From positions 62,001 to 126,000 of the forward strand of contig JABLUY010000001.1 in the NCBI GenBank assembly GCA_013306675.1: a DNA stretch of 64,000 nt, given 5' to 3'. The notes beneath the pieces were generated by a model. It was not told the origin of the DNA. It ran no database searches and saw only the letters and a program-made list of their open reading frames with translations. Shown here in pieces: positions 1-64,000 of the stretch (positions are counted from its first letter, which is position 1; each line of letters begins with the position of its first letter). Source of the stretch: Thraustochytrium sp. TN22. Taxonomy: Eukaryota; Sar; Bigyra; Thraustochytrida; Thraustochytriidae. A program made the translations under genes and the position numbers.

Positions 1-335
1 TGCGCTACGTGTACGTGCCAGCCACCTTTAGCTTCGCGGCCATGATGTTTGGCGCCACGCTGCTGAACCGCAAGGTCGTGACGGCCGCCACCTTTGGCGC
101 CGTCTTCGTGGGCCTCATATTCGCCACGCTCGTGGCCACCGTGCTCACGCAAGAGGTGCACATCCCGGTCGTCAGCACGCAAAAGCTCATTATCGTCTGC
201 CCCGCTTCGCAAGGAGGGGCTTCCAACGTTACGGCACTCGAGCAGCTCTCGGACCTGCTCGACACGAGCAGCCTCGCCCAGCGCGTGCTACGCCTCATCG
301 GCGCCGCGCCCAGCAGCGCATGTGGTCCGTCCTGA
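1..335 (+). CDS. C-terminal end of a membrane protein (5' end outside window)
   Basis: The frame is open from the left edge of the window to a TGA at 333-335, so only the last ~110 residues are visible. Two hydrophobic stretches, around FAAMMFGATLLN and AATFGAVFVGLIFATLVATV, look like transmembrane helices. A polar tail with a Ser/Leu-rich helical segment follows. I do not recognise the family. No start codon is expected here because the frame continues upstream, and a small soluble protein is unlikely given the two helices. It converges with the minus-strand Coa1-like gene about 100 bp away. Confidence 0.5.
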   Translation, partial: RYVYVPATFSFAAMMFGATLLNRKVVTAATFGAVFVGLIFATLVATVLTQEVHIPVVSTQKLIIVCPASQGGASNVTALEQLSDLLDTSSLAQRVLRLIGAAPSSACGPS

Positions 336-434
336 GGCCAGGCCGGCCGGGCAACATGGACTTTGAAAGACCTGATTTCTGATCCGAACCGCCAGCGGCA
401 CGCGCACATGTGCCCACGGCAGGACCCCGGCAGC

Positions 435-1157
435 TCATGCGCCCGGACGCGAGCGAACTTCGGCCTGCAGACGATCAATGGACACTGGCGCGCCCTCCGG
501 CGTGAGCATGTCCAGCTCTGTAACTATCCACTCGTTGCGCTGTGTGTCGCGCACCGCCTGTGCTTTGACCGTGTACCTGTTGGACACCACCTCGGTGCCA
601 AAGTCGAAGCTGGCGGCGTTGGCGCTGAATTGGCCTTGTACTGATCCCTTGAGTCCGAGCGAGGGCGCGCCCAGACGCGCCTGCAGCTGGCTCACAGCCG
701 CCTTGACGGCGCGGTGCTGGCGCGGCTGGTAGTAGCGCACGAACCAGTAGCCGCCGCCCAGCCCAATACTGGCGCCCAGCACCAGCGACACGCCCAGCTG
801 CATGAGCATGTCGCGCGGCTCGCGCCGCTGCATCCCCTTGGCCAGCTGCTCCGCGTCGTGCTTGCGCTGCTGCTCCAGCGCCTTCTCGCGCCACTCCGCG
901 AAGTACTCCTCAGCGCCCAGCAGCTTGCCGCCCATGATGAGCGCGACGGCCATCGCCGACGCGCGGAAGAACTTCCACACCGGCAGCGGTGGGCCCTCGT
1001 CCATCGCCTCCTGCCTCGCGCGCGCCTGCGCCGCCTGCTGTGCCGCCTGCTGCCGCTGCGCCATGTCGCGGGTCACCACGCGCGGCTGGTACCCGGGCCC
1101 ATCCGGCGCGCGCCGCCGCGCCGCCGCGGCCAGCCCGCGCACGCCGCGCGGCATCAT
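435..1157 (-). CDS. Coa1/Tim21-like mitochondrial inner-membrane protein
   Basis: About 240 residues from the ATG at 1157. The open frame runs on to 1523, but the extra 122 residues are only translated microsatellites (CR, QL and QK runs), so I start at the MMPRG methionine. The N-terminus is Arg/Ala-rich and lacks acidic residues, like a mitochondrial presequence. Two hydrophobic segments follow, near residues 66-82 and 118-140; the second is Gly-rich (VLGASIGLGGGYWFV). The last ~95 residues form a small alpha/beta-like domain with alternating strands and a closing EWIVTELDML segment. This layout resembles the Coa1 family (cytochrome oxidase assembly) or the related Tim21 fold. The family call is by overall pattern only; no catalytic residue supports it. 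Confidence 0.45.
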   Translation of the reverse strand: MMPRGVRGLAAAARRRAPDGPGYQPRVVTRDMAQRQQAAQQAAQARARQEAMDEGPPLPVWKFFRASAMAVALIMGGKLLGAEEYFAEWREKALEQQRKHDAEQLAKGMQRREPRDMLMQLGVSLVLGASIGLGGGYWFVRYYQPRQHRAVKAAVSQLQARLGAPSLGLKGSVQGQFSANAASFDFGTEVVSNRYTVKAQAVRDTQRNEWIVTELDMLTPEGAPVSIDRLQAEVRSRPGA

Positions 1158-1523
1158 CCTCCTCCGCCCCGCTCGCGCCGCGACCTCGCGCTTGGCTTTC
1201 TGCTTTTGCTTTTGCCTTTGCTTTTGCTTTTGCGTTTGCTTTGGCGCCGGTGGCGGGCGACCACTGCGACCTCGCCTACAGTCACAGTGCCAGTGCCAGT
1301 GCAGTGTGGCCACCACCACTGCGTACCTGTTGACCTCACAGACAACCTTGGGCTCGAGCTGGAGCTGGAGCTGGAGCTGGAGCTGGAGCTCGACACTGGC
1401 TTGGCATCGACTTCGACAGCGGCATCGGCATCGGCATCGGCGTCGTTTTGGGCTTGAGCTCGAGCTCGGGCTCCTCGAGCGGGACGTGGACCTCGACATG
1501 GCGAACCTGACCGACGCCGTCAT
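1158..1523. repeat. Microsatellite cluster upstream of the Coa1-like gene
   Basis: Short tandem repeats follow one another: TTTTGC-type hexamers at about 1195-1244, CAGTGC units at about 1284-1305, GGAGCT hexamers at about 1353-1391 and GCATCG hexamers at about 1421-1440. All frames stay open across them, which explains the spurious long reading frames. The CAGTGC block lies 130-150 nt upstream of the ATG at 1157. From here to 1894 I see no gene. Confidence 0.7.
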
Positions 1524-1894
1524 TCGGCTCTCCCTTTATCAAGCAAGAGTTGCTGGCTTTGCAAAGTGCGAAGGTCAAGGTAAGCGTAGAAGCTTGCCAG
1601 GGCTGATCAATGCACGCCATGGGCGAGGCTGAATCTCTTTGCGTGCAAATGTGCACCAAGCCCAGGACATGTCGTAGAGCTCAAAATTTTCTTTGAATGA
1701 ATGACGCAGCTCTCTTGGCGGAGCTCTAAAAGCTAGAGATTGCGCCCTGGAAGGCGGCGAGCGCGGCAAGAGCGGCGCGTGCAGTGCTGGGCATTGTCGC
1801 AAGCGGAAGTGAATTGAGGCGCAGTACAGTGAAAGCTTCACAGGTACTCGGGTTCTGGGCGCCAGATGGCGGGCTGACAGCCGATCGCCTCAAA

Positions 1895-3691
1895 TTAAGG
1901 AGAGTTCGCGGTGAGGACCGGAAGGGAGCCACCCAAATCCTGGTCGTCATCCGCAGCCGGGTCGTCATCCGCAACCTGGTCGCCATCCGCAACCTGGTCG
2001 CCATCCGCAAAACGATCGCCGGTGGCGTCGGTGGTGAGGTTGTCAAAGTTGAGCTTAACGATGGGCTGGGAGCTCGATCCTACACCCGAATCGCAAGACT
2101 CGGAAGACGGCGCGTCCGCCGTCTCCGAGCCCCGCGAGACGGGGGCAGGAGAGCTCACCTCACCCGAATCGCCGTGCTCGAAGGACGGCGCGTCCGCCGT
2201 CTTCGAGCACCGCGAAACGGGGGGAGGAGAGCTCGCCTCCGCGCCCGGATCACAAGACTCGGAAGACGGCGCGTCCGCCATCTCCGAGCCCTGCAACACG
2301 AGGGGAGAAGAGCTCGCCTCCGAGCCCGAGTCGCGGGACTCGGGAGACAACGCGTCCGTCGTCTCCGAGCCCCGGGAGCCCGGGCTACCCACCTTGTCCG
2401 CCGTCAGGTCACGCATGGCGATGATCCTGCGGCGAAGGTCGCCCACCTTCTTCATGAAGCGCGGGTAGCACCCGCGCGGCTGCTGGACGCCCGGGCGGTC
2501 CTGACGCATGTCCATGTCCACCACCTCCAGCGCCGCCGTGCGCAGCTCGCGGTTTTGCGCGACTAGCTCGCGCCTATCGGACACGAGCGTTGCGATCAGG
2601 GCGCGGGCCGCCGCCAGCTTGGCTGCGAGCTCCTTGTCATCCTTGAGGAGATCCTTGGCAGCCATGAGCTCCTTGTCCTTCTCGTTGATCGCCGCCTGCA
2701 TCAGCTTGCTGTCCTGCTCCTTGGCCTGCATCATGGCGCGCCACGACGCATTCTGCTTGGAGGCCGAGGCGAGCTGCTCGCCGAGCGCGACCAAGCGCGC
2801 CTGCATCTCCGAGCGCTCAGCGTTCGCCTCGTCGACCTCCTGCTCCAGAGCCGTGATCTTCAGCTTGTCCTCGGTCCTCTTCAGGGTTGCCTTGGCCAGC
2901 TTGGTGTTGGCGCTGGCCAGCTTCTCGGCCGGGCTCGCATCCTTGCCCTTCTCGGTGCCGCCCTTGGGGACGGGCGACGTGAAAGCGGATCTCGCCATGG
3001 CTGTCGAGTCCGGCGTCTCGAATTCGGAGGCCGCCGAAGCGTCGCTCGGGGCCGGCGAACCCGCACGGCGCGCCTGAGCCTTGCGCACAGAAGCACGAAG
3101 CTTCATGACGCGATCGTTCGCCTCGTCCAGGCGCTCCTGCATGGCCTTGCGCATGCCCAGGTGCTCCCGCGCAGCCTCCTTGAAGTCCTGCGCCTGCTTC
3201 TTGGCCTTGCGCTCCGAGCTGCGCGACTCGGACAGCTGCGCACGAAGGGCTAGGTTCTTCTCCCGGAAGCCACCCAGCTGCGTAGCAGCCTCGTCCTGCT
3301 GCTTCTTCAGCTTGTCGTTCTCCTTCTTGAGCTCCAGCACCTGCGCCTTGGCCTTGCGCTCCGAGCTGCGCGCCTCGGACTTCTCGGCACGAAGAGCGTT
3401 GTTCTGCTCCTTGAGGCCGCCCGCCTGAGCAAGGGAATCCTCCAGCTTGCTGCGCTCCTTCTTGAGCTCGTCGTTCTCCTCCTTGAGCTTGTTGTTCTGG
3501 CCCTGGAGCTTGTTCAGCTTCGCCTGAAGCTTGGCCAGCTTGGTCACGAGAGCGGCGTGGTCCGCGCCCTCGTCCGCCTTGGTCGGACCGTTCACCTTGA
3601 CGCTGCTGCACTTCGCTGCGACCTTGCGGCCCTCCTTCTGGCCGCCCACCTCGTGGCGGCCCGTGTTGGTAACATCCTTGAAGACCGGCAT
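1895..3691 (-). CDS. Coiled-coil protein with degenerate Ser/Pro/Glu-rich C-terminal repeats
   Basis: 598 residues from the ATG at 3691; the frame extends to a GTG at 3781 but MPVFKDV is the first ATG. Residues ~45-200 and ~250-410 are long Lys/Glu/Leu heptad-rich coiled coils. A short duplicated block is visible: SEARSSERKAKAQ and SESRSSERKAKKQ. A Ser/Pro-rich linker separates the coils. After a basic segment (RFMKKVGDLRRRI) the C-terminus has about four imperfect ~28-residue repeats of the type GSETADAPSSESCDSG, then an Asp-rich run built on ADGDQV. No enzymatic motif is present. It is probably a structural or scaffold protein; I do not recognise a family. GCTC-type short repeats lie upstream of the start. 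Confidence 0.7.
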   Translation of the reverse strand: MPVFKDVTNTGRHEVGGQKEGRKVAAKCSSVKVNGPTKADEGADHAALVTKLAKLQAKLNKLQGQNNKLKEENDELKKERSKLEDSLAQAGGLKEQNNALRAEKSEARSSERKAKAQVLELKKENDKLKKQQDEAATQLGGFREKNLALRAQLSESRSSERKAKKQAQDFKEAAREHLGMRKAMQERLDEANDRVMKLRASVRKAQARRAGSPAPSDASAASEFETPDSTAMARSAFTSPVPKGGTEKGKDASPAEKLASANTKLAKATLKRTEDKLKITALEQEVDEANAERSEMQARLVALGEQLASASKQNASWRAMMQAKEQDSKLMQAAINEKDKELMAAKDLLKDDKELAAKLAAARALIATLVSDRRELVAQNRELRTAALEVVDMDMRQDRPGVQQPRGCYPRFMKKVGDLRRRIIAMRDLTADKVGSPGSRGSETTDALSPESRDSGSEASSSPLVLQGSEMADAPSSESCDPGAEASSPPPVSRCSKTADAPSFEHGDSGEVSSPAPVSRGSETADAPSSESCDSGVGSSSQPIVKLNFDNLTTDATGDRFADGDQVADGDQVADDDPAADDDQDLGGSLPVLTANSP

Positions 3692-4475
3692 GCTGTCGTG
3701 AGGGAGGGAGGCTGAAGTGATGTTCAGGTCAACCGCTTGATGCTCACCGCTCCTGCGCTGCAGGGTTTTGCCGCTGCTCACCTCTTGCCTGCTTCGCTCG
3801 CTCGCTCACCCGCTCGTTCACTCACTCGCTCGCTGCTGATGCCGCCGCTGCTGCCGCTCGCAACCGCTGCTGCTCCCGTTTGCTTGACGCAATCGGGTTT
3901 TGCTGCCGAGCCGCACGACGCAGGCCAACGACCTCCCTGAAGGATGGGAGGGGCAAAACAGGCTCGCTGGCAGCTCGAGCCTGCCAGTGATAAGCCAGAG
4001 GAGCGTCCTCTGGCACCTAACGGGCTTGGATGTGAGTGTCGCCCCTGAAGCGCTTCCCAGTGATGGGCTAGGAGGAGCCGCCTCTGTTGCCAGAGGAGCC
4101 CGAGAGCCGAACACGCGGCGCTCACTAGGACGAAACCGTTCGATCTCTGTCTCGGCCCCTTTTAGCCTCACGGCCTCTCATGCGCGCGCGAGCGTTAAGA
4201 CCTTCGCACTGGACGAAACGTCGAAACGCTGCAAGAAGTCCAAAGGCCCACGCAGGCATCCGAGCACCTGGCTCGCAAGTTGCGCGGCGCACGACGCCCT
4301 GGAGCGAAACCACGCGAGCCGAAGCTCCTTGTCCCTGGGCCGTCCGGCGGAGATCGCCAGCGAGCGTGGGTGACGGTTAGGGTAGTTAGGCTAGTGCGCC
4401 GCGGCAGCGTGGCAGAGGAGAGAGATCAAATCGCCTGCCCACGAGGCCACCTGAAGGGGCGGCGGGCGGTGCGGG

Positions 4476-4508
<33 letters not shown>

Positions 4509-7031
4509 GGCGGCGCGGCGCAAGGCAGGCTCGCCCGAAGGATGAAGCCAGGCGACGAGCGCGGTGCGGGCGCCGCGGCGCAGGGCGGGCGAAACCGACA
4601 GGGCTCGAACGATCAAAGTCGAGCCCAAGCTCAGCTCCCGAAAGCTTGTGATCGACTGCGACGAGCGAGCGCCAGCCGCTGCGATGGCCTCGGGACGCGG
4701 CTGGGGTCAAGCTGGGTCGAGCAGAGCAGCTGCACGGTCGTCGGTTTCTTTTGAAAACTGCGACCATGCGGGATGTGGTCAAGTGCCCTCCGCGCACCTT
4801 CGACGTCGACGTGAGCCTGGACAAGCGAGGCGGTGCAGCCGGGGTAGTCTCAACGTGATCCGTGAGGTCGATTGCGGTCAGCGAGCTCAGCCTGGCTCGA
4901 GGCAGAGGGAGTCGGTTGCGAGCCATGAAACCGGTCAAGGTCGCGTGCAGCGCGACCAAGTCGCCCGTCAGCGCCATCATCAAGCTCAAAGGCAGAGCTT
5001 TCTCCGAGAGCATGGGATATGAGGTAACCGCAGGCCTGAGTCTGTAGCTCGCGCCCTCTCCTCGCCTTCGCGCTGCGCTGGGACATTGTAAGGAAGCTGC
5101 TCATGCGCTCCTTCAGGCTGCATCATTCATGTTGCGCGGCTGTGGACGAAGACCTCTGCTGAAAAGCGTAGGCCGGTCTACCTATCACCCCACCACACCG
5201 GTCTGGCGCGGCGTGCTGGCTCCGGATCACGTTTCGGGGTGACACAGAACTTCCCAGAGCGCAGAGAGTCTCACAGCACCAACCTTCCGACGCCTAGCAA
5301 CGTGATGGACGCGCCGCCGCATGTTTCCTGCCCGTCGGCAGTGTCAGGCACAGGGAGCAGCTCTCTCCAGCTTGGGAAGCTATCACGGCTTTCGACGTTT
5401 CACAAGAATCAGGTGATACGTCCAAACAAGGCGACTGGACAGACCGTGTACCCCCACGGCGCAGTGTGCGCTGCAGTCTGTGCGTGAGTGGATGGACTCG
5501 CGCCGCGAGGCTGCAGGTTGCAGCGCGTCAGGCGATCATTTGCACGATGTACTTACTTGAGCCGGAGCGCGCTCAAGTGCGGCAACGTGTGGCGTTGCGG
5601 GTGGCCAGCTTCCTGCCCCTCCTTCCCTCCCCCGGCCCGTGTGAGCTCGCTGACGCACGCGCCGCGGAGCACCAAGTGGCGTCTCACAGCGGCCAGCAAC
5701 TATCTCCTCTTGGCTTCCCCGAGCTCAGGATGGCGGCGCGTCGCGTGGCGCACGAACGCCAATCAAGCCAAGGAAGCCGAGCGTGGTTGCGGGCGAGGCG
5801 AGCAGGCGAGGCGCTGTGCGGCGCCGCAGCGCGGCGCCGCAGCGCGGTGGGCAGGCCTGTGGAACGCAATGGATGGTGCGAGTGTAGGGCTGGCGAAGCG
5901 CTTGACTCACAGTCAACATGCTGGCCTGCGCTGGCCTGGTGCGTGCAGCGCATGTTGGCGCACACGCACGCATTCTGCCTCCCGGCAGTGCTTTTGCAAG
6001 CTCAAAGCCGGGCAGACGTCGCGGTGGAGACCGCCAGTGGCGCGCCTGGCACCAGCTGCCCTGTCCCGCCCGCCTGACGTCGTGCGTTGCCCCGGACGCA
6101 CCGGTGGAAGTGACTCGCTCGGACATCCCGGACTCGAGGCAGGCGAAGGAAAAGACCAGCACCAAGCGACTCGGCGACTGTCGCGCGGCTGTCGCGCGGC
6201 GACTGCGCGCACGTCAAGCAGGCGCTCACCGACGTAGATGTTGTTCGCGCGACTCGCAGTTGAGCAAGTTCGTCCGCCTCTTTTCCAGCTCGGACGTAGC
6301 GCGCCGATGGCCAACCCTCCGAGGGCGCTAATGACCAGCCCTCCGAGCCCTCGTGCCTCGCTTGCTGCTCTTGTGCTTGCGCTGCGGCCTCGCCCCGGGC
6401 GCGAGTCATCCTTGCGCCCGGCTCGCAAGCCGCGCGCCAGTCGTTGCGTGCAGAAGAGCGGCGAGCGGCTTGGCAATGGAACAAGAGCGAGACCGTGATT
6501 TTGGTCATGCTGGCTGAGCAGCCGCGCGCCGTGGCGGCCGAGGTGAACAGGAAAGCATGCCACGGAAGGCATGCCAAAAAAGTCAACCAACGACGTCTAC
6601 ACCCCGTGACCCTTTGCACGGCTGCTTCTCGCGGCCGCCGCAGTCAACTTGAACGGCTTGAGAGCGGCCCGGCCACTTTCCGACTTGAAGGCATTCTCTT
6701 TGAGTCATCGACGCTTCGCTGACAACTGTCGTAACTAACTTACGCACGGGCGGCGCGCAGGACTGCCACTGCACTCGCAGCATGAGGCCTGGCCAGATCG
6801 AGTCATCTCTGCAGACTCACTGTCAGACTCGGAAGCGGGGCTTCGGGGAGCCGCGGCAGATGCCAGAGGTTGTTCGAGTTGTCGGCGAGGATCGCTTCCG
6901 ATGTCAGTCCGTGCCGTGTTCCGAATCTTCCGATGTCAGTCCGTGCAAGATCATGATTGCGACGTGAAACTGGAGATTGCGACTCTGCTTTCACCAGTGA
7001 CTCAACGCTTTGGTAGCCCCCAACCATTGGA

Positions 7032-7047
7032 CTACTAGTACTAGTAG
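7032..7047. repeat. 16-bp perfect palindrome
   Basis: CTACTAGTACTAGTAG is identical to its reverse complement. It stands alone in gene-free DNA about 1.1 kb upstream of the surface-protein gene. Confidence 0.85.
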
Positions 7048-7329
7048 GCTACCACTGGCAGGCCGCGGCAGCACATGCAGTGTCGTTACTCCAAACGCTG
7101 GAAGGAGGGAGGTACGGGTACTTTCTTCCTGAATGAGAATGGTAGCCCAGAACGATCCAAGCCGATGCCAACGACTGCCACAATGGCCGGGGTGTGCGGT
7201 GTGAACCATGAGGCGACGCACGCTTGGCCGCTGCACGGCGCCACTGCAACTCTCCACCCACCCGCCCCTCCGAGTCGTGGGCTCGCCGCGGGGGCGGGCG
7301 AGCTTTAGAGTCTTCAGAGCGTCGGCGCC

Positions 7330-7344
7330 TGCACTGCCAGTGCA
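7330..7344. promoter_or_regulatory. CACTG-S-CAGTG inverted repeat, copy 1
   Basis: TGCACTGCCAGTGCA is an inverted repeat of TGCACTG around one base. The same 15-mer occurs again at 38312-38326, and its 11-bp core lies upstream of the second patched-like gene at 34651-34661. It could be a binding site for a dimeric factor; only the sequence identity is observed. Confidence 0.35.
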
Positions 7345-7979
7345 GCCGCGCGAGTTTACGCCGCTGCATGCAGTGGCTGGTCGCGCTGGAGGCAGCGCCC
7401 GGCCCGCGCCAGGGCGACGTCACGCCCCATGTCTCATGGGTCGCGGCCTGATTGGCAGTGGAGGTACGGCCCGTACATCGGCCGCGCGTGCAGGCTGCAC
7501 CCAGGCAGCCCAGGCTGTGGTGGTCGCTCGGTGGCCAGCACGCGGCCGCGGCGCGCTCGCCCTGCACACGATGGCAATGCCGGGTGCGGTGCGGCCGCTT
7601 TGTGATGCCGCGGACAGCCGATCCCGTCGGCGGCTCAGGCTGGCCTGTTGTCGTGAGTCCTCAGAGTCACGGCCAGCAGGCCGCCAACTCTTGAAGCTCG
7701 ACTCGGAGCCAGGGCCGGGCGAGCCAGGGGAGCAGTGGATCGAGGCCGGTGCACAGTGCACACGAATGTCCGAGTCGTGACTCAAACCAGCCTGCACGCG
7801 ATCTGGGCGCACCCCGCGGCAGCGCCGGCGCCTCGCGTGTTGCCTCGCGGGCCGCCTCGCGTGCCTCGGCGAGGCGGCGTGCGCCCACTTCGCGTGCCGT
7901 GACCGCGTGTTGGGCTCACTTCGCATGGCGCCGCGGCAAGGAAAACAAAACAGGGGCGTGCGCCCGAGACGCCCGGCCA

Positions 7980-7986
7980 CCACTGG
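7980..7986. promoter_or_regulatory. CCACTGG core ~140 nt upstream of the surface-protein start
   Basis: CCACTGG, followed by CAG, lies 138-144 nt upstream of the ATG at 8124. Four other secreted or membrane protein genes here have the same core or its reverse complement at a similar distance. Confidence 0.3.
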
Positions 7987-8123
7987 CAGCCACGCGCGGG
8001 CCACGCGCGGCGACGCGAGTCAGCACAGATTGAAGTCGGCGCTTGGGCGCTTCGGCAGCGCAGCAGCAAATCACGAATCTCGCTTTGGGCTTGAGGTGGG
8101 CGACGGGCAAGGGCGAGCGAAAG

Positions 8124-11100
8124 ATGGGGGGGGCGGGAAAGAAGGCGCTGGCGGCGGTGGTCGGCGCCTTCATGGTGGCGATGGCCGTGACGCTGGAGAT
8201 GGTCACTGCTGCTTCGCTCGCTGCGATGCCGAGGGGGGGTGCAATCGGTACGATGACGTCTTGCGTGTACCCGGGCACGAGGCACCACCAGTGGCGGACC
8301 TGGAACGGGCAAACGGGCGTGTGGGCTCTCCTGGAGCCCGGGCCGGAGCCGTCGGATGTTAGGATTGTATCGAACGTAGGCAGCGTCGAGGCCTGCAAAA
8401 ACGAGTGCCTTTGGCACTTCAGGGAGAGCTGGGAGCGTGGCGTCAACATCCGCTATCAGAATGGAGGTTGGGAATGGTGGCATAAGAAGGATCACGGGGG
8501 TTACATAAGCCACAGCGGTTCTGGCTGGTATAACGACCATTGTACCGATGTGATGATCACGCCATGCCACAGGGCCAAGTTCTGGAAAGATAGTGGCTAC
8601 TCAGGCGCTGTGCTTCTGGAGACCTCCTATGGAGCGGACTGGTCCATCGCCGGCAAGAGCACTCTAGGTCAGATGAGCTCCTACAAGATGTGGGTGCGCG
8701 ACGTCGGGTCGGGCCAGACCCCGGAGATGTGCCAAAACCTGATCGGAGACACTGATTTCACTACATACGCAGATGTCTGCCTGTCCTACGTGTACGACTA
8801 TACCTCCAGCAAGTGCAAGCTGTACGCTGGGACAGCCAGTGATGAGGGCTACTCTGCAACTCCCACCAGCGTGACGACCTTCACCGGCAACCTGTACTGC
8901 GACCAGATGTTCAAGCAATTCGCGGTCGACATCTACAGAGAGCCTGGCTGCAGCAAGTTGGGATCTCTCTACGAGTGGTCTACTCTCAGCGGCGGCTCCC
9001 TCGACGGCGTTTCAAACTTCCACGCGTGTCGCCGAGAGTGCCAGAAGCGCGACGATTGCTACATCTTCGACTACTTGCCCACCACGAAGCAGTGCTGGCT
9101 CAAAGGACGCGACAACGGCAACAGGGAGTTCCGTTCGCACTCTTCGGTTTACATCGGCCACAAGTACTGCCCCACGTGCCGCCTGGGCTACTTCGTCGAT
9201 GCCAGCATCACCGGCACGCACGATCAGTGCTCGCCTTGCCCAGACGGATCCTTCTGCGAGCCGGAGCAAGACCCCGTCGCGTGCTACAGCTCCGATCTCT
9301 GCGAGCCTTTTGGGACCTCCCGGCCGGCGTCAGACTGCCCGAGCACCCACTACTGGACCGGAACCGCCTGCGCGGAGCGCGCGTGCCTCTCTGAGAAGGG
9401 TCACTGCGGACAGGGAACCTGCTGGGGCTACGTCGATGCCGGTGAAAGCTATGGCGATGGGGACTGCGACAGTTGCGTGAGCAATAAGTTCTCTGGCCGA
9501 GGCTGCGAACACCACATCTGCCACGACTCGACGCTTGGCGCCGCGCTGGCGACGCTGCCCTTCACCTCGCCGTCGACCTTCCCGTTCGAGGATTACTACA
9601 AGCCGACCGAGGTGGTCTTCGCCCAGACGCTGGAGAACGGCGAGGTCGCCGTCACGGCGTACTTCAACTCCGCCGTTCATTCGGACGCTGTTCAAGGCTT
9701 CCAGCTGACCGTGACCGGGCTTCCAGGGAGCGTCACACTCGCGAACGACGTCGCATGCGACGGGCTAGACCAGGTCCAGCAAGGCGGCGACGGCACCTTT
9801 GCGCTGGAGCGCGTTCTTGGCGCGAGCTACGAGGTGTGCCTGGAGACCGTCTACGCGAGCGGTCGCTCCTTGATCCCGCACAGCTGGTCGAACCTCGCCG
9901 ACAACACGGATCTCGACCGCAGCAAGTGGAAGCTCTGCGAGGAGCGCACGGTCAAGTGGCAGGCCAAGGTGAAGTTCGTCGTCACAGACAAGAGTGGCTC
10001 GACCCTCATGCCGGACATCGACATCGACTTCAGCATTGCCAACGACCAGGACGGCATCACCAGGCAACTCTCGACCATTCACGGGTCGCCCACCGAGGTG
10101 GATGTTCTCGTCGAGAACAGCGACAATACTGCTGCCACGAACCTCTTCGTGCACTCGGCGGTCAAGCAAGTCGGCAGTAGCGACATCCGCCTGTGCGGCA
10201 CGACGCGCTGCGACTACGACTCCGTGGAGAGCAGCAGCCTAGCCCTGGGCAACCCGGCGTCCTCCGTTGTGGCCATCAGCCACGAGGAGAACGAGGTGGT
10301 CATCTACCTCGTGGACCTCACCTCGCGCGTGGTGAGCGGCAACGTGCTGTTTCCGAGTGCCGATGTCGACTTCGACGCCTCCTCGTGCGGCGTCTTTAAC
10401 GTCTCTGTGACGGCCTACGACAAGGCCACCGACGAGGCCTTCATCAACACAACAACGAACGCCGACGGATACTTTGAGCTTGGCGTCACGATGGGCGCCA
10501 CCTACTACCTGACCTTTGAGCTAGGCAATCACAGCTTCGTGCCGGCGAGCGATGACGCGACGGCCATCAGCTTTATGGACGCCAGCACCGGCGTCCCCGT
10601 GAGCGATGACGACATCTCTGGCATCCGGATCGTGCACGATGAGGTACGCACGCTTTCGGTGTACGCGGCCGCCACGGAGTGCGGCATCCGACTGCGCGAC
10701 ACGGTGCTCAACCTGACGCTGGCCTCTGGCTGCGCGTGGCAGACCTTCGATCTGAGCCTGGACAGCACTCTGCACGAGTACCTGGTGCCGGCCACATCCT
10801 TCGACTGGACCATGATCATCGGCGACGAGGAGGTCGAGACGAGCTACGCGTGGCAGTTTCCGGTCCCGGCGAACCGCACGCTGAACACTTTGGATGGCGA
10901 CGATGAGATCCACTTCGTGCACCAGCCCGTGCCCGTGCTGGACTACGCGATGGACGGCGTCGATGTCGACACCAGCGCCTGCGCGAGCGGTGCCTTCGAC
11001 ATAGTGGTGGAAGGCAGCGAGACGCGCACATTGAAGGTGGGCAGCACGCAGACGTACGACGGGAGCGAGTGTTATGAGCTGCCGTCCGGGTCGCGCATCG

Positions 11101-14100
11101 AGGTGAGCGGCAACTTCGCACCCGAGGTCGACAATCAGCTAGCGTGCGGGCTCAACAACCCGTGCGAGGTCGACTTCGTCTCGGTGGACGCCGGCAACAA
11201 CCGCACCCGCGCTCTGGCCACGGCCTCGGTCTATGTGGGCGAGCCGGCGGCAATGCTTAACTCATCCATCCCGGAGGCGGTCACGTCCAACGACGACACG
11301 CCGTCGCGCTTCGTGCGCGACGCCACACTCAGGCTCTTTAACGAGGCCGTGTGGCAGAGCGAGGAGGCCACGGGCGTGCCTGGCACCTCTATCACCTGGT
11401 CCATGCTCATCCTGGGCCTCGTCGTGAACGAAGCCAACAGCGTGGTCATCTTCACCAACGAGTACCACACGCCCATCCTCTACCTGTACGCGCCGCCGTT
11501 GTCGAACTCGGGCTTTCGTTCTTCGTACGCCTCCGTCAAGTATACCGGCTCTCTTTCGCTCAAGCAACAGAAGACTTGGCAGGTGAAGTCAACAACTGAC
11601 GCGAACGTGGAAGTCAAGGTGAGCCGCAAGGCCTCGGGCCGCGTCTTCATATACGACTTGACCGTCGAGTCCTCTCTTTCTGTTGGGGTTTCGGCAGGCG
11701 GCTATAAGATGCTCGCGTACGAGGACACGGTCGAGACCGAGGTGAGTGAGGTATCCCTCACGCTCACAACGCCGCTCGGGGTGACGGGTGATGCGGGCGA
11801 CATGGTCTTCCTCGCCGGTTCCGTCTCCAACCTGACGGACTGCACGCTGGTGAGTCTGGACTCGGACACCTGCTTCGCGACCGGCACGCGCAGCATCGTG
11901 TGGGCCGAGGCGGTGCCGTCCTACATTTACGAGTCTCGCTCCGCGATCAAGAAGAACCTGGCCGACATCGCTGAGACCATGGTCGTGGAGGGCTGTACGC
12001 ATGTCTTCGTCGCTGGTGAGAAGGATACCTGCGAGAGCATGCGCACAGCCCATCGAAACTGGGATCAATTGCTGGAAGACTGGGCCGCAGACTACAAGAA
12101 CGCGCTCAACAACCCTTTCGACCCGTTCAGCTCCGACAACGGCAAGCTCCTGGACTTTGGCAGTACCGCCAACACCCTCACCTTTGGCGCAGGCAAGGTG
12201 GAAATCGTCGAGTCCACGGCAGACGTGAAGTCTGAGGTCACAGACTACCTGATCCACGGAGGCTCCATCGGCGCGAAGGTCGGCTACGAGATCGCGGCCA
12301 CGCTTGGTGTCAGCCTTTTTGGCATTAAAGCCGAAGCCACCACGAAGGTTTCTGCAGGCGTTAGCTCCGTCTTCCAAATGGACCGGACAAGCCTCAACAC
12401 GAAGGAGAGCAGCTCGACCGTGCAGTTCTCGACGGTCTTCCAGGAATCCACTGATGGCGACGAGCTAGCCGTGCAGATGTTCAAGTCGCCGCTCTCCGGC
12501 GCGCACGTCTACCGCGTGCTTGGTGGCACCACAAGCTGTCCACACATCCCGGGCACCACCGCCCGTCAGGAGGTCGAGTTGCGCCCCAAGACTGACACGA
12601 GCTTGCTCGTCGAGGGCGACACGGGCCGTCTCTCCTTCTACATCGATCTCACCGACTCCGTCGACCTCGACAGCTTCGACGTGACCGTCGCGGTCGACAG
12701 CGCGAGCGCAACCGGCGACTTCGTCTACCGCATCGGCGATCAGAGCCTCATCTCCCCTGTCACCTTCGAGGTCGCCACCAACCAGCTGCACGAGGTCATC
12801 GTCTACTTCGAGCGCCTCAACCCGCTCGCCGTGCACAAGGGCGTCACCTTCACCGTGGCTTCGTCCTGCGATAGCGGCACGGCCAAGACGCTCACCTACC
12901 GCATGGACTGGCCCATCGATTGCCCGGCTGTCTACTGGTCGAGTGAGCTCGCCATCACTGGCAGCACGTGGGTCATCACTTCACACTCCGAGGTCCTGGA
13001 CCTCGCCTACTCTCGCGCCGCGAGCACCAACGTTGACAACCTCAGCTCGGAGGTCGAGGTGTGGTACGTGCGCTACATCGGCGGCTTCGCAGCCGGCGAG
13101 TGGACCAGGCTCGCCGCCTTTCCCGCCGACGTCACCACCCTGTCCCTGGCCGCGTCCGAGCTGCCCTTCGTCAACTCAGCCCAGTACCTGCTTGAGCTGC
13201 GCGTGGTGTGCCGCAATGCGAATTTGGTCAAGGTGGGTGAGATGCGCTCGGACCGCCGTCTCGGCCTCAGTGACACGCAGGGTCCGGAGGTGGCCGAGTG
13301 GTACTACGTGCCCAAGGTCAACCAGCAGGGTGGTACGCTGCCGCTGGCTGCAGTGCGCTTCAGCGAGCCTGTCGACTGCTCCTACAGCGGCCTGGCCGCC
13401 GACGTCCTCGTGCAGCTTGCGGACAACTCCACGGTGGCCGTTGAAGCCTCCGTCACGTGCTCCCCGTCGCTCCACAAGCTCACCATCATGGGCGAGATGG
13501 ACGTGTCCATGACCAGCGGCGTCGCTGACATCACGCTCGTCGGCGTGCGCGACCTCCACGGCAACCTCGCCCCGACCATCGACATCGCGAGTGGGTCCTC
13601 GACGCGCCGGCGTCTGGCCGGCGACGAGGTCTTCGCCGGGTCCTTCGAGCTTCCGGACTACGCCTCCGCAACTGTCGCCGCCGCGGACTACCACATTCAG
13701 CTCCAGACCACCTCTGAGCGTGCCTCTCTGGTCGCCGCCGCGCGCGGCGCCCTCCTGCCGTCCTCGGCGCACCCGAGCACCTTTGTTCTCGACAGCGAGA
13801 CCGCCGCCGCCGCCGCCTCTCCGCACAGCTCGAGCGTCCTGCCTGCGGCTCTAGGCGGCACTGCTGCCGCGTGCTTGCTGCTCGCTGCTGCCCTGGTCCT
13901 CGTCCTGCGCCGCCGCCGCCGCCTGTCCCAGGCCTCGGATGTGGCCGCCACCAGCGTGCCCACGGCGGACATCGTGGCCCACGGCAAGTCCGCCCACGTC
14001 ACCACGGCAAACCCTGTCTTCACGGACGCTGACTCGGGCAGTGCCACTCCCAGCACCGGCACGCGCAGCGCCCGCCTGCGTAGCCTCGTCCTCGGCCTTG

Positions 14101-14204
14101 TCAGCGCAGCCTCCGCCCTTGGCTTGTCCCGCGAGGACCTCGACCGCGCCATGGACCGCGCCGACCGCGCCGACGCCAGCAATGACAGCCAGGACCGCGT
14201 CTAA
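8124..14204 (+). CDS. Large type I surface protein with PAN/apple-like and Cys-rich N-terminus
   Basis: 2,026 residues. I use the ATG at 8124 because it starts a good signal peptide (KKALAAVVGAFMVAMAV); the open frame upstream begins at TTG. The first ~470 residues are Cys-rich: a PAN/apple-like module at about 265-350 (ACRRECQKRDDCYIFDY, QCWLKG), then an EGF/TNFR-like Cys region (CSPCPDGSFCEP; GHCGQGTC). A long ectodomain of beta-rich repeats follows; one near residue 730 resembles carboxypeptidase-regulatory or Ig-like folds (TNADGYFELGV). Around 1380-1460 is an alternating hydrophobic/Ser-Thr stretch. Near residue 1910-1932 lies a single transmembrane helix (AACLLLAAALVLVL) followed by RRRRR, leaving a ~95-residue Ser/Asp-rich cytoplasmic tail. 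It is probably an adhesion or recognition receptor. The family is not identified and no introns are apparent. Confidence 0.75.
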   Translation: MGGAGKKALAAVVGAFMVAMAVTLEMVTAASLAAMPRGGAIGTMTSCVYPGTRHHQWRTWNGQTGVWALLEPGPEPSDVRIVSNVGSVEACKNECLWHFRESWERGVNIRYQNGGWEWWHKKDHGGYISHSGSGWYNDHCTDVMITPCHRAKFWKDSGYSGAVLLETSYGADWSIAGKSTLGQMSSYKMWVRDVGSGQTPEMCQNLIGDTDFTTYADVCLSYVYDYTSSKCKLYAGTASDEGYSATPTSVTTFTGNLYCDQMFKQFAVDIYREPGCSKLGSLYEWSTLSGGSLDGVSNFHACRRECQKRDDCYIFDYLPTTKQCWLKGRDNGNREFRSHSSVYIGHKYCPTCRLGYFVDASITGTHDQCSPCPDGSFCEPEQDPVACYSSDLCEPFGTSRPASDCPSTHYWTGTACAERACLSEKGHCGQGTCWGYVDAGESYGDGDCDSCVSNKFSGRGCEHHICHDSTLGAALATLPFTSPSTFPFEDYYKPTEVVFAQTLENGEVAVTAYFNSAVHSDAVQGFQLTVTGLPGSVTLANDVACDGLDQVQQGGDGTFALERVLGASYEVCLETVYASGRSLIPHSWSNLADNTDLDRSKWKLCEERTVKWQAKVKFVVTDKSGSTLMPDIDIDFSIANDQDGITRQLSTIHGSPTEVDVLVENSDNTAATNLFVHSAVKQVGSSDIRLCGTTRCDYDSVESSSLALGNPASSVVAISHEENEVVIYLVDLTSRVVSGNVLFPSADVDFDASSCGVFNVSVTAYDKATDEAFINTTTNADGYFELGVTMGATYYLTFELGNHSFVPASDDATAISFMDASTGVPVSDDDISGIRIVHDEVRTLSVYAAATECGIRLRDTVLNLTLASGCAWQTFDLSLDSTLHEYLVPATSFDWTMIIGDEEVETSYAWQFPVPANRTLNTLDGDDEIHFVHQPVPVLDYAMDGVDVDTSACASGAFDIVVEGSETRTLKVGSTQTYDGSECYELPSGSRIEVSGNFAPEVDNQLACGLNNPCEVDFVSVDAGNNRTRALATASVYVGEPAAMLNSSIPEAVTSNDDTPSRFVRDATLRLFNEAVWQSEEATGVPGTSITWSMLILGLVVNEANSVVIFTNEYHTPILYLYAPPLSNSGFRSSYASVKYTGSLSLKQQKTWQVKSTTDANVEVKVSRKASGRVFIYDLTVESSLSVGVSAGGYKMLAYEDTVETEVSEVSLTLTTPLGVTGDAGDMVFLAGSVSNLTDCTLVSLDSDTCFATGTRSIVWAEAVPSYIYESRSAIKKNLADIAETMVVEGCTHVFVAGEKDTCESMRTAHRNWDQLLEDWAADYKNALNNPFDPFSSDNGKLLDFGSTANTLTFGAGKVEIVESTADVKSEVTDYLIHGGSIGAKVGYEIAATLGVSLFGIKAEATTKVSAGVSSVFQMDRTSLNTKESSSTVQFSTVFQESTDGDELAVQMFKSPLSGAHVYRVLGGTTSCPHIPGTTARQEVELRPKTDTSLLVEGDTGRLSFYIDLTDSVDLDSFDVTVAVDSASATGDFVYRIGDQSLISPVTFEVATNQLHEVIVYFERLNPLAVHKGVTFTVASSCDSGTAKTLTYRMDWPIDCPAVYWSSELAITGSTWVITSHSEVLDLAYSRAASTNVDNLSSEVEVWYVRYIGGFAAGEWTRLAAFPADVTTLSLAASELPFVNSAQYLLELRVVCRNANLVKVGEMRSDRRLGLSDTQGPEVAEWYYVPKVNQQGGTLPLAAVRFSEPVDCSYSGLAADVLVQLADNSTVAVEASVTCSPSLHKLTIMGEMDVSMTSGVADITLVGVRDLHGNLAPTIDIASGSSTRRRLAGDEVFAGSFELPDYASATVAAADYHIQLQTTSERASLVAAARGALLPSSAHPSTFVLDSETAAAAASPHSSSVLPAALGGTAAACLLLAAALVLVLRRRRRLSQASDVAATSVPTADIVAHGKSAHVTTANPVFTDADSGSATPSTGTRSARLRSLVLGLVSAASALGLSREDLDRAMDRADRADASNDSQDRV

Positions 14205-14283
14205 AATGCCTGGCTTTCTCCTCTTGCCTTCTCTTTCTTTCCTTTCTCCGAGTCCGCACGTCACGGGCCCCGAGGCTGCCGTT

Positions 14284-14791
14284 CTAAAAGAACTTAGTTT
14301 CGATCTTTCTGATGGCCTGCTCGGCGACGCTGGCCCCGAGCATGGGCGTCGCTCGCGCCCCGTCGGACGACCAGTGCTTCTTGGAAGCGCAGGTCATGTG
14401 CAGCATCTGGATGATTTCGTGCACTGCAGGCCGTACTCGTCCCCTTGGTCAGCGTCGCCGGCGACATGTCGATTGTGAGCATGCCGTGGCACTTGAAGGC
14501 GAATTTGGCAAGAAATGCGGCAGACATTGCTTGCATCCTGGCCTTGGTCTTGGTCTGATCGCGCGCGGAAGATCGAATCGCTGCACGATTCCGCGCATGC
14601 GCGAGCGGCCTGAGCCTTTGGTTGACCACCTCGTCCTCGTCGACCCCCTCATCGGAACGGAGCTCGGACTCAGACTTACAGCGGACCTCGAACTTCGTCC
14701 CTGGCACCACCGTCGGATCGCACGCAGAGCCGCCCGAATCAAGAAGCGCACGACTCGGATAACATGCCGAAGTCGAAAAACCCACCAACAT
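14284..14791 (-). CDS. Possible small two-exon gene (tentative)
   Basis: Exon 1 would run from the ATG at 14791 to 14680, ending at a consensus donor GTAAGT. Exon 2 would run from 14423, after CTGCAG and a CTGAC branch-like site, to the TAG at 14284. The phases agree (1 nt + 2 nt). The model gives ~83 residues, ending with a protein-like segment HEIIQMLHMTCASKKHW and AEQAIRKIETKFF. No family is recognised. The exon 2 peptide is the best part of the evidence; the first exon could be different. Confidence 0.22.
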
Positions 14792-14944
14792 GGTAAACGC
14801 GCGCGCACACCCACCCTCGTTTACGGCCTGCCCGGCTACGCTTCTCGCCGTCGCCGCCGCGCGCCGCCGCCATTGCGCCGCCCGGCCCTTCAAGTTTCAA
14901 GTTCAACTTGCACTGCACGGCGCACCGTGACTCGCAGGTCCGGC

Positions 14945-15119
14945 GAGTCCGAGTCCGAGTCCGAGTCCGAGTCCGAGTCCGAGTCCGAGTCCGAGTCCGA
15001 GTCCGAGTCCGAGTCCGAGTCCGAGTCCGAGTCCGAGTCCGAGTCCGAGTCCGAGTCCGAGTCCGAGTCCGAGTCCGAGTCCGAGTCCGAGTCCGAGTCC
15101 GAGTCCGAGTCCGAGTCTG
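14945..15119. repeat. (GAGTCC)n hexanucleotide satellite, ~29 copies
   Basis: An almost perfect hexamer array. It is open in several frames on both strands (SE, RV, RT dipeptides), creating false ORFs. The same hexamer on the opposite strand (GGACTC) appears four times just upstream of the IQ/Sfi1 gene, near 39030-39055. The array sits 240 bp upstream of the ankyrin gene start. Confidence 0.9.
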
Positions 15120-15360
15120 GCTAGATTGTGTCGTCACTGCAGACTGGGTCGTCTCCGCAGACTGGCACGCGCAGAACTTGACTCGAAACCAAAGGCAAAC
15201 CCGAACATAGGAGCGGCGCGGGAGCGCTCCCACGGCGAGCTCGGCGCGAGCGCAGACGACGGCGGCCTGGCGAGCGCCACGCCGGGGGCAGACCGCGAAG
15301 CGCGGCGCGCTTGCTTGAACCAAGCTGCGTGCGCGCGCGCGCGAGACCACGGCGGCCAGG

Positions 15361-18300
15361 ATGAGCGTCGGCACGACGGCCAGGATGAACTTCGGCGACA
15401 GGGCGAGCGCATACCTGCCGCCCACGCGCCGCAGGCCTCCGTCGTTCAAGGTGGTCGAGTGGGCGCGCGAGGGCAAGCCGGAGGCCGTGCGAGAGGCTGT
15501 GCGGGAGGACCCCGGGTTGCTGAGCCGCCGCGTGGACCCGCGCAGCGAAGACACGCTGCTGCGCATGGTGGCCGCTCTGGGGAAGCACGCTGCGCTCGTC
15601 ACGTGGCTGCTCGAGGAAGGCGCCCTGCCTAACGAGCGGGGCAGCGGCGGCGCGACGCCCTTGATGGCGGCGTGTGAGGCGGGCAGCGAGGAGACGGTGA
15701 AGGTGCTACTCAACAAGGGCGCACGGGTGAGCATGCAAGCCTACGATGGAACCACGGCCCTCATCCTGGCGAGCAAGCAGGGCAAGGTTGGCATCGTCCG
15801 TGAGCTGCTCGAGCGCGGTGCCGATGCCAACGCGCAGAACGCGAACGGCGAGACAGCGCTCATCTTGGCGTCGCGAATGGGCAGCAAAGGAAGAAGTCCC
15901 GAGGACCACTGGAGCAGCAGCGACAGTGACGACGACATGCGATCCGTGCCTGACGACACTCCCTTGAGCAAGTCAGAGGATTTACAAAACTATACAATCG
16001 TGGTGGAGATGCTTCTAGCGCATGGGGCCAAGGTCAACGTCCAGGCCAAGAACGGCGAGACCGCACTTCTTCACGCGTGCCGCCTGAACCATGTCAGCAT
16101 CGTGTGCAACTTGATCGCGCGAGGTGCCGCTCTTGGCACGCAGACCGTAGGCGGCGAGACGGCCCTGATGCGCGCCAGCCAACACTCCGACACGGTCCTT
16201 TGCCAGCTGCTTCTCGCTCGCGGCGCCAGTGCGGACGCCAAGACCGAAACAGGGAGCACCGCGCTTATCCGGTCCCTCAAAGCGCGCCAGGCTGCTGCAA
16301 CCGAACTCCTGCTTGCGCACGGCGCCGACGTGCACGCGACGACGACAGGAGGCGAATCAGCCCTCTCCGTGGCCATTGCTGACGGGCACGACGTGACGGC
16401 GCGGCTGCTCGTGGAGCTTGGCGCAGGCAAGAGCGACACCGCCGCCTCCGCTGCCTTCTTTCGTGCTGCGTGTCGCTGCGGGCTTCGGGAAACAGCCGAG
16501 GCGCTCCTCGCCCGCGATGGTGTACAGATTTCTGAGGCGACCGACGAGGATGACGTACCGCCGCTCATCGAAGCAGTCAGTGCGCATCGCAACGCTCACA
16601 TGGTTGAAATGCTTCTTCGACATGGAGTTGACGTGAACTCGCGAGCTAACGACGGCACAACAGCGTTGCTGCGGGCGATCCAAGACGGTGCTTGCGACGT
16701 CGCTCTTGCCCTCATGGACGCGGGGGCCGCCATCAACATCCGGGACGAGAAGGACTGGACGCTTCTGAACCACGCGGTGGCAAAGGGCTCGTTTAAACTG
16801 GTCAAGCGCCTCGTTGAGAGGGGCGCGCTTCTGGACGTGTTGCATCCCGCATTGCCGCCGCTTCTGCAAGCCGTTCAAAATCGCGAGTCCGGCATCGCGA
16901 GGGCGCTCCTCAAGGCTGGCGCAAATCCGGACAGCGTGGGCCCCAACATGGACACGGCTCTCATGTGCGCAATCAGGACACGCCAGGAGTCGATCGCGGA
17001 GCTGCTCCTCGATCGCGGTGCCGATGCCAGCCTGCAGGCCGCCGATGGCACGACCGCACTCATGCTCGCCGTCCAAGCTCAGCTGAATGGCGTCGCTCGA
17101 CGACTGATGACGATCACATCTTGCCTGGACCTCTTCGACAACTCCGGCAAGACGGCGCTGCAGCTCGCGATGGAAGCCGCGCATTGCAGCACGGCCAATC
17201 TCCTTCTCGAGGCCGGAGCAAAGCCGAACGCGCCCTGGCATGAGGACTGGCTGCCTCTCATCTGTGCCGTCAAGATTGGCGACCTCGAGCTCGTCAAGGG
17301 CCTCATGAACAAGGATGCGAGTCTTGACTTGCAGGATGCTGGCGGCAAGACGGCGCTTCTGCACGCGATTGCCGGCATGAAGCCCGACCTCGCCATGGCC
17401 CTTCTTGAGAGAGGGGCAGATCCGGACACCGTGGACGTGAGAGGCCAGTCGGCCCTCATGTTGGCTGTGGAGACTCGCCAAGGGAAGCTCGTGGACTGCC
17501 TCTTGCACGGCAAAGCGAGCGTCGGCCTGCAGGATGCTTTCGGGAGGACGGCCCTGATGCTTGCCGTGAGGTCCGTACAGCCGGACCTTGCCGGTTCACT
17601 CGCCGTGGCACCTTCTGCTGCTGACCTCGACCTGCAGGATCACGTCGGTTCCTCGGCCCTCTTGGACGCCGTGCAGACCCGGCAGACGGAGCTGGTACGG
17701 CTGCTCCTGGCCCATGGAGCTATGGTCGACCTAGCGGATTCCGGTGGCAGGACAGCACTCTGGCATGCCGTCAGCTCTGGTCAGTTGGACCTGGCGCAGG
17801 AGCTCATCCTTGAGCACCACGCGGACCTCGACATGCAAGATCAGAACGACCAAACGTTGCTCATGAGCGCAATCGAGAGTAGATCGGCGGGGTTGGCTCA
17901 GTGGCTCCTGTTCTGCGAGGCGCAGGTCGACCTGCAAGATGGCCTCGGGCGGACAGCGCTCATGCTCGCCGTCGAAACTCATCAGCCAGAATTGGCGCGT
18001 CAGCTGATTGTGGAGCGTGGAGCGGTTTTTGACGTGCAGAACCATGAGGGGCACACGGCACTCATGCTGGCGATCAGCACTGGTCAGATCGAGCTTGCGG
18101 TGCTGCTGGTTGAGAAGGGCGCTGATACAAATCTCGCGACCCGTTGCGGTGATACGGCACTTCACATCGCAGCTCGGGCGCGAGAGCCGCTCCACGCGGC
18201 CCGACCGCTCGTGTCAGGTGGCGCTGACGTCAACGTGAGTAACCTGAAGGGGCAAACTGCGTTGATGATTGCTTGCGAGGAGGGCCGCGTGGACCTCGTG

Positions 18301-20925
18301 AAGGAGCTCTTGCACAAGGGCGCCAATCTGGAAAGCCGCGATCAGGATGGCAGCACTGCTCTTCTTCTGGCTGCTGCACAAGGAGCTTCTCGCCTCGAGG
18401 TACTGCAGGCTCTGATTAAAAGTGGGGCCAACTTGGACGCTGCCGACAATGATGGCCAAACCGGGCTCATGCATGCGAGCTCGCAACAGGATGTGGCCCT
18501 CGTAAAGCTCTTTTTGACCCATGGAGCGAGCCTCGAGCGAAAGGACTTCGAAGGCAAAACAGCGTTGCTTCGCGCAATCGAACCTGAGCTCGGCGTCCGT
18601 GTTTCAAATTCGGCCTGCGCGACCTGTTTGCTGGAGCATGGCGCCAATCCGCACGCCTGTGCAAATGGCCTCAGCGCACTCATGCTTGCATGCGACCGCC
18701 GTGACGCGAGTCTCGCGACGCTGCTTATTCGGCAGCACAAGGTTGATCTGAACGTTCGAGACCACGACGGGCGTTCGGCCTTCGCAAGAGCATGCAAGGC
18801 CAGCGACCCTGAAATGGCCAAGCTTCTAGCGGGGTTCGACGGTGTCGACCTGAATTCGCACGACAAAGACGGCCTTACTGCGTTTCTGGATGCATGTGCG
18901 CGGTCCGATACGAAGGTCGTGTCATACCTCGTGAGGCAGCAGGGCGTGGACCTCAATGCGCAGGACGACCAGCGCAATACGGCGCTCATGATTGCATGCA
19001 GGGACCCTGACACGAACTTCGAAGTCGCCTCGATTCTCGCCACCCACCCAGGAATGGACCTTAACGCGTGCGATCACCGGGGCTTTACCGCACTCATGCT
19101 GGCGTGCGAAAGTGGTGCTCCCGAAAGCCTCATTGAGGCGCTGCTTGAACATGGCGCCAACATTGACGCGAAGACGACCGCTGAGTTTCACACGAGCACT
19201 GCGCTCATGCTGGCCATCGCGGAAAAGAATAAAGAGCATGGCGAGCGGACTGCAATGCTACTCATGGATTGTGGTGCGAACCTGAACCTCAAGGACATGG
19301 ACGGCAACTCCGCCTTGATGCTCGCCATCAAATTCTCGAAGCCACGACTGGCACGGGAAATCATGCGACGGGGCGCCTACCTGGACACCCGCAATGTTGA
19401 TGACGAGTCCGCGCTCTTTCTAGCTGTGGCTAAGGGCTACTCCAAGACTGCTCAGCTCCTCGTACATCAAGGCGCGATTCTCGACTACCGTGCAGTGATG
19501 GGCGATCTCGATGGCCACACGGCGCTTACGCTCGCCGAACATCGAGGACTGCATAAGGTCTGCGGAGCTATCCGCCACGCCAAGATGGAAGCGGCGCGGC
19601 AGACGAGCGCGGCAGCCCGAACGCACGCGCCGGCGTCGGAAGTTCCCAGCGAGCACGACCCACTGGTGCGCGTGCAGGTGCTTCTGGCCGAGCGCCTTGC
19701 TAAGCGCAGGGCTCTTTCTAGCGCTGACGCCGGTCTGCGGGAGGACGGAGACTTCGATTGGGACACCGTGGCGTTGCAGAAGGACGGCAAGCACGACGTC
19801 GACACCGCTGCAGTGGATCGAAAGAGTTGCGAAACTCGCACGGAAACCACTCTTTTCGCGCATCAGGAGCATTGGAGGAAAGTCGTGGCGATGGTCATGG
19901 CGGCGCGGCGCGTGCGCGACAAGTGCACGTCGGATGCCAACGCATCGGCAGCAACGCAAAGCGATGGCGAGCGCGCGGCGCGAAATGACGAAGCGTACGA
20001 GCCCGCACCGCGAGACGGTATTCGATGCTCTGTGCTTGGTAAGCGCAAGGCTGGCTCCGACGCTGTGAACAAAGTCCGCGAGGACAGTCCGGGTGGCACA
20101 GGTGCGTCGCATGCAACGCAGTGGAATGGCGGGCTCAGTGCCGAAGATGCGAACGCCGCGGCTGCCGAGCTCAAGGGTACCACGCTCACTGCCAAGGACG
20201 CTGACGCCATCACCGGCGCACACGAAGTAGGCAAGTCCAATGCCGGGATCGCTATCGCAATGGTTACCGCACACGAAGACGGCGAACTCGCAGTCAAGCC
20301 CGATGGCACGGTTGGCACCAACGTCGCGCATGAGGACGGCAAGCTCGAGGTTGACGGCGCTGATTCTACCGCGGCTGCACACGAAAACAGCGAGATGAAA
20401 GCTGGAGATGTGATCGCTACATCTGCCGGGACTGAAGACGGCGAACCCCTGACCGTGGACGCTGGCGCTGCAACCGCAGGCCCAGCACCCGCGCCGTCTC
20501 CGCCCGCGCACGCACAAGTAGACAGCGAGCAAATTGCCAGGGACCCCGACGCCGCCACCGTCGCTGATGCCGCCACCGATGTTGATGCCGCCACCGCCGC
20601 CGCACGTGGAGACGGCAAGCTCAAGACCAGAAACGCTCGTGTCACGACTCCACCAAGCCAAGATGGCGGACTCGGGGCCCAGGACGCTGACCACTTGACC
20701 GCAGCGCACAAGGATGGCGAGTACAAGACCGAGGAAGCCGATGGTGTAGCCGCCGCACACGGAGACGGCTCGCAGAACAGCTCACAGGTCTCTGTGCTCG
20801 GTAAGCGCAAGGCCGAGGGCGACGCAACGCCGGCACGCAAAGCCCGGGCTATCGAGTTTGCAGAGACCGCGGACAACACGCAGGAAGGGAGCCCGGGCGC
20901 CGCCCACGTCATCAACGATGCCTGA
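15361..20925 (+). CDS. Giant ankyrin-repeat protein (~39 repeats)
   Basis: 1,854 residues from an ATG at 15361. Residues ~35-1405 are an almost uninterrupted ankyrin solenoid; I count about 39 units of the form TALMLAV-x-LLL-x-GA-x-v-n-x-x-d-x-x-G, with an acidic insert in an early repeat (near residue 180) and small expansions near the end. The C-terminal ~450 residues are low complexity, with many imperfect repeats on AHEDGEL. A basic motif, VLGKRKA, occurs twice (near residues 1560 and 1815), each followed by a Glu/Asp-Ser-Pro-Gly segment. It could be a nuclear localisation signal, so a nuclear scaffold is possible. No catalytic domain is visible. No transmembrane segment was seen, so a TRP-type channel is unlikely. 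Confidence 0.85.
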   Translation: MSVGTTARMNFGDRASAYLPPTRRRPPSFKVVEWAREGKPEAVREAVREDPGLLSRRVDPRSEDTLLRMVAALGKHAALVTWLLEEGALPNERGSGGATPLMAACEAGSEETVKVLLNKGARVSMQAYDGTTALILASKQGKVGIVRELLERGADANAQNANGETALILASRMGSKGRSPEDHWSSSDSDDDMRSVPDDTPLSKSEDLQNYTIVVEMLLAHGAKVNVQAKNGETALLHACRLNHVSIVCNLIARGAALGTQTVGGETALMRASQHSDTVLCQLLLARGASADAKTETGSTALIRSLKARQAAATELLLAHGADVHATTTGGESALSVAIADGHDVTARLLVELGAGKSDTAASAAFFRAACRCGLRETAEALLARDGVQISEATDEDDVPPLIEAVSAHRNAHMVEMLLRHGVDVNSRANDGTTALLRAIQDGACDVALALMDAGAAINIRDEKDWTLLNHAVAKGSFKLVKRLVERGALLDVLHPALPPLLQAVQNRESGIARALLKAGANPDSVGPNMDTALMCAIRTRQESIAELLLDRGADASLQAADGTTALMLAVQAQLNGVARRLMTITSCLDLFDNSGKTALQLAMEAAHCSTANLLLEAGAKPNAPWHEDWLPLICAVKIGDLELVKGLMNKDASLDLQDAGGKTALLHAIAGMKPDLAMALLERGADPDTVDVRGQSALMLAVETRQGKLVDCLLHGKASVGLQDAFGRTALMLAVRSVQPDLAGSLAVAPSAADLDLQDHVGSSALLDAVQTRQTELVRLLLAHGAMVDLADSGGRTALWHAVSSGQLDLAQELILEHHADLDMQDQNDQTLLMSAIESRSAGLAQWLLFCEAQVDLQDGLGRTALMLAVETHQPELARQLIVERGAVFDVQNHEGHTALMLAISTGQIELAVLLVEKGADTNLATRCGDTALHIAARAREPLHAARPLVSGGADVNVSNLKGQTALMIACEEGRVDLVKELLHKGANLESRDQDGSTALLLAAAQGASRLEVLQALIKSGANLDAADNDGQTGLMHASSQQDVALVKLFLTHGASLERKDFEGKTALLRAIEPELGVRVSNSACATCLLEHGANPHACANGLSALMLACDRRDASLATLLIRQHKVDLNVRDHDGRSAFARACKASDPEMAKLLAGFDGVDLNSHDKDGLTAFLDACARSDTKVVSYLVRQQGVDLNAQDDQRNTALMIACRDPDTNFEVASILATHPGMDLNACDHRGFTALMLACESGAPESLIEALLEHGANIDAKTTAEFHTSTALMLAIAEKNKEHGERTAMLLMDCGANLNLKDMDGNSALMLAIKFSKPRLAREIMRRGAYLDTRNVDDESALFLAVAKGYSKTAQLLVHQGAILDYRAVMGDLDGHTALTLAEHRGLHKVCGAIRHAKMEAARQTSAAARTHAPASEVPSEHDPLVRVQVLLAERLAKRRALSSADAGLREDGDFDWDTVALQKDGKHDVDTAAVDRKSCETRTETTLFAHQEHWRKVVAMVMAARRVRDKCTSDANASAATQSDGERAARNDEAYEPAPRDGIRCSVLGKRKAGSDAVNKVREDSPGGTGASHATQWNGGLSAEDANAAAAELKGTTLTAKDADAITGAHEVGKSNAGIAIAMVTAHEDGELAVKPDGTVGTNVAHEDGKLEVDGADSTAAAHENSEMKAGDVIATSAGTEDGEPLTVDAGAATAGPAPAPSPPAHAQVDSEQIARDPDAATVADAATDVDAATAAARGDGKLKTRNARVTTPPSQDGGLGAQDADHLTAAHKDGEYKTEEADGVAAAHGDGSQNSSQVSVLGKRKAEGDATPARKARAIEFAETADNTQEGSPGAAHVINDA

Positions 20926-20959
20926 CCTAAAAGAACCACAGCAGGTAGGACGAAAGTTA

Positions 20960-23341
20960 TCAAAATGCGCTGGAGAATACCTGTTCATCGGACCAGTTGG
21001 CGCGGTCGCACATAATGTAGGGGCCGAGGAGTGGGATGCTTGCGGCGAGGGCATTGGCCTCTTTCCCGCAGGCGTCGATGTCCACCTCGAGCTCCTGAAT
21101 GCGGGCGGCCTTACCCATCGCGGAGGAGCCAAGTCGCTGTCGTTTGGGCCGCTGATGCACCAGGGGGCTTGACGGCTGGATTTCCTCTTGGCCGAAGCCG
21201 CTGGAGGAAACAGCCGGTTCAGGCGCAGGTGGTTCGTCGGAGTCCTTGGCAACGGGGATGCCAAACTTCTTGCAGACTTGCACCGCGTACCGGAGCTCGC
21301 GCGCCGATCGCCGGATGAGACCGCATTGCCGTTGGCGGAGGCCGAGGCGGAAGTTGAGAGCCAGCTCCTGCTCGAGGTTGCCGTTGCTGTACCCGCAGCT
21401 GTGCGTGCGGCTCGTCAGACGCTCTGTCTTCACAGTCAGGCATGCGCCGGGGCGCCCGCTCAACGTACTCAAGCTGGATCAAGGTGGAGTTGCTGCGAAT
21501 GGCCTCCGCGAAGGCCTCGGCGGCCTTGGGCCCAATGGCGTTGCCAACGAGGCTGCGTGCATCATCGCACGTGAGTGGTGGTGGGCCCGTCGCGACACCC
21601 TTGCGCATCGTCCCACGTACTGGAGCTCTCGAAGGCCGGAATCGATGCGCAGTGCCTCGGCAAGGGCCAGCGCGCCAAGCGGGCCAATCCGGTTACGCGT
21701 GAGGCTGGCGCAGGTGGCTCGATTCGGTTAGGATCATCACTTCGCGTTCGGGGCGATTGCGCAGCGCGGACGTACCCCAGCATGCGAAGCGACCCGTGCC
21801 CGCGTACGCCTTCCGCGAGGGCGCGTGCGCCTTCGTCTTCGATTCGATTACGTGATAGCCTGTGTTTGGCAGAATGCATTAGCGCCTGGGGTCAATCCAA
21901 CTTGCCCCGCGGGGGGGGGGGGGGGGGCCCCGCCCGATCCAGAGCACTCGTATCACGTACCCGAGCTTGTAGATGACCTTGTTGTACTTGAGCGACTCGC
22001 CGAGCAGACGCGCGCGTTCGTTGTCAATTTCGTTGTCGGAGAGACTGCGGGGAAATGCGTGAGTCCCTCCACTCCAACTCGAGCTCGGCGGGGAGGTAGG
22101 CGGCGCCGCAGCGCGACGTACTGGATCTTGGTTAAGGTACTGTTCACCCGAAGCATTGCGGAGAAGGCGCGCAGGCCTTCCACGCTAAACGTGCCGCACA
22201 CGAGACTGCGAAAAGAAGAACATGGGCGAGCGCGTCAGCGGGCAGGTTCGGGGCGCGGCAGGCGAACTGGACAACGCACTTGATCCTGTCCAGTCCTCGG
22301 TTGACCTGCAGCGCGCTCGCAAGGGCGGTGAGGCAGACGTCGTCGACGCCAGTCCGGGTGACGCTGCACGGTGCGCGTTAGTGCGATCCTTTTCTTGGCG
22401 TTCGTCGGTGAGTGCAGCCACCTACTTGAGCGCCCTAAGGGCGTGGTTGGTCCGGAGCATGTCTGCCAGGGGCAGTAGACCAGCCCGGCCCAGCGGCATG
22501 TCTGAGACGCTGCTCATGCATGCGGGTTGACGAGTTAGTATACAGAAGTAAAAAGGCCACGGCGCGCGGAGGCATACAGCCTTACTTGAGAAGCTCCAGC
22601 GTTGGGTTGTTTCGTAGCGAGTCGGCCAGGAGTCGCGCGCCTTCCGCACCGAATCTGTTCGCATCGAGTCTGCGCGCACTGTCAGCTATTTCGAGTTGAA
22701 CGCCGGTGCTTTTGCGCTGCGAGCACATACTTGAGGTCGGTGATGCTCCTGTTTCGCTCCAACGCAAAGGCAAGCGCCCTTGCGCCAAGGTCCGTGATGA
22801 TGTTGCCACCAAGTCTGTGTCGCGCAGGACGTCAGCTTGGCTGCAGGCGCTCGGCCGGCAGCAAGGCCGGCGAAGGAGTGACGGGCTCCCTCCGCCAACG
22901 TACATGAGTCCTTTGAGCGTGCAATTGCGTTCGAGCGCCATGGCGAGCGCGATGGCGCCTTCGTCGCCAACGTTGGCGTCCGCGAGCCTGGCCCACGCTG
23001 CGTCAGCGAAACACGGTCCCGAAACTGCCCCGAGCCTGCGCCTGCACGTACACGAGCTCCTGCACGACGCGATTCTCCGTGAGCGCCTGCGCGAGCATGA
23101 CAATCTCCAGCGGATTTGTAATGACGGCCGTGAGGCTGTCCCAGAGCGAGCGGCCCACCGTCAGTCCTCCGCGCTCCTGCCGCCGGCCTGCACCACGCCG
23201 CGGCCCCACTCACTCGATCACCGTGGCCACGCCGTCCTGCATATCCTCGAGCGCCTCCGCCACGGGCTCCGACACGTCCTCTCGCAGGCCGTAATCCTCG
23301 AGCGCCTCCGCCACGGGCTCCGACACGTCCACGGCCTGCAT
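20960..23341 (-). CDS. Spliced leucine-rich-repeat protein, one repeat per exon (13 exons)
   Basis: My splice model: exons 23341-23214, 23135-23052, 22987-22904, 22814-22731, 22669-22586, 22509-22426, 22363-22280, 22205-22122, 22044-21961, 21859-21776, 21704-21621, 21552-21469, 21398-20960. All 12 introns are GT-AG, 61-101 nt and phase 2; donors are mostly GTACGT-like, and some introns show CTAAC branch sites. Exons 2-12 are each exactly 84 nt and each encodes one 28-residue LRR, e.g. LSRNRIEDEGARALAEG and LDANRFGAEGARLLADSL, the ribonuclease-inhibitor/NLR type. Exon 1 encodes 42 residues with a duplicated VSEPVAEALED. The last exon gives ~145 residues with a basic RPKRQR motif and a C-terminal helix. 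Total ~496 residues. No NACHT, kinase or TM domain is seen. It is probably a binding scaffold. Confidence 0.85.
21911..21927. repeat. 17-base G run inside an LRR-gene intron
   Basis: A homopolymer of 17 G on the plus strand (C on the sense strand) lies in the longest intron of the LRR gene (21960-21860). It is expected to be length-unstable or mis-sequenced. Confidence 0.8.
23246..23331. repeat. ~35-bp direct repeat in LRR exon 1
   Basis: Two copies of a ~35-bp unit (about 23246-23279 and 23297-23331) encode the duplicated DVSEPVAEALED in exon 1 of the LRR gene. The near-identity suggests a recent duplication. Confidence 0.75.
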
Positions 23342-23385
23342 GGCGCCTGCGGGATCCGCGACCAGGTCGGCCCGCGACTCCGTCC

Positions 23386-23414
23386 GCGCCGGCCGCGCCG
23401 CGCCGCGCCGCGCC
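23386..23414. repeat. GGCGC pentamer run ~45 nt upstream of the LRR start
   Basis: On the sense strand this is repeated GGCGC. It is one of five such runs located just 5' of a start codon in this window. Confidence 0.6.
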
Positions 23415-24129
23415 AGCCGGCTGCGCGCGGGCTGCGGGCGGGGCGCGGGCGCGCGCGCGGGCCGCGCCAGCCGCCGCCGCGCGCAGCGGCCCCGCGCCGG
23501 CCCTGCGTTGACTGTCTGCCCCTGGCTCCTCCGGGGGCTTGGCCGCCGTGTGCCAACAAGCGCTGGGCCCGGGCCGGCCGCGGCCTCTCTCCCTCTCTGT
23601 CGCTCTCTCTTCTCTCTCTTTCTATCTATCTCTCGGCGGCCGCGCTCGTGCGCTTCACCAGGGCGCTCGACGATCTCGACGCCTCGCTTGCAGCGCCTTG
23701 CAGCGCCTTGCAGCGGCCAAGGTGGTCGTGGCGCTCGCCGCGGCGCCGGTGGCGGCTGTAGGGACAGAGCGCTCGGGGCAAGCCTGGTGGCGATCTCGTA
23801 GGCCCAGGGCTCAGGCTGGCGCCACGGGACCAGTTCAAGGCAGTTCAAGTCATGCCAAGTGATGACCAAGTGATGCCAGGTACTGCTGCGTTCCTGAGGT
23901 CAGGCTGGTGTACCAACCCCGGGTTGGGTGGGTACCTGGTACCACCTAATACCCACCCAGCAGCAGCCAGGTTTGGGACGCTTGTGACAACTTGAAGCAG
24001 CTTTGAAGCAGCTTTGAAGCAGCCAGAGCGGCAATTCGGTCATTTATGTCACAGTCAGTCACTCACACATGCCATGATCTGGGTGCGCAGGGCAGTCGTT
24101 CGCCCCGCATCGGTGCACCTGATCATCGA
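23415..24129. other. Gene-free interval between tail-to-head minus genes; inverted repeat at 23926-23958
   Basis: The frames here are GC-rich noise upstream of the LRR gene. A 9-bp inverted repeat (GGGTGGGTA and TACCCACCC) brackets a 15-nt loop that itself contains GGTACC. The Gly/Ala-rich continuation of the exon 1 frame to 23869 is more likely 5' UTR than protein. Confidence 0.5.
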
Positions 24130-27100
24130 TCAGAGCACAACGACCTGAGCAGGGTTTGTCGGCTCCGAGTCGTCGTCCTCACCACGGGACGCGGCGGTGC
24201 TGTAGGTGTCGTCACGGGAGCGGTCGCCCGACTTGGGGCTGGACGGCGTTGGGCTAGGGGGCGGCGCGGTCGGCATGCTCACCCTTGCGATGCTTGCGGC
24301 ACTGCTAGCGTCGTCATCGTCGTCGTCGTCGTGAGCGTTCTCGCGGTGGGTCGCCTCCTTGGCGCCGCGACCCCGACGGCATCGGTCGCGTAGGCTGCCG
24401 TAGCCGCGTCGGCAAAAGGGGACAGCCTCCACGGAGAGGACAAGCGAGGGCATGAGGAAAAAGACGGCGATGACGAGCGAGAAACAGGTGTTGAGCGCGA
24501 TGATCATGCCAAAGTCCTTGAAGACCTGGATTGTGCAGATCATGAGGATGGAGGCGGCGCCGGCCGTGGTGACGGCGCCAAAGAGGACCGATGGGCCGGT
24601 CTGCCCGAGCGACTGGCGCAGGCGCGACTTGGGATCCCCCTTGGCGTGGTGGAAGGAATGCGAGAGGTGCAGGCTGTAGTCTACGCTGAGGCCGGCGAGG
24701 ATGATGATTGCGAGGGCCTCGATGGCGCCAAAGTCGCGGCCCATGCCGACAATGAGCATGGCGAGCAACAGCAGTAGCACCATAATGATGGAGAGGGTGG
24801 TGATGAAGGCCACGAGCAGGTTGAAGCGCGTGAAGATGAAGATGGACAAGAATGCAAAGGCCAAGCTGATGAGCGCGGCCGCGAGCGTGCCTCGGATGAT
24901 GGCTAGCTCCGTTTGCGTGCGCGCCCAGAGAAAGGAGGTCTGGCGCGTGCGACTGTCGACAGCCTTGGTGAAGGACTCCCAGAGTTCATAAGCCGCGTCC
25001 GCCTCGCTTGCCGGAAGGTACTCGTCGATGTTGGTGAGCACGATGCATCGCACGAGCTCGAGGCGGCCGTCGCTGTCAAAGACGGCGTCGTAGCGCGAGG
25101 TGTAGCCCGCCGATGTGGTCATGATGAACAGACGCACTTGCGACTCGTAGGTGGCGAGGTCCGCGATGGGGAAACTCACGTTCTGCGCGGCCAGGAAATC
25201 GGCGAAGTCCGTCATGAAGCAACGCTGCACGCGCCGCACCTGGAGCGCATTGTCGGTGGTGTTGACCTCGGCAGCGACTGCCTCGCACATGGCCAGCATG
25301 CGCTCCTGGGTCGTCACCATGTCGCCGCCCTGCTCGCGGCTGTACCAGGAGATGTCGACTTCTGCGACCTGGTCGTCGCCCAGCTCCGTGAGAGACGGGT
25401 CGGCCGTGTCGCACATGTCGCCGAGCCAGCCGTTGTAGCACGAGCACATCACGTCATCGTCCGACGAGGCATCGTCCGCTGCAACGCAGGTGCCATGGCC
25501 GCTGCACGAGCAGTCCGCGGTTGGGCTCTCCGTGGGCTGCGCGGTAGGGGTCTTCGAGGGCGCCAACGAGGGCATCAACGTAGGCATCAGCGTGGGCGCC
25601 TCGGAGGGTGCCGCGGACGGTCGCTGCGTGGGGGTCGCCGTTGGCGCAGCCGTGGGCTTGGGCGTGGGCGCAGCCGTGGGCTTGGGCGTGGTCGGCGAGG
25701 CCGTCGGCAGGCGCGAGGGCCGCGCGGTGGGCGCCAGCGTCGGTTGCAGCGTCGCGGTCGCCACGGCGCTGTCCACCTCCACGGCAGTCACGTCCGAGGC
25801 GCCCTCGAGGTCAGTTCCGAGCGTGCTGGCGTCGGCAGTCTGGTACGAGGCCACGATGACACTCGTGGTGCCGGAGCCGTCGTCGTAGATGAGCGAGGAG
25901 TCAATGCCGGCGTTGCTGAGGATCTCCGCTGCCGTCTGGCCCGACTGCAGGCCGCGGCGCCGCCGCCGGCGGGCGCCGCTTGTTGTGTACGTCACAGTCA
26001 GCGGAGGCCCATAGGTGAGCATGTTGGCCGCTCGCACCGCGCTAAAGGTGGCACCCTGCGCCACCGTGATGGCGTAGCGGCCCCCGCTTGTCGCGGACAG
26101 CATCGCGTCCGAGCCCTGCTGCACGATGAGCAGCTGCGTCGACGAGAGCCGCGCCACGGCGTTGTCTAGCTTGGTGTCAATGGAGCACGCCTCGTTCGGC
26201 GAGGCCTCCACAACCACAGCGGAGGCAGACGAGGCCGCACCCGAGTACGCGGCGCACAGGTCCTCGTTGAGGTCGTCCGCGCCGCTCGCCGCAGAAATGT
26301 AGTCGGTGGTCGGCCCATCCGAGCCAAGATGCGGGATGACTGCGGACTCGTCCGCGATGAGCACGAGCGCCGGCAGCGAGGTGGCCTTGGGCAGAGTCGT
26401 CGGCGCGTTGGTGGGCTTGGGCGTCGTAGGTACTGGCGTCGTGGGTTTGGGCGTCGGTTTCGGCGTTGGTTTCGGGGTCGGCTTGGGCGTGGGTTTGGGC
26501 GTAGGCTTGGGTGTTGGCGCGGGCACGGTGGGCGCCCGCGTGGTGGGCCGAGTCGTCGGGGCCAACGTGGTGGGCGAGGCCGTCGTGGGGTTTGAGGTCG
26601 GCGAGTAGGATGGCGCCAAGGTGGGCGCCCGCGTTGGCGCCGGTGTCGGCGACCGCGTCGGGTCTCTCGTGGGTGACGCAGTCGTGGGCTTTCGGGTTGG
26701 CGCCGCGGTCGTGGGTGCCACTGTAGGCGACGCCGTGCAGAGTGCGGCGCTTCCCGAGGCGTCAAGGCACACCAAGAGTGAAGTGGCCGAGTCGGTGGAT
26801 CCCGAGGTAGAGACAGCGCCGCTCGAGAAGGAGCTCGAGTACAGTTTGAGAAGCATGCCAAGGTTGGTGCCCGTGCCGAAGAGCGTCGGGAGCTCGTCGG
26901 AGATCTGAACGCGTTCGGTGAGGAGACCGCCCAACACGGCGGTGAGGAGCACGAGCAGCGAGATGCACAAAAATCTCCAGCGGTATGTGAAGGGTGCCAC
27001 GTACTGGTAGAAGACGCGCACAAGACGCTCCTGGCCCTCGACAGCTGCGCGCGCGCGCGCGCTGCTCCTGCTCCGGTCCAAAGTTGGCCGCCTGTTGCTC

Positions 27101-27390
27101 GATGCCAGCGAAGGCGCAACCCCTGCCGCGGGCACATCTGGGCTGGCGGAAGTCTCGCTGCCGGCGCTGCTCGCCGCGTGGATGTCCTCCAGGTTGACGC
27201 TCTCCTCCAAGGAGACTATCCTGGCCACGGGCGGGGCGCTGGGGCTGAGATGGATGAAGCCGTCACTCTCTTGCGCCACAGGCGAGGCTTCAGAGACGAG
27301 GCCGAGGGGGGGCGTCCCGCTGTTGGGGCCTGCCTTGGCCGCAACGGGCAGACTCCGCGCGCCCCGCTGCTCCTCACTATCGTTGTTGCC

Positions 27391-27458
<68 letters not shown>

Positions 27459-28869
27459 CGGCGCCGGCGCCGCTGCCGCCGCTGCCCTCCGGTTTGGCAC
27501 GACGGAAGCAGGAGCACAGTGTAGGAAGCGCGCACGTCAGGTAGCGGTCGGCGAGGACGAGCGCAGGCGGCATGGCAATGATGATGAAGACGTAGTTGAC
27601 GAGGACGAGCACGCCCATGAACTCGCCGAACTCGCGGATCGGCTGTATTGGGCTGGCCAGGTTCGCCAAGAACGAGGCCGCCGTCGTGACCGAGGTCACG
27701 AGCGTTGCGCCGGCCGCGCGCCGCCAGGTCCAGCGCAGACGGTTGGCCATGTCGAAATCGGCGAGGTGACGGCTCTGCTTCCAGATGTCGACGAAGATGG
27801 CAAAGTCATCCGCGCCGATGCCGACCAGCACAAAGACGCTGGTGAAGTTGAAAATCATCATGACTTCGTGACCCAGCGCGAGCCGGTAGATGACGTAGGT
27901 GATGGGGAAGGACATGGCAATCACGAAGCAGGCCACCAGTGAGAGAAAGAGCGAGCGGGAGTGCAGCACCATGCAGAAGAAGACAAAGAAAACCGCGATG
28001 GACGCAAACTGCATGTCGTGCAGAATGAGCTGCTCCACTTCGATGGTGTTAATCACATCGTTATACCAGATGACACGGATCCCGGCGGCCTGTTCTGCGC
28101 GCGCCTCAAGGTATGGCAGCAGCATGTCGGCGATCATGTCATCGCGCGCCTGCGTGTCGCGATAGTACAGCAGGAAGCTGGACCGCAGCAGCGTGACGTT
28201 GCGGCCAGCCTCGAGAAAATCTCGCGGCAGGTACCAAAGGTCGCTCTCGTCCGACGAGTAGCGCTCTAAAAAGGTCAGAACCGAGCCGATGTCCGCCAGC
28301 GTGTTGCCGTTGCCGTCCAGGACGACCGTGCCCGAGGCCGTCATGGTCGGATAAAAGTAGTTGAGCACCGAGCTGGACTCCACGCAGTCCGTCGACGTCG
28401 GCGACGTCCGCGGGCAGTAGTCCGCATAGATGTCTGCCTCGAATTCCAGCTCAAAGTCCCTGATGGCTGCCAGGTGTTCCGCCGTGAGGATGCTCTCGCA
28501 GTCTTCGCCGCAGTAGTATACCAGGACTAGGTTCATGGCCGACGTCACGGTGGGCGCCGAGCCGTCCTCATTCGGCACGGTCTGCAGCTCGCGCCGCGCC
28601 GCGCCCGACGGCGCGCTCGTCAGTTGCGGGTACTGGTAGCCGTCCAGCAAGTCCTGCAGCTCCTCATACTCCACGGACGCTGGCTCGTCCGAGCTCAGGT
28701 AGCTCGTAAAGTCGCTCTCAATGGTGATATTCTTGGCATCCGTCAGCAGAATCGACGTCACCGCCACGCCCGGCAACAGCAGGAGCCACACCGCCAGCAC
28801 CGCGCACGGGCACCTTGCCGTCCACGTCCACAGCCGCCCCAGCTGCTCCGCTTTGCGCGCCTCGTGCAT
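24130..28869 (-). CDS. Patched/Dispatched-like RND protein with sterol-sensing domain, copy A
   Basis: 1,579 residues from an ATG at 28869. TM1 is at ~22-44. A ~230-residue loop follows, then a sterol-sensing-type 5-TM block at ~285-455 with the acidic pair motif VGIGADDFAIF, the site used for ion-coupled transport in Patched/Dispatched/RND proteins. A Ser/Asn tract (~475-510) precedes the second half, with a TM near 636. The second extracellular region is unusual: a Pro-Thr ladder (~700-830), a ~200-residue globular part (SGQTAAEILSNAG), another Pro-Thr ladder (~1040-1120) and an EGF-like module (CSCSGHGTCV). The last TM block (~1310-1475) carries the second acidic motif, GLSVDYSLHL. The cytoplasmic tail has an Asp run. 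It probably exports or redistributes lipids or lipid-modified ligands; the substrate is unknown. It is a tandem paralog of the next gene. Confidence 0.85.
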
Positions 28870-30094
28870 GCCGCCGGTGCCGGCCGGAGAAGAGAAGAGA
28901 CCTACCTCACGAGCCCGCCGGGGAGAGCGAGCTTGTCTGATGAGAGGAGCCTGAGAGGAGAGTTTGTCACGTCAGACAAGCCGCGCTTCGCCCCCGAGTC
29001 GTCGACGTCCCTGTCTGTCTGGCTGGCTGTCTGGCCCAGTGGCACAACTCAAGGCAAGGCTGCCCCTGGCCGCCGCCGCCGCCGCCGCTGCCGCCGCCGC
29101 GCCTCTCCGTTCTGCCCGCCAGCGCGCGCGCCGGCTCCGCCGAGCGCCCGCGCGGCCGCTCCCACCCTGGCTCAGGCACGCCCGCCTGCGCGGCGGCCGG
29201 GGGCTCCACGCCGCCGGATGCACGGTTCGCACGACAGCGCCTCCGGGACTGCGTCGGCCGTCGCCGCGGCCTCCGCCTCGGCCTTGGGCCCGCCGCGCCG
29301 CCGCGCTCGCCGCGCGTCGCGGAGCTTGCCTGCCTCGCGCCTCGCGCCGGCTGGCTGCGGCGCGATGGGGGTTTGCTTGCCGGCGCCTTCGAACTTGGCA
29401 CGGAGCGTTTTCAAATTTCGAATTCAACGTCGAGGCTGGCTGCTTTCAACTTACATGATGGCGCCCCCGCCGCCGCGCACTCTCGCGCGCTGCCCCGCGG
29501 GCTGTGCAGCGCCGCCCGCGGCAAGCTAGCAAGCCCGGCGCGGTCCGGGGGTGCAGAACGAGTTGGAGTGCAAGGCGGCCCGTTACGGTTCGGGGCTCCG
29601 TCAGCGCTGACCAGAGTCTGACAGTCAGTCGTGCGTGCGCGGGCCAGCGCGGCTGCAGTGCGAGCCTGCGGCGGCGACTCTGCCAGTGGGTGGCAGCGGC
29701 GGCGGTGGGAGGTCAGTGAGTGCTCAGGCTGCCCGGGGCCCGACCACGGGGAGTGAGTGGAGGACGCGGCGAGCCTTCGCCGTAGCCTCGAGCATGATTT
29801 GGGAGCGTAGCGGCACAGCTGCTGCAGTCCGCCTTGGCAGTGAGTAAAATTGGGACGCGGCCCGGCGACTGCTGGACATCGGTGGCTCCTCGTTCAAGGT
29901 CAATGCACAGGAGAGCGCACGCCGTCTTCTTTTTTTTAAAGGGGGGCTGGTTGGAGGAAGGCAGGAGAACGGGGGGGGAGAAGCGCGCGTCAAACCTGGT
30001 GAATATACACTTCGTTGCCTGGTGAGCGCAGAGCCCGCGACGGCACAAGGGCGATGCTTTATAAAAACCTTGGAAAAACGTGACTGAGTCAGTC
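28870..30094. other. Intergenic region between the two patched-like genes
   Basis: About 1.2 kb without a supportable gene. It contains the 5' flank of copy A, including CCAGTGG at 29036-29042, GC-rich simple sequence, and the 3' flank of copy B. Confidence 0.5.
29036..29042. promoter_or_regulatory. CCAGTGG core 167 nt upstream of patched-like copy A
   Basis: The sequence TGGCCCAGTGGCAC lies 167-173 nt 5' of the ATG at 28869. It matches the core found upstream of copy B and three other secretory-pathway genes. Confidence 0.3.
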
Positions 30095-33000
30095 TCATAC
30101 TCGAGTGGCGCCTCGCAGACGCAAGGCTGTCCTTGGCCAGTGGGCTAGAAGACGACCGACCACGCCAGTCTGGTGGTCACCTGCATCTTCCTCGCGAGAG
30201 ATCGTGGCGTTGTCCTCTTGACCACGGCGACAGAGAAGGGGGCGGAGCTTGGCAATGGCGGCGTAGGCGAGCACGAGTGCCGGTATGAGAAAGAAGACGG
30301 CAAAAAGGAGGGAGAGCACGGTGTTGATGGCAATGATCATGCCGAAATCGTTGAAGACCTGGATCTCGCAAAAGGTGAGGATGACGGCGGCACCGGCGGT
30401 GGTGACGGCGCCAAAGAATATGGAGGGGCCGGTCTGGCCGAGGGTCTGGCGCGAGCGGGCGAGAAGATCGGTCTGCGGGGCCTGGTGGAAGGAGTGCGCG
30501 AGGTGTAAGCTGTAGTCGACGCTGAGGCCGGCCAGGATGATAATGGCAAGCGCCTCGATGGCGCCAAAGTCGCGACCCATCATGACGAGCAGAATGCCGA
30601 GAAGCGTGGTCAAAATGAGCGCGATAGTGAGGGTGGTGAGCACGGCGATGGTGACATTGAAGCTGGTGAAGACGAGAATGGAGGTGAAGGCGAAGACAAA
30701 GCTGATCGCGGCGGCCAGGAGCGTGCCACTGATGATGGCGAGCTCCGTCTCGGAGCGCGCCCACAGAAAAGAAGACTGTCGCGCCTCGCTGTCCCAGCTC
30801 TTGATGGTGGCCTCCCACAGCTGGTAGTACTCGTCGGCCTCGGCGGCCGGCGAGAGGTTGTCGATGTGCGTGAGAACCTGAATGCGCATCATCACTACGT
30901 GGTTGTCTTCGTCAAAGACGATGTTGTAGCGCTCGCTGTTGCCGTTGGAGGTTCCGACGACAAAGGTCAGCAGGGCATTCTCAAAGGCGTCGAGATCCGT
31001 CATGGGGAAACTGACGCTGGAGGTTGCGAGGAAGGTAGCAAAGTCCCGCATGAAGCAGTTCTGCACCCTGCGCACGAGCAGGGAGTTGGTGGAGGTGTTG
31101 ACCTCGGCCTCGAGATGATCGCACATTTGCACAATGCGGTTCTGCGTGGACAAGAGGTCGTCCAGCTCGTACGCGAACCAGGACACATCCACCTGAGCCA
31201 CCTGGTCGTCGCTGAGCTGCAGGAACTGCGGATCCGGCGTGCTGCAGTCATCGCCGAGCCACGCAAGGTAGCAGGCGCACGTCGGGTTTGTGTAGGTTGC
31301 GGTCTCCGAGCACTCGCCATGGCCGCTGCACTCGCATTCCGGGGCGGGAAAGGTGGGCGCGCGCGTGGGCGCGGGCGTTGTCGGGCTCGCCGTCGTGGGC
31401 AGCATCGTGGGCTCCGGCGTTGTGGGCGTAGAGGTGGTGGGAACAGGCGTTGGCCCAGCCGTTGTCGGCCAGGTCGTGGGCGACATAGTTGTCGGGAAGG
31501 GCGTGGGCTGCAGCGTTTGCGCCGGCACGGGCGCGCTCACTTCTACATCGGTGACGTCCGTGGCGGTGCTCAGCTCAGCACCCAAATTGTTCGCGGTGGT
31601 GGAGCTATAGTCGGCAATCACCACCGAGACGGCACCCGTGGCCGGGTCTTGGAAGACGAGGGAGCTGTCGACGCCATTCGCCGCCAGAATTTCGGCCGCG
31701 GTCTGCCCGGACGCTAGGCGTCGGCGGGCACCGGCGCCCGCGCCACCCGCGTAGGAGACAACCAAGGGCTTGCCGTAGGCGAGCGTGCCTGCAGCCTTGG
31801 CGGCGTCGAAGGCCACACCTCCCTCCACGGAGACCGCGAAGTGCTGGCCGCTTGCCACGGAATCCGCGCCCGTGCTGGTCCCGTCCTCCACAAGCAGAAG
31901 CTGCAGACCGTCATAACGGGTCCCGGTATTTGTGAGCTTGGTGTCGAGGCCGCAGGACGACGGCGCCGTGTCATCCTCGCGAACGATGGTCGCGCTCGTG
32001 CCAATGGCGACACCCGTGGTGCATAGATCTTCCGTCGACGTGATGAGCGCGGTGCCAGTCGCGCGGATGTAGCCAGAGCTAGGACCGGTCGTGCCGAGGT
32101 GGTTGATCAGTACGGCGTCGTCTGCGATGAGCACGAAGGCCGGCAGGGTGGGCGGCGGCACGATATGCGTGGGAGACGCTGTAGGTAGCGGTGTCGTGGG
32201 CGACGCCGTCGTCGGGAACTGCGTTGGAGTCTTCGTGGGTTCGCGCGTGGGCGCCGCAGTCGTGGGCGCGGCCGTGGTGGGTTCGAACGTGGGCGCGGCC
32301 GTGGTAGGCACGGCCGTGGTGGGCGCCTGGGACGGCGCCGCCGTGGTAGGCGCCAGGGACGGCGCCGCCGTCGTGGGCGCTGGACTCGGCGCGTGCGTTG
32401 GGGCACGTGTCGGCATCTGAGTGGGTCTCTGCGTGCAATACACGGCGTTACCGCTCAAATCCAGACAGAGAATGGCGCTGGGCGGGACGTCGTCAACCTC
32501 GAGCGTTGGGCTCGAGATGTCTGAAAAGTGGTCCGAATAAAGCTGCAGCAGCAAGCCGATGTTGGTGGAGTCGCCAAAGATGTTCGGGAGCTCGTCGGAG
32601 AGCTGGACTCGGGCGGACAGCTGTGATGCCAGCACTGCGCCGATCACACAAATGGCAGAGACCAGCAGGATGCGCCGCCTGTATACGAAGGGCGCGACGC
32701 GATAATAGAAGAAGCGAACCAGGCGGTCGTTTTCGTCGACGTGAGCCGCCAGGGTCATGTCTGACGAAACCAAGTCCGAACTTGAAGCCTCTAGCGCTGG
32801 CTGTGGATGGGCCGGTTCTTCCCGGGGCGTGGCGGCCGCGAGCGAGGGGGGGTTTGCCAACTCATTGGGATGGCTCACCGGGGCGGCCAGGGGCAGGGCG
32901 GCGCGTGCAGCGGCGAAGCGGGCGGAAACGCCCTGGGCGCCATGATGAATGCGCGCCTTCGCGCTCTGAGCGCCGCGTTGCATGCGGGCCCAAGGGAGGC

Positions 33001-34498
33001 TCGCACTCGCCGCAGCCAGGGCGCGGCTACAGGGCGAGCAGGAACACCAGGCCGGGAGCTTGAAAAGGAAGTAGCGATCGAGAATGACGAGCGTGAGGGG
33101 CATGGTGACAATGATGAAGAGGTAGTTGACCATGACGAGCACGCCCATGAACTGGCCGAACTCGCGAATGGGCTTGATGGGGCTGGCCACATTCGCCAAG
33201 AAGGAGGCCGCTGTGGTGACCGAGGTGACGAGCGTGGCGCCGGCCGCGCGGCGCCAGGTCCATTGCAGGCGGTCCGCCATCCCCAGGCCCGGTAGGTGAC
33301 GGCTCTGCTTCCAAATGTCAACGAAGATGGCGAAGTCGTCCGCGCCGATGCCCACCAGCACGAAGACGCTGGTGAAGTTGAAGACCATCATGATCTCGTT
33401 GCCCAGCACGAGCCGGTAAATGATGTAGGTCACGGGGAAGGCCATGATGATGGAGAAGCAGGCGGCGAGCGAGAGGAAGAGCGAGCGCGAGTGCCAAACC
33501 ATAAAGACGAGCACCAGCGCTAGCGAAATGGATGCGAAAATGACGTCGTTCAGAATCAGGTACTCCACCTCGACTTGGCTCAGGTAAGTGTTGTACCAAA
33601 GCACGCGCGTTTCCTGGCCGAGGTCGCTGTGGTCCAGGAACCACGGCAGCAAGGTGTCGCGGAAGTAGTCCTGCATCGCAGCGCGGTCCTTAAAGACCAG
33701 CGTGAAGGTGGACCGCGTCAGGCTCACGTTCTTGCCCGAGTCCAGGTATTCGCGCGGCAGGAACGCCAGATCGCTCGCGCTCGCCAGCCTGGTTACGTAG
33801 TCAAAGACCGAGTCGATGTCCGCCAGCGTGTCGCCATTGCCGTCTAAAATGGCTACCCCGTTCTCGAGGGTTGGATAGAAGTAGTTCAGCACCGACTCTG
33901 CTTCGGGGCAGACGGGCTGCGCGTTCGTGCGGAAGCAGTACTGGTAGTACACTTCCTTCTCAAACTTGCGCTCGAAGGCGCGGATTGCCTCCAAGCGCTC
34001 GTTCGTGAAGATCGACTCGCAGTCCCCGCAATAGTACATGACCTCCACAATCTGATAAAGTGTCACGGTCGGGATGTTCCCGTTCTCGTCTGGAACCGTG
34101 TACAGGTTGCGCCGGATGCGCCGGTTGCGCCGGCGGCGGTCATTGACTGCCGTCGGCGGCTCGTACCCATCGAGCAGGTCCTCCAGCTCCTCGTACTCTA
34201 CAGACGCCGGCTCGTCCGAGCTCAGGTAGCTCGTGAAGTCGCTCTCGATGGTCACATTCTTGGCCTCCGTCAGGAAGATGGACACGGCCGCCAGGGCCGG
34301 CAGCGCCGCCGTCCACAGCGCCAGCAGCAGCACCGGCCGCCGCACCACCAGCCGCCACAGCCGGCCCAGCGCGGGCCTCCCCGTTTCCTTGTGCGCCTGC
34401 GCCTGCACTCGCGCGACTAGCAACCCGTCGGCCGCCTCCTCGGGCCCACCGTCGACATGGTACGCCCCGCGCGCGTGCAGCGCTGCAAGTCTCGTCAT
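30095..34498 (-). CDS. Patched/Dispatched-like RND protein with sterol-sensing domain, copy B
   Basis: 1,467 residues from an ATG at 34498. It is collinear with copy A: TM1, loop, 5-TM sterol-sensing-type block (~310-480) with VGIGADDFAIF, a second TM, one long Pro-Thr ladder (~700-775), a globular segment with SGQTAAEILAANG, a shorter Pro-Thr stretch, an EGF-like module (CECSGHGECS) and the final TM block (~1250-1420) with GLSVDYSLHL. The membrane blocks are close to copy A, while the stalk repeats differ in number and composition, as expected for fast-evolving linkers. The Ser/Asn tract and the Asp-run tail of copy A are absent. The pair arose by tandem duplication, and both look intact. 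Confidence 0.85.
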   Translation of the reverse strand: MTRLAALHARGAYHVDGGPEEAADGLLVARVQAQAHKETGRPALGRLWRLVVRRPVLLLALWTAALPALAAVSIFLTEAKNVTIESDFTSYLSSDEPASVEYEELEDLLDGYEPPTAVNDRRRRNRRIRRNLYTVPDENGNIPTVTLYQIVEVMYYCGDCESIFTNERLEAIRAFERKFEKEVYYQYCFRTNAQPVCPEAESVLNYFYPTLENGVAILDGNGDTLADIDSVFDYVTRLASASDLAFLPREYLDSGKNVSLTRSTFTLVFKDRAAMQDYFRDTLLPWFLDHSDLGQETRVLWYNTYLSQVEVEYLILNDVIFASISLALVLVFMVWHSRSLFLSLAACFSIIMAFPVTYIIYRLVLGNEIMMVFNFTSVFVLVGIGADDFAIFVDIWKQSRHLPGLGMADRLQWTWRRAAGATLVTSVTTAASFLANVASPIKPIREFGQFMGVLVMVNYLFIIVTMPLTLVILDRYFLFKLPAWCSCSPCSRALAAASASLPWARMQRGAQSAKARIHHGAQGVSARFAAARAALPLAAPVSHPNELANPPSLAAATPREEPAHPQPALEASSSDLVSSDMTLAAHVDENDRLVRFFYYRVAPFVYRRRILLVSAICVIGAVLASQLSARVQLSDELPNIFGDSTNIGLLLQLYSDHFSDISSPTLEVDDVPPSAILCLDLSGNAVYCTQRPTQMPTRAPTHAPSPAPTTAAPSLAPTTAAPSQAPTTAVPTTAAPTFEPTTAAPTTAAPTREPTKTPTQFPTTASPTTPLPTASPTHIVPPPTLPAFVLIADDAVLINHLGTTGPSSGYIRATGTALITSTEDLCTTGVAIGTSATIVREDDTAPSSCGLDTKLTNTGTRYDGLQLLLVEDGTSTGADSVASGQHFAVSVEGGVAFDAAKAAGTLAYGKPLVVSYAGGAGAGARRRLASGQTAAEILAANGVDSSLVFQDPATGAVSVVIADYSSTTANNLGAELSTATDVTDVEVSAPVPAQTLQPTPFPTTMSPTTWPTTAGPTPVPTTSTPTTPEPTMLPTTASPTTPAPTRAPTFPAPECECSGHGECSETATYTNPTCACYLAWLGDDCSTPDPQFLQLSDDQVAQVDVSWFAYELDDLLSTQNRIVQMCDHLEAEVNTSTNSLLVRRVQNCFMRDFATFLATSSVSFPMTDLDAFENALLTFVVGTSNGNSERYNIVFDEDNHVVMMRIQVLTHIDNLSPAAEADEYYQLWEATIKSWDSEARQSSFLWARSETELAIISGTLLAAAISFVFAFTSILVFTSFNVTIAVLTTLTIALILTTLLGILLVMMGRDFGAIEALAIIILAGLSVDYSLHLAHSFHQAPQTDLLARSRQTLGQTGPSIFFGAVTTAGAAVILTFCEIQVFNDFGMIIAINTVLSLLFAVFFLIPALVLAYAAIAKLRPLLCRRGQEDNATISREEDAGDHQTGVVGRLLAHWPRTALRLRGATRV

Positions 34499-35108
34499 GC
34501 CGCGCGCCCTCGCAGGCTCTGCGCGCAGGCCCTGCGCGCAGCTCTGCGCGCAGAGCGCTGACTCAGGCTGTGAGTTAGCTCGCCGCCGAGCGGCGCGCGC
34601 GCGAGTCCGGTCTGACGCGCGCGCTGCGAGCGGCGCGCGCTGCGGCTTGCCACTGCCAGTGGGAGGTGGCCGGGGCGGCGGTGCCAGGCACTTGAGTCGC
34701 CCTCGCTCGCCTCGCTCGGCGCTGGCTAGAGTGGCTAGTACCAGCTAAGCCTGTCAGTGTCAGAAGCACTTGCGCCCGGAGGCGGAGACGATGACGGTGT
34801 GGTGGTGGGTACCACAGAGGCAAGACCCGGGAAGCGATTGCTGCGATTCCGAGCGAGTGCCGCGAGCTCAGGCTGGCGACGATTGAGCATGTGGTGGCTT
34901 GCGACCACGACAGAAGCTTGCGCTTCGTAGCTTTGCTTGGTGGCTCCGAGCCGTCGCTCACGTGAAAGTGGGAGGCAGGCCTTGATCTCTTCGCGGGTGG
35001 ACTGAAGTGGCGACAACTTTGAGTTGGAGCGACGTCAGAGCGCGGTTCAATTGGCCCCAAGGGGCTCGCTGCGATGCACATGGCTAGCGATGTACGCATG
35101 CAGTGCGC
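34499..35108. other. Intergenic region upstream of patched-like copy B
   Basis: No gene seen. It contains the 5' flank of copy B with the CCACTGCCAGTGG element, then AT-poor unique sequence up to the ankyrin gene's stop codon. Confidence 0.5.
34650..34662. promoter_or_regulatory. CCACTG-C-CAGTGG inverted repeat upstream of patched-like copy B
   Basis: A 13-bp inverted repeat around one base, 152-164 nt upstream of the ATG at 34498. It contains the same CACTGCCAGTG core as the sites at 7330 and 38312. Confidence 0.35.
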
Positions 35109-36371
35109 TCAGCTGTCGGTGCTTGCATCTTCTTCGTCAGCACTGTCTTCGTTGGCGGCTTTGTCGGAATCGCCGCCATCGCCATTAAGCTCGGCGAGGC
35201 GGTCTTTGATGAGTGCCTCGGCCTCGACGTTAATGGCGAGGTCGAGCGCGGAGTGGCCGTAAATGTCTTTGCAGGCGAGGACCTCGGGCGTGGCAACGGC
35301 AAGGAGCGCCTCGAGGATGGCAACGTTGCGGTGCTTCTCGGCAGCCCAAATGAGCGCATTCTTACCGAGCGAGCGGTCGCGCGTTGCAAGATTGGGGTCG
35401 GCCTCGAGAATGGCGTGCACGCAGGGGAGATGGTTCCAGCGACTGGCGAGCATGAGCGCGGTCCAGCCGCCCTTATCGCGCGCGTCAACGTCGGCGCCGC
35501 GATCCACGAGCAGGCGCGTGGTCTTGTAAAAGCCCCAGCGCGCGGCGTGCATGAGCGGGCGTCGGCGCGCCTTGTCCTGGGCCTCCACGTCGGCGCTGTA
35601 GTCGCAGAGCATCTTGGCGACGCGAAAGGCACCGCCCTTGCAAGCCATGGCAAGCGCGCTGGCGCCGCAGTCGTCTTGCAGGTCAACGTTGGAACTCCAG
35701 ACGAGCAGCTCGACAGCCTCATAGTGGCCCTGCTGCGCGGCGATGATGAGCGCTGTGCGGCCCTGCGCGTCGCGCGCGTCGTGCTCGCATTGCTTGAGCA
35801 CCTGCAGCACCTCGGTGTGGTTGTTGTGCGCCGCCCACATGAGCGCGGACATGTGGCCATCGTGGTCGCGCGCCTCGGCGTCGGCGCCGCGCTCCAGCAG
35901 CGCGCGGACCACCACGGCATGCCCGCCGCGCGCGGCGGCCAGGAGCGGCGTGGCGCCTGTCCAGTGATGCGCCGGGTCCGTGCCGGACATGGGCGGCACG
36001 CGGTGCTCCATCACCTCCAGCTCCTCCTCCTGTGCGAAGTCGAGCACCTCGAGCACCTGGTCTAGCTTGCCCTCCTTGCTCGCCTGTAGGAGCTCCTCTC
36101 CGGTCTCGCGTTGCACCTGGAGCCGCTCCTGCTCCTCCTCGCGCCGGATGCGCGAGGCCTCGGCGCGTAGCTCGGCCTCCGCCTCCTCGCGCCGCCGCGC
36201 GGCCTCGCGCTCATCACGCTCCCGCGCCGTCAGCGCCTCCGTCGCGCGCCGCTCGCGCGCTGCGTTCACCTCCTCGGCGATGTCGCGCTCCGCCGCGCTC
36301 TCCAGGCTGCTCAGGCTCTGCGCGTCGTCGTCCTCCGCCGTGCGCGCCCTAGCGCTGTCGCTTGCCGCCAT
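35109..36371 (-). CDS. Ankyrin-repeat protein with N-terminal coiled coil
   Basis: 420 residues from the ATG at 36371 (MAASDSARAR), which sits directly behind a GGCGC run. An upstream ATG at 36464 in the same frame would add 31 residues. Residues ~15-110 form a strongly charged Arg/Glu coiled coil (ERDEREAARRREEAEAEL). From ~145 there are seven to eight ankyrin repeats (ATPLLAAARGGHAVVVRALL; TALIIAAQQGHYEAVELLV). The acidic C-terminus is rich in Asp, Glu and Ser. No catalytic or membrane segment is present. It is probably a cytoplasmic adaptor. It is shorter than, and not an obvious tandem copy of, the giant ankyrin protein at 15-21 kb. Confidence 0.8.
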   Translation of the reverse strand: MAASDSARARTAEDDDAQSLSSLESAAERDIAEEVNAARERRATEALTARERDEREAARRREEAEAELRAEASRIRREEEQERLQVQRETGEELLQASKEGKLDQVLEVLDFAQEEELEVMEHRVPPMSGTDPAHHWTGATPLLAAARGGHAVVVRALLERGADAEARDHDGHMSALMWAAHNNHTEVLQVLKQCEHDARDAQGRTALIIAAQQGHYEAVELLVWSSNVDLQDDCGASALAMACKGGAFRVAKMLCDYSADVEAQDKARRRPLMHAARWGFYKTTRLLVDRGADVDARDKGGWTALMLASRWNHLPCVHAILEADPNLATRDRSLGKNALIWAAEKHRNVAILEALLAVATPEVLACKDIYGHSALDLAINVEAEALIKDRLAELNGDGGDSDKAANEDSADEEDASTDS

Positions 36372-36375
36372 TGCG

Positions 36376-36395
36376 CGCCGCGCCGCGCCGCGCCG
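36376..36395. repeat. GGCGC pentamer run 5 nt upstream of the ankyrin/coiled-coil start
   Basis: Sense-strand GGCGC repeats abut the ATG at 36371, supporting this ATG as the real start by analogy with the IWS1 gene. Confidence 0.6.
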
Positions 36396-36836
36396 GCTGC
36401 GCTCGCCCAGCCTCTGGGACTGACTGTGAATGCCTCGGATTTGATTCTTGTTCGCCGTGACCATGGTTGCCTGTGGCCACGTCCCGGCGCAGAGAGGCCC
36501 GCCTGACCCGACAACGGAGCCCAACGGAAGCGTGTCGGAAGCGTGTCACGCACGGTCTGACGGTCAGAGCCCGGAGCAAGGGGCCTCCACGGCAAGGCAG
36601 GCTCATCATGCGAGACGCTGCGCACACGGACTCCTCTTCGTCTTCGCGGTGGGAGCGCAACCCAGCAAGTCACACAGACCAAAACATCATTTGATAGCGG
36701 AAATACCACCCAGAGAGCAACGAGGTTTGACTTGGAGCGCAAGGGATATCATGCCATACATCACCGCACGGCCTGGACTCGCAGTCCAAGCGCGGCGCCC
36801 ATTGCTTGCGGTCCGCTCCGCTGCACTCCGCCGGCC

Positions 36837-37499
36837 TCACATGTCCGTGATGTACTTGCCCTGGAAAAAGTCGCGCGCGTAAGCATGGACCTCGAACATG
36901 CGCTCGTCGAGGTCCGTGAGGAAGACGAGCACAACAATGTTGGTGAGCACGGACACGTCAGAGACGGCGGTGGTGCCACAATAGAGGATGGAGGCGAGGA
37001 TGGCCGTCAGGGACACGATTATGTGCACAAGGCCGACCGGGATGTAGCCCTTCTTGATGAAAATGATGCCCTTGAGAAAGTCCGGCAGAAGAAAGGTGAG
37101 CGCGATGAGCAGACCCAGCGCGATACCCTGCGGCGACGCCAGGTCGTCGCGCACGATGACCTTGCCGTCCTCCTGCGCCTGGAAGATGCCCTCGCCCAGC
37201 GTGCAGTCTGCATTCTGCAGAATACCGCAGCGGGCAGCCTCCAGAATGAAGATGGAGAAGCAGAACAGCTGCATGGCCACGGTCACCAGCGCTACAATGA
37301 TGCCGTCCCAGAAGATATACTTGGTCTGTAGGTACACGTACACCGTCTCGCCGGCAGTGTCTAGTACCTCCTGCCAGGCTTCGCGGCCGACCTTGCGCGG
37401 CTTCTTCGTCTTGCCCTGCTCCTCATCCGCGCTCCCGTCCAGGCTTGCGTCCAGCGCAGCCATCCCGACGTCCACGTCCTCCACCTTGGGGTCCGCCAT
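36837..37499 (-). CDS. Four-TM membrane protein of unknown function
   Basis: 220 residues from an ATG at 37499. A hydrophilic, acidic N-terminus (~60 residues, with KTKKPRK) precedes about four hydrophobic helices: IIVALVTVAMQLFCFSIFIL, GIALGLLIALTFLLPDFL, LVHIIVSLTAILASILY and VSVLTNIVVLVFLTDL. A conserved-looking FLTDLDERMFEV segment follows the last helix. The layout recalls small algal and stramenopile membrane proteins in which an acidic LDE motif caps the last helix, but I cannot name a family. It is probably a channel-like or accessory membrane protein. Confidence 0.7.
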   Translation of the reverse strand: MADPKVEDVDVGMAALDASLDGSADEEQGKTKKPRKVGREAWQEVLDTAGETVYVYLQTKYIFWDGIIVALVTVAMQLFCFSIFILEAARCGILQNADCTLGEGIFQAQEDGKVIVRDDLASPQGIALGLLIALTFLLPDFLKGIIFIKKGYIPVGLVHIIVSLTAILASILYCGTTAVSDVSVLTNIVVLVFLTDLDERMFEVHAYARDFFQGKYITDM

Positions 37500-38311
37500 G
37501 GCGCTTGGCCCTCGAGTGCGCTCGAGCTCCTACCGCTCGCGCTGCGAAGACGACCGAGACCGCGGCACCCTCTCCGCCCGCGCGAGCACAAGAGCAGCAA
37601 GCGAGCGAGCGCCGTGCGAGTAGAGCGTGAGCGTTTCGGGACTGCCGCCGCACGCGCGCCGCGCTGCAGCCGTCGCTCGGACCCGGACCCCGAGTCGGTA
37701 TTCGGCCGGCGGTGCAAGGCACTCACCTCGTGCACCGCACCGCACCGCAACAGAGTCCACCAGCCAGCACACGTGCCAGTGGACGCGAGCAAACAACACG
37801 CCACGAGTCTGACCAGTGAGCAAGCGCACCATCCAACACAGCCAGCACGCCAGGGGCCAGCCGGTTACGCTGTGCTTGCACTGCAGCGCGCGTGCGTAGG
37901 CGCCGCCGCCGCGACTCGGAGGCGGCGAGGGCCCGCGAGGGACCGCTCGGCCGTGGTGGCTGCTACCAAAGCAAGTCAAGGCTGTCAAGCCAAGAGCCAT
38001 GCGTGGCGAGGCTACGACGCCGCCCGCTGCCAGCTGCAGTCGCGCCAGGCTGCCACCCGACCCCACGCGAGGCAAGGCGAGGCCCAGTCGGCCGCTTCGC
38101 CGCGCCGTCGCCACTGCACGCGCGGCGCGGTCAGACAGAGGCGCGCGTGGCGCCGCGTGCCGCGACATCGCGGCGACACAGCTCGCTGCTGGCGGCGGCC
38201 GCTGCCGGCTGGCGGCTGTGCCGAGGCCCGAGCAGCCGCGGCCGTAAAAGTTGTGGGAACCCGCCCGCGGAAATGACGATGAAATGACCGCGCTGGACGC
38301 CGCTGGCCCGC

Positions 38312-38326
38312 TGCACTGCCAGTGCA
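38312..38326. promoter_or_regulatory. CACTG-S-CAGTG inverted repeat, copy 2
   Basis: TGCACTGCCAGTGCA, identical to 7330-7344, followed by CTGCAGTG. It lies between divergent genes, roughly 0.8 kb from each start. Confidence 0.35.
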
Positions 38327-38653
38327 CTGCAGTGCTGGCCGCCACCGCGACGGCGCTGGCCGCCGCTGGACGCAGCCAGGGACCCTCAGCGGCCGTCGCA
38401 TGCGTCCGCCATCACCAGCGGCTTGCCTGGCCTGAATCCCGACCAACGATGTTCAACACATCATGACGGCATTGCATTGCATTGCTGGCGGGCCAGCCTG
38501 TCACTGGCAGAGATGAGGCTTCAAGAGGGAGGGTGCAGTGGCGAGCTGGACCCCCGTCACCGCTGCGCGGCGGCTCCATGCCAGTGCCACCGGCAAGTGG
38601 CGGGACTGCCTCTCCTTTGTTTTACCAGGCTTCACCAGCGCCGGTGACAGATG

Positions 38654-38675
38654 TTAGGCCTAGGCCTAGGCCTAA
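38654..38675. repeat. 22-bp perfect palindrome of TAGGCC units
   Basis: Three GGCC cores spaced by TA, flanked by TT and AA, give a perfect 22-bp palindrome. It is 395 bp upstream of the IQ/Sfi1-like gene. Confidence 0.85.
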
Positions 38676-39069
38676 GGTTAAGTTAGCTTTGCGGCGCTTT
38701 GCGTGCTGCAGCGAGGGCACAGGCTTGTGCTCGGCGGCCGCCAACGCCGAGCTCGAAGAGACAACCATCCCCGCGACGAGTCCATGAGCCGGCGCGGACA
38801 AGCGCGCGCCGCCCGAGGCAATGCCACCGGACCAGGCGCGCCGTCAGTACGAACACCAACACGGCGCCCGCTTCCTATGGCAGCGCGCCCGCTGGCGCGT
38901 GCAGACGCGCGGGGTGCGCGCCGGGGACGGGGGGCGCAGACGGCGGCGCGGCGGCGCACACGACGTGTGTCTGAGCGAGGCCCGTCGTGCCGGTGGCGAT
39001 GGCAAAAATCGTCCCAGGAGCTGAGAACCGGACTCGGACTCGGACTCGGACTCGAGGCGAGGCGGCCAG

Positions 39070-40908
39070 ATGGAGGGCGGGCGGGCGGGCGGGAGGAGCG
39101 CGTGGCGGCGCGTGGGACATGCGCTGCGGTTTGCGCGGCGGCGGGAACCTGATGCTCTGCAGAGCCGGCAGAGCCGGGCCGAGCGGCTGGAGCGAGCGCC
39201 CGCGGCCGCCGCCTCGCTCGAGCGCCTGCTGCGTGACGAGATGGGCGAGAACTCACACTCAGCGCCGGCCGAGGCTTCGGCAACCGAGGGGGGCACGAAC
39301 GACGAGGATCGCGGCGGCGACCATGACGATGACGACGAGGAGGAGGAGGTGCTGGTGACCGCTGAGCAGCAGCGCGAGGAGCAGCAGGTCGAGGAGGCGC
39401 CTCTCGAGGTGGCGCCACCACCGATGGGGTTCGGAGAGCGCGGCGTGAGCGAGGAGGCGCGCAAGGAGGTCGCGGACAAGCTGCTGACGCTAGTGGTGGC
39501 CCTCGACCGCACGCGACGCGCCATCGCCGGGCTGACGGACGGGCTGGAGCGCACGCAGGTGGCCGCGCTACCTCAGGCGACACGCATGGCGGCCATCCGC
39601 AAGGAGGTGGACGCGCTGGAGGGCAAAATCTTTGTGGCGGCGCAACGCGGAGGCGCGGAGACGTATGCAGCCGCTGCCGCGGCGAAGCTGCGTACGCTCA
39701 CGTCAGTCCTGCACCGGCAGCGCGCAGAGGAGCGTCGCCTCCTGGATGCCGTGCGGCACGAGGTAAACCGCAATCACCTGCATGCCGTGCTGGGCGCGCC
39801 CAGCGGACCCAACAAGCTTGTCTTGGTGCGCTGCGTCACGATCCTGCAGGCCCGGTTCCGCATGCGGCTGGCCCGGCGCCGCCATGCCCGCATACGTGCG
39901 GCGGCGCGATGCATCCAAGCGGCTGTGCGTTTGCGCAAGGCGCGCACCGCAGCGCGGCGCATTCAATCGCTCGAGCGACGCCGCGCCGCGCGGCGCCGCG
40001 CGCAGGAAAAGGTGCAGGCCATTCTCACCATGCAGCGGTTTCTGGCCGCGCAGCACGCCGTCACGGCCGCCCGCGAGGACGCGCATGACCTGCGCGTCAT
40101 GACGGCGTTGCGGGAGCGCGGTGCCGCCAAATTTTGGCGCTCGCGGCTCTTGGCCAAGACCTTCTCCGCGTGGACCGCCAAAGCGCAGGAGCAGCGTTGT
40201 ACGCGCGACCTCATGCGCTTCTGCCTCGAGCGCTGGGCCATGCAGCACATGGCGTACGCCTTCAAGGTATGGTTCGCCACGACACGCCAGTCCTTTGAGA
40301 TCCGCGTCGTTGCTGGCCGCCGCGTTCTGCACACCTACGATGGCTGCCAGCTGCCGATCATACGCCTCTATAAAGATCACTTTGTGCCGACCTCGCGCGA
40401 GGCGCAGTTGCCCAGGCAGCTGCGCAGGCCCTGGCACCACATGACGCTCCTGGACGGGGAGGCACCTCGCGCAAGCCGCGTCGGCGCCTCTTCGCCCTTG
40501 GGCCGTCACAGAGCGCTTCGTGCCGCAGCCTTTGCCGTGCTGCAGAACGGCCCAGCGCAGGACCCGGCCACGCTGGCCCGCGATGCGCGCGCCGCGGACG
40601 TCGTCAACCCCTGGTTCCTGCCCGCCAAGCTGCAGCGGTCCAAGCAGGCGTACGATCGTCGCCACACGGCCAAGATGGACGGCATGGTCTTTGAGGCGCT
40701 GCGGCGCAGCGAGGACGGCGCCTCACTCGCCTTCAACCAGGCACAGGACCGCCAGGACAGCCTCGCGCAGGCAGTGCGGGAGCTGCACGCAGCCAAGGAC
40801 CGCTTCGCCTTCCAGCGTACGGTGCGTCAGGCCAATTCCGCCACGCCTCGGAGCGGCCTGCTCACGAACCGCTCCGGCATGACGACCGGCCGGAGCCTAT
40901 TTACTTGA
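39070..40908 (+). CDS. IQ-motif protein with Sfi1-like centrin-binding repeats
   Basis: 612 residues from an ATG at 39070; a second in-frame ATG at 39241 starts just before the acidic region. After an Asp/Glu run (~85-115) comes a helical part. At ~260-325 there are three to four IQ-type calmodulin-binding motifs (ILQARFRMRLARRRHARI; CIQAAVRLRKARTA). At ~350-420 there are Sfi1-like units with conserved Trp (LLAKTFSAWTAKAQEQ; MAYAFKVWFATTRQ). The C-terminus is basic and Ser/Thr-rich. Such proteins usually bind calmodulin or centrin at basal bodies or flagella. A flagellar or centrosomal role is inference. Confidence 0.7.
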   Translation: MEGGRAGGRSAWRRVGHALRFARRREPDALQSRQSRAERLERAPAAAASLERLLRDEMGENSHSAPAEASATEGGTNDEDRGGDHDDDDEEEEVLVTAEQQREEQQVEEAPLEVAPPPMGFGERGVSEEARKEVADKLLTLVVALDRTRRAIAGLTDGLERTQVAALPQATRMAAIRKEVDALEGKIFVAAQRGGAETYAAAAAAKLRTLTSVLHRQRAEERRLLDAVRHEVNRNHLHAVLGAPSGPNKLVLVRCVTILQARFRMRLARRRHARIRAAARCIQAAVRLRKARTAARRIQSLERRRAARRRAQEKVQAILTMQRFLAAQHAVTAAREDAHDLRVMTALRERGAAKFWRSRLLAKTFSAWTAKAQEQRCTRDLMRFCLERWAMQHMAYAFKVWFATTRQSFEIRVVAGRRVLHTYDGCQLPIIRLYKDHFVPTSREAQLPRQLRRPWHHMTLLDGEAPRASRVGASSPLGRHRALRAAAFAVLQNGPAQDPATLARDARAADVVNPWFLPAKLQRSKQAYDRRHTAKMDGMVFEALRRSEDGASLAFNQAQDRQDSLAQAVRELHAAKDRFAFQRTVRQANSATPRSGLLTNRSGMTTGRSLFT

Positions 40909-41383
40909 CCCTCACTGTACAGTAGGTTTTAAAACCAAGGATAACAAGGCAAGGGGTATGATTTCGGGTCAGGCAGCAGCGCGCTCGCCCCGGTGAAGGA
41001 CTGCTCCGTGCAAAAAAGCTTGTCGAAGGGCGCCGGCACCAGCGCGCTTGTGGGCGTGTCGCCGTCGCCCTGGTCCGCGTCCTTCACGAATCCAAGGACG
41101 TGTCCTGGTCGATCTCGTCCAACATCGCTGGTGCCGCCGCCGCCGAGCTCGCGGTACGCGCCAAGAGCGCGCTGCGCAACGCCGTCATCGACGACTCCGG
41201 CGCTGTCAAGCTCATCGATTCGGGCCGCGCCACTCGCTGAGGCTGCAGCCAGCCCGCCCGCGCCGACGAGATGCGCAAGCTCGACAAGGCTGGCGAGACC
41301 AGCAGAAGAGTGAGCCCGTGAGTTCCAGTTCGTTCGAAGTTCCAGTTCGTTCGAAAGCATGTCTTTCGTTAACTGTTGTTTGA
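40909..41383. other. Gene-free interval with a short unrecognised peptide
   Basis: A 58-codon plus-strand stretch at 41064-41240 has natural-looking composition (VALVRVLHESKDVSW; AVRAKSALRNAVIDDSGAV) and ends in TGA, but no start, splice site or family is evident. It may be a fragment of another decayed gene. Confidence 0.3.
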
Positions 41384-42135
41384 TCACGTTGATGCAGCGC
41401 CCACGGACGCCGCCGCGCCCGCCATGCCGCCAAAGATGAGCGGCAGCCCGTTCGCGTCGTCAGTGGCCACCATCTTGGCGTAGCTACTGGTCGAGAGCGC
41501 GGCCGTGGCCTCTTGTGCCCTTGGCCTTGATCCTCTTGCGCTCTGCCTCCTGCTCGCTCGTTCTGCAGCATGAGCTCCATCCGCTCGCTTTCCTGCTCCA
41601 TTTGCATCTTCCGCTCGATACTCTGCTGGAGCCTTTGCGGGAGCTCCACGTTGCGCAGCAGCACAATCCCCCACCACCGGGCCGCGCGCCCGGAAGAGTG
41701 GCGCCAGCCGCTCCACGAGCCCCGCGTGGAAAATGACGTGCTCGCTGGACGTGTACAGCGCCTTGGCGTCGCGCTGGCTCGCCGTCTCGCGCGGATGTCT
41801 GAGCTCAGCAACGGCTTCACGAAGATATCCTCGCGTAGGTCGTGCCCAGCGTCTTGTACACGTCGAGCTCCGCGCTCGCAATCACACGTTCAGGCCCTCG
41901 ACGCTTGGCGCCGATTGATGTACTGCAACACCGTCATGCGCGTGAAGGCGCGTACAGAGCTTCCTTCAAGTTCGAGAGCAGGTTCACGAAGTGCACGAGG
42001 CGGGTGCAGCCCGGCATCCAGCATACGGGGCGAACAGGGCCACGACGAGGCCCACGATGCGGTGCTGGCGGCCGCACTAGTCCCGTGGCCGCCGTACCCG
42101 CAGGACGCGCCTTCCATGCGCTCCGCCGCCACCTA
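41384..42135 (-). pseudogene. Decayed prohibitin (SPFH/PHB) gene
   Basis: The minus strand encodes a clear prohibitin core, but the reading frame jumps repeatedly. Segments in order are LDVYKTLGTTYA, SQRDAKALYTSSE, HAGLVERLAPLFRARG, LLRNVELPQRLQQSIERKMQ, QESERMELMLQNER, QEAERKRIKAK and SSYAKMVATDDANGLPLIFG. These match the prohibitin PHB domain, its coiled coil with the ERKRI/EAERKR signature, and the C-terminal end. The frame shifts occur inside conserved blocks with no GT-AG sequence to explain them, so splicing does not restore it. The neighbouring genes are intact, which argues against general sequencing error. A functional prohibitin gene is expected elsewhere in the genome. Confidence 0.65.
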
Positions 42136-42165
42136 GACGTTCTCCACAGAAAGCGAGCGAGTCTG

Positions 42166-43839
42166 TCAGAGACGCAAGAGCGTGTCGATGAGGTCATTGG
42201 TCAGAATGCGGTGCGGGTCGTAGCGCGAGCGTAGGGACTCGAAGTCCTGCAGCGGGTAGCGGCGCGCCAGACGCTCGCGCTCACGGGCGACGTCAGCCTC
42301 GGCGCGCGGCACCTCGATCTTGGCCCAGTGTGTGGCAATATCAAAGTCGCCCTCCTCCGCGACGGCGTTGAGCAGCCCCTTGTAGGATTCGAAGGCGTGC
42401 TGAATTTCTGCGCGCGCAGACGGGTCCTGCGTCGGCATGTACATGATGATGCCGACCCAGGAGAAGAGCGCGTCCTTTGGCGCCACCGGGCCGCCCGGCG
42501 CCACGTGCACAGGGCTCATGGGCGCCGTGGAGCCGCAGGTCCAGCGCTGCTCGATGGGCGCCGGCGCCGGCACATCTTCGGTCTTGATGCGCTCCAGGAG
42601 CGCCTCAACAAAGGCCAGGTCGCGGCCGTCCGGCGCCTCGCGCGTACCGCACGGCAGCACGACCTCCAGCACGAGCTGCTGGCCACCGCAATCGAAGGCG
42701 AGCACATTTGAGGAGTCGTCCACAACGCCGCGCACCTGAGATCGCTTCCAGAACTCGAGCTCCGCCGCGTTCACACGCCGCACGTGCTCCGGATCGAGCC
42801 CACCGGGGCCGGCCCGCAGCAACCAGTCGCGCATCTCGCCAAATCCGACGGCCTCCATATTCGCCGGCAGGCCATTGGGGAACGCGTCCGGGTTCTCCTC
42901 ACACAGCGAGCGCAGGAGGGCCGCCATGGGCTCCGTGGGTCGCTCCGCGCCGCCGCGGGCCGGCGCCTCGCGCGCGGGCTCCGACGCGGGCGCCTGCGTG
43001 GGCTGACTCTGCACGACGACGAGATGATCCTGGTATGGCAGCCACATGTAGCGCTGGTGCTGGTAGGTCTTGATGCGATCGGCGTGGCTGCGCTTGGCTT
43101 CGCCCGCCGACACCACGAGAGTGTCCTCGGCGAGACGGTGCGCATCGACACACTGCAGCGTGAACTGCGTGACGACACCGAAGCAGCCGAGGCCGCACTT
43201 GACCAGGTCAAAATCCGGGTCGCCGCGGCGCAGGCGGAGCGTGCCGCGCGCGGGCGTGACGATCTCCAGCGCCACAACCTGCTCCTCGACCGGCGGCAGG
43301 CCGGCGCCCGTGCCGTGCGCGCCCACCTGCGTGAATCCACCGAGCTGTTGCTCGTTGATGCTGGCCAAGTTCTGCAGCGTGAGCCCGTGCTCGCGCAGCT
43401 CATCCAGCACCTGGCCCACCAGCGCGCCGCTCTGCACCGTCACCTGCTTGCGCTCCTTGTCCACCTCCAGCACCGCGTTCATGTTCTCCAGCGTCAGCAG
43501 TCTGCCTTTTGCGAACGCGATCCCGTTCGGCGAGAGCCCGGACCCCATCACGCGCAGCCGCTCGCGCTTCGCCTGCGCCTGCGCTACCGCGGCGGCCACC
43601 TCCTCCACATTGCGGGGCCGCAGCACCTCCACGGGCCTGCACGAGTGCGTCCCGGACCAGTTCTCCACCACCTCGCTGCCGCCCTCGGCCGCCGGCTCGC
43701 CGCCCTGGTCCGCGCCTGCCTCGCGCGCGCGCGCGGCGCCGTCCTGCCCGCCGCCGCCGCGCGCCATCGCCCAGCCGCCGCCGGCCGCGGCCGCCAGCGC
43801 GCCGCCGGCCGCGGCTGCGCGTCGCCACGCGCCCTGCAT
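42166..43839 (-). CDS. GLDH: L-galactono-1,4-lactone dehydrogenase (plant-type, mitochondrial)
   Basis: 557 residues from the ATG at 43839 (MQGAWRRAAAAGG), an Arg/Ala-rich mitochondrial presequence; the open frame upstream starts at GTG inside GGCGC repeats. The FAD-binding PP-loop region carries VMGSGLSPNGIAF, then NEQQLGGFTQVGAHGTGAGL. The position of the covalent-FAD His of the wider family is Leu here (GLSPNG), as in plant GLDH, so FAD should be non-covalent. The C-terminal domain matches plant GLDH closely: FDCGGQQLVLE, PAPAPIEQRWTCGS, FSWVGIIMYMPTQDP, HWAKIEVPR and DPHRILTNDLI. The enzyme would oxidise L-galactono-1,4-lactone to ascorbate and pass electrons to cytochrome c at the inner membrane. 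It is divergent from the DGQHR gene. Confidence 0.93.
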   Translation of the reverse strand: MQGAWRRAAAAGGALAAAAGGGWAMARGGGGQDGAARAREAGADQGGEPAAEGGSEVVENWSGTHSCRPVEVLRPRNVEEVAAAVAQAQAKRERLRVMGSGLSPNGIAFAKGRLLTLENMNAVLEVDKERKQVTVQSGALVGQVLDELREHGLTLQNLASINEQQLGGFTQVGAHGTGAGLPPVEEQVVALEIVTPARGTLRLRRGDPDFDLVKCGLGCFGVVTQFTLQCVDAHRLAEDTLVVSAGEAKRSHADRIKTYQHQRYMWLPYQDHLVVVQSQPTQAPASEPAREAPARGGAERPTEPMAALLRSLCEENPDAFPNGLPANMEAVGFGEMRDWLLRAGPGGLDPEHVRRVNAAELEFWKRSQVRGVVDDSSNVLAFDCGGQQLVLEVVLPCGTREAPDGRDLAFVEALLERIKTEDVPAPAPIEQRWTCGSTAPMSPVHVAPGGPVAPKDALFSWVGIIMYMPTQDPSARAEIQHAFESYKGLLNAVAEEGDFDIATHWAKIEVPRAEADVARERERLARRYPLQDFESLRSRYDPHRILTNDLIDTLLRL

Positions 43840-43884
43840 GCTCTCCGCGCGCCTCCTGCCGGCGTCCGCCTCGGGCTTTGCCGC

Positions 43885-43917
43885 CCGCGCCGCGCCGCGC
43901 CGCGCCGCCGCGCCGCC
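43885..43917. repeat. GGCGC pentamer run ~46 nt upstream of the GLDH start
   Basis: GCGCC repeats on the plus strand (GGCGC on the sense strand), in the short region shared with the divergent gene. Confidence 0.6.
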
Positions 43918-44021
43918 TCCGCCTGCGCCTCGCCGCCGCACGCCGCGCTTCAGGCGAACCTACGCTGCAGCTCGGGCAAGCCCGACTCGCCGTCGCCGTC
44001 ACCGTCGGTGCCGGCGTCCCC

Positions 44022-44141
44022 CTCCTCCTCTTCGTCCTCGTCCTCGTCCTCCTCGTCCTCCTCGTCCTCGTCCTCCTCCTTGTCCTGGTCGTCGTCGTCG
44101 TCCTGGTCGTCGTCGTCGTCCTGGTCGTCGTCCTGGTCGTT

Positions 44142-44177
<36 letters not shown>

Positions 44178-44271
44178 CTCGTCCTCCTCCCCGTCCTGGT
44201 CGTCGTCGTCGTCCTGGTCGTCGTCGTCCTGGTCGTCGTCGTTGTCCTCGTCCTCGTCCTCGTCGTTAGGC
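44022..44271. repeat. TCCTCG/TCGTCC microsatellite block (250 bp)
   Basis: Interleaved TCCTCG and TGGTCGTCG units between the divergent GLDH and DGQHR genes. It is open in several frames (poly Leu/Val on plus, poly Asp/Glu on minus), but neither gene needs it as coding sequence. It may affect shared promoter activity. Confidence 0.85.
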
Positions 44272-44341
44272 TGCGAGTGCTGAGGCAGGCTGAAGAAGCA
44301 AAGCAAGCCTGGGAAGCAGAACCAGAACCACGGCAGCGCGA

Positions 44342-44379
44342 GCGCCGCGAGCGCCGCGCCGCGCCGCGCCGCGCCGCGG
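44342..44379. repeat. GCGCC pentamer run 12 nt upstream of the DGQHR gene start
   Basis: Five or more GCGCC units end 12 nt before the ATG at 44391. Confidence 0.6.
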
Positions 44380-44390
44380 GAACGCACGCA

Positions 44391-45338
44391 ATGAAGCGCT
44401 CGCGCTCGGAGGAGCAGGCGGCGGCGGCGAAGCCGGCAGCGGAGGCCGGCACGCCGGCCAAGCGACGCGCCGGCGCCGGCGCAGGCGCAGGCGCAGGCGC
44501 GGCGCCGGCCTCGCCGCTCGTGGCGGTGCTGGAGGACGGCGTGCGCGAGCACACGCTGGTGCGCTCGCCCGCGGGCGATGTGTACACGGGCTTCGCGGAC
44601 TTCGCAACGCTGGCGGCGAGTGAGTGCGTGTTTCTGCCCATGAACTCGAACCGCGCGGTCAATGAAGATGTGGTGCGCGAGCGTGTGGCGGCCAACGAGC
44701 GGCGCTTGCATGACGAGGGCAGCTTCTACGACTTTGGCCAGATCAACCTCATCATCAACCGCACGGACCCGAGCAAGACCTTCTACATCATGGACGGCCA
44801 GCACCGGTGCGCGACAATGCAGCGGCTGCTGCGGCTGGGCAAGCCCATCAACTTCCAGTTTCGCGCCAAGCTCGTGGACTCCGAGGAGGCCGCGGCCCAG
44901 GAGCTGGCGCACTTCCAAAATAGCTACCCGAGCGACCCGCGCAGCTTCTTTCCGACACAGGCTAAGACGTCCATGGCCACCAGCTGCCTGGCGATTGCCA
45001 AAGCAACCTTTCCTGGCGACGACCTCTGGCGTGAGGTCGAAGTCAAGAGCCGCGTAGGCGCGCGCACAGGCGACCCGAACCGGCCGTACCTGACCGACTA
45101 CATCTTTTTCGAGCTGCTCAAGTCGTCCGGCCTGCTCGACAAGTATGACATCGCAGACGCCGTCGTCAAGGAGCTCATCGCCATCGACAAGCAGCTCGCC
45201 GACAAGGGCTCCGCGCATCCTGCTGCGCTCGGCAAGGGGGTCTCGCGCGAGATGGTGGCTCGCGCTCGTGCCAATGGCTGCTTCCTGGGCTTTTTTCGCC
45301 CCGGCAAGCTGGAGTGGCGCGACATCGTCCGGAACTGA
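44391..45338 (+). CDS. DGQHR-motif (ParB/Srx-like) protein
   Basis: 315 residues from the ATG at 44391, placed just after a GCGCC run. The N-terminal ~45 residues are basic and low complexity (AKRRAGAGAG), possibly a nuclear localisation tail. The core has QINLIINRTDPSKTFYIMDG, and FYIMDGQHRCATMQRLL contains the DGQHR signature shared by DGQHR-domain and ParB/sulfiredoxin-fold proteins. A helical C-terminal half follows (SDPRSFFPTQAKTSM; LTDYIFFELLKSSGLLDKYD). Family members are known from bacteria, phages and large DNA viruses as DNA-modification or nuclease partners, but some are of unknown function. The substrate here is unknown. It is intact and divergent from GLDH. Confidence 0.7.
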   Translation: MKRSRSEEQAAAAKPAAEAGTPAKRRAGAGAGAGAGAAPASPLVAVLEDGVREHTLVRSPAGDVYTGFADFATLAASECVFLPMNSNRAVNEDVVRERVAANERRLHDEGSFYDFGQINLIINRTDPSKTFYIMDGQHRCATMQRLLRLGKPINFQFRAKLVDSEEAAAQELAHFQNSYPSDPRSFFPTQAKTSMATSCLAIAKATFPGDDLWREVEVKSRVGARTGDPNRPYLTDYIFFELLKSSGLLDKYDIADAVVKELIAIDKQLADKGSAHPAALGKGVSREMVARARANGCFLGFFRPGKLEWRDIVRN

Positions 45339-46126
45339 ACTGACGGGTTGCGCAAGACGAGCTTGGCGCAGAGCGCGGAAATCTCCTCGCCGTCGCCGGG
45401 CGCGAAGTGGAAGCATTCTTTCTCAGCGTCAAGTGAGCGCAGGTCTTTCCCGGCGCCAAGCCCAGGAGGCACAATGCTATGCAGCACTCTGCTGCGGCAG
45501 TGGCTGCGGCCGCTGCAGAAATTGCCGCCGCGGCTGCTGAGCAACAACCAGCGTTTGAAGACGACTGGAGCGTCACATGAGCGTGAGCAACGCGGTCTCT
45601 TCCTTCTCACCTGCAGCTGCAGTAGCCACGATATCGGCGGGCCGCAACGAAGTAGCTGGCTAGCTACTTAGGTGCAGTGTCGGTCGATAGCGCCTGCGCA
45701 CCGTGACCCATACGCTCCAAACGTGTCGGTCCTGGTGGCGGCATAACCCAGTCTCCGCCCTGCACTGGCCACCTGAGATGCAGCATGCTTCGGAGAGGAA
45801 TGGTGCACGTCCTCCGACGAGTTGCTGTAGTGATTGATTGTCAACGACCTGGGAGGCAGCAAAGTCCTCAAGTACGCACGAGGTGCGCATGGGCTATCAC
45901 CGCAGCATCGACGCGCTCGCTTGTCTCTAGGCCGCCGTGGTCACGCCGCGGCTCTTCTTGAGCAAAGCCGTGAACCCTTGCTCCTGCAGTCGTTGAATTT
46001 ATGACAAATAGAAACGAATCGCGATTGTCATGACGCGCGAGATGGATGCGCCCGGTGCGCAGTGTCGTCTCAGGAATGGCTACACTGACATTGACTAAAC
46101 TCCGTCCAGGGCGATGAGATTGGGAT
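45339..46126. other. Gene-free interval
   Basis: No supportable gene. The sequence runs from the 3' flank of the DGQHR gene into the decayed TPR gene. A few TPR-like residues may precede 46127 but cannot be placed. Confidence 0.45.
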
Positions 46127-46850
46127 ATGCTTGCCCAGTGCCGCCAGCGTCGCTGGCTCTTCAGCATTGTCGAGTCAAAGGCCAGCAAGATGAGGCGCGA
46201 TGCCGAGGTTGCGCCAGCCCGGGTGGATGAGGTGGTCAATGCTCTGGGGCGATTGTACTATCTCAGGACCGTGAAGATGATGACACGCAGCGAGCTCTTC
46301 ACCAAGGCGCTCGCCATTGCACGCGCCGTGGAGCACGCTTGAGGCTGTCTCGCTGCTCGAGGAGGCCCTCCAAGTCCGTAGATCGGCGCTTGGGCTCAAG
46401 CACCCAGAGTGGGCACCACGCTCACAGTTTCATAACAGAGATGCTCTGCTTTCGGAGGCAATACACTGAGGCACTCGCGCTCCTGAACGAGGCGATCAGC
46501 ATCTTCACAGAAGCCAACAGGCCGCGCAGCGCTGGCGTGGGTGAAATGCTCAACAAACTGGCGCTGGTGCTTGCTGCTTTGGGAGGCGGGGATGACGCCA
46601 TCTGGTAAAAGCGCTCGAGATTCGGAAAGATGTGCTTGGGACGCGACACCATGACGTGGTAGGAAAAAGGCTACACGACATGGCCATCGTGTGCACTGGC
46701 CAGGGATGCGGCGCCGAAGCACTCGCTCTAAGAGGAGGCGATCGAGATACATAAGGGGTCGCTTGGGTCCCGGCATCCTGATGTGGCTCCAACGCCCAGT
46801 GTGAAACGAGGGAAGATCCTCGGCATGCCATTTAGGCGGTCGGGAGGTTG
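46127..46850 (+). pseudogene. Decayed kinesin-light-chain-type TPR gene
   Basis: Several TPR units of the kinesin-light-chain type (ALxIRxxxLGxxHPxVA) follow one another, but in different frames. They are LFTKALAIARAVE (~46295), LLEEALQVRRSALGLKHPEW (~46353), YTEALALLNEAISIFTEA (~46462), VKALEIRKDVLGTRHHDV (~46605) and EEAIEIHKGSLGSRHPDVAP (~46732). The frame order is 2-0-1-0-1, with no introns between adjacent units. In many protists such TPR tandems are parts of large, fast-birth-and-death families. The remnant sits at the edge of the duplicated surface-protein region. No start or full domain architecture survives. Confidence 0.6.
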
Positions 46851-47429
46851 GTACTACAAACCAGCAACGCAGGACCTGGCGCACCTGCGCGCGCTGATGC
46901 TCGGTGAGGCGCTGCCGGCGCACATGGCTTCACATGCGGATTGCTGCGGGCGTTGCCGCTGGACACGGAGAGCCACCAGCGTCCGTGCTTCAGGTGGGCA
47001 CTATGATCGCCGCCGCCTGCAGCCTGAGCTGCGCTGTGCAGAATCTGCAGATTTGGGCCTTCCTGTGCCTGCGGCATGGCGAGAGGCGCTCGAGGTGCGC
47101 CTGCGGCCTGCCGGTCGGCGAGGTGCGCGTACTGCGGCTCGTGCTGGCCTTGCCGCGCTCCGAGCGCAAGATTCGCACGCGGTTGAGCTGAGCGGAGACG
47201 ATGCCAGTCGCCGCGTGCTGGCGATCGTCTGCCCGGGCTGCGGCGTGCGTTGCCTTTCCGTTTCGCTCGGTGGCTGCTGCACGAGCACGGCGAAGACGAG
47301 CAGCACGTCGGGCGAGGAGCGGACGCACGCGGTTGCTCCTCTCCTGTGGGCCATGAGCATTGCTCACAGTCAGGGCGAATCCTGCCACCGCGAGAGGCTG
47401 CAAGACCGCCGGGTTGTCGTGCGTCCGTC
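46851..47429. other. Gene-free interval; membrane-like peptide fragment
   Basis: A plus-strand frame at about 46904-47191 includes a hydrophobic Cys-rich stretch (AACSLSCAVQNLQIWAFLCL) with a basic tail. It has no start context or recognisable family. Confidence 0.3.
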
Positions 47430-47817
47430 CTCCGGCAGTCGCAGTGCATTGGCTCATATGTCCTCCCGGGCCACGTTCGAGATTCGCCTTCGCTGCACGT
47501 GGCCCAAGGGTCGCAGAGCATTGGCTCACATGTCCTCCCGGGCCACCTTCAAGATTCCCTCACCACGTGGCCCAGGGGACACGTGCGCCGCGAGACCAGT
47601 GTGGCCCCGCGCGACGGGCGGCGCGTGCTGGCCATGCGACCCGAGGCAGCGCGGCGCACGTTTGTCCCCTTGTGCATGCGCAACTTGTAGGCGCAGTGAG
47701 GCGAGAAGATGCTCCGCCGAGTGCGGGCCACGCAAGATTCCACGGTCGACACGCGCCCAAGACTGGGCTCGCCAGGTCGTCAGAGATGTACGTCCTCCCT
47801 TCCTTTCTCCCACTCGG

Positions 47818-47824
47818 CCAGTGG
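47818..47824. promoter_or_regulatory. CCAGTGG core ~135 nt upstream of surface-protein gene copy 1
   Basis: CACTCGGCCAGTGG; the core lies 131-137 nt before the ATG at 47955. Copy 2 has the fully palindromic version. Confidence 0.3.
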
Positions 47825-47954
47825 CGTCGCCCAGTCACGGTCGCGAGCTCTGTCCAGGCAGCCAGGCGGGTGGGCGGGCGCGCGAGCAAAGAGCAATCTC
47901 CAGCGAAGGAGCAGACAAGGAGGTGACCGCGGGCAAGAAGGCGACTGGAGCGAG

Positions 47955-48815
47955 ATGATGACGAAAGTAGCGTGCCTCGCGTTGATGGTGGCGGCAGCTA
48001 TGCTTGCGTGCGAGGTGTGCGCGAGTGAGCTGGAAGAGCACACGTCAGCGCGGCGTCTCCAGGGAGTGAACAACAATGGCGAGTGCAACGACACCGAGAC
48101 CTGCGAAGGGCCCCTTTATGCCTGCGTCCAGGATTACTCGTGCTCCGAGGCATACGTGAATGTCATTCAAGAGATTCAAGGGCCAGGTGGCGAGCAAGCG
48201 ATCCGGGATATGCTCGATAACGATCGCGGCATGGGGCTGTTGTCTTGCAGCTGGTGCGGTACGATCGCATGCGGGTCCGACCTGTCGTATCTAACTGATC
48301 CGGCCTCCGACCTTGGAGGGCTCTTGAACGCCACTTGTGAAGAACCCAGGTCAACCTATGCCCCAACTGCAGAGCTCTGCGACCAGACCGCAGCCCAAGA
48401 GGCGTGTGCCAGTGCGGAGGAGGACTGCCGCGCGGACCCGACGTGCAATAGCACCTATGCCGCGGTATACGGAAACTCCCAGAGTCCTGCGTCTGGCTTT
48501 GAAGTGCTGGGGGCTTTCAATGACCTCTACGCAAACGAGCTGGGCCGCACTGCACTCCTCTGCCAGACATGCTTTTCAGCCGCGTGCGCAGCCTTCGCCG
48601 TTGACTATGCTGTCTTCATCGACTACCAGTACGGCACCGGCCAGGCATTTTACACCTTTTTCAGCCAGGTCGCTGCCGAGTGTGGCTACACGGTCGCACC
48701 GACAACTACTGCTCCGTCACTTTCCCCGCCCCCTACCTTGGCGGAGAATGCAGGCGCAAAGCTCCCTGCGAGCGTCGCCGCAAGCCTCTTCATCGCTGTA
48801 CTTCTCGTGCGGTGA
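47955..48815 (+). CDS. Cys-rich GPI-type surface protein, copy 1
   Basis: 286 residues from an ATG at 47955; the longer open frame starts far upstream without an ATG. The signal peptide is VACLALMVAAAMLACEVCA. Two homologous Cys modules follow, each with C-x(5-8)-C-x(4-5)-C, ~40 residues, then C-x2-C-x4-C: LLSCSWCGTIAC and LLCQTCFSAAC. A short Pro-Thr/Ser stalk (TVAPTTTAPSLSPPPT) leads to a C-terminal hydrophobic end (LPASVAASLFIAVLLVR), typical of a GPI-attachment signal. It is probably a small wall or surface protein. No enzymatic motif is seen. A near-identical copy lies 3 kb downstream. Confidence 0.8.
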   Translation: MMTKVACLALMVAAAMLACEVCASELEEHTSARRLQGVNNNGECNDTETCEGPLYACVQDYSCSEAYVNVIQEIQGPGGEQAIRDMLDNDRGMGLLSCSWCGTIACGSDLSYLTDPASDLGGLLNATCEEPRSTYAPTAELCDQTAAQEACASAEEDCRADPTCNSTYAAVYGNSQSPASGFEVLGAFNDLYANELGRTALLCQTCFSAACAAFAVDYAVFIDYQYGTGQAFYTFFSQVAAECGYTVAPTTTAPSLSPPPTLAENAGAKLPASVAASLFIAVLLVR

Positions 48816-49106
48816 CGTTGCCTTCACATTTCAGTGTCGCTACTCTTCTCGTGCGGTTTCCTTTATTTTTGCACGCAACATTCAGTTTTGTCTTTTCTCT
48901 TTCGAGGCATGCATCATGATGCCGAGAAGATGGCAGATTTGCCCAGCGAAAGAGTTTCCTTCCTCACGGCCATTGGCCACACCATGCCTTCGCACCGTTC
49001 GGGGTGATCAGATTCTTCTTGCCATGTGGTCAGCTTGCTGAGCTCGAGCGCGCGCCTCCATGACGTCCGGAGGAGACCCAAGAAGAGGCGGAAGAATGTG
49101 CACGGA

Positions 49107-49742
49107 ATGAACACGTCATGGGTGCAAGAAATCTGTCAGCCGCGTGAAAATGAGGCTCCTGGAACCGATTTTTTCTCCCTCTCGCAAAACCTGTGTGGGA
49201 GGACCTCGCAAGGATGTTGTCAATGCGGCGCCTCTGGACGAAGAGTAGAGTCCGAGGAAGAGCGTCAACGTGACCTTGGACATATCATCGACGACCTCGC
49301 CTGCGAGCCCCAGGTCGCGGCTGCTGCCGTGTGCTTGGCGTACGCACTGCTCGTCAAGACTGATTACCACGAGATCAGAGGCGTTGGGCCTTCGACGACG
49401 CTCGGCGTCCTTGACAAGATCCTTGAAGAGCGGGTGGACGTAGGGGAGTGGCTCAAGCCCGAGAAGCTCGCCTGCATGCTCAGCGAGCACAAGGGTTGGT
49501 CCCGAGAGCGGGAGAAGGAAGTTTGCTTGCTGATGAAGACGGCAAAGGGCGGTCTTCTCGCCGGCGTTGGGCTCTTCCTCGCCTCGGGGAAGGTCGACTC
49601 GCTGGATCAGGACGTGCTGGCCGAGGCCCACGTGTCGGCGCTCGTCGGTAAGACGGGCTTTGACAAGGATCACGTTGTCCTCATTGCGCTGGGGCTACTT
49701 TGCCTCCGCGAGATGTGTGAGTGCAACGGAGTTGTGCCCTAG
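49107..49742 (+). CDS. Unknown protein, possibly truncated
   Basis: 211 residues from the ATG at 49107 to a TAG at 49740-49742; the open frame also runs 81 nt upstream from a GTG. The composition is natural, with mostly helical segments (LEERVDVGEWLKPEKLACML; EVCLLMKTAKGGLLAGVGLF). The C-terminus ends inside a short repeat unit, CLREMCECNG, that recurs twice in the next ~85 nt. The same frame then continues as a second coding-like segment, so the protein may once have been longer. I recognise no family. Confidence 0.45.
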   Translation: MNTSWVQEICQPRENEAPGTDFFSLSQNLCGRTSQGCCQCGASGRRVESEEERQRDLGHIIDDLACEPQVAAAAVCLAYALLVKTDYHEIRGVGPSTTLGVLDKILEERVDVGEWLKPEKLACMLSEHKGWSREREKEVCLLMKTAKGGLLAGVGLFLASGKVDSLDQDVLAEAHVSALVGKTGFDKDHVVLIALGLLCLREMCECNGVVP

Positions 49743-49772
49743 TGGTGGCGCCTCCGCGAGACGTGTGGCTGA

Positions 49773-50123
49773 GAGTGTAACGGCCTCCGCGGGACGTGTG
49801 AGTGCGACGGCCGTGCGACCAAGCAATACGACGTAGGTGACGGGGTCATCAAAGTGCAACTCCAGGAGGGGTTTGAGACTGTCGATCTCACCGAAGATAT
49901 GATCATCGGGGCCGAGGCAAATACGGCCAAGCAAGCGCAGCTGGCTCGCTGGCTTCACACTCGCGGTCAGTTTCCGGGCAACAGAAAGGTGGCTGAGCTC
50001 CGCGCTGATGTTCGAGCGCAGCTGCGCGTTGAGGAGGAGGCACGCAATGTGAACAGAGCGCTCACCACGCAGATGCTTGGAGTGCCCGGCATGTCATCCA
50101 GGCATGTCTTAGCATCAACCTAG
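49773..50123 (+). other. In-frame downstream coding segment of the 49.1-kb gene
   Basis: 116 codons in the same frame as the preceding ORF but separated from it by a stop-containing tandem repeat. The peptide looks real: KQYDVGDGVIKVQLQEGF, TVDLTEDMIIGAEANTAKQA and ELRADVRAQLRVEEEARNV. No GT-AG intron that keeps the frame was found, so the gene may be broken or this may be a separate remnant. Confidence 0.35.
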
Positions 50124-50393
50124 CGACCACGTGCGTCCAGGGCTCCCTCCGGTATCTTGCCAGACCGGGTACGAGCGCACCAGGGCCAACCGCAGGGCTT
50201 GAGCCTAACCCGACCTCCCTACCCCCCGCGCCCGCGCCTCTGCCCGCGCTGCGCGCCCGCTACGCAGCGTGCGCTGCAGCCCGCGCGCGCGAGTCCTGCG
50301 CCCTTCGACATGTCTTTGCATGCACATGAGGGCTCCACTTCTGTCCGCCCTGACCAAAGGCCGGCGCCTTTTCGGGGTGCGAATTTGAGGCTG

Positions 50394-50463
50394 GGCGCGT
50401 CACACGAGGCTTCCGACGGGGCGGGCATCCAGCCGCCGCTCTTGCTGACCCTGTCGCACGTCA
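50394..50463 (-). repeat. Dispersed coding-like block, copy 1
   Basis: On the minus strand it reads CDRVSKSGGWMPAPSEASCD. It shares a ~41-bp near-identical block with the plus strand at 59482-59565, so the copies are inverted relative to each other. They stay in the same reading frame, with a small in-frame insertion in the other copy. The nature of the unit is unknown. Confidence 0.6.
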
Positions 50464-50810
50464 CCCCCCACATCCGAGATTCGCCTTCACTGCACGTGGC
50501 CCAGGGATGGCAGACATGTCCTCCCGAGCCACGTCTAAGATTCCCTTCGCTGCACGTGACCCAGGGGAGACGTGCGCCGCGTGGCCCCGCGCGACGGGCA
50601 GCGCGTACTGGCCATGCGACCCGAGGCAGCGCGGCGCACGTTTGTCCCTTGTGCACGCGTAACTTGTAGGTGCAGTGTGGTCAGAAGATGCTCCGCCGAG
50701 TGCGGGCCCGGGCCGCGCAAGATTCCACGGTCGGCACGTGGCTCGTGAGGTCGTCAGACATGTACTTTCTCTTGTCCTTTCTCCCTCTGCCAGTCACATC
50801 CAGTGGCACT

Positions 50811-50823
50811 CACTGGCCAGTGG
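50811..50823. promoter_or_regulatory. CACTGG-CCAGTG palindrome ~157 nt upstream of surface-protein gene copy 2
   Basis: A perfect 12-bp palindrome followed by G, within TCCAGTGGCACTCACTGGCC. Copy 1 has one mismatch plus an extra base in the left arm. Confidence 0.35.
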
Positions 50824-50978
50824 TGGTCGCCCAGTCACGGTCGCGAGCTCTGTCCGAGTCCAGGCCGCAGGCAGGCAGGCAGGCGGGCGGGCGGGCGAGC
50901 ATAGAGCAATCTCCAGCAAGGAGCAGGCAAGGAGGCGACCGCGGGCAAGCCGGCAACGAGCGATCTATCTGGAGCGAG

Positions 50979-51830
50979 ATGATCACGAAAGTAGCGTGCC
51001 TCGCGTTGATGGTGGTGGCAGCTATGCTTGCGTGCGAGGTGTGCGCGAGTGAGGTGGAAGAGCATATGTCGGCGCGGCGTCTCCAGGGAGTAAACAACAA
51101 TGGAGAGTGCAACAGTGAGACCTGCGTAGGGCCTCTTTATGCCTGCATCATGGATTCCTCGTGCTCCGAAGCATACGTGAATTTAATTCAAGAGATTCGA
51201 GGACCAGGTGGCGAGCAAGCGATCCGGGACATGCTCGATGACGATCTCGGCATGGGGCTGTTGTCTTGCAGCTGGTGCGGTACGATTGCATGCGGGTCCG
51301 ACCTGTCGTATCTAACTGATCCGGCCTCCGACCTTGGAGGGCTCTTGAACGCCACTTGTGAAGAACCCAGGTCAACCTATGCCCCAACTGCAGAGCTCTG
51401 CGACCAGACCGCAGCCCAAGAGGCGTGTGCCAGTGCGGAGGAGGACTGTCGCGCGGACCCGACATGCAATAGCACCTATGCCGCGGTATACGGAAACTCT
51501 CCGAGTTCTGCGTCTGAATTGCCGGGGGCTTTGAATGACCTCTACGCAAACGAGCTGGGTCGCACTGCACTCCTCTGCCAGACATGCTTTTCAGCCGCGT
51601 GCGCAGCCTACGCCGTTCACGATGCTGTCTTCCTCGACTCCATGTACGGCACCGGCCAGGCACTTTACACCTTTTTCAGCCAGGTCGCTGCCGAGTGTGG
51701 CTACACGGTCGCACCGACAACTACTGCTCCGTCACTTTCCCCGCCCCCTACCTTGGCGGAGAATGCAGGCGCAAAGCTCCCTGCGAGCGTCGCCGCAAGC
51801 CTCTTCATCGCTGCTCTTCTCGTGCGGTGA
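50979..51830 (+). CDS. Cys-rich GPI-type surface protein, copy 2
   Basis: 283 residues from an ATG at 50979. It has the same plan as copy 1: signal peptide (VACLALMVVAAMLACEVCA), two Cys modules, Pro-Thr stalk and hydrophobic GPI-type end (LPASVAASLFIAALLVR). The two proteins are about 90% identical by eye; the middle (RDML through NSTYAAVYGNS) is almost unchanged. Differences concentrate near the first Cys module, the loop after GNS and the VHDAVFLDSMYG segment. Both copies are intact, with all Cys residues kept, so both are probably expressed. Confidence 0.8.
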   Translation: MITKVACLALMVVAAMLACEVCASEVEEHMSARRLQGVNNNGECNSETCVGPLYACIMDSSCSEAYVNLIQEIRGPGGEQAIRDMLDDDLGMGLLSCSWCGTIACGSDLSYLTDPASDLGGLLNATCEEPRSTYAPTAELCDQTAAQEACASAEEDCRADPTCNSTYAAVYGNSPSSASELPGALNDLYANELGRTALLCQTCFSAACAAYAVHDAVFLDSMYGTGQALYTFFSQVAAECGYTVAPTTTAPSLSPPPTLAENAGAKLPASVAASLFIAALLVR

Positions 51831-52286
51831 CTTTGACTTCAGGGTCGCTCTCTTCTCGTGCGGTATCTTATTATTAGAACAGGGACCTTGTGGTATTCAA
51901 AGGAGGCGTCTGTGAGGATTTTTTGGAGCCAGCACCATGAAGGATTTTTCGGAAGCGGTTTCTTCGGTTGGCGTCGTTGGCCCGACGGCGAGATACGGCG
52001 ATTGCCGAGGTCTTGGTGCTGTCGGATGAAAAGCAAGCGAGCAACAGAGCAAACACGCTCTGGGCGTGCCCGGCGAAGACGGGGCAAGCCCGGGCGCGGA
52101 CGCGCGAGTGCAGGCGCGGGCGAGCTCTGACGGGGCCTGGGCGGGCCCTGGGCGGTGCTTTGGGCCTCTGGCAGGCATATAGGGCAGTCAGAAAAGGATT
52201 GAGCCGCTACGTGGTCTTGGGTCCTGTCTAACCTAGCGACCACGCAGAGGTGGGCTCCTTGCAGCACTTCGAGCACGAGTATGGCG

Positions 52287-53581
52287 TGCAGCTGCGACGT
52301 AGATGCGTGTCAGGCGTGCGGCTGCTGCCCATGCTGCATGAATCTGCCCGCGCTGACGTGCACGTGCAAGAAGTAGCGTTGCAGCAAGTGCAGCAAGTGC
52401 CTGAACGCTTGCAAGTGCGCAACGCGCGCTCTGGAGACCGCCGGACAGCCCAAGGCGCGCGCGGCGGGTGTTGAGGCCACGCGCAAGCTCGTGCAGCAAC
52501 GCAAGATGCCTCAAGATGACCGTGATCTCATCATCAACGAGTCGGCCGTGGACGGTCGCTCGCGTCTTGTACGCAGTCTTCGGGTGGTCTGTGAAGGCGC
52601 TCTCCAGGGTAAGCTCCAAGCTCGCCCGGACCAACTCGGCTCATGAGGACGAGTTGGGCGAACAGAACTGGATTGAGCTGGTGCGCGCCATGCTGTGGGT
52701 GTTCAAGAGGATGGCGGAGATCCTCTACCCTGCGGCGCCTGAGCTGCTCGAGCAGAAGGCTCTAGAGAAGCTCGCTCCCATGCGCACACCGGAGAAGGAC
52801 GAGCTCCTGCGGCGAAACATCATCCAGGTGATCATGCGGCACACGGCTAGGAGCCCGGTAACACGCCTCTTCCGCGCCGCGCTCTGCACAACGTAAACAC
52901 GTGAGGAGATCCAGCGATGCCCTCGCCATCTTTCGGGCGCGATGGGGCGCTGACGAGGCAGCCTGGAAAGCCCTCGATGGTCCGAAGCCGCACAAGTTTC
53001 TCGAGGACAAGACCATCACCAACAAGTTCCACAACCTCAGGCGCGAACTCGCACGTGACGACGGCACCGCCGCACAAGCTCCCGCGCGAGCACCGGCGCG
53101 GGGCCAGCAGGGGCGTCGTGGAGGCGCTGGCAAGCGACAGATGCTGGCAGAGCATCATGCTGTGACGCTTGAGCATGCGCTTGACCAAGGTAAGGCCCCC
53201 GCGAACGCCGTCGCCTACTTCCGGGAGCAGTGGGGCCAGGACGAGGAAGCGTGGAAGGTGAACCACCGAGACCCGTTTCCAAGCGACAAACAACTTCGTA
53301 CCAAGATTGTCAACCTTAAGACGGAGCGCAAGAAGCTGGAGGGGCTAAGCAGCAGGAGCAGCGGCGGCGATGGGAGCAGCAGCAGCAACAAGAAGCGGCG
53401 CACGCCACACAGTCGGCGCCGTGCACCAACCATGAGGACGACGATGACGACCACGAGAGCTGGGATGCTGAGGATGACGATGATGAGCGAGAGAGGCAGA
53501 TCGACCCTTCGGTAGGTGAAGAACCACCAAGAGCCAAGAACCCACGGCCGGTCCATCGCCCATGCCAGCCTTGGCTGACAT
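52287..53581 (+). pseudogene. Broken unclassified gene with Cys cluster, two WG-type domains and acidic tail
   Basis: Coding-like segments in successive frames. First is a dense Cys cluster (CSCDVDACQACGCCPCC; RCSKCSKCLNACKC). Next are helical segments (ALETAGQPKARAAGVEATRK; NWIELVRAMLWVFKRMAEIL; LLRRNIIQVIMRHTA). Two homologous ~45-residue units follow (ALAIFRARWGADEAAWKAL; AVAYFREQWGQDEEAWKV), then an acidic end (NHEDDDDDHESWDAEDDDDE). The frame is interrupted several times. The helical part is similar to a second broken copy on the minus strand at 59.7-60.7 kb, so this is a dispersed family. It may come from a DNA-mobile element or from a multicopy host gene; no transposase or integrase core was recognised. 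Confidence 0.45.
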
Positions 53582-54424
53582 GACAACTTGCCTCGCCAGT
53601 CGGACCCGGTGCGGCTGCATGATCCCCCGCTGGGGCACTGGAGCTCCACTGGAGGAGAGACGCCCCCCGCGCCCGACGCCGCGCTCGCTTTGGCACTTGA
53701 TTGATTGCCGAAAGGGTCTGAGTTGGCCAAATCCTCAGGTCAACGTGGAGCCGCCTACGGTGAATACCACAAAGGCTAAGTCCCTGTTTAATTAATTTTA
53801 AAATTACAATTGAAAGCAGCGAACATGCAAGATCTCTCGCTTCCAACCTCGCTGTCAGATGTGTCGCGGTCGCCACCGCATACTGCGCGAAAGGAGCGGA
53901 TGCCGGGGGCCAGTGTGGTGTCCTAGTGTCATTGCCCTTACTACTATCCACAACCGTCCCCCCGATGATGCTGGACATGTTCGTCTTTTGCCGGACTGCG
54001 CCGGAGCGTCGTCCTTCACAGCACCTTGTTTCGCCAACGCAAACGCGGGTCAAACGTGGCCGCGCCCCCCGCGCAAGAGCAGCAACAGGTGCACGAACAA
54101 TCGCTGGTGCCGCCAACGGACTCGGTCGCCTCGCGGCCTGCCCTGATGGAGCCCACCTTCTTGCTCCAGTCGCGCTTCACGGACGTTTTATTGGTGGGGC
54201 TTGTGTGAAGGACCTCCCGAACTGCTCATCGCGGTCACGCTCTTTAGGCTCTGTGTCCGTTACTTCGCACTGCGGCGCATTGCATTTTCGGTGAGCGCTG
54301 CCTCTTGTGGGTTGGCCTCGACCACGTCGCAGAGGCTCAGCGCTTGTCGACAAGACAAATACGGCGCTGGCCTCTGCACAAGGTGTCCTCGTTGTGAGGC
54401 TGGGTCAAGCCGTCTTGCCGCGGA
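53582..54424. other. Gene-free interval
   Basis: I see no gene, repeat or RNA structure here that I can support. It is somewhat less GC-rich around 53780-53820 than its surroundings. Confidence 0.45.
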
Positions 54425-54840
54425 ATGCGCGAGCTTGAGCCCGAGCTTGCGCGAGCTTGCGTGAGCTTACGGGAATCTTTCCTGAAACGGCTGCGTGCTT
54501 CGGCCTTCGGAGCGGCGCAACGACTGATGACGCGCACTCCCCGCCTTGATGTAACCGTAACCTGGCACCGGCGGTAGATTCACGCCGTCTGCTACGGAAT
54601 GCAGAAGCAAGCTTGCCGAAGGAGACGCCTCGTATGGACTACTTGCGCGAGCTTGCCAGCTGCGCGAGCTTGCGTGAGCTTGCGTGAGCTAGGAGTATAG
54701 TTTTCCCTGAAACGGCTGCGAGCTTCGGCCTTCGGAGATTCGAGCGGCGCAACGTCGGAAGTTTGCTGCCACCGCTACTTCTGACGCGCACCGAAGGTCC
54801 GCCTTGATGTAACTGGAACCGGCGGTTAGCTTCACGCAAA
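54425..54840. repeat. Tandem duplication (~190-bp units) upstream of the PstS-GPCR gene
   Basis: Two imperfect direct copies, about 54425-54600 and 54640-54840. Shared blocks include GCGCGAGCTTGCGTGAGCTT, CCTGAAACGGCTGCG, GCTTCGGCCTTCGGAG, CCGCCTTGATGTAAC and an ACCGGCGGT end. They lie 170-590 bp upstream of the ATG at 55012, so they may carry duplicated regulatory sites. Confidence 0.7.
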
Positions 54841-55011
54841 GCTGGTCCGGCGCAGTGTGACACTTGCGCTCCAAGGCAAGCAGATGCAGGTAAGAAGAAG
54901 CTTCCCCGAGCCAGCTCCACTCTGCAAGGAGGCGCAACACAAAAAGAACCCGACCGGCAAGTGCGGGAGAGTGACGGGCGTCGTTTCTTGGATGGCGGCG
55001 CCGCGCTGCGT

Positions 55012-58000
55012 ATGAACAGAACCAAATCGAGGCTCGACGAAATCATGCTGGTGCTACTTCGCCTCAGTGCCGTGGCTGTGGCAATGGCAATGTGTGCAGG
55101 CAGGGTCCGGGCTTCGCTTCCTGCAAGATGCCCTGCGATGGAGCTCGGGGTGTTGCCCAAAGAAAGCTGTCTCATCGAGCTGGCCGTATGCCTTAACGAG
55201 TCGCTTGCAGAGGTCTCGCCGGAGCGCACGATGGATGGGGAAAAGATTGTTCTGCAAGCCGCGGGAGCTACTTTCCCGCTTCGATTGTACCAGGAGGCTA
55301 TCTTTGCGTACAGTTTTGAAAATCAGTCCGTCGCGGTCTCCTATGCCGGCATAGGCAGCGGCAAAGGCAAATGTCGCATTAAAAGCTACGTGGACGCCTG
55401 CGACAACGTCTGTGGCGAGTACTCTGACTCCAATGAGGAGTACTTCGTGGATTTCATTGGGTCTGACTCATTGCTCACGGACAGCGACTATGGGGCGTAC
55501 CCTGACCTCCAAATGTTTCCAGCCGTGGGCGGCGCTGTGGTGCCTATCTACAATCTACCCGGGCTCGATGCGCTCAATCACACCCTCGTGCTCACCAAGG
55601 AGGTGCTTGCACAGATATTCCGCAAATGCAATGAGGCGGATGCGAATCTCACATATGCGTGCCAGCCTGGGTCGATTCACACGTGGAACGACGAGCGCAT
55701 CAAGGCGATCAACCGGCACGCAAGCGACGCTGCCCTCACCGCAGCAATCGAGGCCGTCCTCGATGCTGCGGGCGACATTGAGCTCGTTGTGCGTGCCGAC
55801 GGCTCTGGCACGAGTGAGATTTTCAAAGGTGCCTTGGCTCTTTTCGAGGAAGCCTTTGCTACGCAATTCGAAGGCCATATAGGATCCTCGAATGACCACT
55901 ACCCCGCACTGGCAGTGAAACATGACGGAAACAGTGGCGTTGCAGGCCATGTTTCGGCCACCGTAGGTGCCATTGGCTACTCCGTCTTGGGCGAGGCGCT
56001 GGCTCTCGACCTGCCACGCGCACTCATGGCCACGACGAGCGGAGCCCTCCCGGTTGAGGCCACTACAACGACTGTGGCGAACGCCATGGTCGAACGCGGC
56101 CTGGACTTTGGCACGGCGAACCCAGACCGCCTTAACGCCGTCATTTCGGACGCCTCGGGCTCTCAGGCTTGGCCCATGGCGGGCTACACGTACTTTGTGG
56201 TGCGCAAAGAAACCACGCGCCCAGGCGCCTCCTGCGCAAACCGCAAGGCACTGCAGGATTTCCTGCTTTGGTTCTACACGCATGAGGTGCCGCAAAGCAT
56301 CGCAATCTCGCTGGGCTTTGCACCCCTCCCAGACGAGTTGCGCGCGATTATTGTGGCGAGAATTCAGCAGGATCTTTACTGCGAGGGCAACATTCTCTAC
56401 GAACCGGTGATCGACACATCACCGATGATCAGCTACAGCGGCGCCATGGTCTTCCAAAACGTCATCAAGCAGTACGAGCTTGCGTACTCTGTCATTGCGC
56501 CTGAAACACGATTTGCGGACGAACTTACCAGTGCAGGCTCCGTGCAGGCCATTGAGGCCGTCGCTGCTGGAAGGCATTCGATTGCCATGGCGCTCTCGTC
56601 CAATGCTGAAGCAGGCACCCTCATTCAAGAAGGAGCCAATATTGCTGCTTTCTCATATGTGGGCATTGGCTTGGGTGTCTCCGTCAACTTTTGCTCGTCC
56701 GGCGAGGACAATCTCGCCGCTTTCTGCGACGAGGTTACAAGCTTCAATGCCTCGGTCGGTTTGCTGGCCGGGATACTCAGCGGTTCAGTCGCCCGCTGGG
56801 AGGACCCTGAGATTCAACGCTTCAATCCGACGCTCGCGGCGAAGATTGCCGACCACAGGGCGAGCGATCCAAGCTGGGATGTTCCGGGTATCACCGTCTT
56901 CGGCACAGCCGAGTCGGGTGACGAGCTCGTCAGTCGCTTCGTCTCGCTCGTTGCAGCGCTCTCCGGCGATGAAAGCTTCCAGCTCGCATTTACGGCACTC
57001 AAAAGGAATCAAGAGGATGTGCGCTCGGCTGTCGCCACAACAGCATTCTCCATTGCCTACAACCCGGCCATTGGTGATGCGAACCAGCGCCATGCCTTCT
57101 TCGCCAGGGTCACACTTGACGACGGCGCCACCTACACGCTACCGAATACGAACGGCGTGGCCGCCTGCGCCACCGCCGACTCGTATGACGAAGTCACGGG
57201 CGTTTTTAATTTCCAAAATGCAGAGAGCGGCGACTGCTACCCGCTCGCAGACGTCCTGAACCTGGTTGTACGAACGCAGCACGAGGGCGATATCGAGTGC
57301 GGGAACGAAGGCGCTGGCTACGCGTACACGCTCTACTTCGGCTTCCTTCTCTTGAACGTGTTAAGCAAGGGCAACGATGCGTCCGTCGAGGAGCCGCTTG
57401 AAAGGCAGGGCCTGGTCCCACTCTCCGCGCTGAATGCAAGCCTAGGACGCAACTATGAGACACTGACCGCCATCTCGTGCAATGGCATGTCCATTCTCGC
57501 TCCTGCACATGACATGCAGCTCATTCCTGCTCCTTTGGTGGGCTTCAGCATCGCCATCACGTGCCTTCTACTATCAGTGTTCTCGTGGCTCGCCGTCTGG
57601 GTAAGGAGGCACCGCCGCCAGAAGATTGTCATGATCGCATCGCCGCTGTTCTTGCAGCAGATGTTGCTCGGAGCAGCCATCGCAACGTCCGCCATCATTC
57701 CACTGGCGATGCAAGACGACGGCACCTTTCATGACATGGAAGAATCCTCAGAAGCGGCCGTCGTCAATGACGCCATCTTTCCGGGCATTGATATTGCCTG
57801 TGCTCTCGCACCACTTCTCTACTCAGTGGGATTTACCATCCTCTTCTCGTCGCTCTGGCTCAAGACCTGGCGGCTCGGCCGACTGTTCCTGAATCCGCGG
57901 CTCAAGCGCAGACACATCACCAATCGCGCCCTGCAGAGCTACCAGATCATGTTGATGGTCGTGGTTCTCGGGCTCAATGGCATCTGGATCTTGGTCGATC

Positions 58001-58527
58001 CGATGCACTATGAGCGGGTCGTCACGGTTTCTGACTCCTCAGGCCGCGCGCTCAAGTCGTACGGTCGCTGCTACTCGTCACGGTCATTGTATCTTATCGC
58101 GCCACTCGCCTTCGCTCTCATCCTCTCTCTCGTTTATGGCCTCTTTCTCATGTACCAGTCGCGGAGCATTCCGTCCGAGTACGGCGAAGGCCGCTACATT
58201 GCATTTGCACTCACCACTGCATTTGAGTCCCTCGTCCTAGGCATTCCAGTTCTCTTTCTCGCCCATGACAACCCGACGGCGTCCTTCGTCATCAAAATGG
58301 CCCTGGTGGTCATCACGAGCGCTGGCACCGTTGGTTTTCTTCTGGTGCCAAAGGTGTGGCACGTCTATTCGAAACGCTCGCGTCCACACCGCACCGACAA
58401 ATCCTCCTCGTCAGCCATCACGTCACATTCAACACATGTGCGCGAGACTACGGGGCAGCCAGCCAAGGATGCCGCACCTCAAATTTCCGTGCATACCGGC
58501 GATGGCAATCATTATCTGTCAACGTAA
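55012..58527 (+). CDS. PstS-like phosphate-binding domain fused to a class C GPCR
   Basis: 1,171 residues from the ATG at 55012, with a signal peptide (VLLRLSAVAVAMAMCAG). Residues ~75-455 match bacterial PstS and keep its phosphate ligand motifs in order: AGATFP (~84), GIGSGKG (~113), GSDS (~150) and VVRADGSGTSE (~259-269), the R-x-D-x-S-G-T loop. Residues ~470-800 look like a second PstS-type fold (MISYSGAMVFQNVIKQYELA; WEDPEIQRFNP) in which these ligand loops are not evident. Seven helices follow (~841-1112): LVGFSIAITCLLLSVFSWLA, LALAPLLYSV-like TM3 with FSSLWLKTWRLGRLF, and a TM7 ending FLLVPKVWHVYS, the class C FxxPK signature. A ~60-residue Ser/Thr-rich tail completes it. It is probably a plasma-membrane receptor sensing phosphate or a related oxyanion. 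No introns are apparent. Confidence 0.88.
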   Translation: MNRTKSRLDEIMLVLLRLSAVAVAMAMCAGRVRASLPARCPAMELGVLPKESCLIELAVCLNESLAEVSPERTMDGEKIVLQAAGATFPLRLYQEAIFAYSFENQSVAVSYAGIGSGKGKCRIKSYVDACDNVCGEYSDSNEEYFVDFIGSDSLLTDSDYGAYPDLQMFPAVGGAVVPIYNLPGLDALNHTLVLTKEVLAQIFRKCNEADANLTYACQPGSIHTWNDERIKAINRHASDAALTAAIEAVLDAAGDIELVVRADGSGTSEIFKGALALFEEAFATQFEGHIGSSNDHYPALAVKHDGNSGVAGHVSATVGAIGYSVLGEALALDLPRALMATTSGALPVEATTTTVANAMVERGLDFGTANPDRLNAVISDASGSQAWPMAGYTYFVVRKETTRPGASCANRKALQDFLLWFYTHEVPQSIAISLGFAPLPDELRAIIVARIQQDLYCEGNILYEPVIDTSPMISYSGAMVFQNVIKQYELAYSVIAPETRFADELTSAGSVQAIEAVAAGRHSIAMALSSNAEAGTLIQEGANIAAFSYVGIGLGVSVNFCSSGEDNLAAFCDEVTSFNASVGLLAGILSGSVARWEDPEIQRFNPTLAAKIADHRASDPSWDVPGITVFGTAESGDELVSRFVSLVAALSGDESFQLAFTALKRNQEDVRSAVATTAFSIAYNPAIGDANQRHAFFARVTLDDGATYTLPNTNGVAACATADSYDEVTGVFNFQNAESGDCYPLADVLNLVVRTQHEGDIECGNEGAGYAYTLYFGFLLLNVLSKGNDASVEEPLERQGLVPLSALNASLGRNYETLTAISCNGMSILAPAHDMQLIPAPLVGFSIAITCLLLSVFSWLAVWVRRHRRQKIVMIASPLFLQQMLLGAAIATSAIIPLAMQDDGTFHDMEESSEAAVVNDAIFPGIDIACALAPLLYSVGFTILFSSLWLKTWRLGRLFLNPRLKRRHITNRALQSYQIMLMVVVLGLNGIWILVDPMHYERVVTVSDSSGRALKSYGRCYSSRSLYLIAPLAFALILSLVYGLFLMYQSRSIPSEYGEGRYIAFALTTAFESLVLGIPVLFLAHDNPTASFVIKMALVVITSAGTVGFLLVPKVWHVYSKRSRPHRTDKSSSSAITSHSTHVRETTGQPAKDAAPQISVHTGDGNHYLST

Positions 58528-59481
58528 AGGCCGACGAAGAAGGGGAACAGACTTCGTCGTGCTTGCGGTCACGCTGGCACAAGGATAAAATCGCGCGGCG
58601 CCCGAGAGGGCGGCAGCGACCGGGCTGGCCACGGGGAAGGGGTGCGTGAGTCTTCGCCAAACCCTTTTCGTTTAGGAGGCAGCCGCTCGTACACAGCGAG
58701 CCGCCGCAGCCATGGTAGTCATCATCTTTCCATTTTCCTTGAAAATCTTCTGAGCGGGCAGCGGCGTACTGCCTAACTCAGGACCGCCAGCATCCCAAGG
58801 CCACCAAGCCCACAGATGGCATCACGTTCTGACCCGTGGAACACTGATACGACTGCTCGTGGCTTGTACGAGGGCCATGCCGCGCAACGCCGCGTCTCTG
58901 GGGCGCCGAGCGCTTGCTACGGTCGCGCTTCTCAGGCTTCGGTGCCTGGCAAGTTGACAGTGCAGCACACAGCAGCCAAGCGCGGCCTCACTTGATGTGG
59001 CATCGCCGCGTTGGCCATGGCCTAGAGCACCTGAAGACCCAGGGTGCCTCTGCTCGCGTTGCGCCTCCATGGAATAGGCGGCTGCCGAGCCCTAATGCGT
59101 CACGAAGGATACGTGGCCCTGTTGTTTGTCGCAACGCGGCCGCCGACGAGCAGAACTCGCAGCAGCCCCAGCTCACTTTTTTTTAAAAGTTAGGAACGTG
59201 CGCCAGCCCGTATTGCGCCGAGCTCCGTGGCTCTAGTAGCTTCAAGGACGTGGCGCATGCAGAAGTGTGGGCAGTCATGAGCGCAATTGTTGAGTTGACG
59301 GCGTAGACCTAGCCTTCCATTCATGTATTCGTAAGCTGCAAAGCGCTTCTCGCCAATCCCCGGTACGGAACCGTGTTATTGCGCTTGAGATCTCGTGCGT
59401 AGGAACGAATTCTGTGCCACCCTCCGCGTCCTCGACGGGGTCACCGCCACGCAAGACGCACTCCTCCTGTTATCAAGGGAT
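58528..59481. other. Gene-free interval
   Basis: 3' flank of the receptor gene and unique sequence with no supportable ORF or splice model. Confidence 0.45.
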
Positions 59482-59565
59482 CGCGTGCGACAAGGTCAGA
59501 GGGCGGAAGATCAGCAAGAGCGACGCCTGGATGCCCGCCCCGTCGGAAGCCTCGTGTGACGCGCC
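59482..59565 (+). repeat. Dispersed coding-like block, copy 2
   Basis: Reads CDKVRGRKISKSDAWMPAP and SEASCDAP on the plus strand. It is inverted relative to 50394-50463 and holds ~18-21 extra in-frame bases. As at 50 kb, it points away from a nearby copy of the broken WG/helical family. Confidence 0.6.
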
Positions 59566-59728
59566 CATCTCGGGCGATCTCGGAGGGATCCCGGGCGCGC
59601 GGCGAAAGTCTCAGCGACTCCCGGCTCGAACGCTCAAAATACTTCGCACGCTGCCGTCAATGCAACCCATGCATGATCGCGCAGCGCCACGAGCTGCTCC
59701 CAGCGCGGCTCTGCGCCAACCAAGGCGC

Positions 59729-60653
59729 TCACCTCTTTGTATCCCGTACAAAGGCCCTAGGCAGCTTTACTGCCCAGGCATCGCAACCCTCAGTCTGGCG
59801 CCAAGCCTCCCCGCGGCATCGGCAGACTCGCAACTCCGGCTCGACCTGGCCTCCAGCTCTCGACCGTACCAACAACCCTTTCACCCCGTTCCTCGCCCGG
59901 CCACCTTGGCCGGCGCGAGGGCGGGGCTTCGTTGCGTTTCTAAGACCTGTCCATCTTTTAGCTTTCGACTGGATCAGTGCTTCTTCGCTTGTTACCTGTC
60001 GCACCCTTTGCTGAAACTTCCCGCCAAGGGTGACCTTCCTTGTCTTGCGCAAGTCCTCCAGCGTCTTCTTTGCGACGCCTTTCATGGGTAATGCCCGCGC
60101 GGGACGGCCTTTCGGCGCTGCCCTGATGACCGTGATTGTCGCCTCGATCAGGTTGCGCACCTCGCGTGACTTCTCGCCGACGCCAGTGCGCCTCTGGCCA
60201 ATAAGCGTGAATCATGCCCGTATTGTAAGAGGATACATGAACTCCGTCATTCGCACGGTCGCGGCCAAGACGTCGCTGACCACCGCTCGCACCCATGTGT
60301 CGTCCTCCGGCAGCTCTCCCTTCTCGCGGTCCTTCTTGCTGAGCAGCTTCTTGCGAGACTTGATGAAACGAGCCTCCTTGCCCTTCTCCTTCGCATTGCC
60401 CTCCAGCTTCTCACTCGACGCCGCGTCTGCCCTGATCGCCTGGGAAGCCTCGAGCACTCCGGCACGATAACGCTTCGCCCGCGGTTAGGCAGGATCTTGC
60501 GCTTGCCCGGCCAGGTTTGCGCCCGCCTCTATGATGCAACGTGTCACCGCTGTCGTTGCCCTCGCTCGCGTCGTCCCGCGCCTCGTCGTTGCCCTTGTGT
60601 TCGCCTTCATATGCTGATGCAGATGCGCCATCCATGGTTGGGCGCCCCGCCAC
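59729..60653 (-). pseudogene. Second broken copy of the unclassified family (helical part)
   Basis: Minus-strand coding-like sequence: an acidic start (EHKGNDEARDDASEGNDSGD), then GVLEASQAIRADAASSEKLE, ARFIKSRKKLLSKKDREKGE, TWVRAVVSDVLAATVRMTEF with MYP, and SREVRNLIEATITVIRAAPK. The block W-x5-V-x3-L-x4-RM-x-E-x-(L/M)YP is shared with the 52.7-kb copy (WIELVRAMLWVFKRMAEILYP region), as is the later basic helix. The frame is broken at least twice. The Cys cluster and WG units seen at 52-53 kb were not found here. Confidence 0.4.
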
Positions 60654-61000
60654 CTAGAGCGCCGCCCAGCGCCTGTTTCGCCGTCTGCAAGCTCCCAGGG
60701 GAGCCCCTAGCGGCTCCAGTGCGTGGCGTCACCATCGCGCGCCTCGAATTCGGTCTGCTCGACGCCCTGCTTGAGCCCGTCGCCAGCATGCGCAAATCGC
60801 TCGTGCTCAACGACCAAGCTAACGACGTCCGAGTCACTTGGTGGGCGAGACCTTGGCCGGGTCGGCTTCGCTATGCGCACGCCCAGGCGAGCAGAAAGAG
60901 CCATCCATCGCACGAGAATCGATCATTCGTTGCTTAACCCGTTTTGGTTGTACCGGGTATCAGGTAACCCCCCCCCTCTTCAAGTTATAAAGAAAAAAAA
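60654..61000. other. Short gene-free interval
   Basis: 3' flank of IWS1 and the edge of the broken copy. An A/T-rich stretch lies just 3' of the IWS1 stop (minus strand). Confidence 0.4.
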
Positions 61001-62566
61001 TTAGACGGCCTTCTTGGTGATGCGGCGGCGTTTGGCGAGCTGCTTCTCCATCTCGCGGCGCTTCTCGGAGGGGCGCGCGTAGAAGCGCTCGTCCTTTTCC
61101 TGGGAGTGCTGTGGCTTGTAGATGAACTCGACTTGGTTGGCCTGCGGGATACGCGCGCGCGAGGAGCCCTGGTCCTTCTTGGTCTGGGCCTCCTCGACGA
61201 CCTTTTGGATGCGGTCCTTGCGGGACATGGGAGCGAGCTCGGAGAGGCCGCGACGGGCGGGCGAGCCTGAAACTGCGGCAGCGGCAGCGGCAGCGCCGCC
61301 GGGGCCCGCCGGGCGCGGGCGGCGCGGGGATGGGGAGCGCGAGCGCATGGGCCTGTCCTCGTCGTCGCCGTCGCCGTCGCCGCGGCGCATGGGATCCATC
61401 TCGGGCGCGCGGAAGATTTCGCGCGCCCACTGCTGCATGAGCGCGGCGAGGATTTGTTTGTTGGACTCAAGCTCAGAGGGGTGCTGACGCAAAAAGTTGA
61501 CGACCTTGCCGAGGCCGCTCCGGCGCAGGTGGTCCTGGTCAATGTGCAGCTGCGGCAGCAGCGCGATGACGCGCGTGCGCAGCGCCTGTGCCGGCAGCGA
61601 GCGATCTACCTTGTTGGGATGAAGCCACTTGGTGAGCACGTCTAGTCCGTTCTCCTCGAGAAAAGCGGTGCGCGCGTCCGTTGGGCGCAGCTTGGCCTCG
61701 ATGTCGTCGAGCATGCGCAGCTTGTGCACGGCCGGCTTCAGCCTGGCGCGCGCGTCGCGGTCGCGGTGGTACGCACGCTCCATGCCGAAGATGAGATTGG
61801 CGATCTCCTTTGCAGCTGGGTTGTCCGTACCTGTCTCCTCGCCGTCGCCGCCCTTCTTCTTGCGGTTCTTGTTGCGGCGCGCGGCCATCTGCTTGAGCAC
61901 CTTTTGGAACTCGGTCTGCTCCTCGCCCTCGACCGCCTCGTTCTTCTTCTTGCCGCCTGGCCCGCCCTCGTCGTCCGAGTGCTCCTTCTGCTGGGCGTAC
62001 TCGTCCAGGGCCTCCTGGTCGTCCTCAGCATTGTCGATGAAGTTGTCGTCATCGTCGTCGGACTTGCCGCCGCCGCTCTCGCGCGCCGCGGCGCTTGCCC
62101 TTTGCGCGCGATTGGCCGGCTTGGCCTTCGCCGCGGCCTTGCCCGCCTTGCGCTTCTTGGTCAGCGTCTTGCCCTTGCCCTTTTTTCGCGCCGGCCCGTC
62201 ATCCTCGTCCGACGAGTCCCCTGAGGACGACGAGCTATCCCCGGACGACGACGAAGACGACGACGACGACGACGACCCGGAGCTGCTCGAGGAGTCGCTC
62301 CCATCGCCGCCGCCCTTGTTGAGCACCTTCTTCTTCTTCTTCTTGTTCTTGCCGCGAGCAGTCACCACCTTCTTCTTGGTCAGCTTCTTGCCCTCGCCGC
62401 CGGCCTCGCCGGCCTCGCCGGCCGCGCCGGCCTCTGCCTCTGCCTCTGCCTCAGGCCCGGCCTCCGCCTCTGCCGCGCCCGCGCCGCCCTCCTTCTGCCG
62501 CTGCTCCAGCTCGCGCCGCACGCCCTCGTCGCCGGACTCCCCGTCGCTGCCGCCCAGCGTCTCCAT
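61001..62566 (-). CDS. IWS1: Transcription elongation factor IWS1/Spn1
   Basis: 521 residues from the ATG at 62566, directly behind a GGCGC run; the open frame continues to 62806 only through that run. The N-terminal ~240 residues are disordered, acidic and Ser/Asp/Lys-rich, as in IWS1 elsewhere. Residues ~247-400 are the TFIIS N-terminal-type (TND) helical domain with IWS1 hallmarks: GLDVLTKWLHPNKVDRSLP, LRRSGLGKVVNFLRQHPSEL, NKQILAALMQQWAREIF. A basic C-terminus ends in RRRITKKAV. Its role is to bind Spt6 and RNA polymerase II during elongation. The identification is firm. Confidence 0.93.
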   Translation of the reverse strand: METLGGSDGESGDEGVRRELEQRQKEGGAGAAEAEAGPEAEAEAEAGAAGEAGEAGGEGKKLTKKKVVTARGKNKKKKKKVLNKGGGDGSDSSSSSGSSSSSSSSSSSGDSSSSSGDSSDEDDGPARKKGKGKTLTKKRKAGKAAAKAKPANRAQRASAAARESGGGKSDDDDDNFIDNAEDDQEALDEYAQQKEHSDDEGGPGGKKKNEAVEGEEQTEFQKVLKQMAARRNKNRKKKGGDGEETGTDNPAAKEIANLIFGMERAYHRDRDARARLKPAVHKLRMLDDIEAKLRPTDARTAFLEENGLDVLTKWLHPNKVDRSLPAQALRTRVIALLPQLHIDQDHLRRSGLGKVVNFLRQHPSELESNKQILAALMQQWAREIFRAPEMDPMRRGDGDGDDEDRPMRSRSPSPRRPRPAGPGGAAAAAAAVSGSPARRGLSELAPMSRKDRIQKVVEEAQTKKDQGSSRARIPQANQVEFIYKPQHSQEKDERFYARPSEKRREMEKQLAKRRRITKKAV

Positions 62567-62568
62567 GG

Positions 62569-62610
62569 CGCCGCGCCGCGCCGCGCCGCGCCGCGCCGCG
62601 CCGGGCCGGG
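62569..62610. repeat. GGCGC pentamer run adjacent to the IWS1 start
   Basis: About seven sense-strand GGCGC units, grading into GGCCC, begin 3 nt upstream of the ATG at 62566. Confidence 0.65.
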
Positions 62611-62659
62611 CCGGCTCGGGCCGGGCGGGCCGGGCCGCGGGCGCGGGAGGACCTGCGCG

Positions 62660-62691
<32 letters not shown>

Positions 62692-63333
62692 TGCCGGGAC
62701 GCGACCGCGCGGATCGAACGAGCTCTGGCGTCGGGCGAAGCCTGAGCGCGCCGCGGCGCCGATGCGCGGTTGGGCCGCTTCTCCGCGGCTTGGGCCGCTT
62801 TCCCATAACAAGCTAGCAAGCTTGCAAGCGAGCTCGCTCCAGCTAGCTAGTGTCGCAAGCTTCGCAAGCTTATGGTAGCAAGCACAATTTGCACGACGAA
62901 GGGATGTGCCAAGCAAGCAGCAACGAGCAGCAAGCGTCCAGCAGGCTTCGGAGGCGCAACGCGAGCATACTAGTAAGTGGCACCGGCCTCGCGGGTGCTT
63001 GCTCGCACCGGGTCACGGCAAGACGTGGAGGGGAACTGGAGAACCGGGAAGTGGTCGCAAGTGGTCGGTCGTTGGGTCGGCGTCAGGTCCGCGTCGGTCG
63101 TGGCCGATCGGCGTGTTCTCGCTTGCGTTCTCTCTCATGGTCTCTCACTTGAAAGTTTTCATCGATCGTTCGGCGGACGTGGAGAGCGTCGTCAGCTTGC
63201 TGTCATGTCACGGCACGGCACGTGGCCAGGATTTCTCGCGTGGTCACGGTCATGACGGTCAGGTGATGACGATGCCGATCGAGCCGGGCACGGCACGTGG
63301 CCAGGATCTCTCGCGTGGTCACGGTCATGGCGG
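62611..63333. other. Intergenic region upstream of IWS1
   Basis: No gene seen. Repeated GCAAGCTT motifs occur near 62817-62870 (AAGCTTGCAAGCGAGCT, GCAAGCTTCGCAAGCTT). The right part contains a tandem duplication that reaches into the next gene. Confidence 0.5.
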
Positions 63334-63364
63334 TCAGGTGATGACGATGCCGCTCGAGCCGGGC
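63215..63364. repeat. Two 75-bp tandem units at the 3' end of the terminal gene
   Basis: Two copies of a 75-bp unit (63215-63289 and 63290-63364) differ at a few positions. The stop of the minus-strand gene lies in the second unit, so the copy beyond the stop is a duplicated gene end in the 3' flank. Confidence 0.75.
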
Positions 63365-64000
63365 GGAGTGGAGGCAGAGGCGACAGCGGAGGACGCAGAG
63401 CCATCAGCGGCGGCGCCAGCAGTGGTGGCAGCCGGGGATAGGCTGTCGGCCTCGCTCGCGGAGTCGCTGTCATCGAGCTCAAGGGTGTCGTCGTCGTGGG
63501 CCTCAGCATGGTCTGTACGACGCAGCACGACGGCAGACCCGGACTGAATGCGGCGCGTGGAGACCGAGGCCGAGACCGAATTGTGCATGGGGAAGCTGGG
63601 CCGCCGGCCGGCCGGCCGGAGCCCGCGCGGCGAGGCGTCCTTGTCGCGGTACATGTAGAGTGCGAGAGCCGCGGCGCTGAGCGTGAAGACGCGGTCCAGG
63701 CTGAAGCTGGCGACGCCGGCGCGAGCAAGAGCGGGCGAAGTCCTGTCGGTGGCGCCTGCCGAGTAGATCGCGAGCAGGGTCTGGCCAAAGGCGAGCGCGG
63801 CGAAGGCGAAGAGCAGCGCTGTAATGAGCCGAAGGCGGCCAACGAATCCGCGTAGCTGCGCGGACTGCCGCATCGTGTGCTGGTGGTGGTGGGCCAGCGG
63901 GCTTAGCGACAATGATGGAGGCCGCGCATGCGCGTGCACGCTGGAGCCTGACGAGGAAGAGGAGGCTACAGAAGAGCGGAAGTGGTAGGTGCCGTTGTTG
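63334..64000 (-). CDS. C-terminal part of a membrane protein (N-terminus outside window)
   Basis: The frame is open to the right edge, so at least 221 residues are present. A Ser-rich loop (SSVASSSSSGSS) precedes two hydrophobic helices, LITALLFAFAALAFGQTLLA and VFTLSAAALALYMY, which is followed by RDKD. A ~110-residue cytoplasmic-like tail is Ser/Asp/Ala-rich (DDDTLELDDSDSASEADS). It may be the end of a multi-pass receptor or transporter. The family cannot be decided from this part. Confidence 0.55.
   Translation of the reverse strand, partial: NNGTYHFRSSVASSSSSGSSVHAHARPPSLSLSPLAHHHQHTMRQSAQLRGFVGRLRLITALLFAFAALAFGQTLLAIYSAGATDRTSPALARAGVASFSLDRVFTLSAAALALYMYRDKDASPRGLRPAGRRPSFPMHNSVSASVSTRRIQSGSAVVLRRTDHAEAHDDDTLELDDSDSASEADSLSPAATTAGAAADGSASSAVASASTPPGSSGIVIT

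Follow-up and report, generated by a model that had tools for sequence, protein, structure and literature searches.

How microbial eukaryotes read external phosphate is poorly known, although a Ca2+-based phosphorus-sensing pathway has reportedly been described in a diatom (work cited by PMC11085791). A gene of Thraustochytrium sp. TN22 raises the question of whether a class C receptor can take a bacterial phosphate-binding protein as its ligand domain. It lies in a 64,000-nucleotide stretch of contig JABLUY010000001.1 (hereafter the window), and a sequence-only reading had proposed it as a PstS module fused to a class C seven-transmembrane (7TM) domain and a candidate receptor for external phosphate.

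A single coding region joins PstS-like domains to a class C domain

The gene is read as one open frame with zero internal stops, enclosed by a stop-to-stop frame of 1239 codons (54808-58524), and runs from a signal-like N-terminus through a PstS domain (D1) and a diverged PstS-like domain (D2) to a class C 7TM domain (Table 1). Two Pfam families were matched at E-values up to 10, namely PBP_like_2 (1.3e-22, in two stretches) and 7tm_3 (3.4e-32, residues 844-1114), both within one coding region, which is the feature that defines the fusions described in PMC4815078. The proposed fusion is thus borne out, and every motif named in the sequence-only reading is present in the order claimed (AGATFP at residues 84-89, GIGSG at 113-117, GSDS at 150-153, RADGSGT at 261-267, and FLLVPK at 1109-1114). 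Its signal peptide is plausible, the most hydrophobic N-terminal stretch being compatible with one as judged by hydropathy only.

Table 1. Features of the TN22 gene, in window positions
Feature	Coordinates	Strand	Basis
Entire coding frame	55012..58527	+	1171 aa + stop, intron-free reading; codon-position GC alike across three domains
Putative signal sequence, residues 1-35 (hydrophobic core 11-29)	55012..55116	+	hydropathy only
D1, predicted PstS-type phosphate-binding domain, residues 76-456	55237..56379	+	PF12849 over cut-off; TIGR00975 4.3e-43, under cut-off; AF2 + Foldseek
Ligand loop AGATFP (T87 F88 = E. coli T10 F11)	55261..55278	+	alignment
Ligand loop GIGSG (S116 = E. coli S38)	55348..55362	+	alignment
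Ligand loop GSDS (D152 = E. coli D56)	55459..55470	+	alignment
Ligand loop RADGSGT (R261 S265 G266 T267 = E. coli R135 S139 G140 T141)	55792..55812	+	alignment
D2, degenerate PstS-like domain, residues 459-830	56386..57501	+	TIGR00975 2.5e-08; AF2/Foldseek; 3/8 ligand positions
Class C 7TM domain, residues 836-1120	57517..58371	+	PF00003 3.4e-32; GABA-B2 7c7q 7.2e-16; loop charges
Short C-terminal tail, residues 1121-1171, and stop	58372..58527	+	translation

A mis-assembly or a missed intron joining two genes could in principle create such an architecture, and we found no supporting evidence for either. Against an artefact, all 1171 codons are stop-free in one frame, and codon use is alike throughout, as is GC3 (0.674, 0.683, and 0.721 for the D1, D2, and 7TM parts of the gene), the small spread of which fits a single gene. 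Moreover, fusions of the same type have been independently reported from Plasmodiophora brassicae, where the clubroot genome paper describes them as single coding regions by transcript (PMC4815078), and we regard an artefact as extremely improbable.

D1 carries an apparently intact phosphate pocket

Taking the eight ligand positions of E. coli PstS as our reference sites, all eight are identical in D1 in an alignment with PstS relatives. Among the 62 relatives aligned, seven of these positions were invariant, the exception being T10 (T in 53, S in 9), although part of the invariance at 135-141 follows from the way the relatives were chosen, by patterns on that loop. Separate profile searches with the two PstS-like halves matched TIGR00975 in both cases. 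D1 alone passes the PBP_like_2 cut-off (65.9 bits against 27) and scores 147.6 bits against TIGR00975, below the curated equivalog cut-off of 205 that D2 also misses, so that the two are better described as PstS-derived domains than as PstS equivalogs. A chance motif match was rejected on the Pfam and TIGR00975 E-values and on the comparison of D2 with shuffled sequences given below. Structure prediction likewise modeled D1 as a PstS fold, with pLDDT mostly around 90 (weaker in inserts), and the best Foldseek match was a PstS structure (8ods, TMt 0.87). D1 has inserts of its own between the ligand loops, and a cysteine pair at 408 and 457. An apparently intact pocket, as judged from the aligned residues, is new relative to the published fusions. 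E. coli D56 is the Asp by which PstS tells phosphate from sulfate, and since its equivalent D152 is kept in D1, a sulfate receptor was rejected as unlikely.

D2 is a degenerate PstS-like domain

Only three of the eight ligand positions are kept in D2, in agreement with the claim that it lacks evident ligand loops. By itself, D2 scored 33.4 bits against TIGR00975 and 23.1 bits against PBP_like_2, the latter under the cut-off of 27, and its 16.6 bits against the PstS profile exceeded the best of 1000 shuffles (10.0 bits, with 547 of the 1000 shuffles giving a reported score). When modeled with the PstS alignment, D2 reached a mean pLDDT of 75 and its Foldseek ranks 1-17 were all PstS (TMt 0.70-0.74); this fold is partly imposed by the alignment, because without alignment rows for D2 the model was mostly below pLDDT 50. 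D1 and D2 did not match each other significantly (BLASTP E 0.19), and their grouping as one clade had a p-AU of 0.43, with an end branch of 10 for D2. The global profile alignment of D2 had a probability of 0.03, and the local alignment stops just before C763. We consider D2 to be probably a decayed tandem copy, with its cysteine pair as a hint of tandem duplication; both the degenerate domain and the hint carried by its cysteines are new with respect to the published fusions.

The membrane domain resembles that of GABA-B2

The claimed class C 7TM domain is confirmed by a 7tm_3 score of 112.5 bits against a cut-off of 33.5. Its best match among solved structures was GABA-B2 (7c7q), and every match below E 1e-10 was likewise GABA-B2 (six distinct sequences with solved structures, 6uo8 among the entries). 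C930 and C1020 align with the TM3/ECL2 cysteines of GABA-B2, and P1113-K1114 aligns with its TM7 PK motif; such an extracellular-loop cysteine pair and PK motif are described as class C features (PMC3727952). The same source states that GABA-B type activation depends on an acidic residue in TM6 and on basic residues where TM3 ends. Both kinds are present in the TN22 protein by alignment with GABA-B2, K951 aligning with the K of KTWR (with R954 as a further basic residue) and E1059 with the Asp that opens TM6.

The orientation of the protein was assessed from loop charges. ICL1 (5 K/R, 0 D/E) and ICL2 (8 K/R, 0 D/E) are basic, while ECL1 (0 K/R, 7 D/E) and ECL3 (0 K/R, 1 D/E) are not; these four loops place D1 outside the cell, whereas ICL3 (2 K/R, 2 D/E) and ECL2 (5 K/R, 2 D/E) do not clearly fit the charge rule. 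All seven N-glycosylation sequons lie ahead of the 7TM, one of them within the signal region. With ICL3 and ECL2 ambiguous, the predicted PstS fold of D1 would supply the extracellular clam-shell of a class C receptor. Animal class C receptors carry an ANF_receptor flytrap and, in several subfamilies, an NCD3G cysteine-rich domain, neither of which appeared among Pfam matches up to E 10. The GABA-B2 flytrap is single, in contrast to the tandem of the TN22 protein. It is also of the ANF_receptor kind (PMC3251606), unlike PstS, and GABA-B too is without a cysteine-rich domain (PMC3727952).

Proposed function and alternatives

Based on the ligand residues of D1 and the receptor-type membrane domain, we think it fairly likely that the protein is a cell-surface phosphate receptor with D1 outside, signaling via G proteins. 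In this mechanism, extracellular D1 would close on a phosphate ion in the manner of bacterial PstS, and D2, its pocket lost and without phosphate binding, would pass the closing movement to the 7TM, perhaps via a dimer contact, which would then activate a heterotrimeric G protein. D2 may take the place of the cysteine-rich domain, or of a second, ligand-free flytrap, of animal class C receptors; the route from D1 closure through D2 to the 7TM is a guess. The domain order, the eight ligand residues of D1 and their loss in D2, and the class C marks of the 7TM are seen in the sequence itself, whereas phosphate binding, dimerisation, G-protein coupling, and the physiological role are inferred. Weighing against this reading are the TIGR00975 score of D1, its long branch and its inserts, the two loops of ambiguous charge, and the partly alignment-imposed fold of D2.

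The sequence-only reading had allowed phosphate or arsenate- and sulfate-like oxyanions, of which phosphate is the best explanation given the eight retained positions and the class C 7TM, arsenate is possible, and sulfate is unlikely. PstS-type pockets are able to take arsenate too. A receptor of the same build could read arsenate, or else a phosphonate, a small phosphoester, or the end of a polyphosphate, or use phosphate only as a co-ligand, and the inserts of D1 are in keeping with this. A PstS pocket encloses one single ion, which leaves little room for esters, and with every phosphate-ligand position kept we consider a ligand other than free phosphate unlikely. Nonetheless, phosphorus compounds other than phosphate may be ligands of class C receptors, as Dictyostelium GrlD has been described as the putative polyphosphate receptor, and vertebrate class C receptors are said in the same paper to be constitutive dimers (PMC10445921). 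The latter, together with the degeneracy of D2, would suit a protein whose D1 binds phosphate and whose 7TM is silent alone, as a decoy, a scavenger, or a mute heterodimer partner. GABA-B1, which needs GABA-B2, offers a model for such a partner. However, the 7TM retains its PK motif along with the paired Lys of TM3 and acidic residue of TM6, and a silent 7TM appears quite unlikely.

Uptake of phosphate is what bacterial PstS serves, and four P. brassicae fusions were called phosphate transporters by homology, in a paper that itself says that substrates need experimental confirmation (PMC4815078). Nevertheless, the membrane part of the TN22 protein is a class C receptor domain by its Pfam and GABA-B2 matches, and permease or ATPase domains are absent from its Pfam matches. 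A transporter or uptake aid is therefore very unlikely, and was rejected. These arguments for preferring a receptor to a transporter are new beyond the published fusions, and the clubroot "phosphate transporters" merit a second look as receptors.

Comparison with published proteins

The sequence-only reading knew of no characterised example. The fusion itself is in print, and the claim stands as regards function, in that no functional test of any such fusion was found in one library of open-licence papers, with few subscription articles and no bioRxiv preprints among them. The 2016 clubroot genome paper reports joined eukaryotic 7tm3 and bacterial PBP_like_2 domains in P. brassicae proteins, four of them predicted to act on phosphate, and terms these fusions unique to that species (PMC4815078); the likeness to the TN22 protein is by published domain description. 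An earlier survey (2012) lists SPPG_06488 of the chytrid Spizellomyces punctatus as a class C (glutamate-family) receptor with PBP_like_2, a likeness by domain listing alone, and the part of the survey drawn on here discusses no ligand, pocket, or function for it (PMC3251606). The class C calcium-sensing receptor is also acted on by extracellular phosphate, which there antagonizes the receptor non-competitively from an anion site (PMC6795806), in contrast to the dedicated PstS pocket predicted here.

With its textbook phosphate pocket, the TN22 protein offers a concrete candidate receptor that is open to test, and suggests that class C receptors can adopt a bacterial binding protein whose ligand is known. 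More tentatively, it may belong to a scattered eukaryotic family of phosphate receptors, in which a Chloroflexota-type PstS was captured onto a class C 7TM and then duplicated, the pocketless inner copy becoming a dedicated signal-transmitting domain. We regard this as possible but on balance doubtful; if true, a nutrient receptor would have arisen by a route that differs from the flytraps of class C receptors in animals, and microbial eukaryotes would have a sensor that reads external phosphate directly.

Relatives and proposed origin of the binding module

No second copy of the gene was found in the window (tblastn with the gene itself masked; top match E 0.69), nor any tRNA or Rfam match. 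Scans with six exact short peptides each, which therefore see close relatives only, returned no relatives of the whole protein or the 7TM in viral_contigs, and none of D1 alone in genome_contigs. In trees, D1 groups with Anaerolineae PstS, its own branch being long (2.3 and 1.91), and the binding module would derive from a Chloroflexota-type bacterial PstS, the donor being our inference. The Anaerolineae-type PstS of the Pst ABC transporter is like D1 in predicted fold, ligand residues, and C-terminal cysteine pair, but is a soluble transport subunit, whereas in the TN22 protein the domain is doubled and anchored to the membrane as part of a receptor. The closest relatives of D1 (L087, L088, and L089) score over the TIGR00975 cut-off and are true PstS; L087 is preceded by a sensor-kinase-like ORF and followed by a PstC-like one, as judged by eye.

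Domain composition and predicted structure of the candidate receptor protein

The candidate receptor protein matches two Pfam families: PBP_like_2, in two stretches of which the best covers residues 79-423 (1.3e-22), and 7tm_3 (residues 844-1114, 3.4e-32). Searched separately, as the sequence-only reading had proposed, the first PstS-type domain (D1) and the second, degenerate one (D2) each matched PBP_like_2 and the NCBIfam PstS model TIGR00975, D1 with 6.4e-18, above the Pfam cut-off, and 4.3e-43, but at 147.6 bits against a cut-off of 205 bits, and D2 with 7.4e-05 and 2.5e-08, below both cut-offs. Third-codon-position GC is 0.674 in D1, 0.683 in D2 and 0.721 in the class C transmembrane domain (7TM), and the codon use of all three is closest, in the receptor frame, to that of five other genes in the window. 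The tail beyond residue 1120 has a flatter composition.

In an AlphaFold2 model of residues 36-840 built with 58 PstS rows, most of D1 reached a pLDDT of about 90, its inserts being less confident; D2 stayed mostly below 50, because the PstS rows inform mainly D1. Foldseek ranked PstS first among PDB structures for the D1 model (8ods, E 1.6e-23, TM 0.87 by target; 2abh, TM 0.84), a predicted likeness that agrees with the PstS assignment of the earlier reading. A separate model of D2, built on 39 further rows (D1 and 38 PstS), reached a mean pLDDT of 75 and a pTM of 0.73, with PstS again first (8ods, 1.5e-15, TM 0.70; 2abh, 0.73), a fold partly suggested by the alignment rows supplied. Independently of those rows, D2 scored 16.6 bits against a PstS profile; the best of 1000 shuffles reached 10.0, and 547 of the 1000 obtained a reported score.

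Features of the window, with coordinates
Position	Strand	Feature	Observations
8034-14201	+	2056-codon frame	One PAN match, no other family at E 0.001; Ser-, Ala-, Val-, Thr-rich
14944-15117		Perfect 6-base tandem repeat	CGAGTC x29, 100% match
15319-20922	+	Ankyrin-repeat protein	22 Ank_2 stretches in 1868 codons
24133-28971	-	Patched/MMPL-type membrane protein	Sterol-sensing domain
30098-34744	-	Patched/MMPL-type membrane protein	Sterol-sensing domain
35112-36545	-	Ankyrin-repeat protein	
42169-43959	-	D-arabinono-1,4-lactone-oxidase-like FAD enzyme	Fits a eukaryote
55012-58527	+	Receptor gene	Single frame, 1171 aa; open frame begins at 54808
55228-56391	+	D1, as searched	
56386-57540	+	D2, as searched	
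61004-62812	-	Med26/TFIIS N-terminal domain protein	Fits a eukaryote

Putative phosphate pocket, transmembrane domain and proposed signalling

The ectodomain was aligned with 62 PstS relatives (A4), picked from 166 fetched loci, all 166 of which hold a PstS-like frame. D1 keeps all eight phosphate-holding positions of E. coli PstS (T10, F11, S38, D56, R135, S139, G140 and T141), as T87, F88, S116, D152, R261, S265, G266 and T267, and also keeps D137 as D263; PDB titles mention mutants of D56 and D137. Among the relatives only T10 varies (T in 53, S in 9), the other seven positions being invariant; at 135-141 this invariance is partly built in, as the fetch patterns covered that loop. D2, aligned with 31 PstS relatives (A5), keeps three positions (S507, S635 and G636) and has five altered (M479, V480, S530, G631 and D637), which bears out the earlier description of a domain without evident ligand loops; G631 may be shifted by one residue, and since its neighbour is T632 the arginine is lost in either placement. 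D56 serves PstS in discriminating phosphate from sulfate, so the kept D152 points to phosphate or arsenate as the ligand; of the oxyanions first proposed, these would stand, and sulfate is disfavoured.

Among solved structures, six distinct sequences matched the 7TM at E < 1e-10, all of them GABA-B2. The two share a cysteine pair (C930 and C1020, aligned with the TM3 and ECL2 cysteines) and the KTWR motif (K951-T-W-R), and E1059 aligns with the Asp that begins TM6 in GABA-B2; TM7 ends in FLLVPK. Class C marks of this sort are named in PMC3727952, where diatom receptors are described as basal to GABA-B. With helix ends set by eye, counts of K/R and D/E are 5 and 0 in ICL1, 8 and 0 in ICL2, 2 and 2 in ICL3, 0 and 7 in ECL1, 5 and 2 in ECL2, 0 and 1 in ECL3, and 7 and 2 in the first 37 residues past TM7. 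The charges of most loops, with ICL3 and ECL2 ambiguous, suggest that the ectodomain faces outward.

Signalling would probably pass from phosphate through D1, D2 and the 7TM to a G protein: D1 would close on phosphate, given its conserved ligand residues; D2, we infer, would relay this movement; and the 7TM would activate the G protein, given its conserved class C marks.

Probable origin of the two PstS-type domains

A quick tree combining D1 with 90 PstS sequences set D1 beside one Anaerolineae row (L089), followed by L087 and L088 and next by a Chloroflexi row (L094), with SH-aLRT values of 83, 89 and 99 for the successive groupings. A more careful tree of D1, D2 and 38 PstS placed the same four rows closest, in nested sets of two, four and five rows joining D1 to one, three and four Chloroflexota (bootstrap/SH-aLRT 98/88, 95/80 and 100/99). 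Because the genome_contigs relatives were picked by similarity to D1 (of at least 587 confirmed matches, the top 80 were retained) and the D1 branch is long, Chloroflexota count as the nearest sampled group rather than as an established donor. The TIGR00975 cut-off is exceeded by all of L087, L088 and L089, and at L087 a sensor-kinase-like ORF precedes pstS and a PstC-like ORF follows it (ORFs judged by eye). In the quick tree, PstS genes of two IMG/VR contigs classed as viral (L007 and L008) group together on a long branch that is separate from the cyanophage rows.

D2 is likely a tandem duplicate of D1, to judge from two cysteines. In D1 these are C408, at the start of the late long helix, and C457, near the C-terminal end. 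Among 133 non-redundant PstS relatives, such a pair occurs in eight of nine Chloroflexota rows (absent in L103) and perhaps in L161 (Actinomycetota); six other rows have at least two cysteines in the last 130 residues, which by eye do not correspond to the D1 pair except for the final one in L114. On a profile built without Chloroflexota and L161, the paired cysteines of D1 and of the eight Chloroflexota rows occupy common columns, 322-324 and 368-370, the first D1 cysteine as an insert directly after column 322. In the D2 model, C763 and C823 have comparable positions, the one immediately preceding helix 310-331 and the other within the final strands, and ISCNG near the end of D2 resembles VTCNG of L090. 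When six cysteines were placed at random, roughly 1% of trials matched the two sites to within 3 residues, a figure for sites chosen after they were seen and a model built with Chloroflexota rows. Global profile alignment did not place the D2 cysteines, and a single clade of D1 and D2 was neither shown nor rejected by the careful tree.

Relation to known fusions and other features of the window

In PMC4815078, P. brassicae proteins are reported to join 7tm3 to SBP_bac_1 or PBP_like_2, four of the fusions are named phosphate transporters, and other eukaryotic genomes are stated to have yielded no such fusion. Section 13 of that paper names eight fusion genes and section 15 speaks of 'seven proteins', and the uniqueness claim overlooks the chytrid receptor SPPG_06488, which is listed with PBP_like_2 in PMC3251606, published four years earlier, where other binding-protein domains are also described in fungal class C receptors. 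In the searched text of PMC10445921, PBP_like_2 occurs once, in the abbreviations list. In the literature searched we found neither a full phosphate pocket, a degenerate second domain or Chloroflexota affinity, nor a case for a receptor over a transporter. The fusion of PBP_like_2 and 7tm_3 is a known kind, and the present protein would represent a third lineage only if the window comes from neither a chytrid nor a plasmodiophorid. The protein is real and a well-supported candidate, predicted to be a phosphate receptor, and it is less novel than the sequence-only reading held, since this kind of fusion was already in print.

Elsewhere in the window, third-position GC is 0.88 in the FAD enzyme gene and 0.87 in the Med26/TFIIS gene, higher than in the receptor gene (0.67-0.72), and 0.72 in one ankyrin gene. 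The two neighbouring Patched/MMPL proteins are tandem paralogues that align at 60% identity across some 450 residues and at 47% across some 940.
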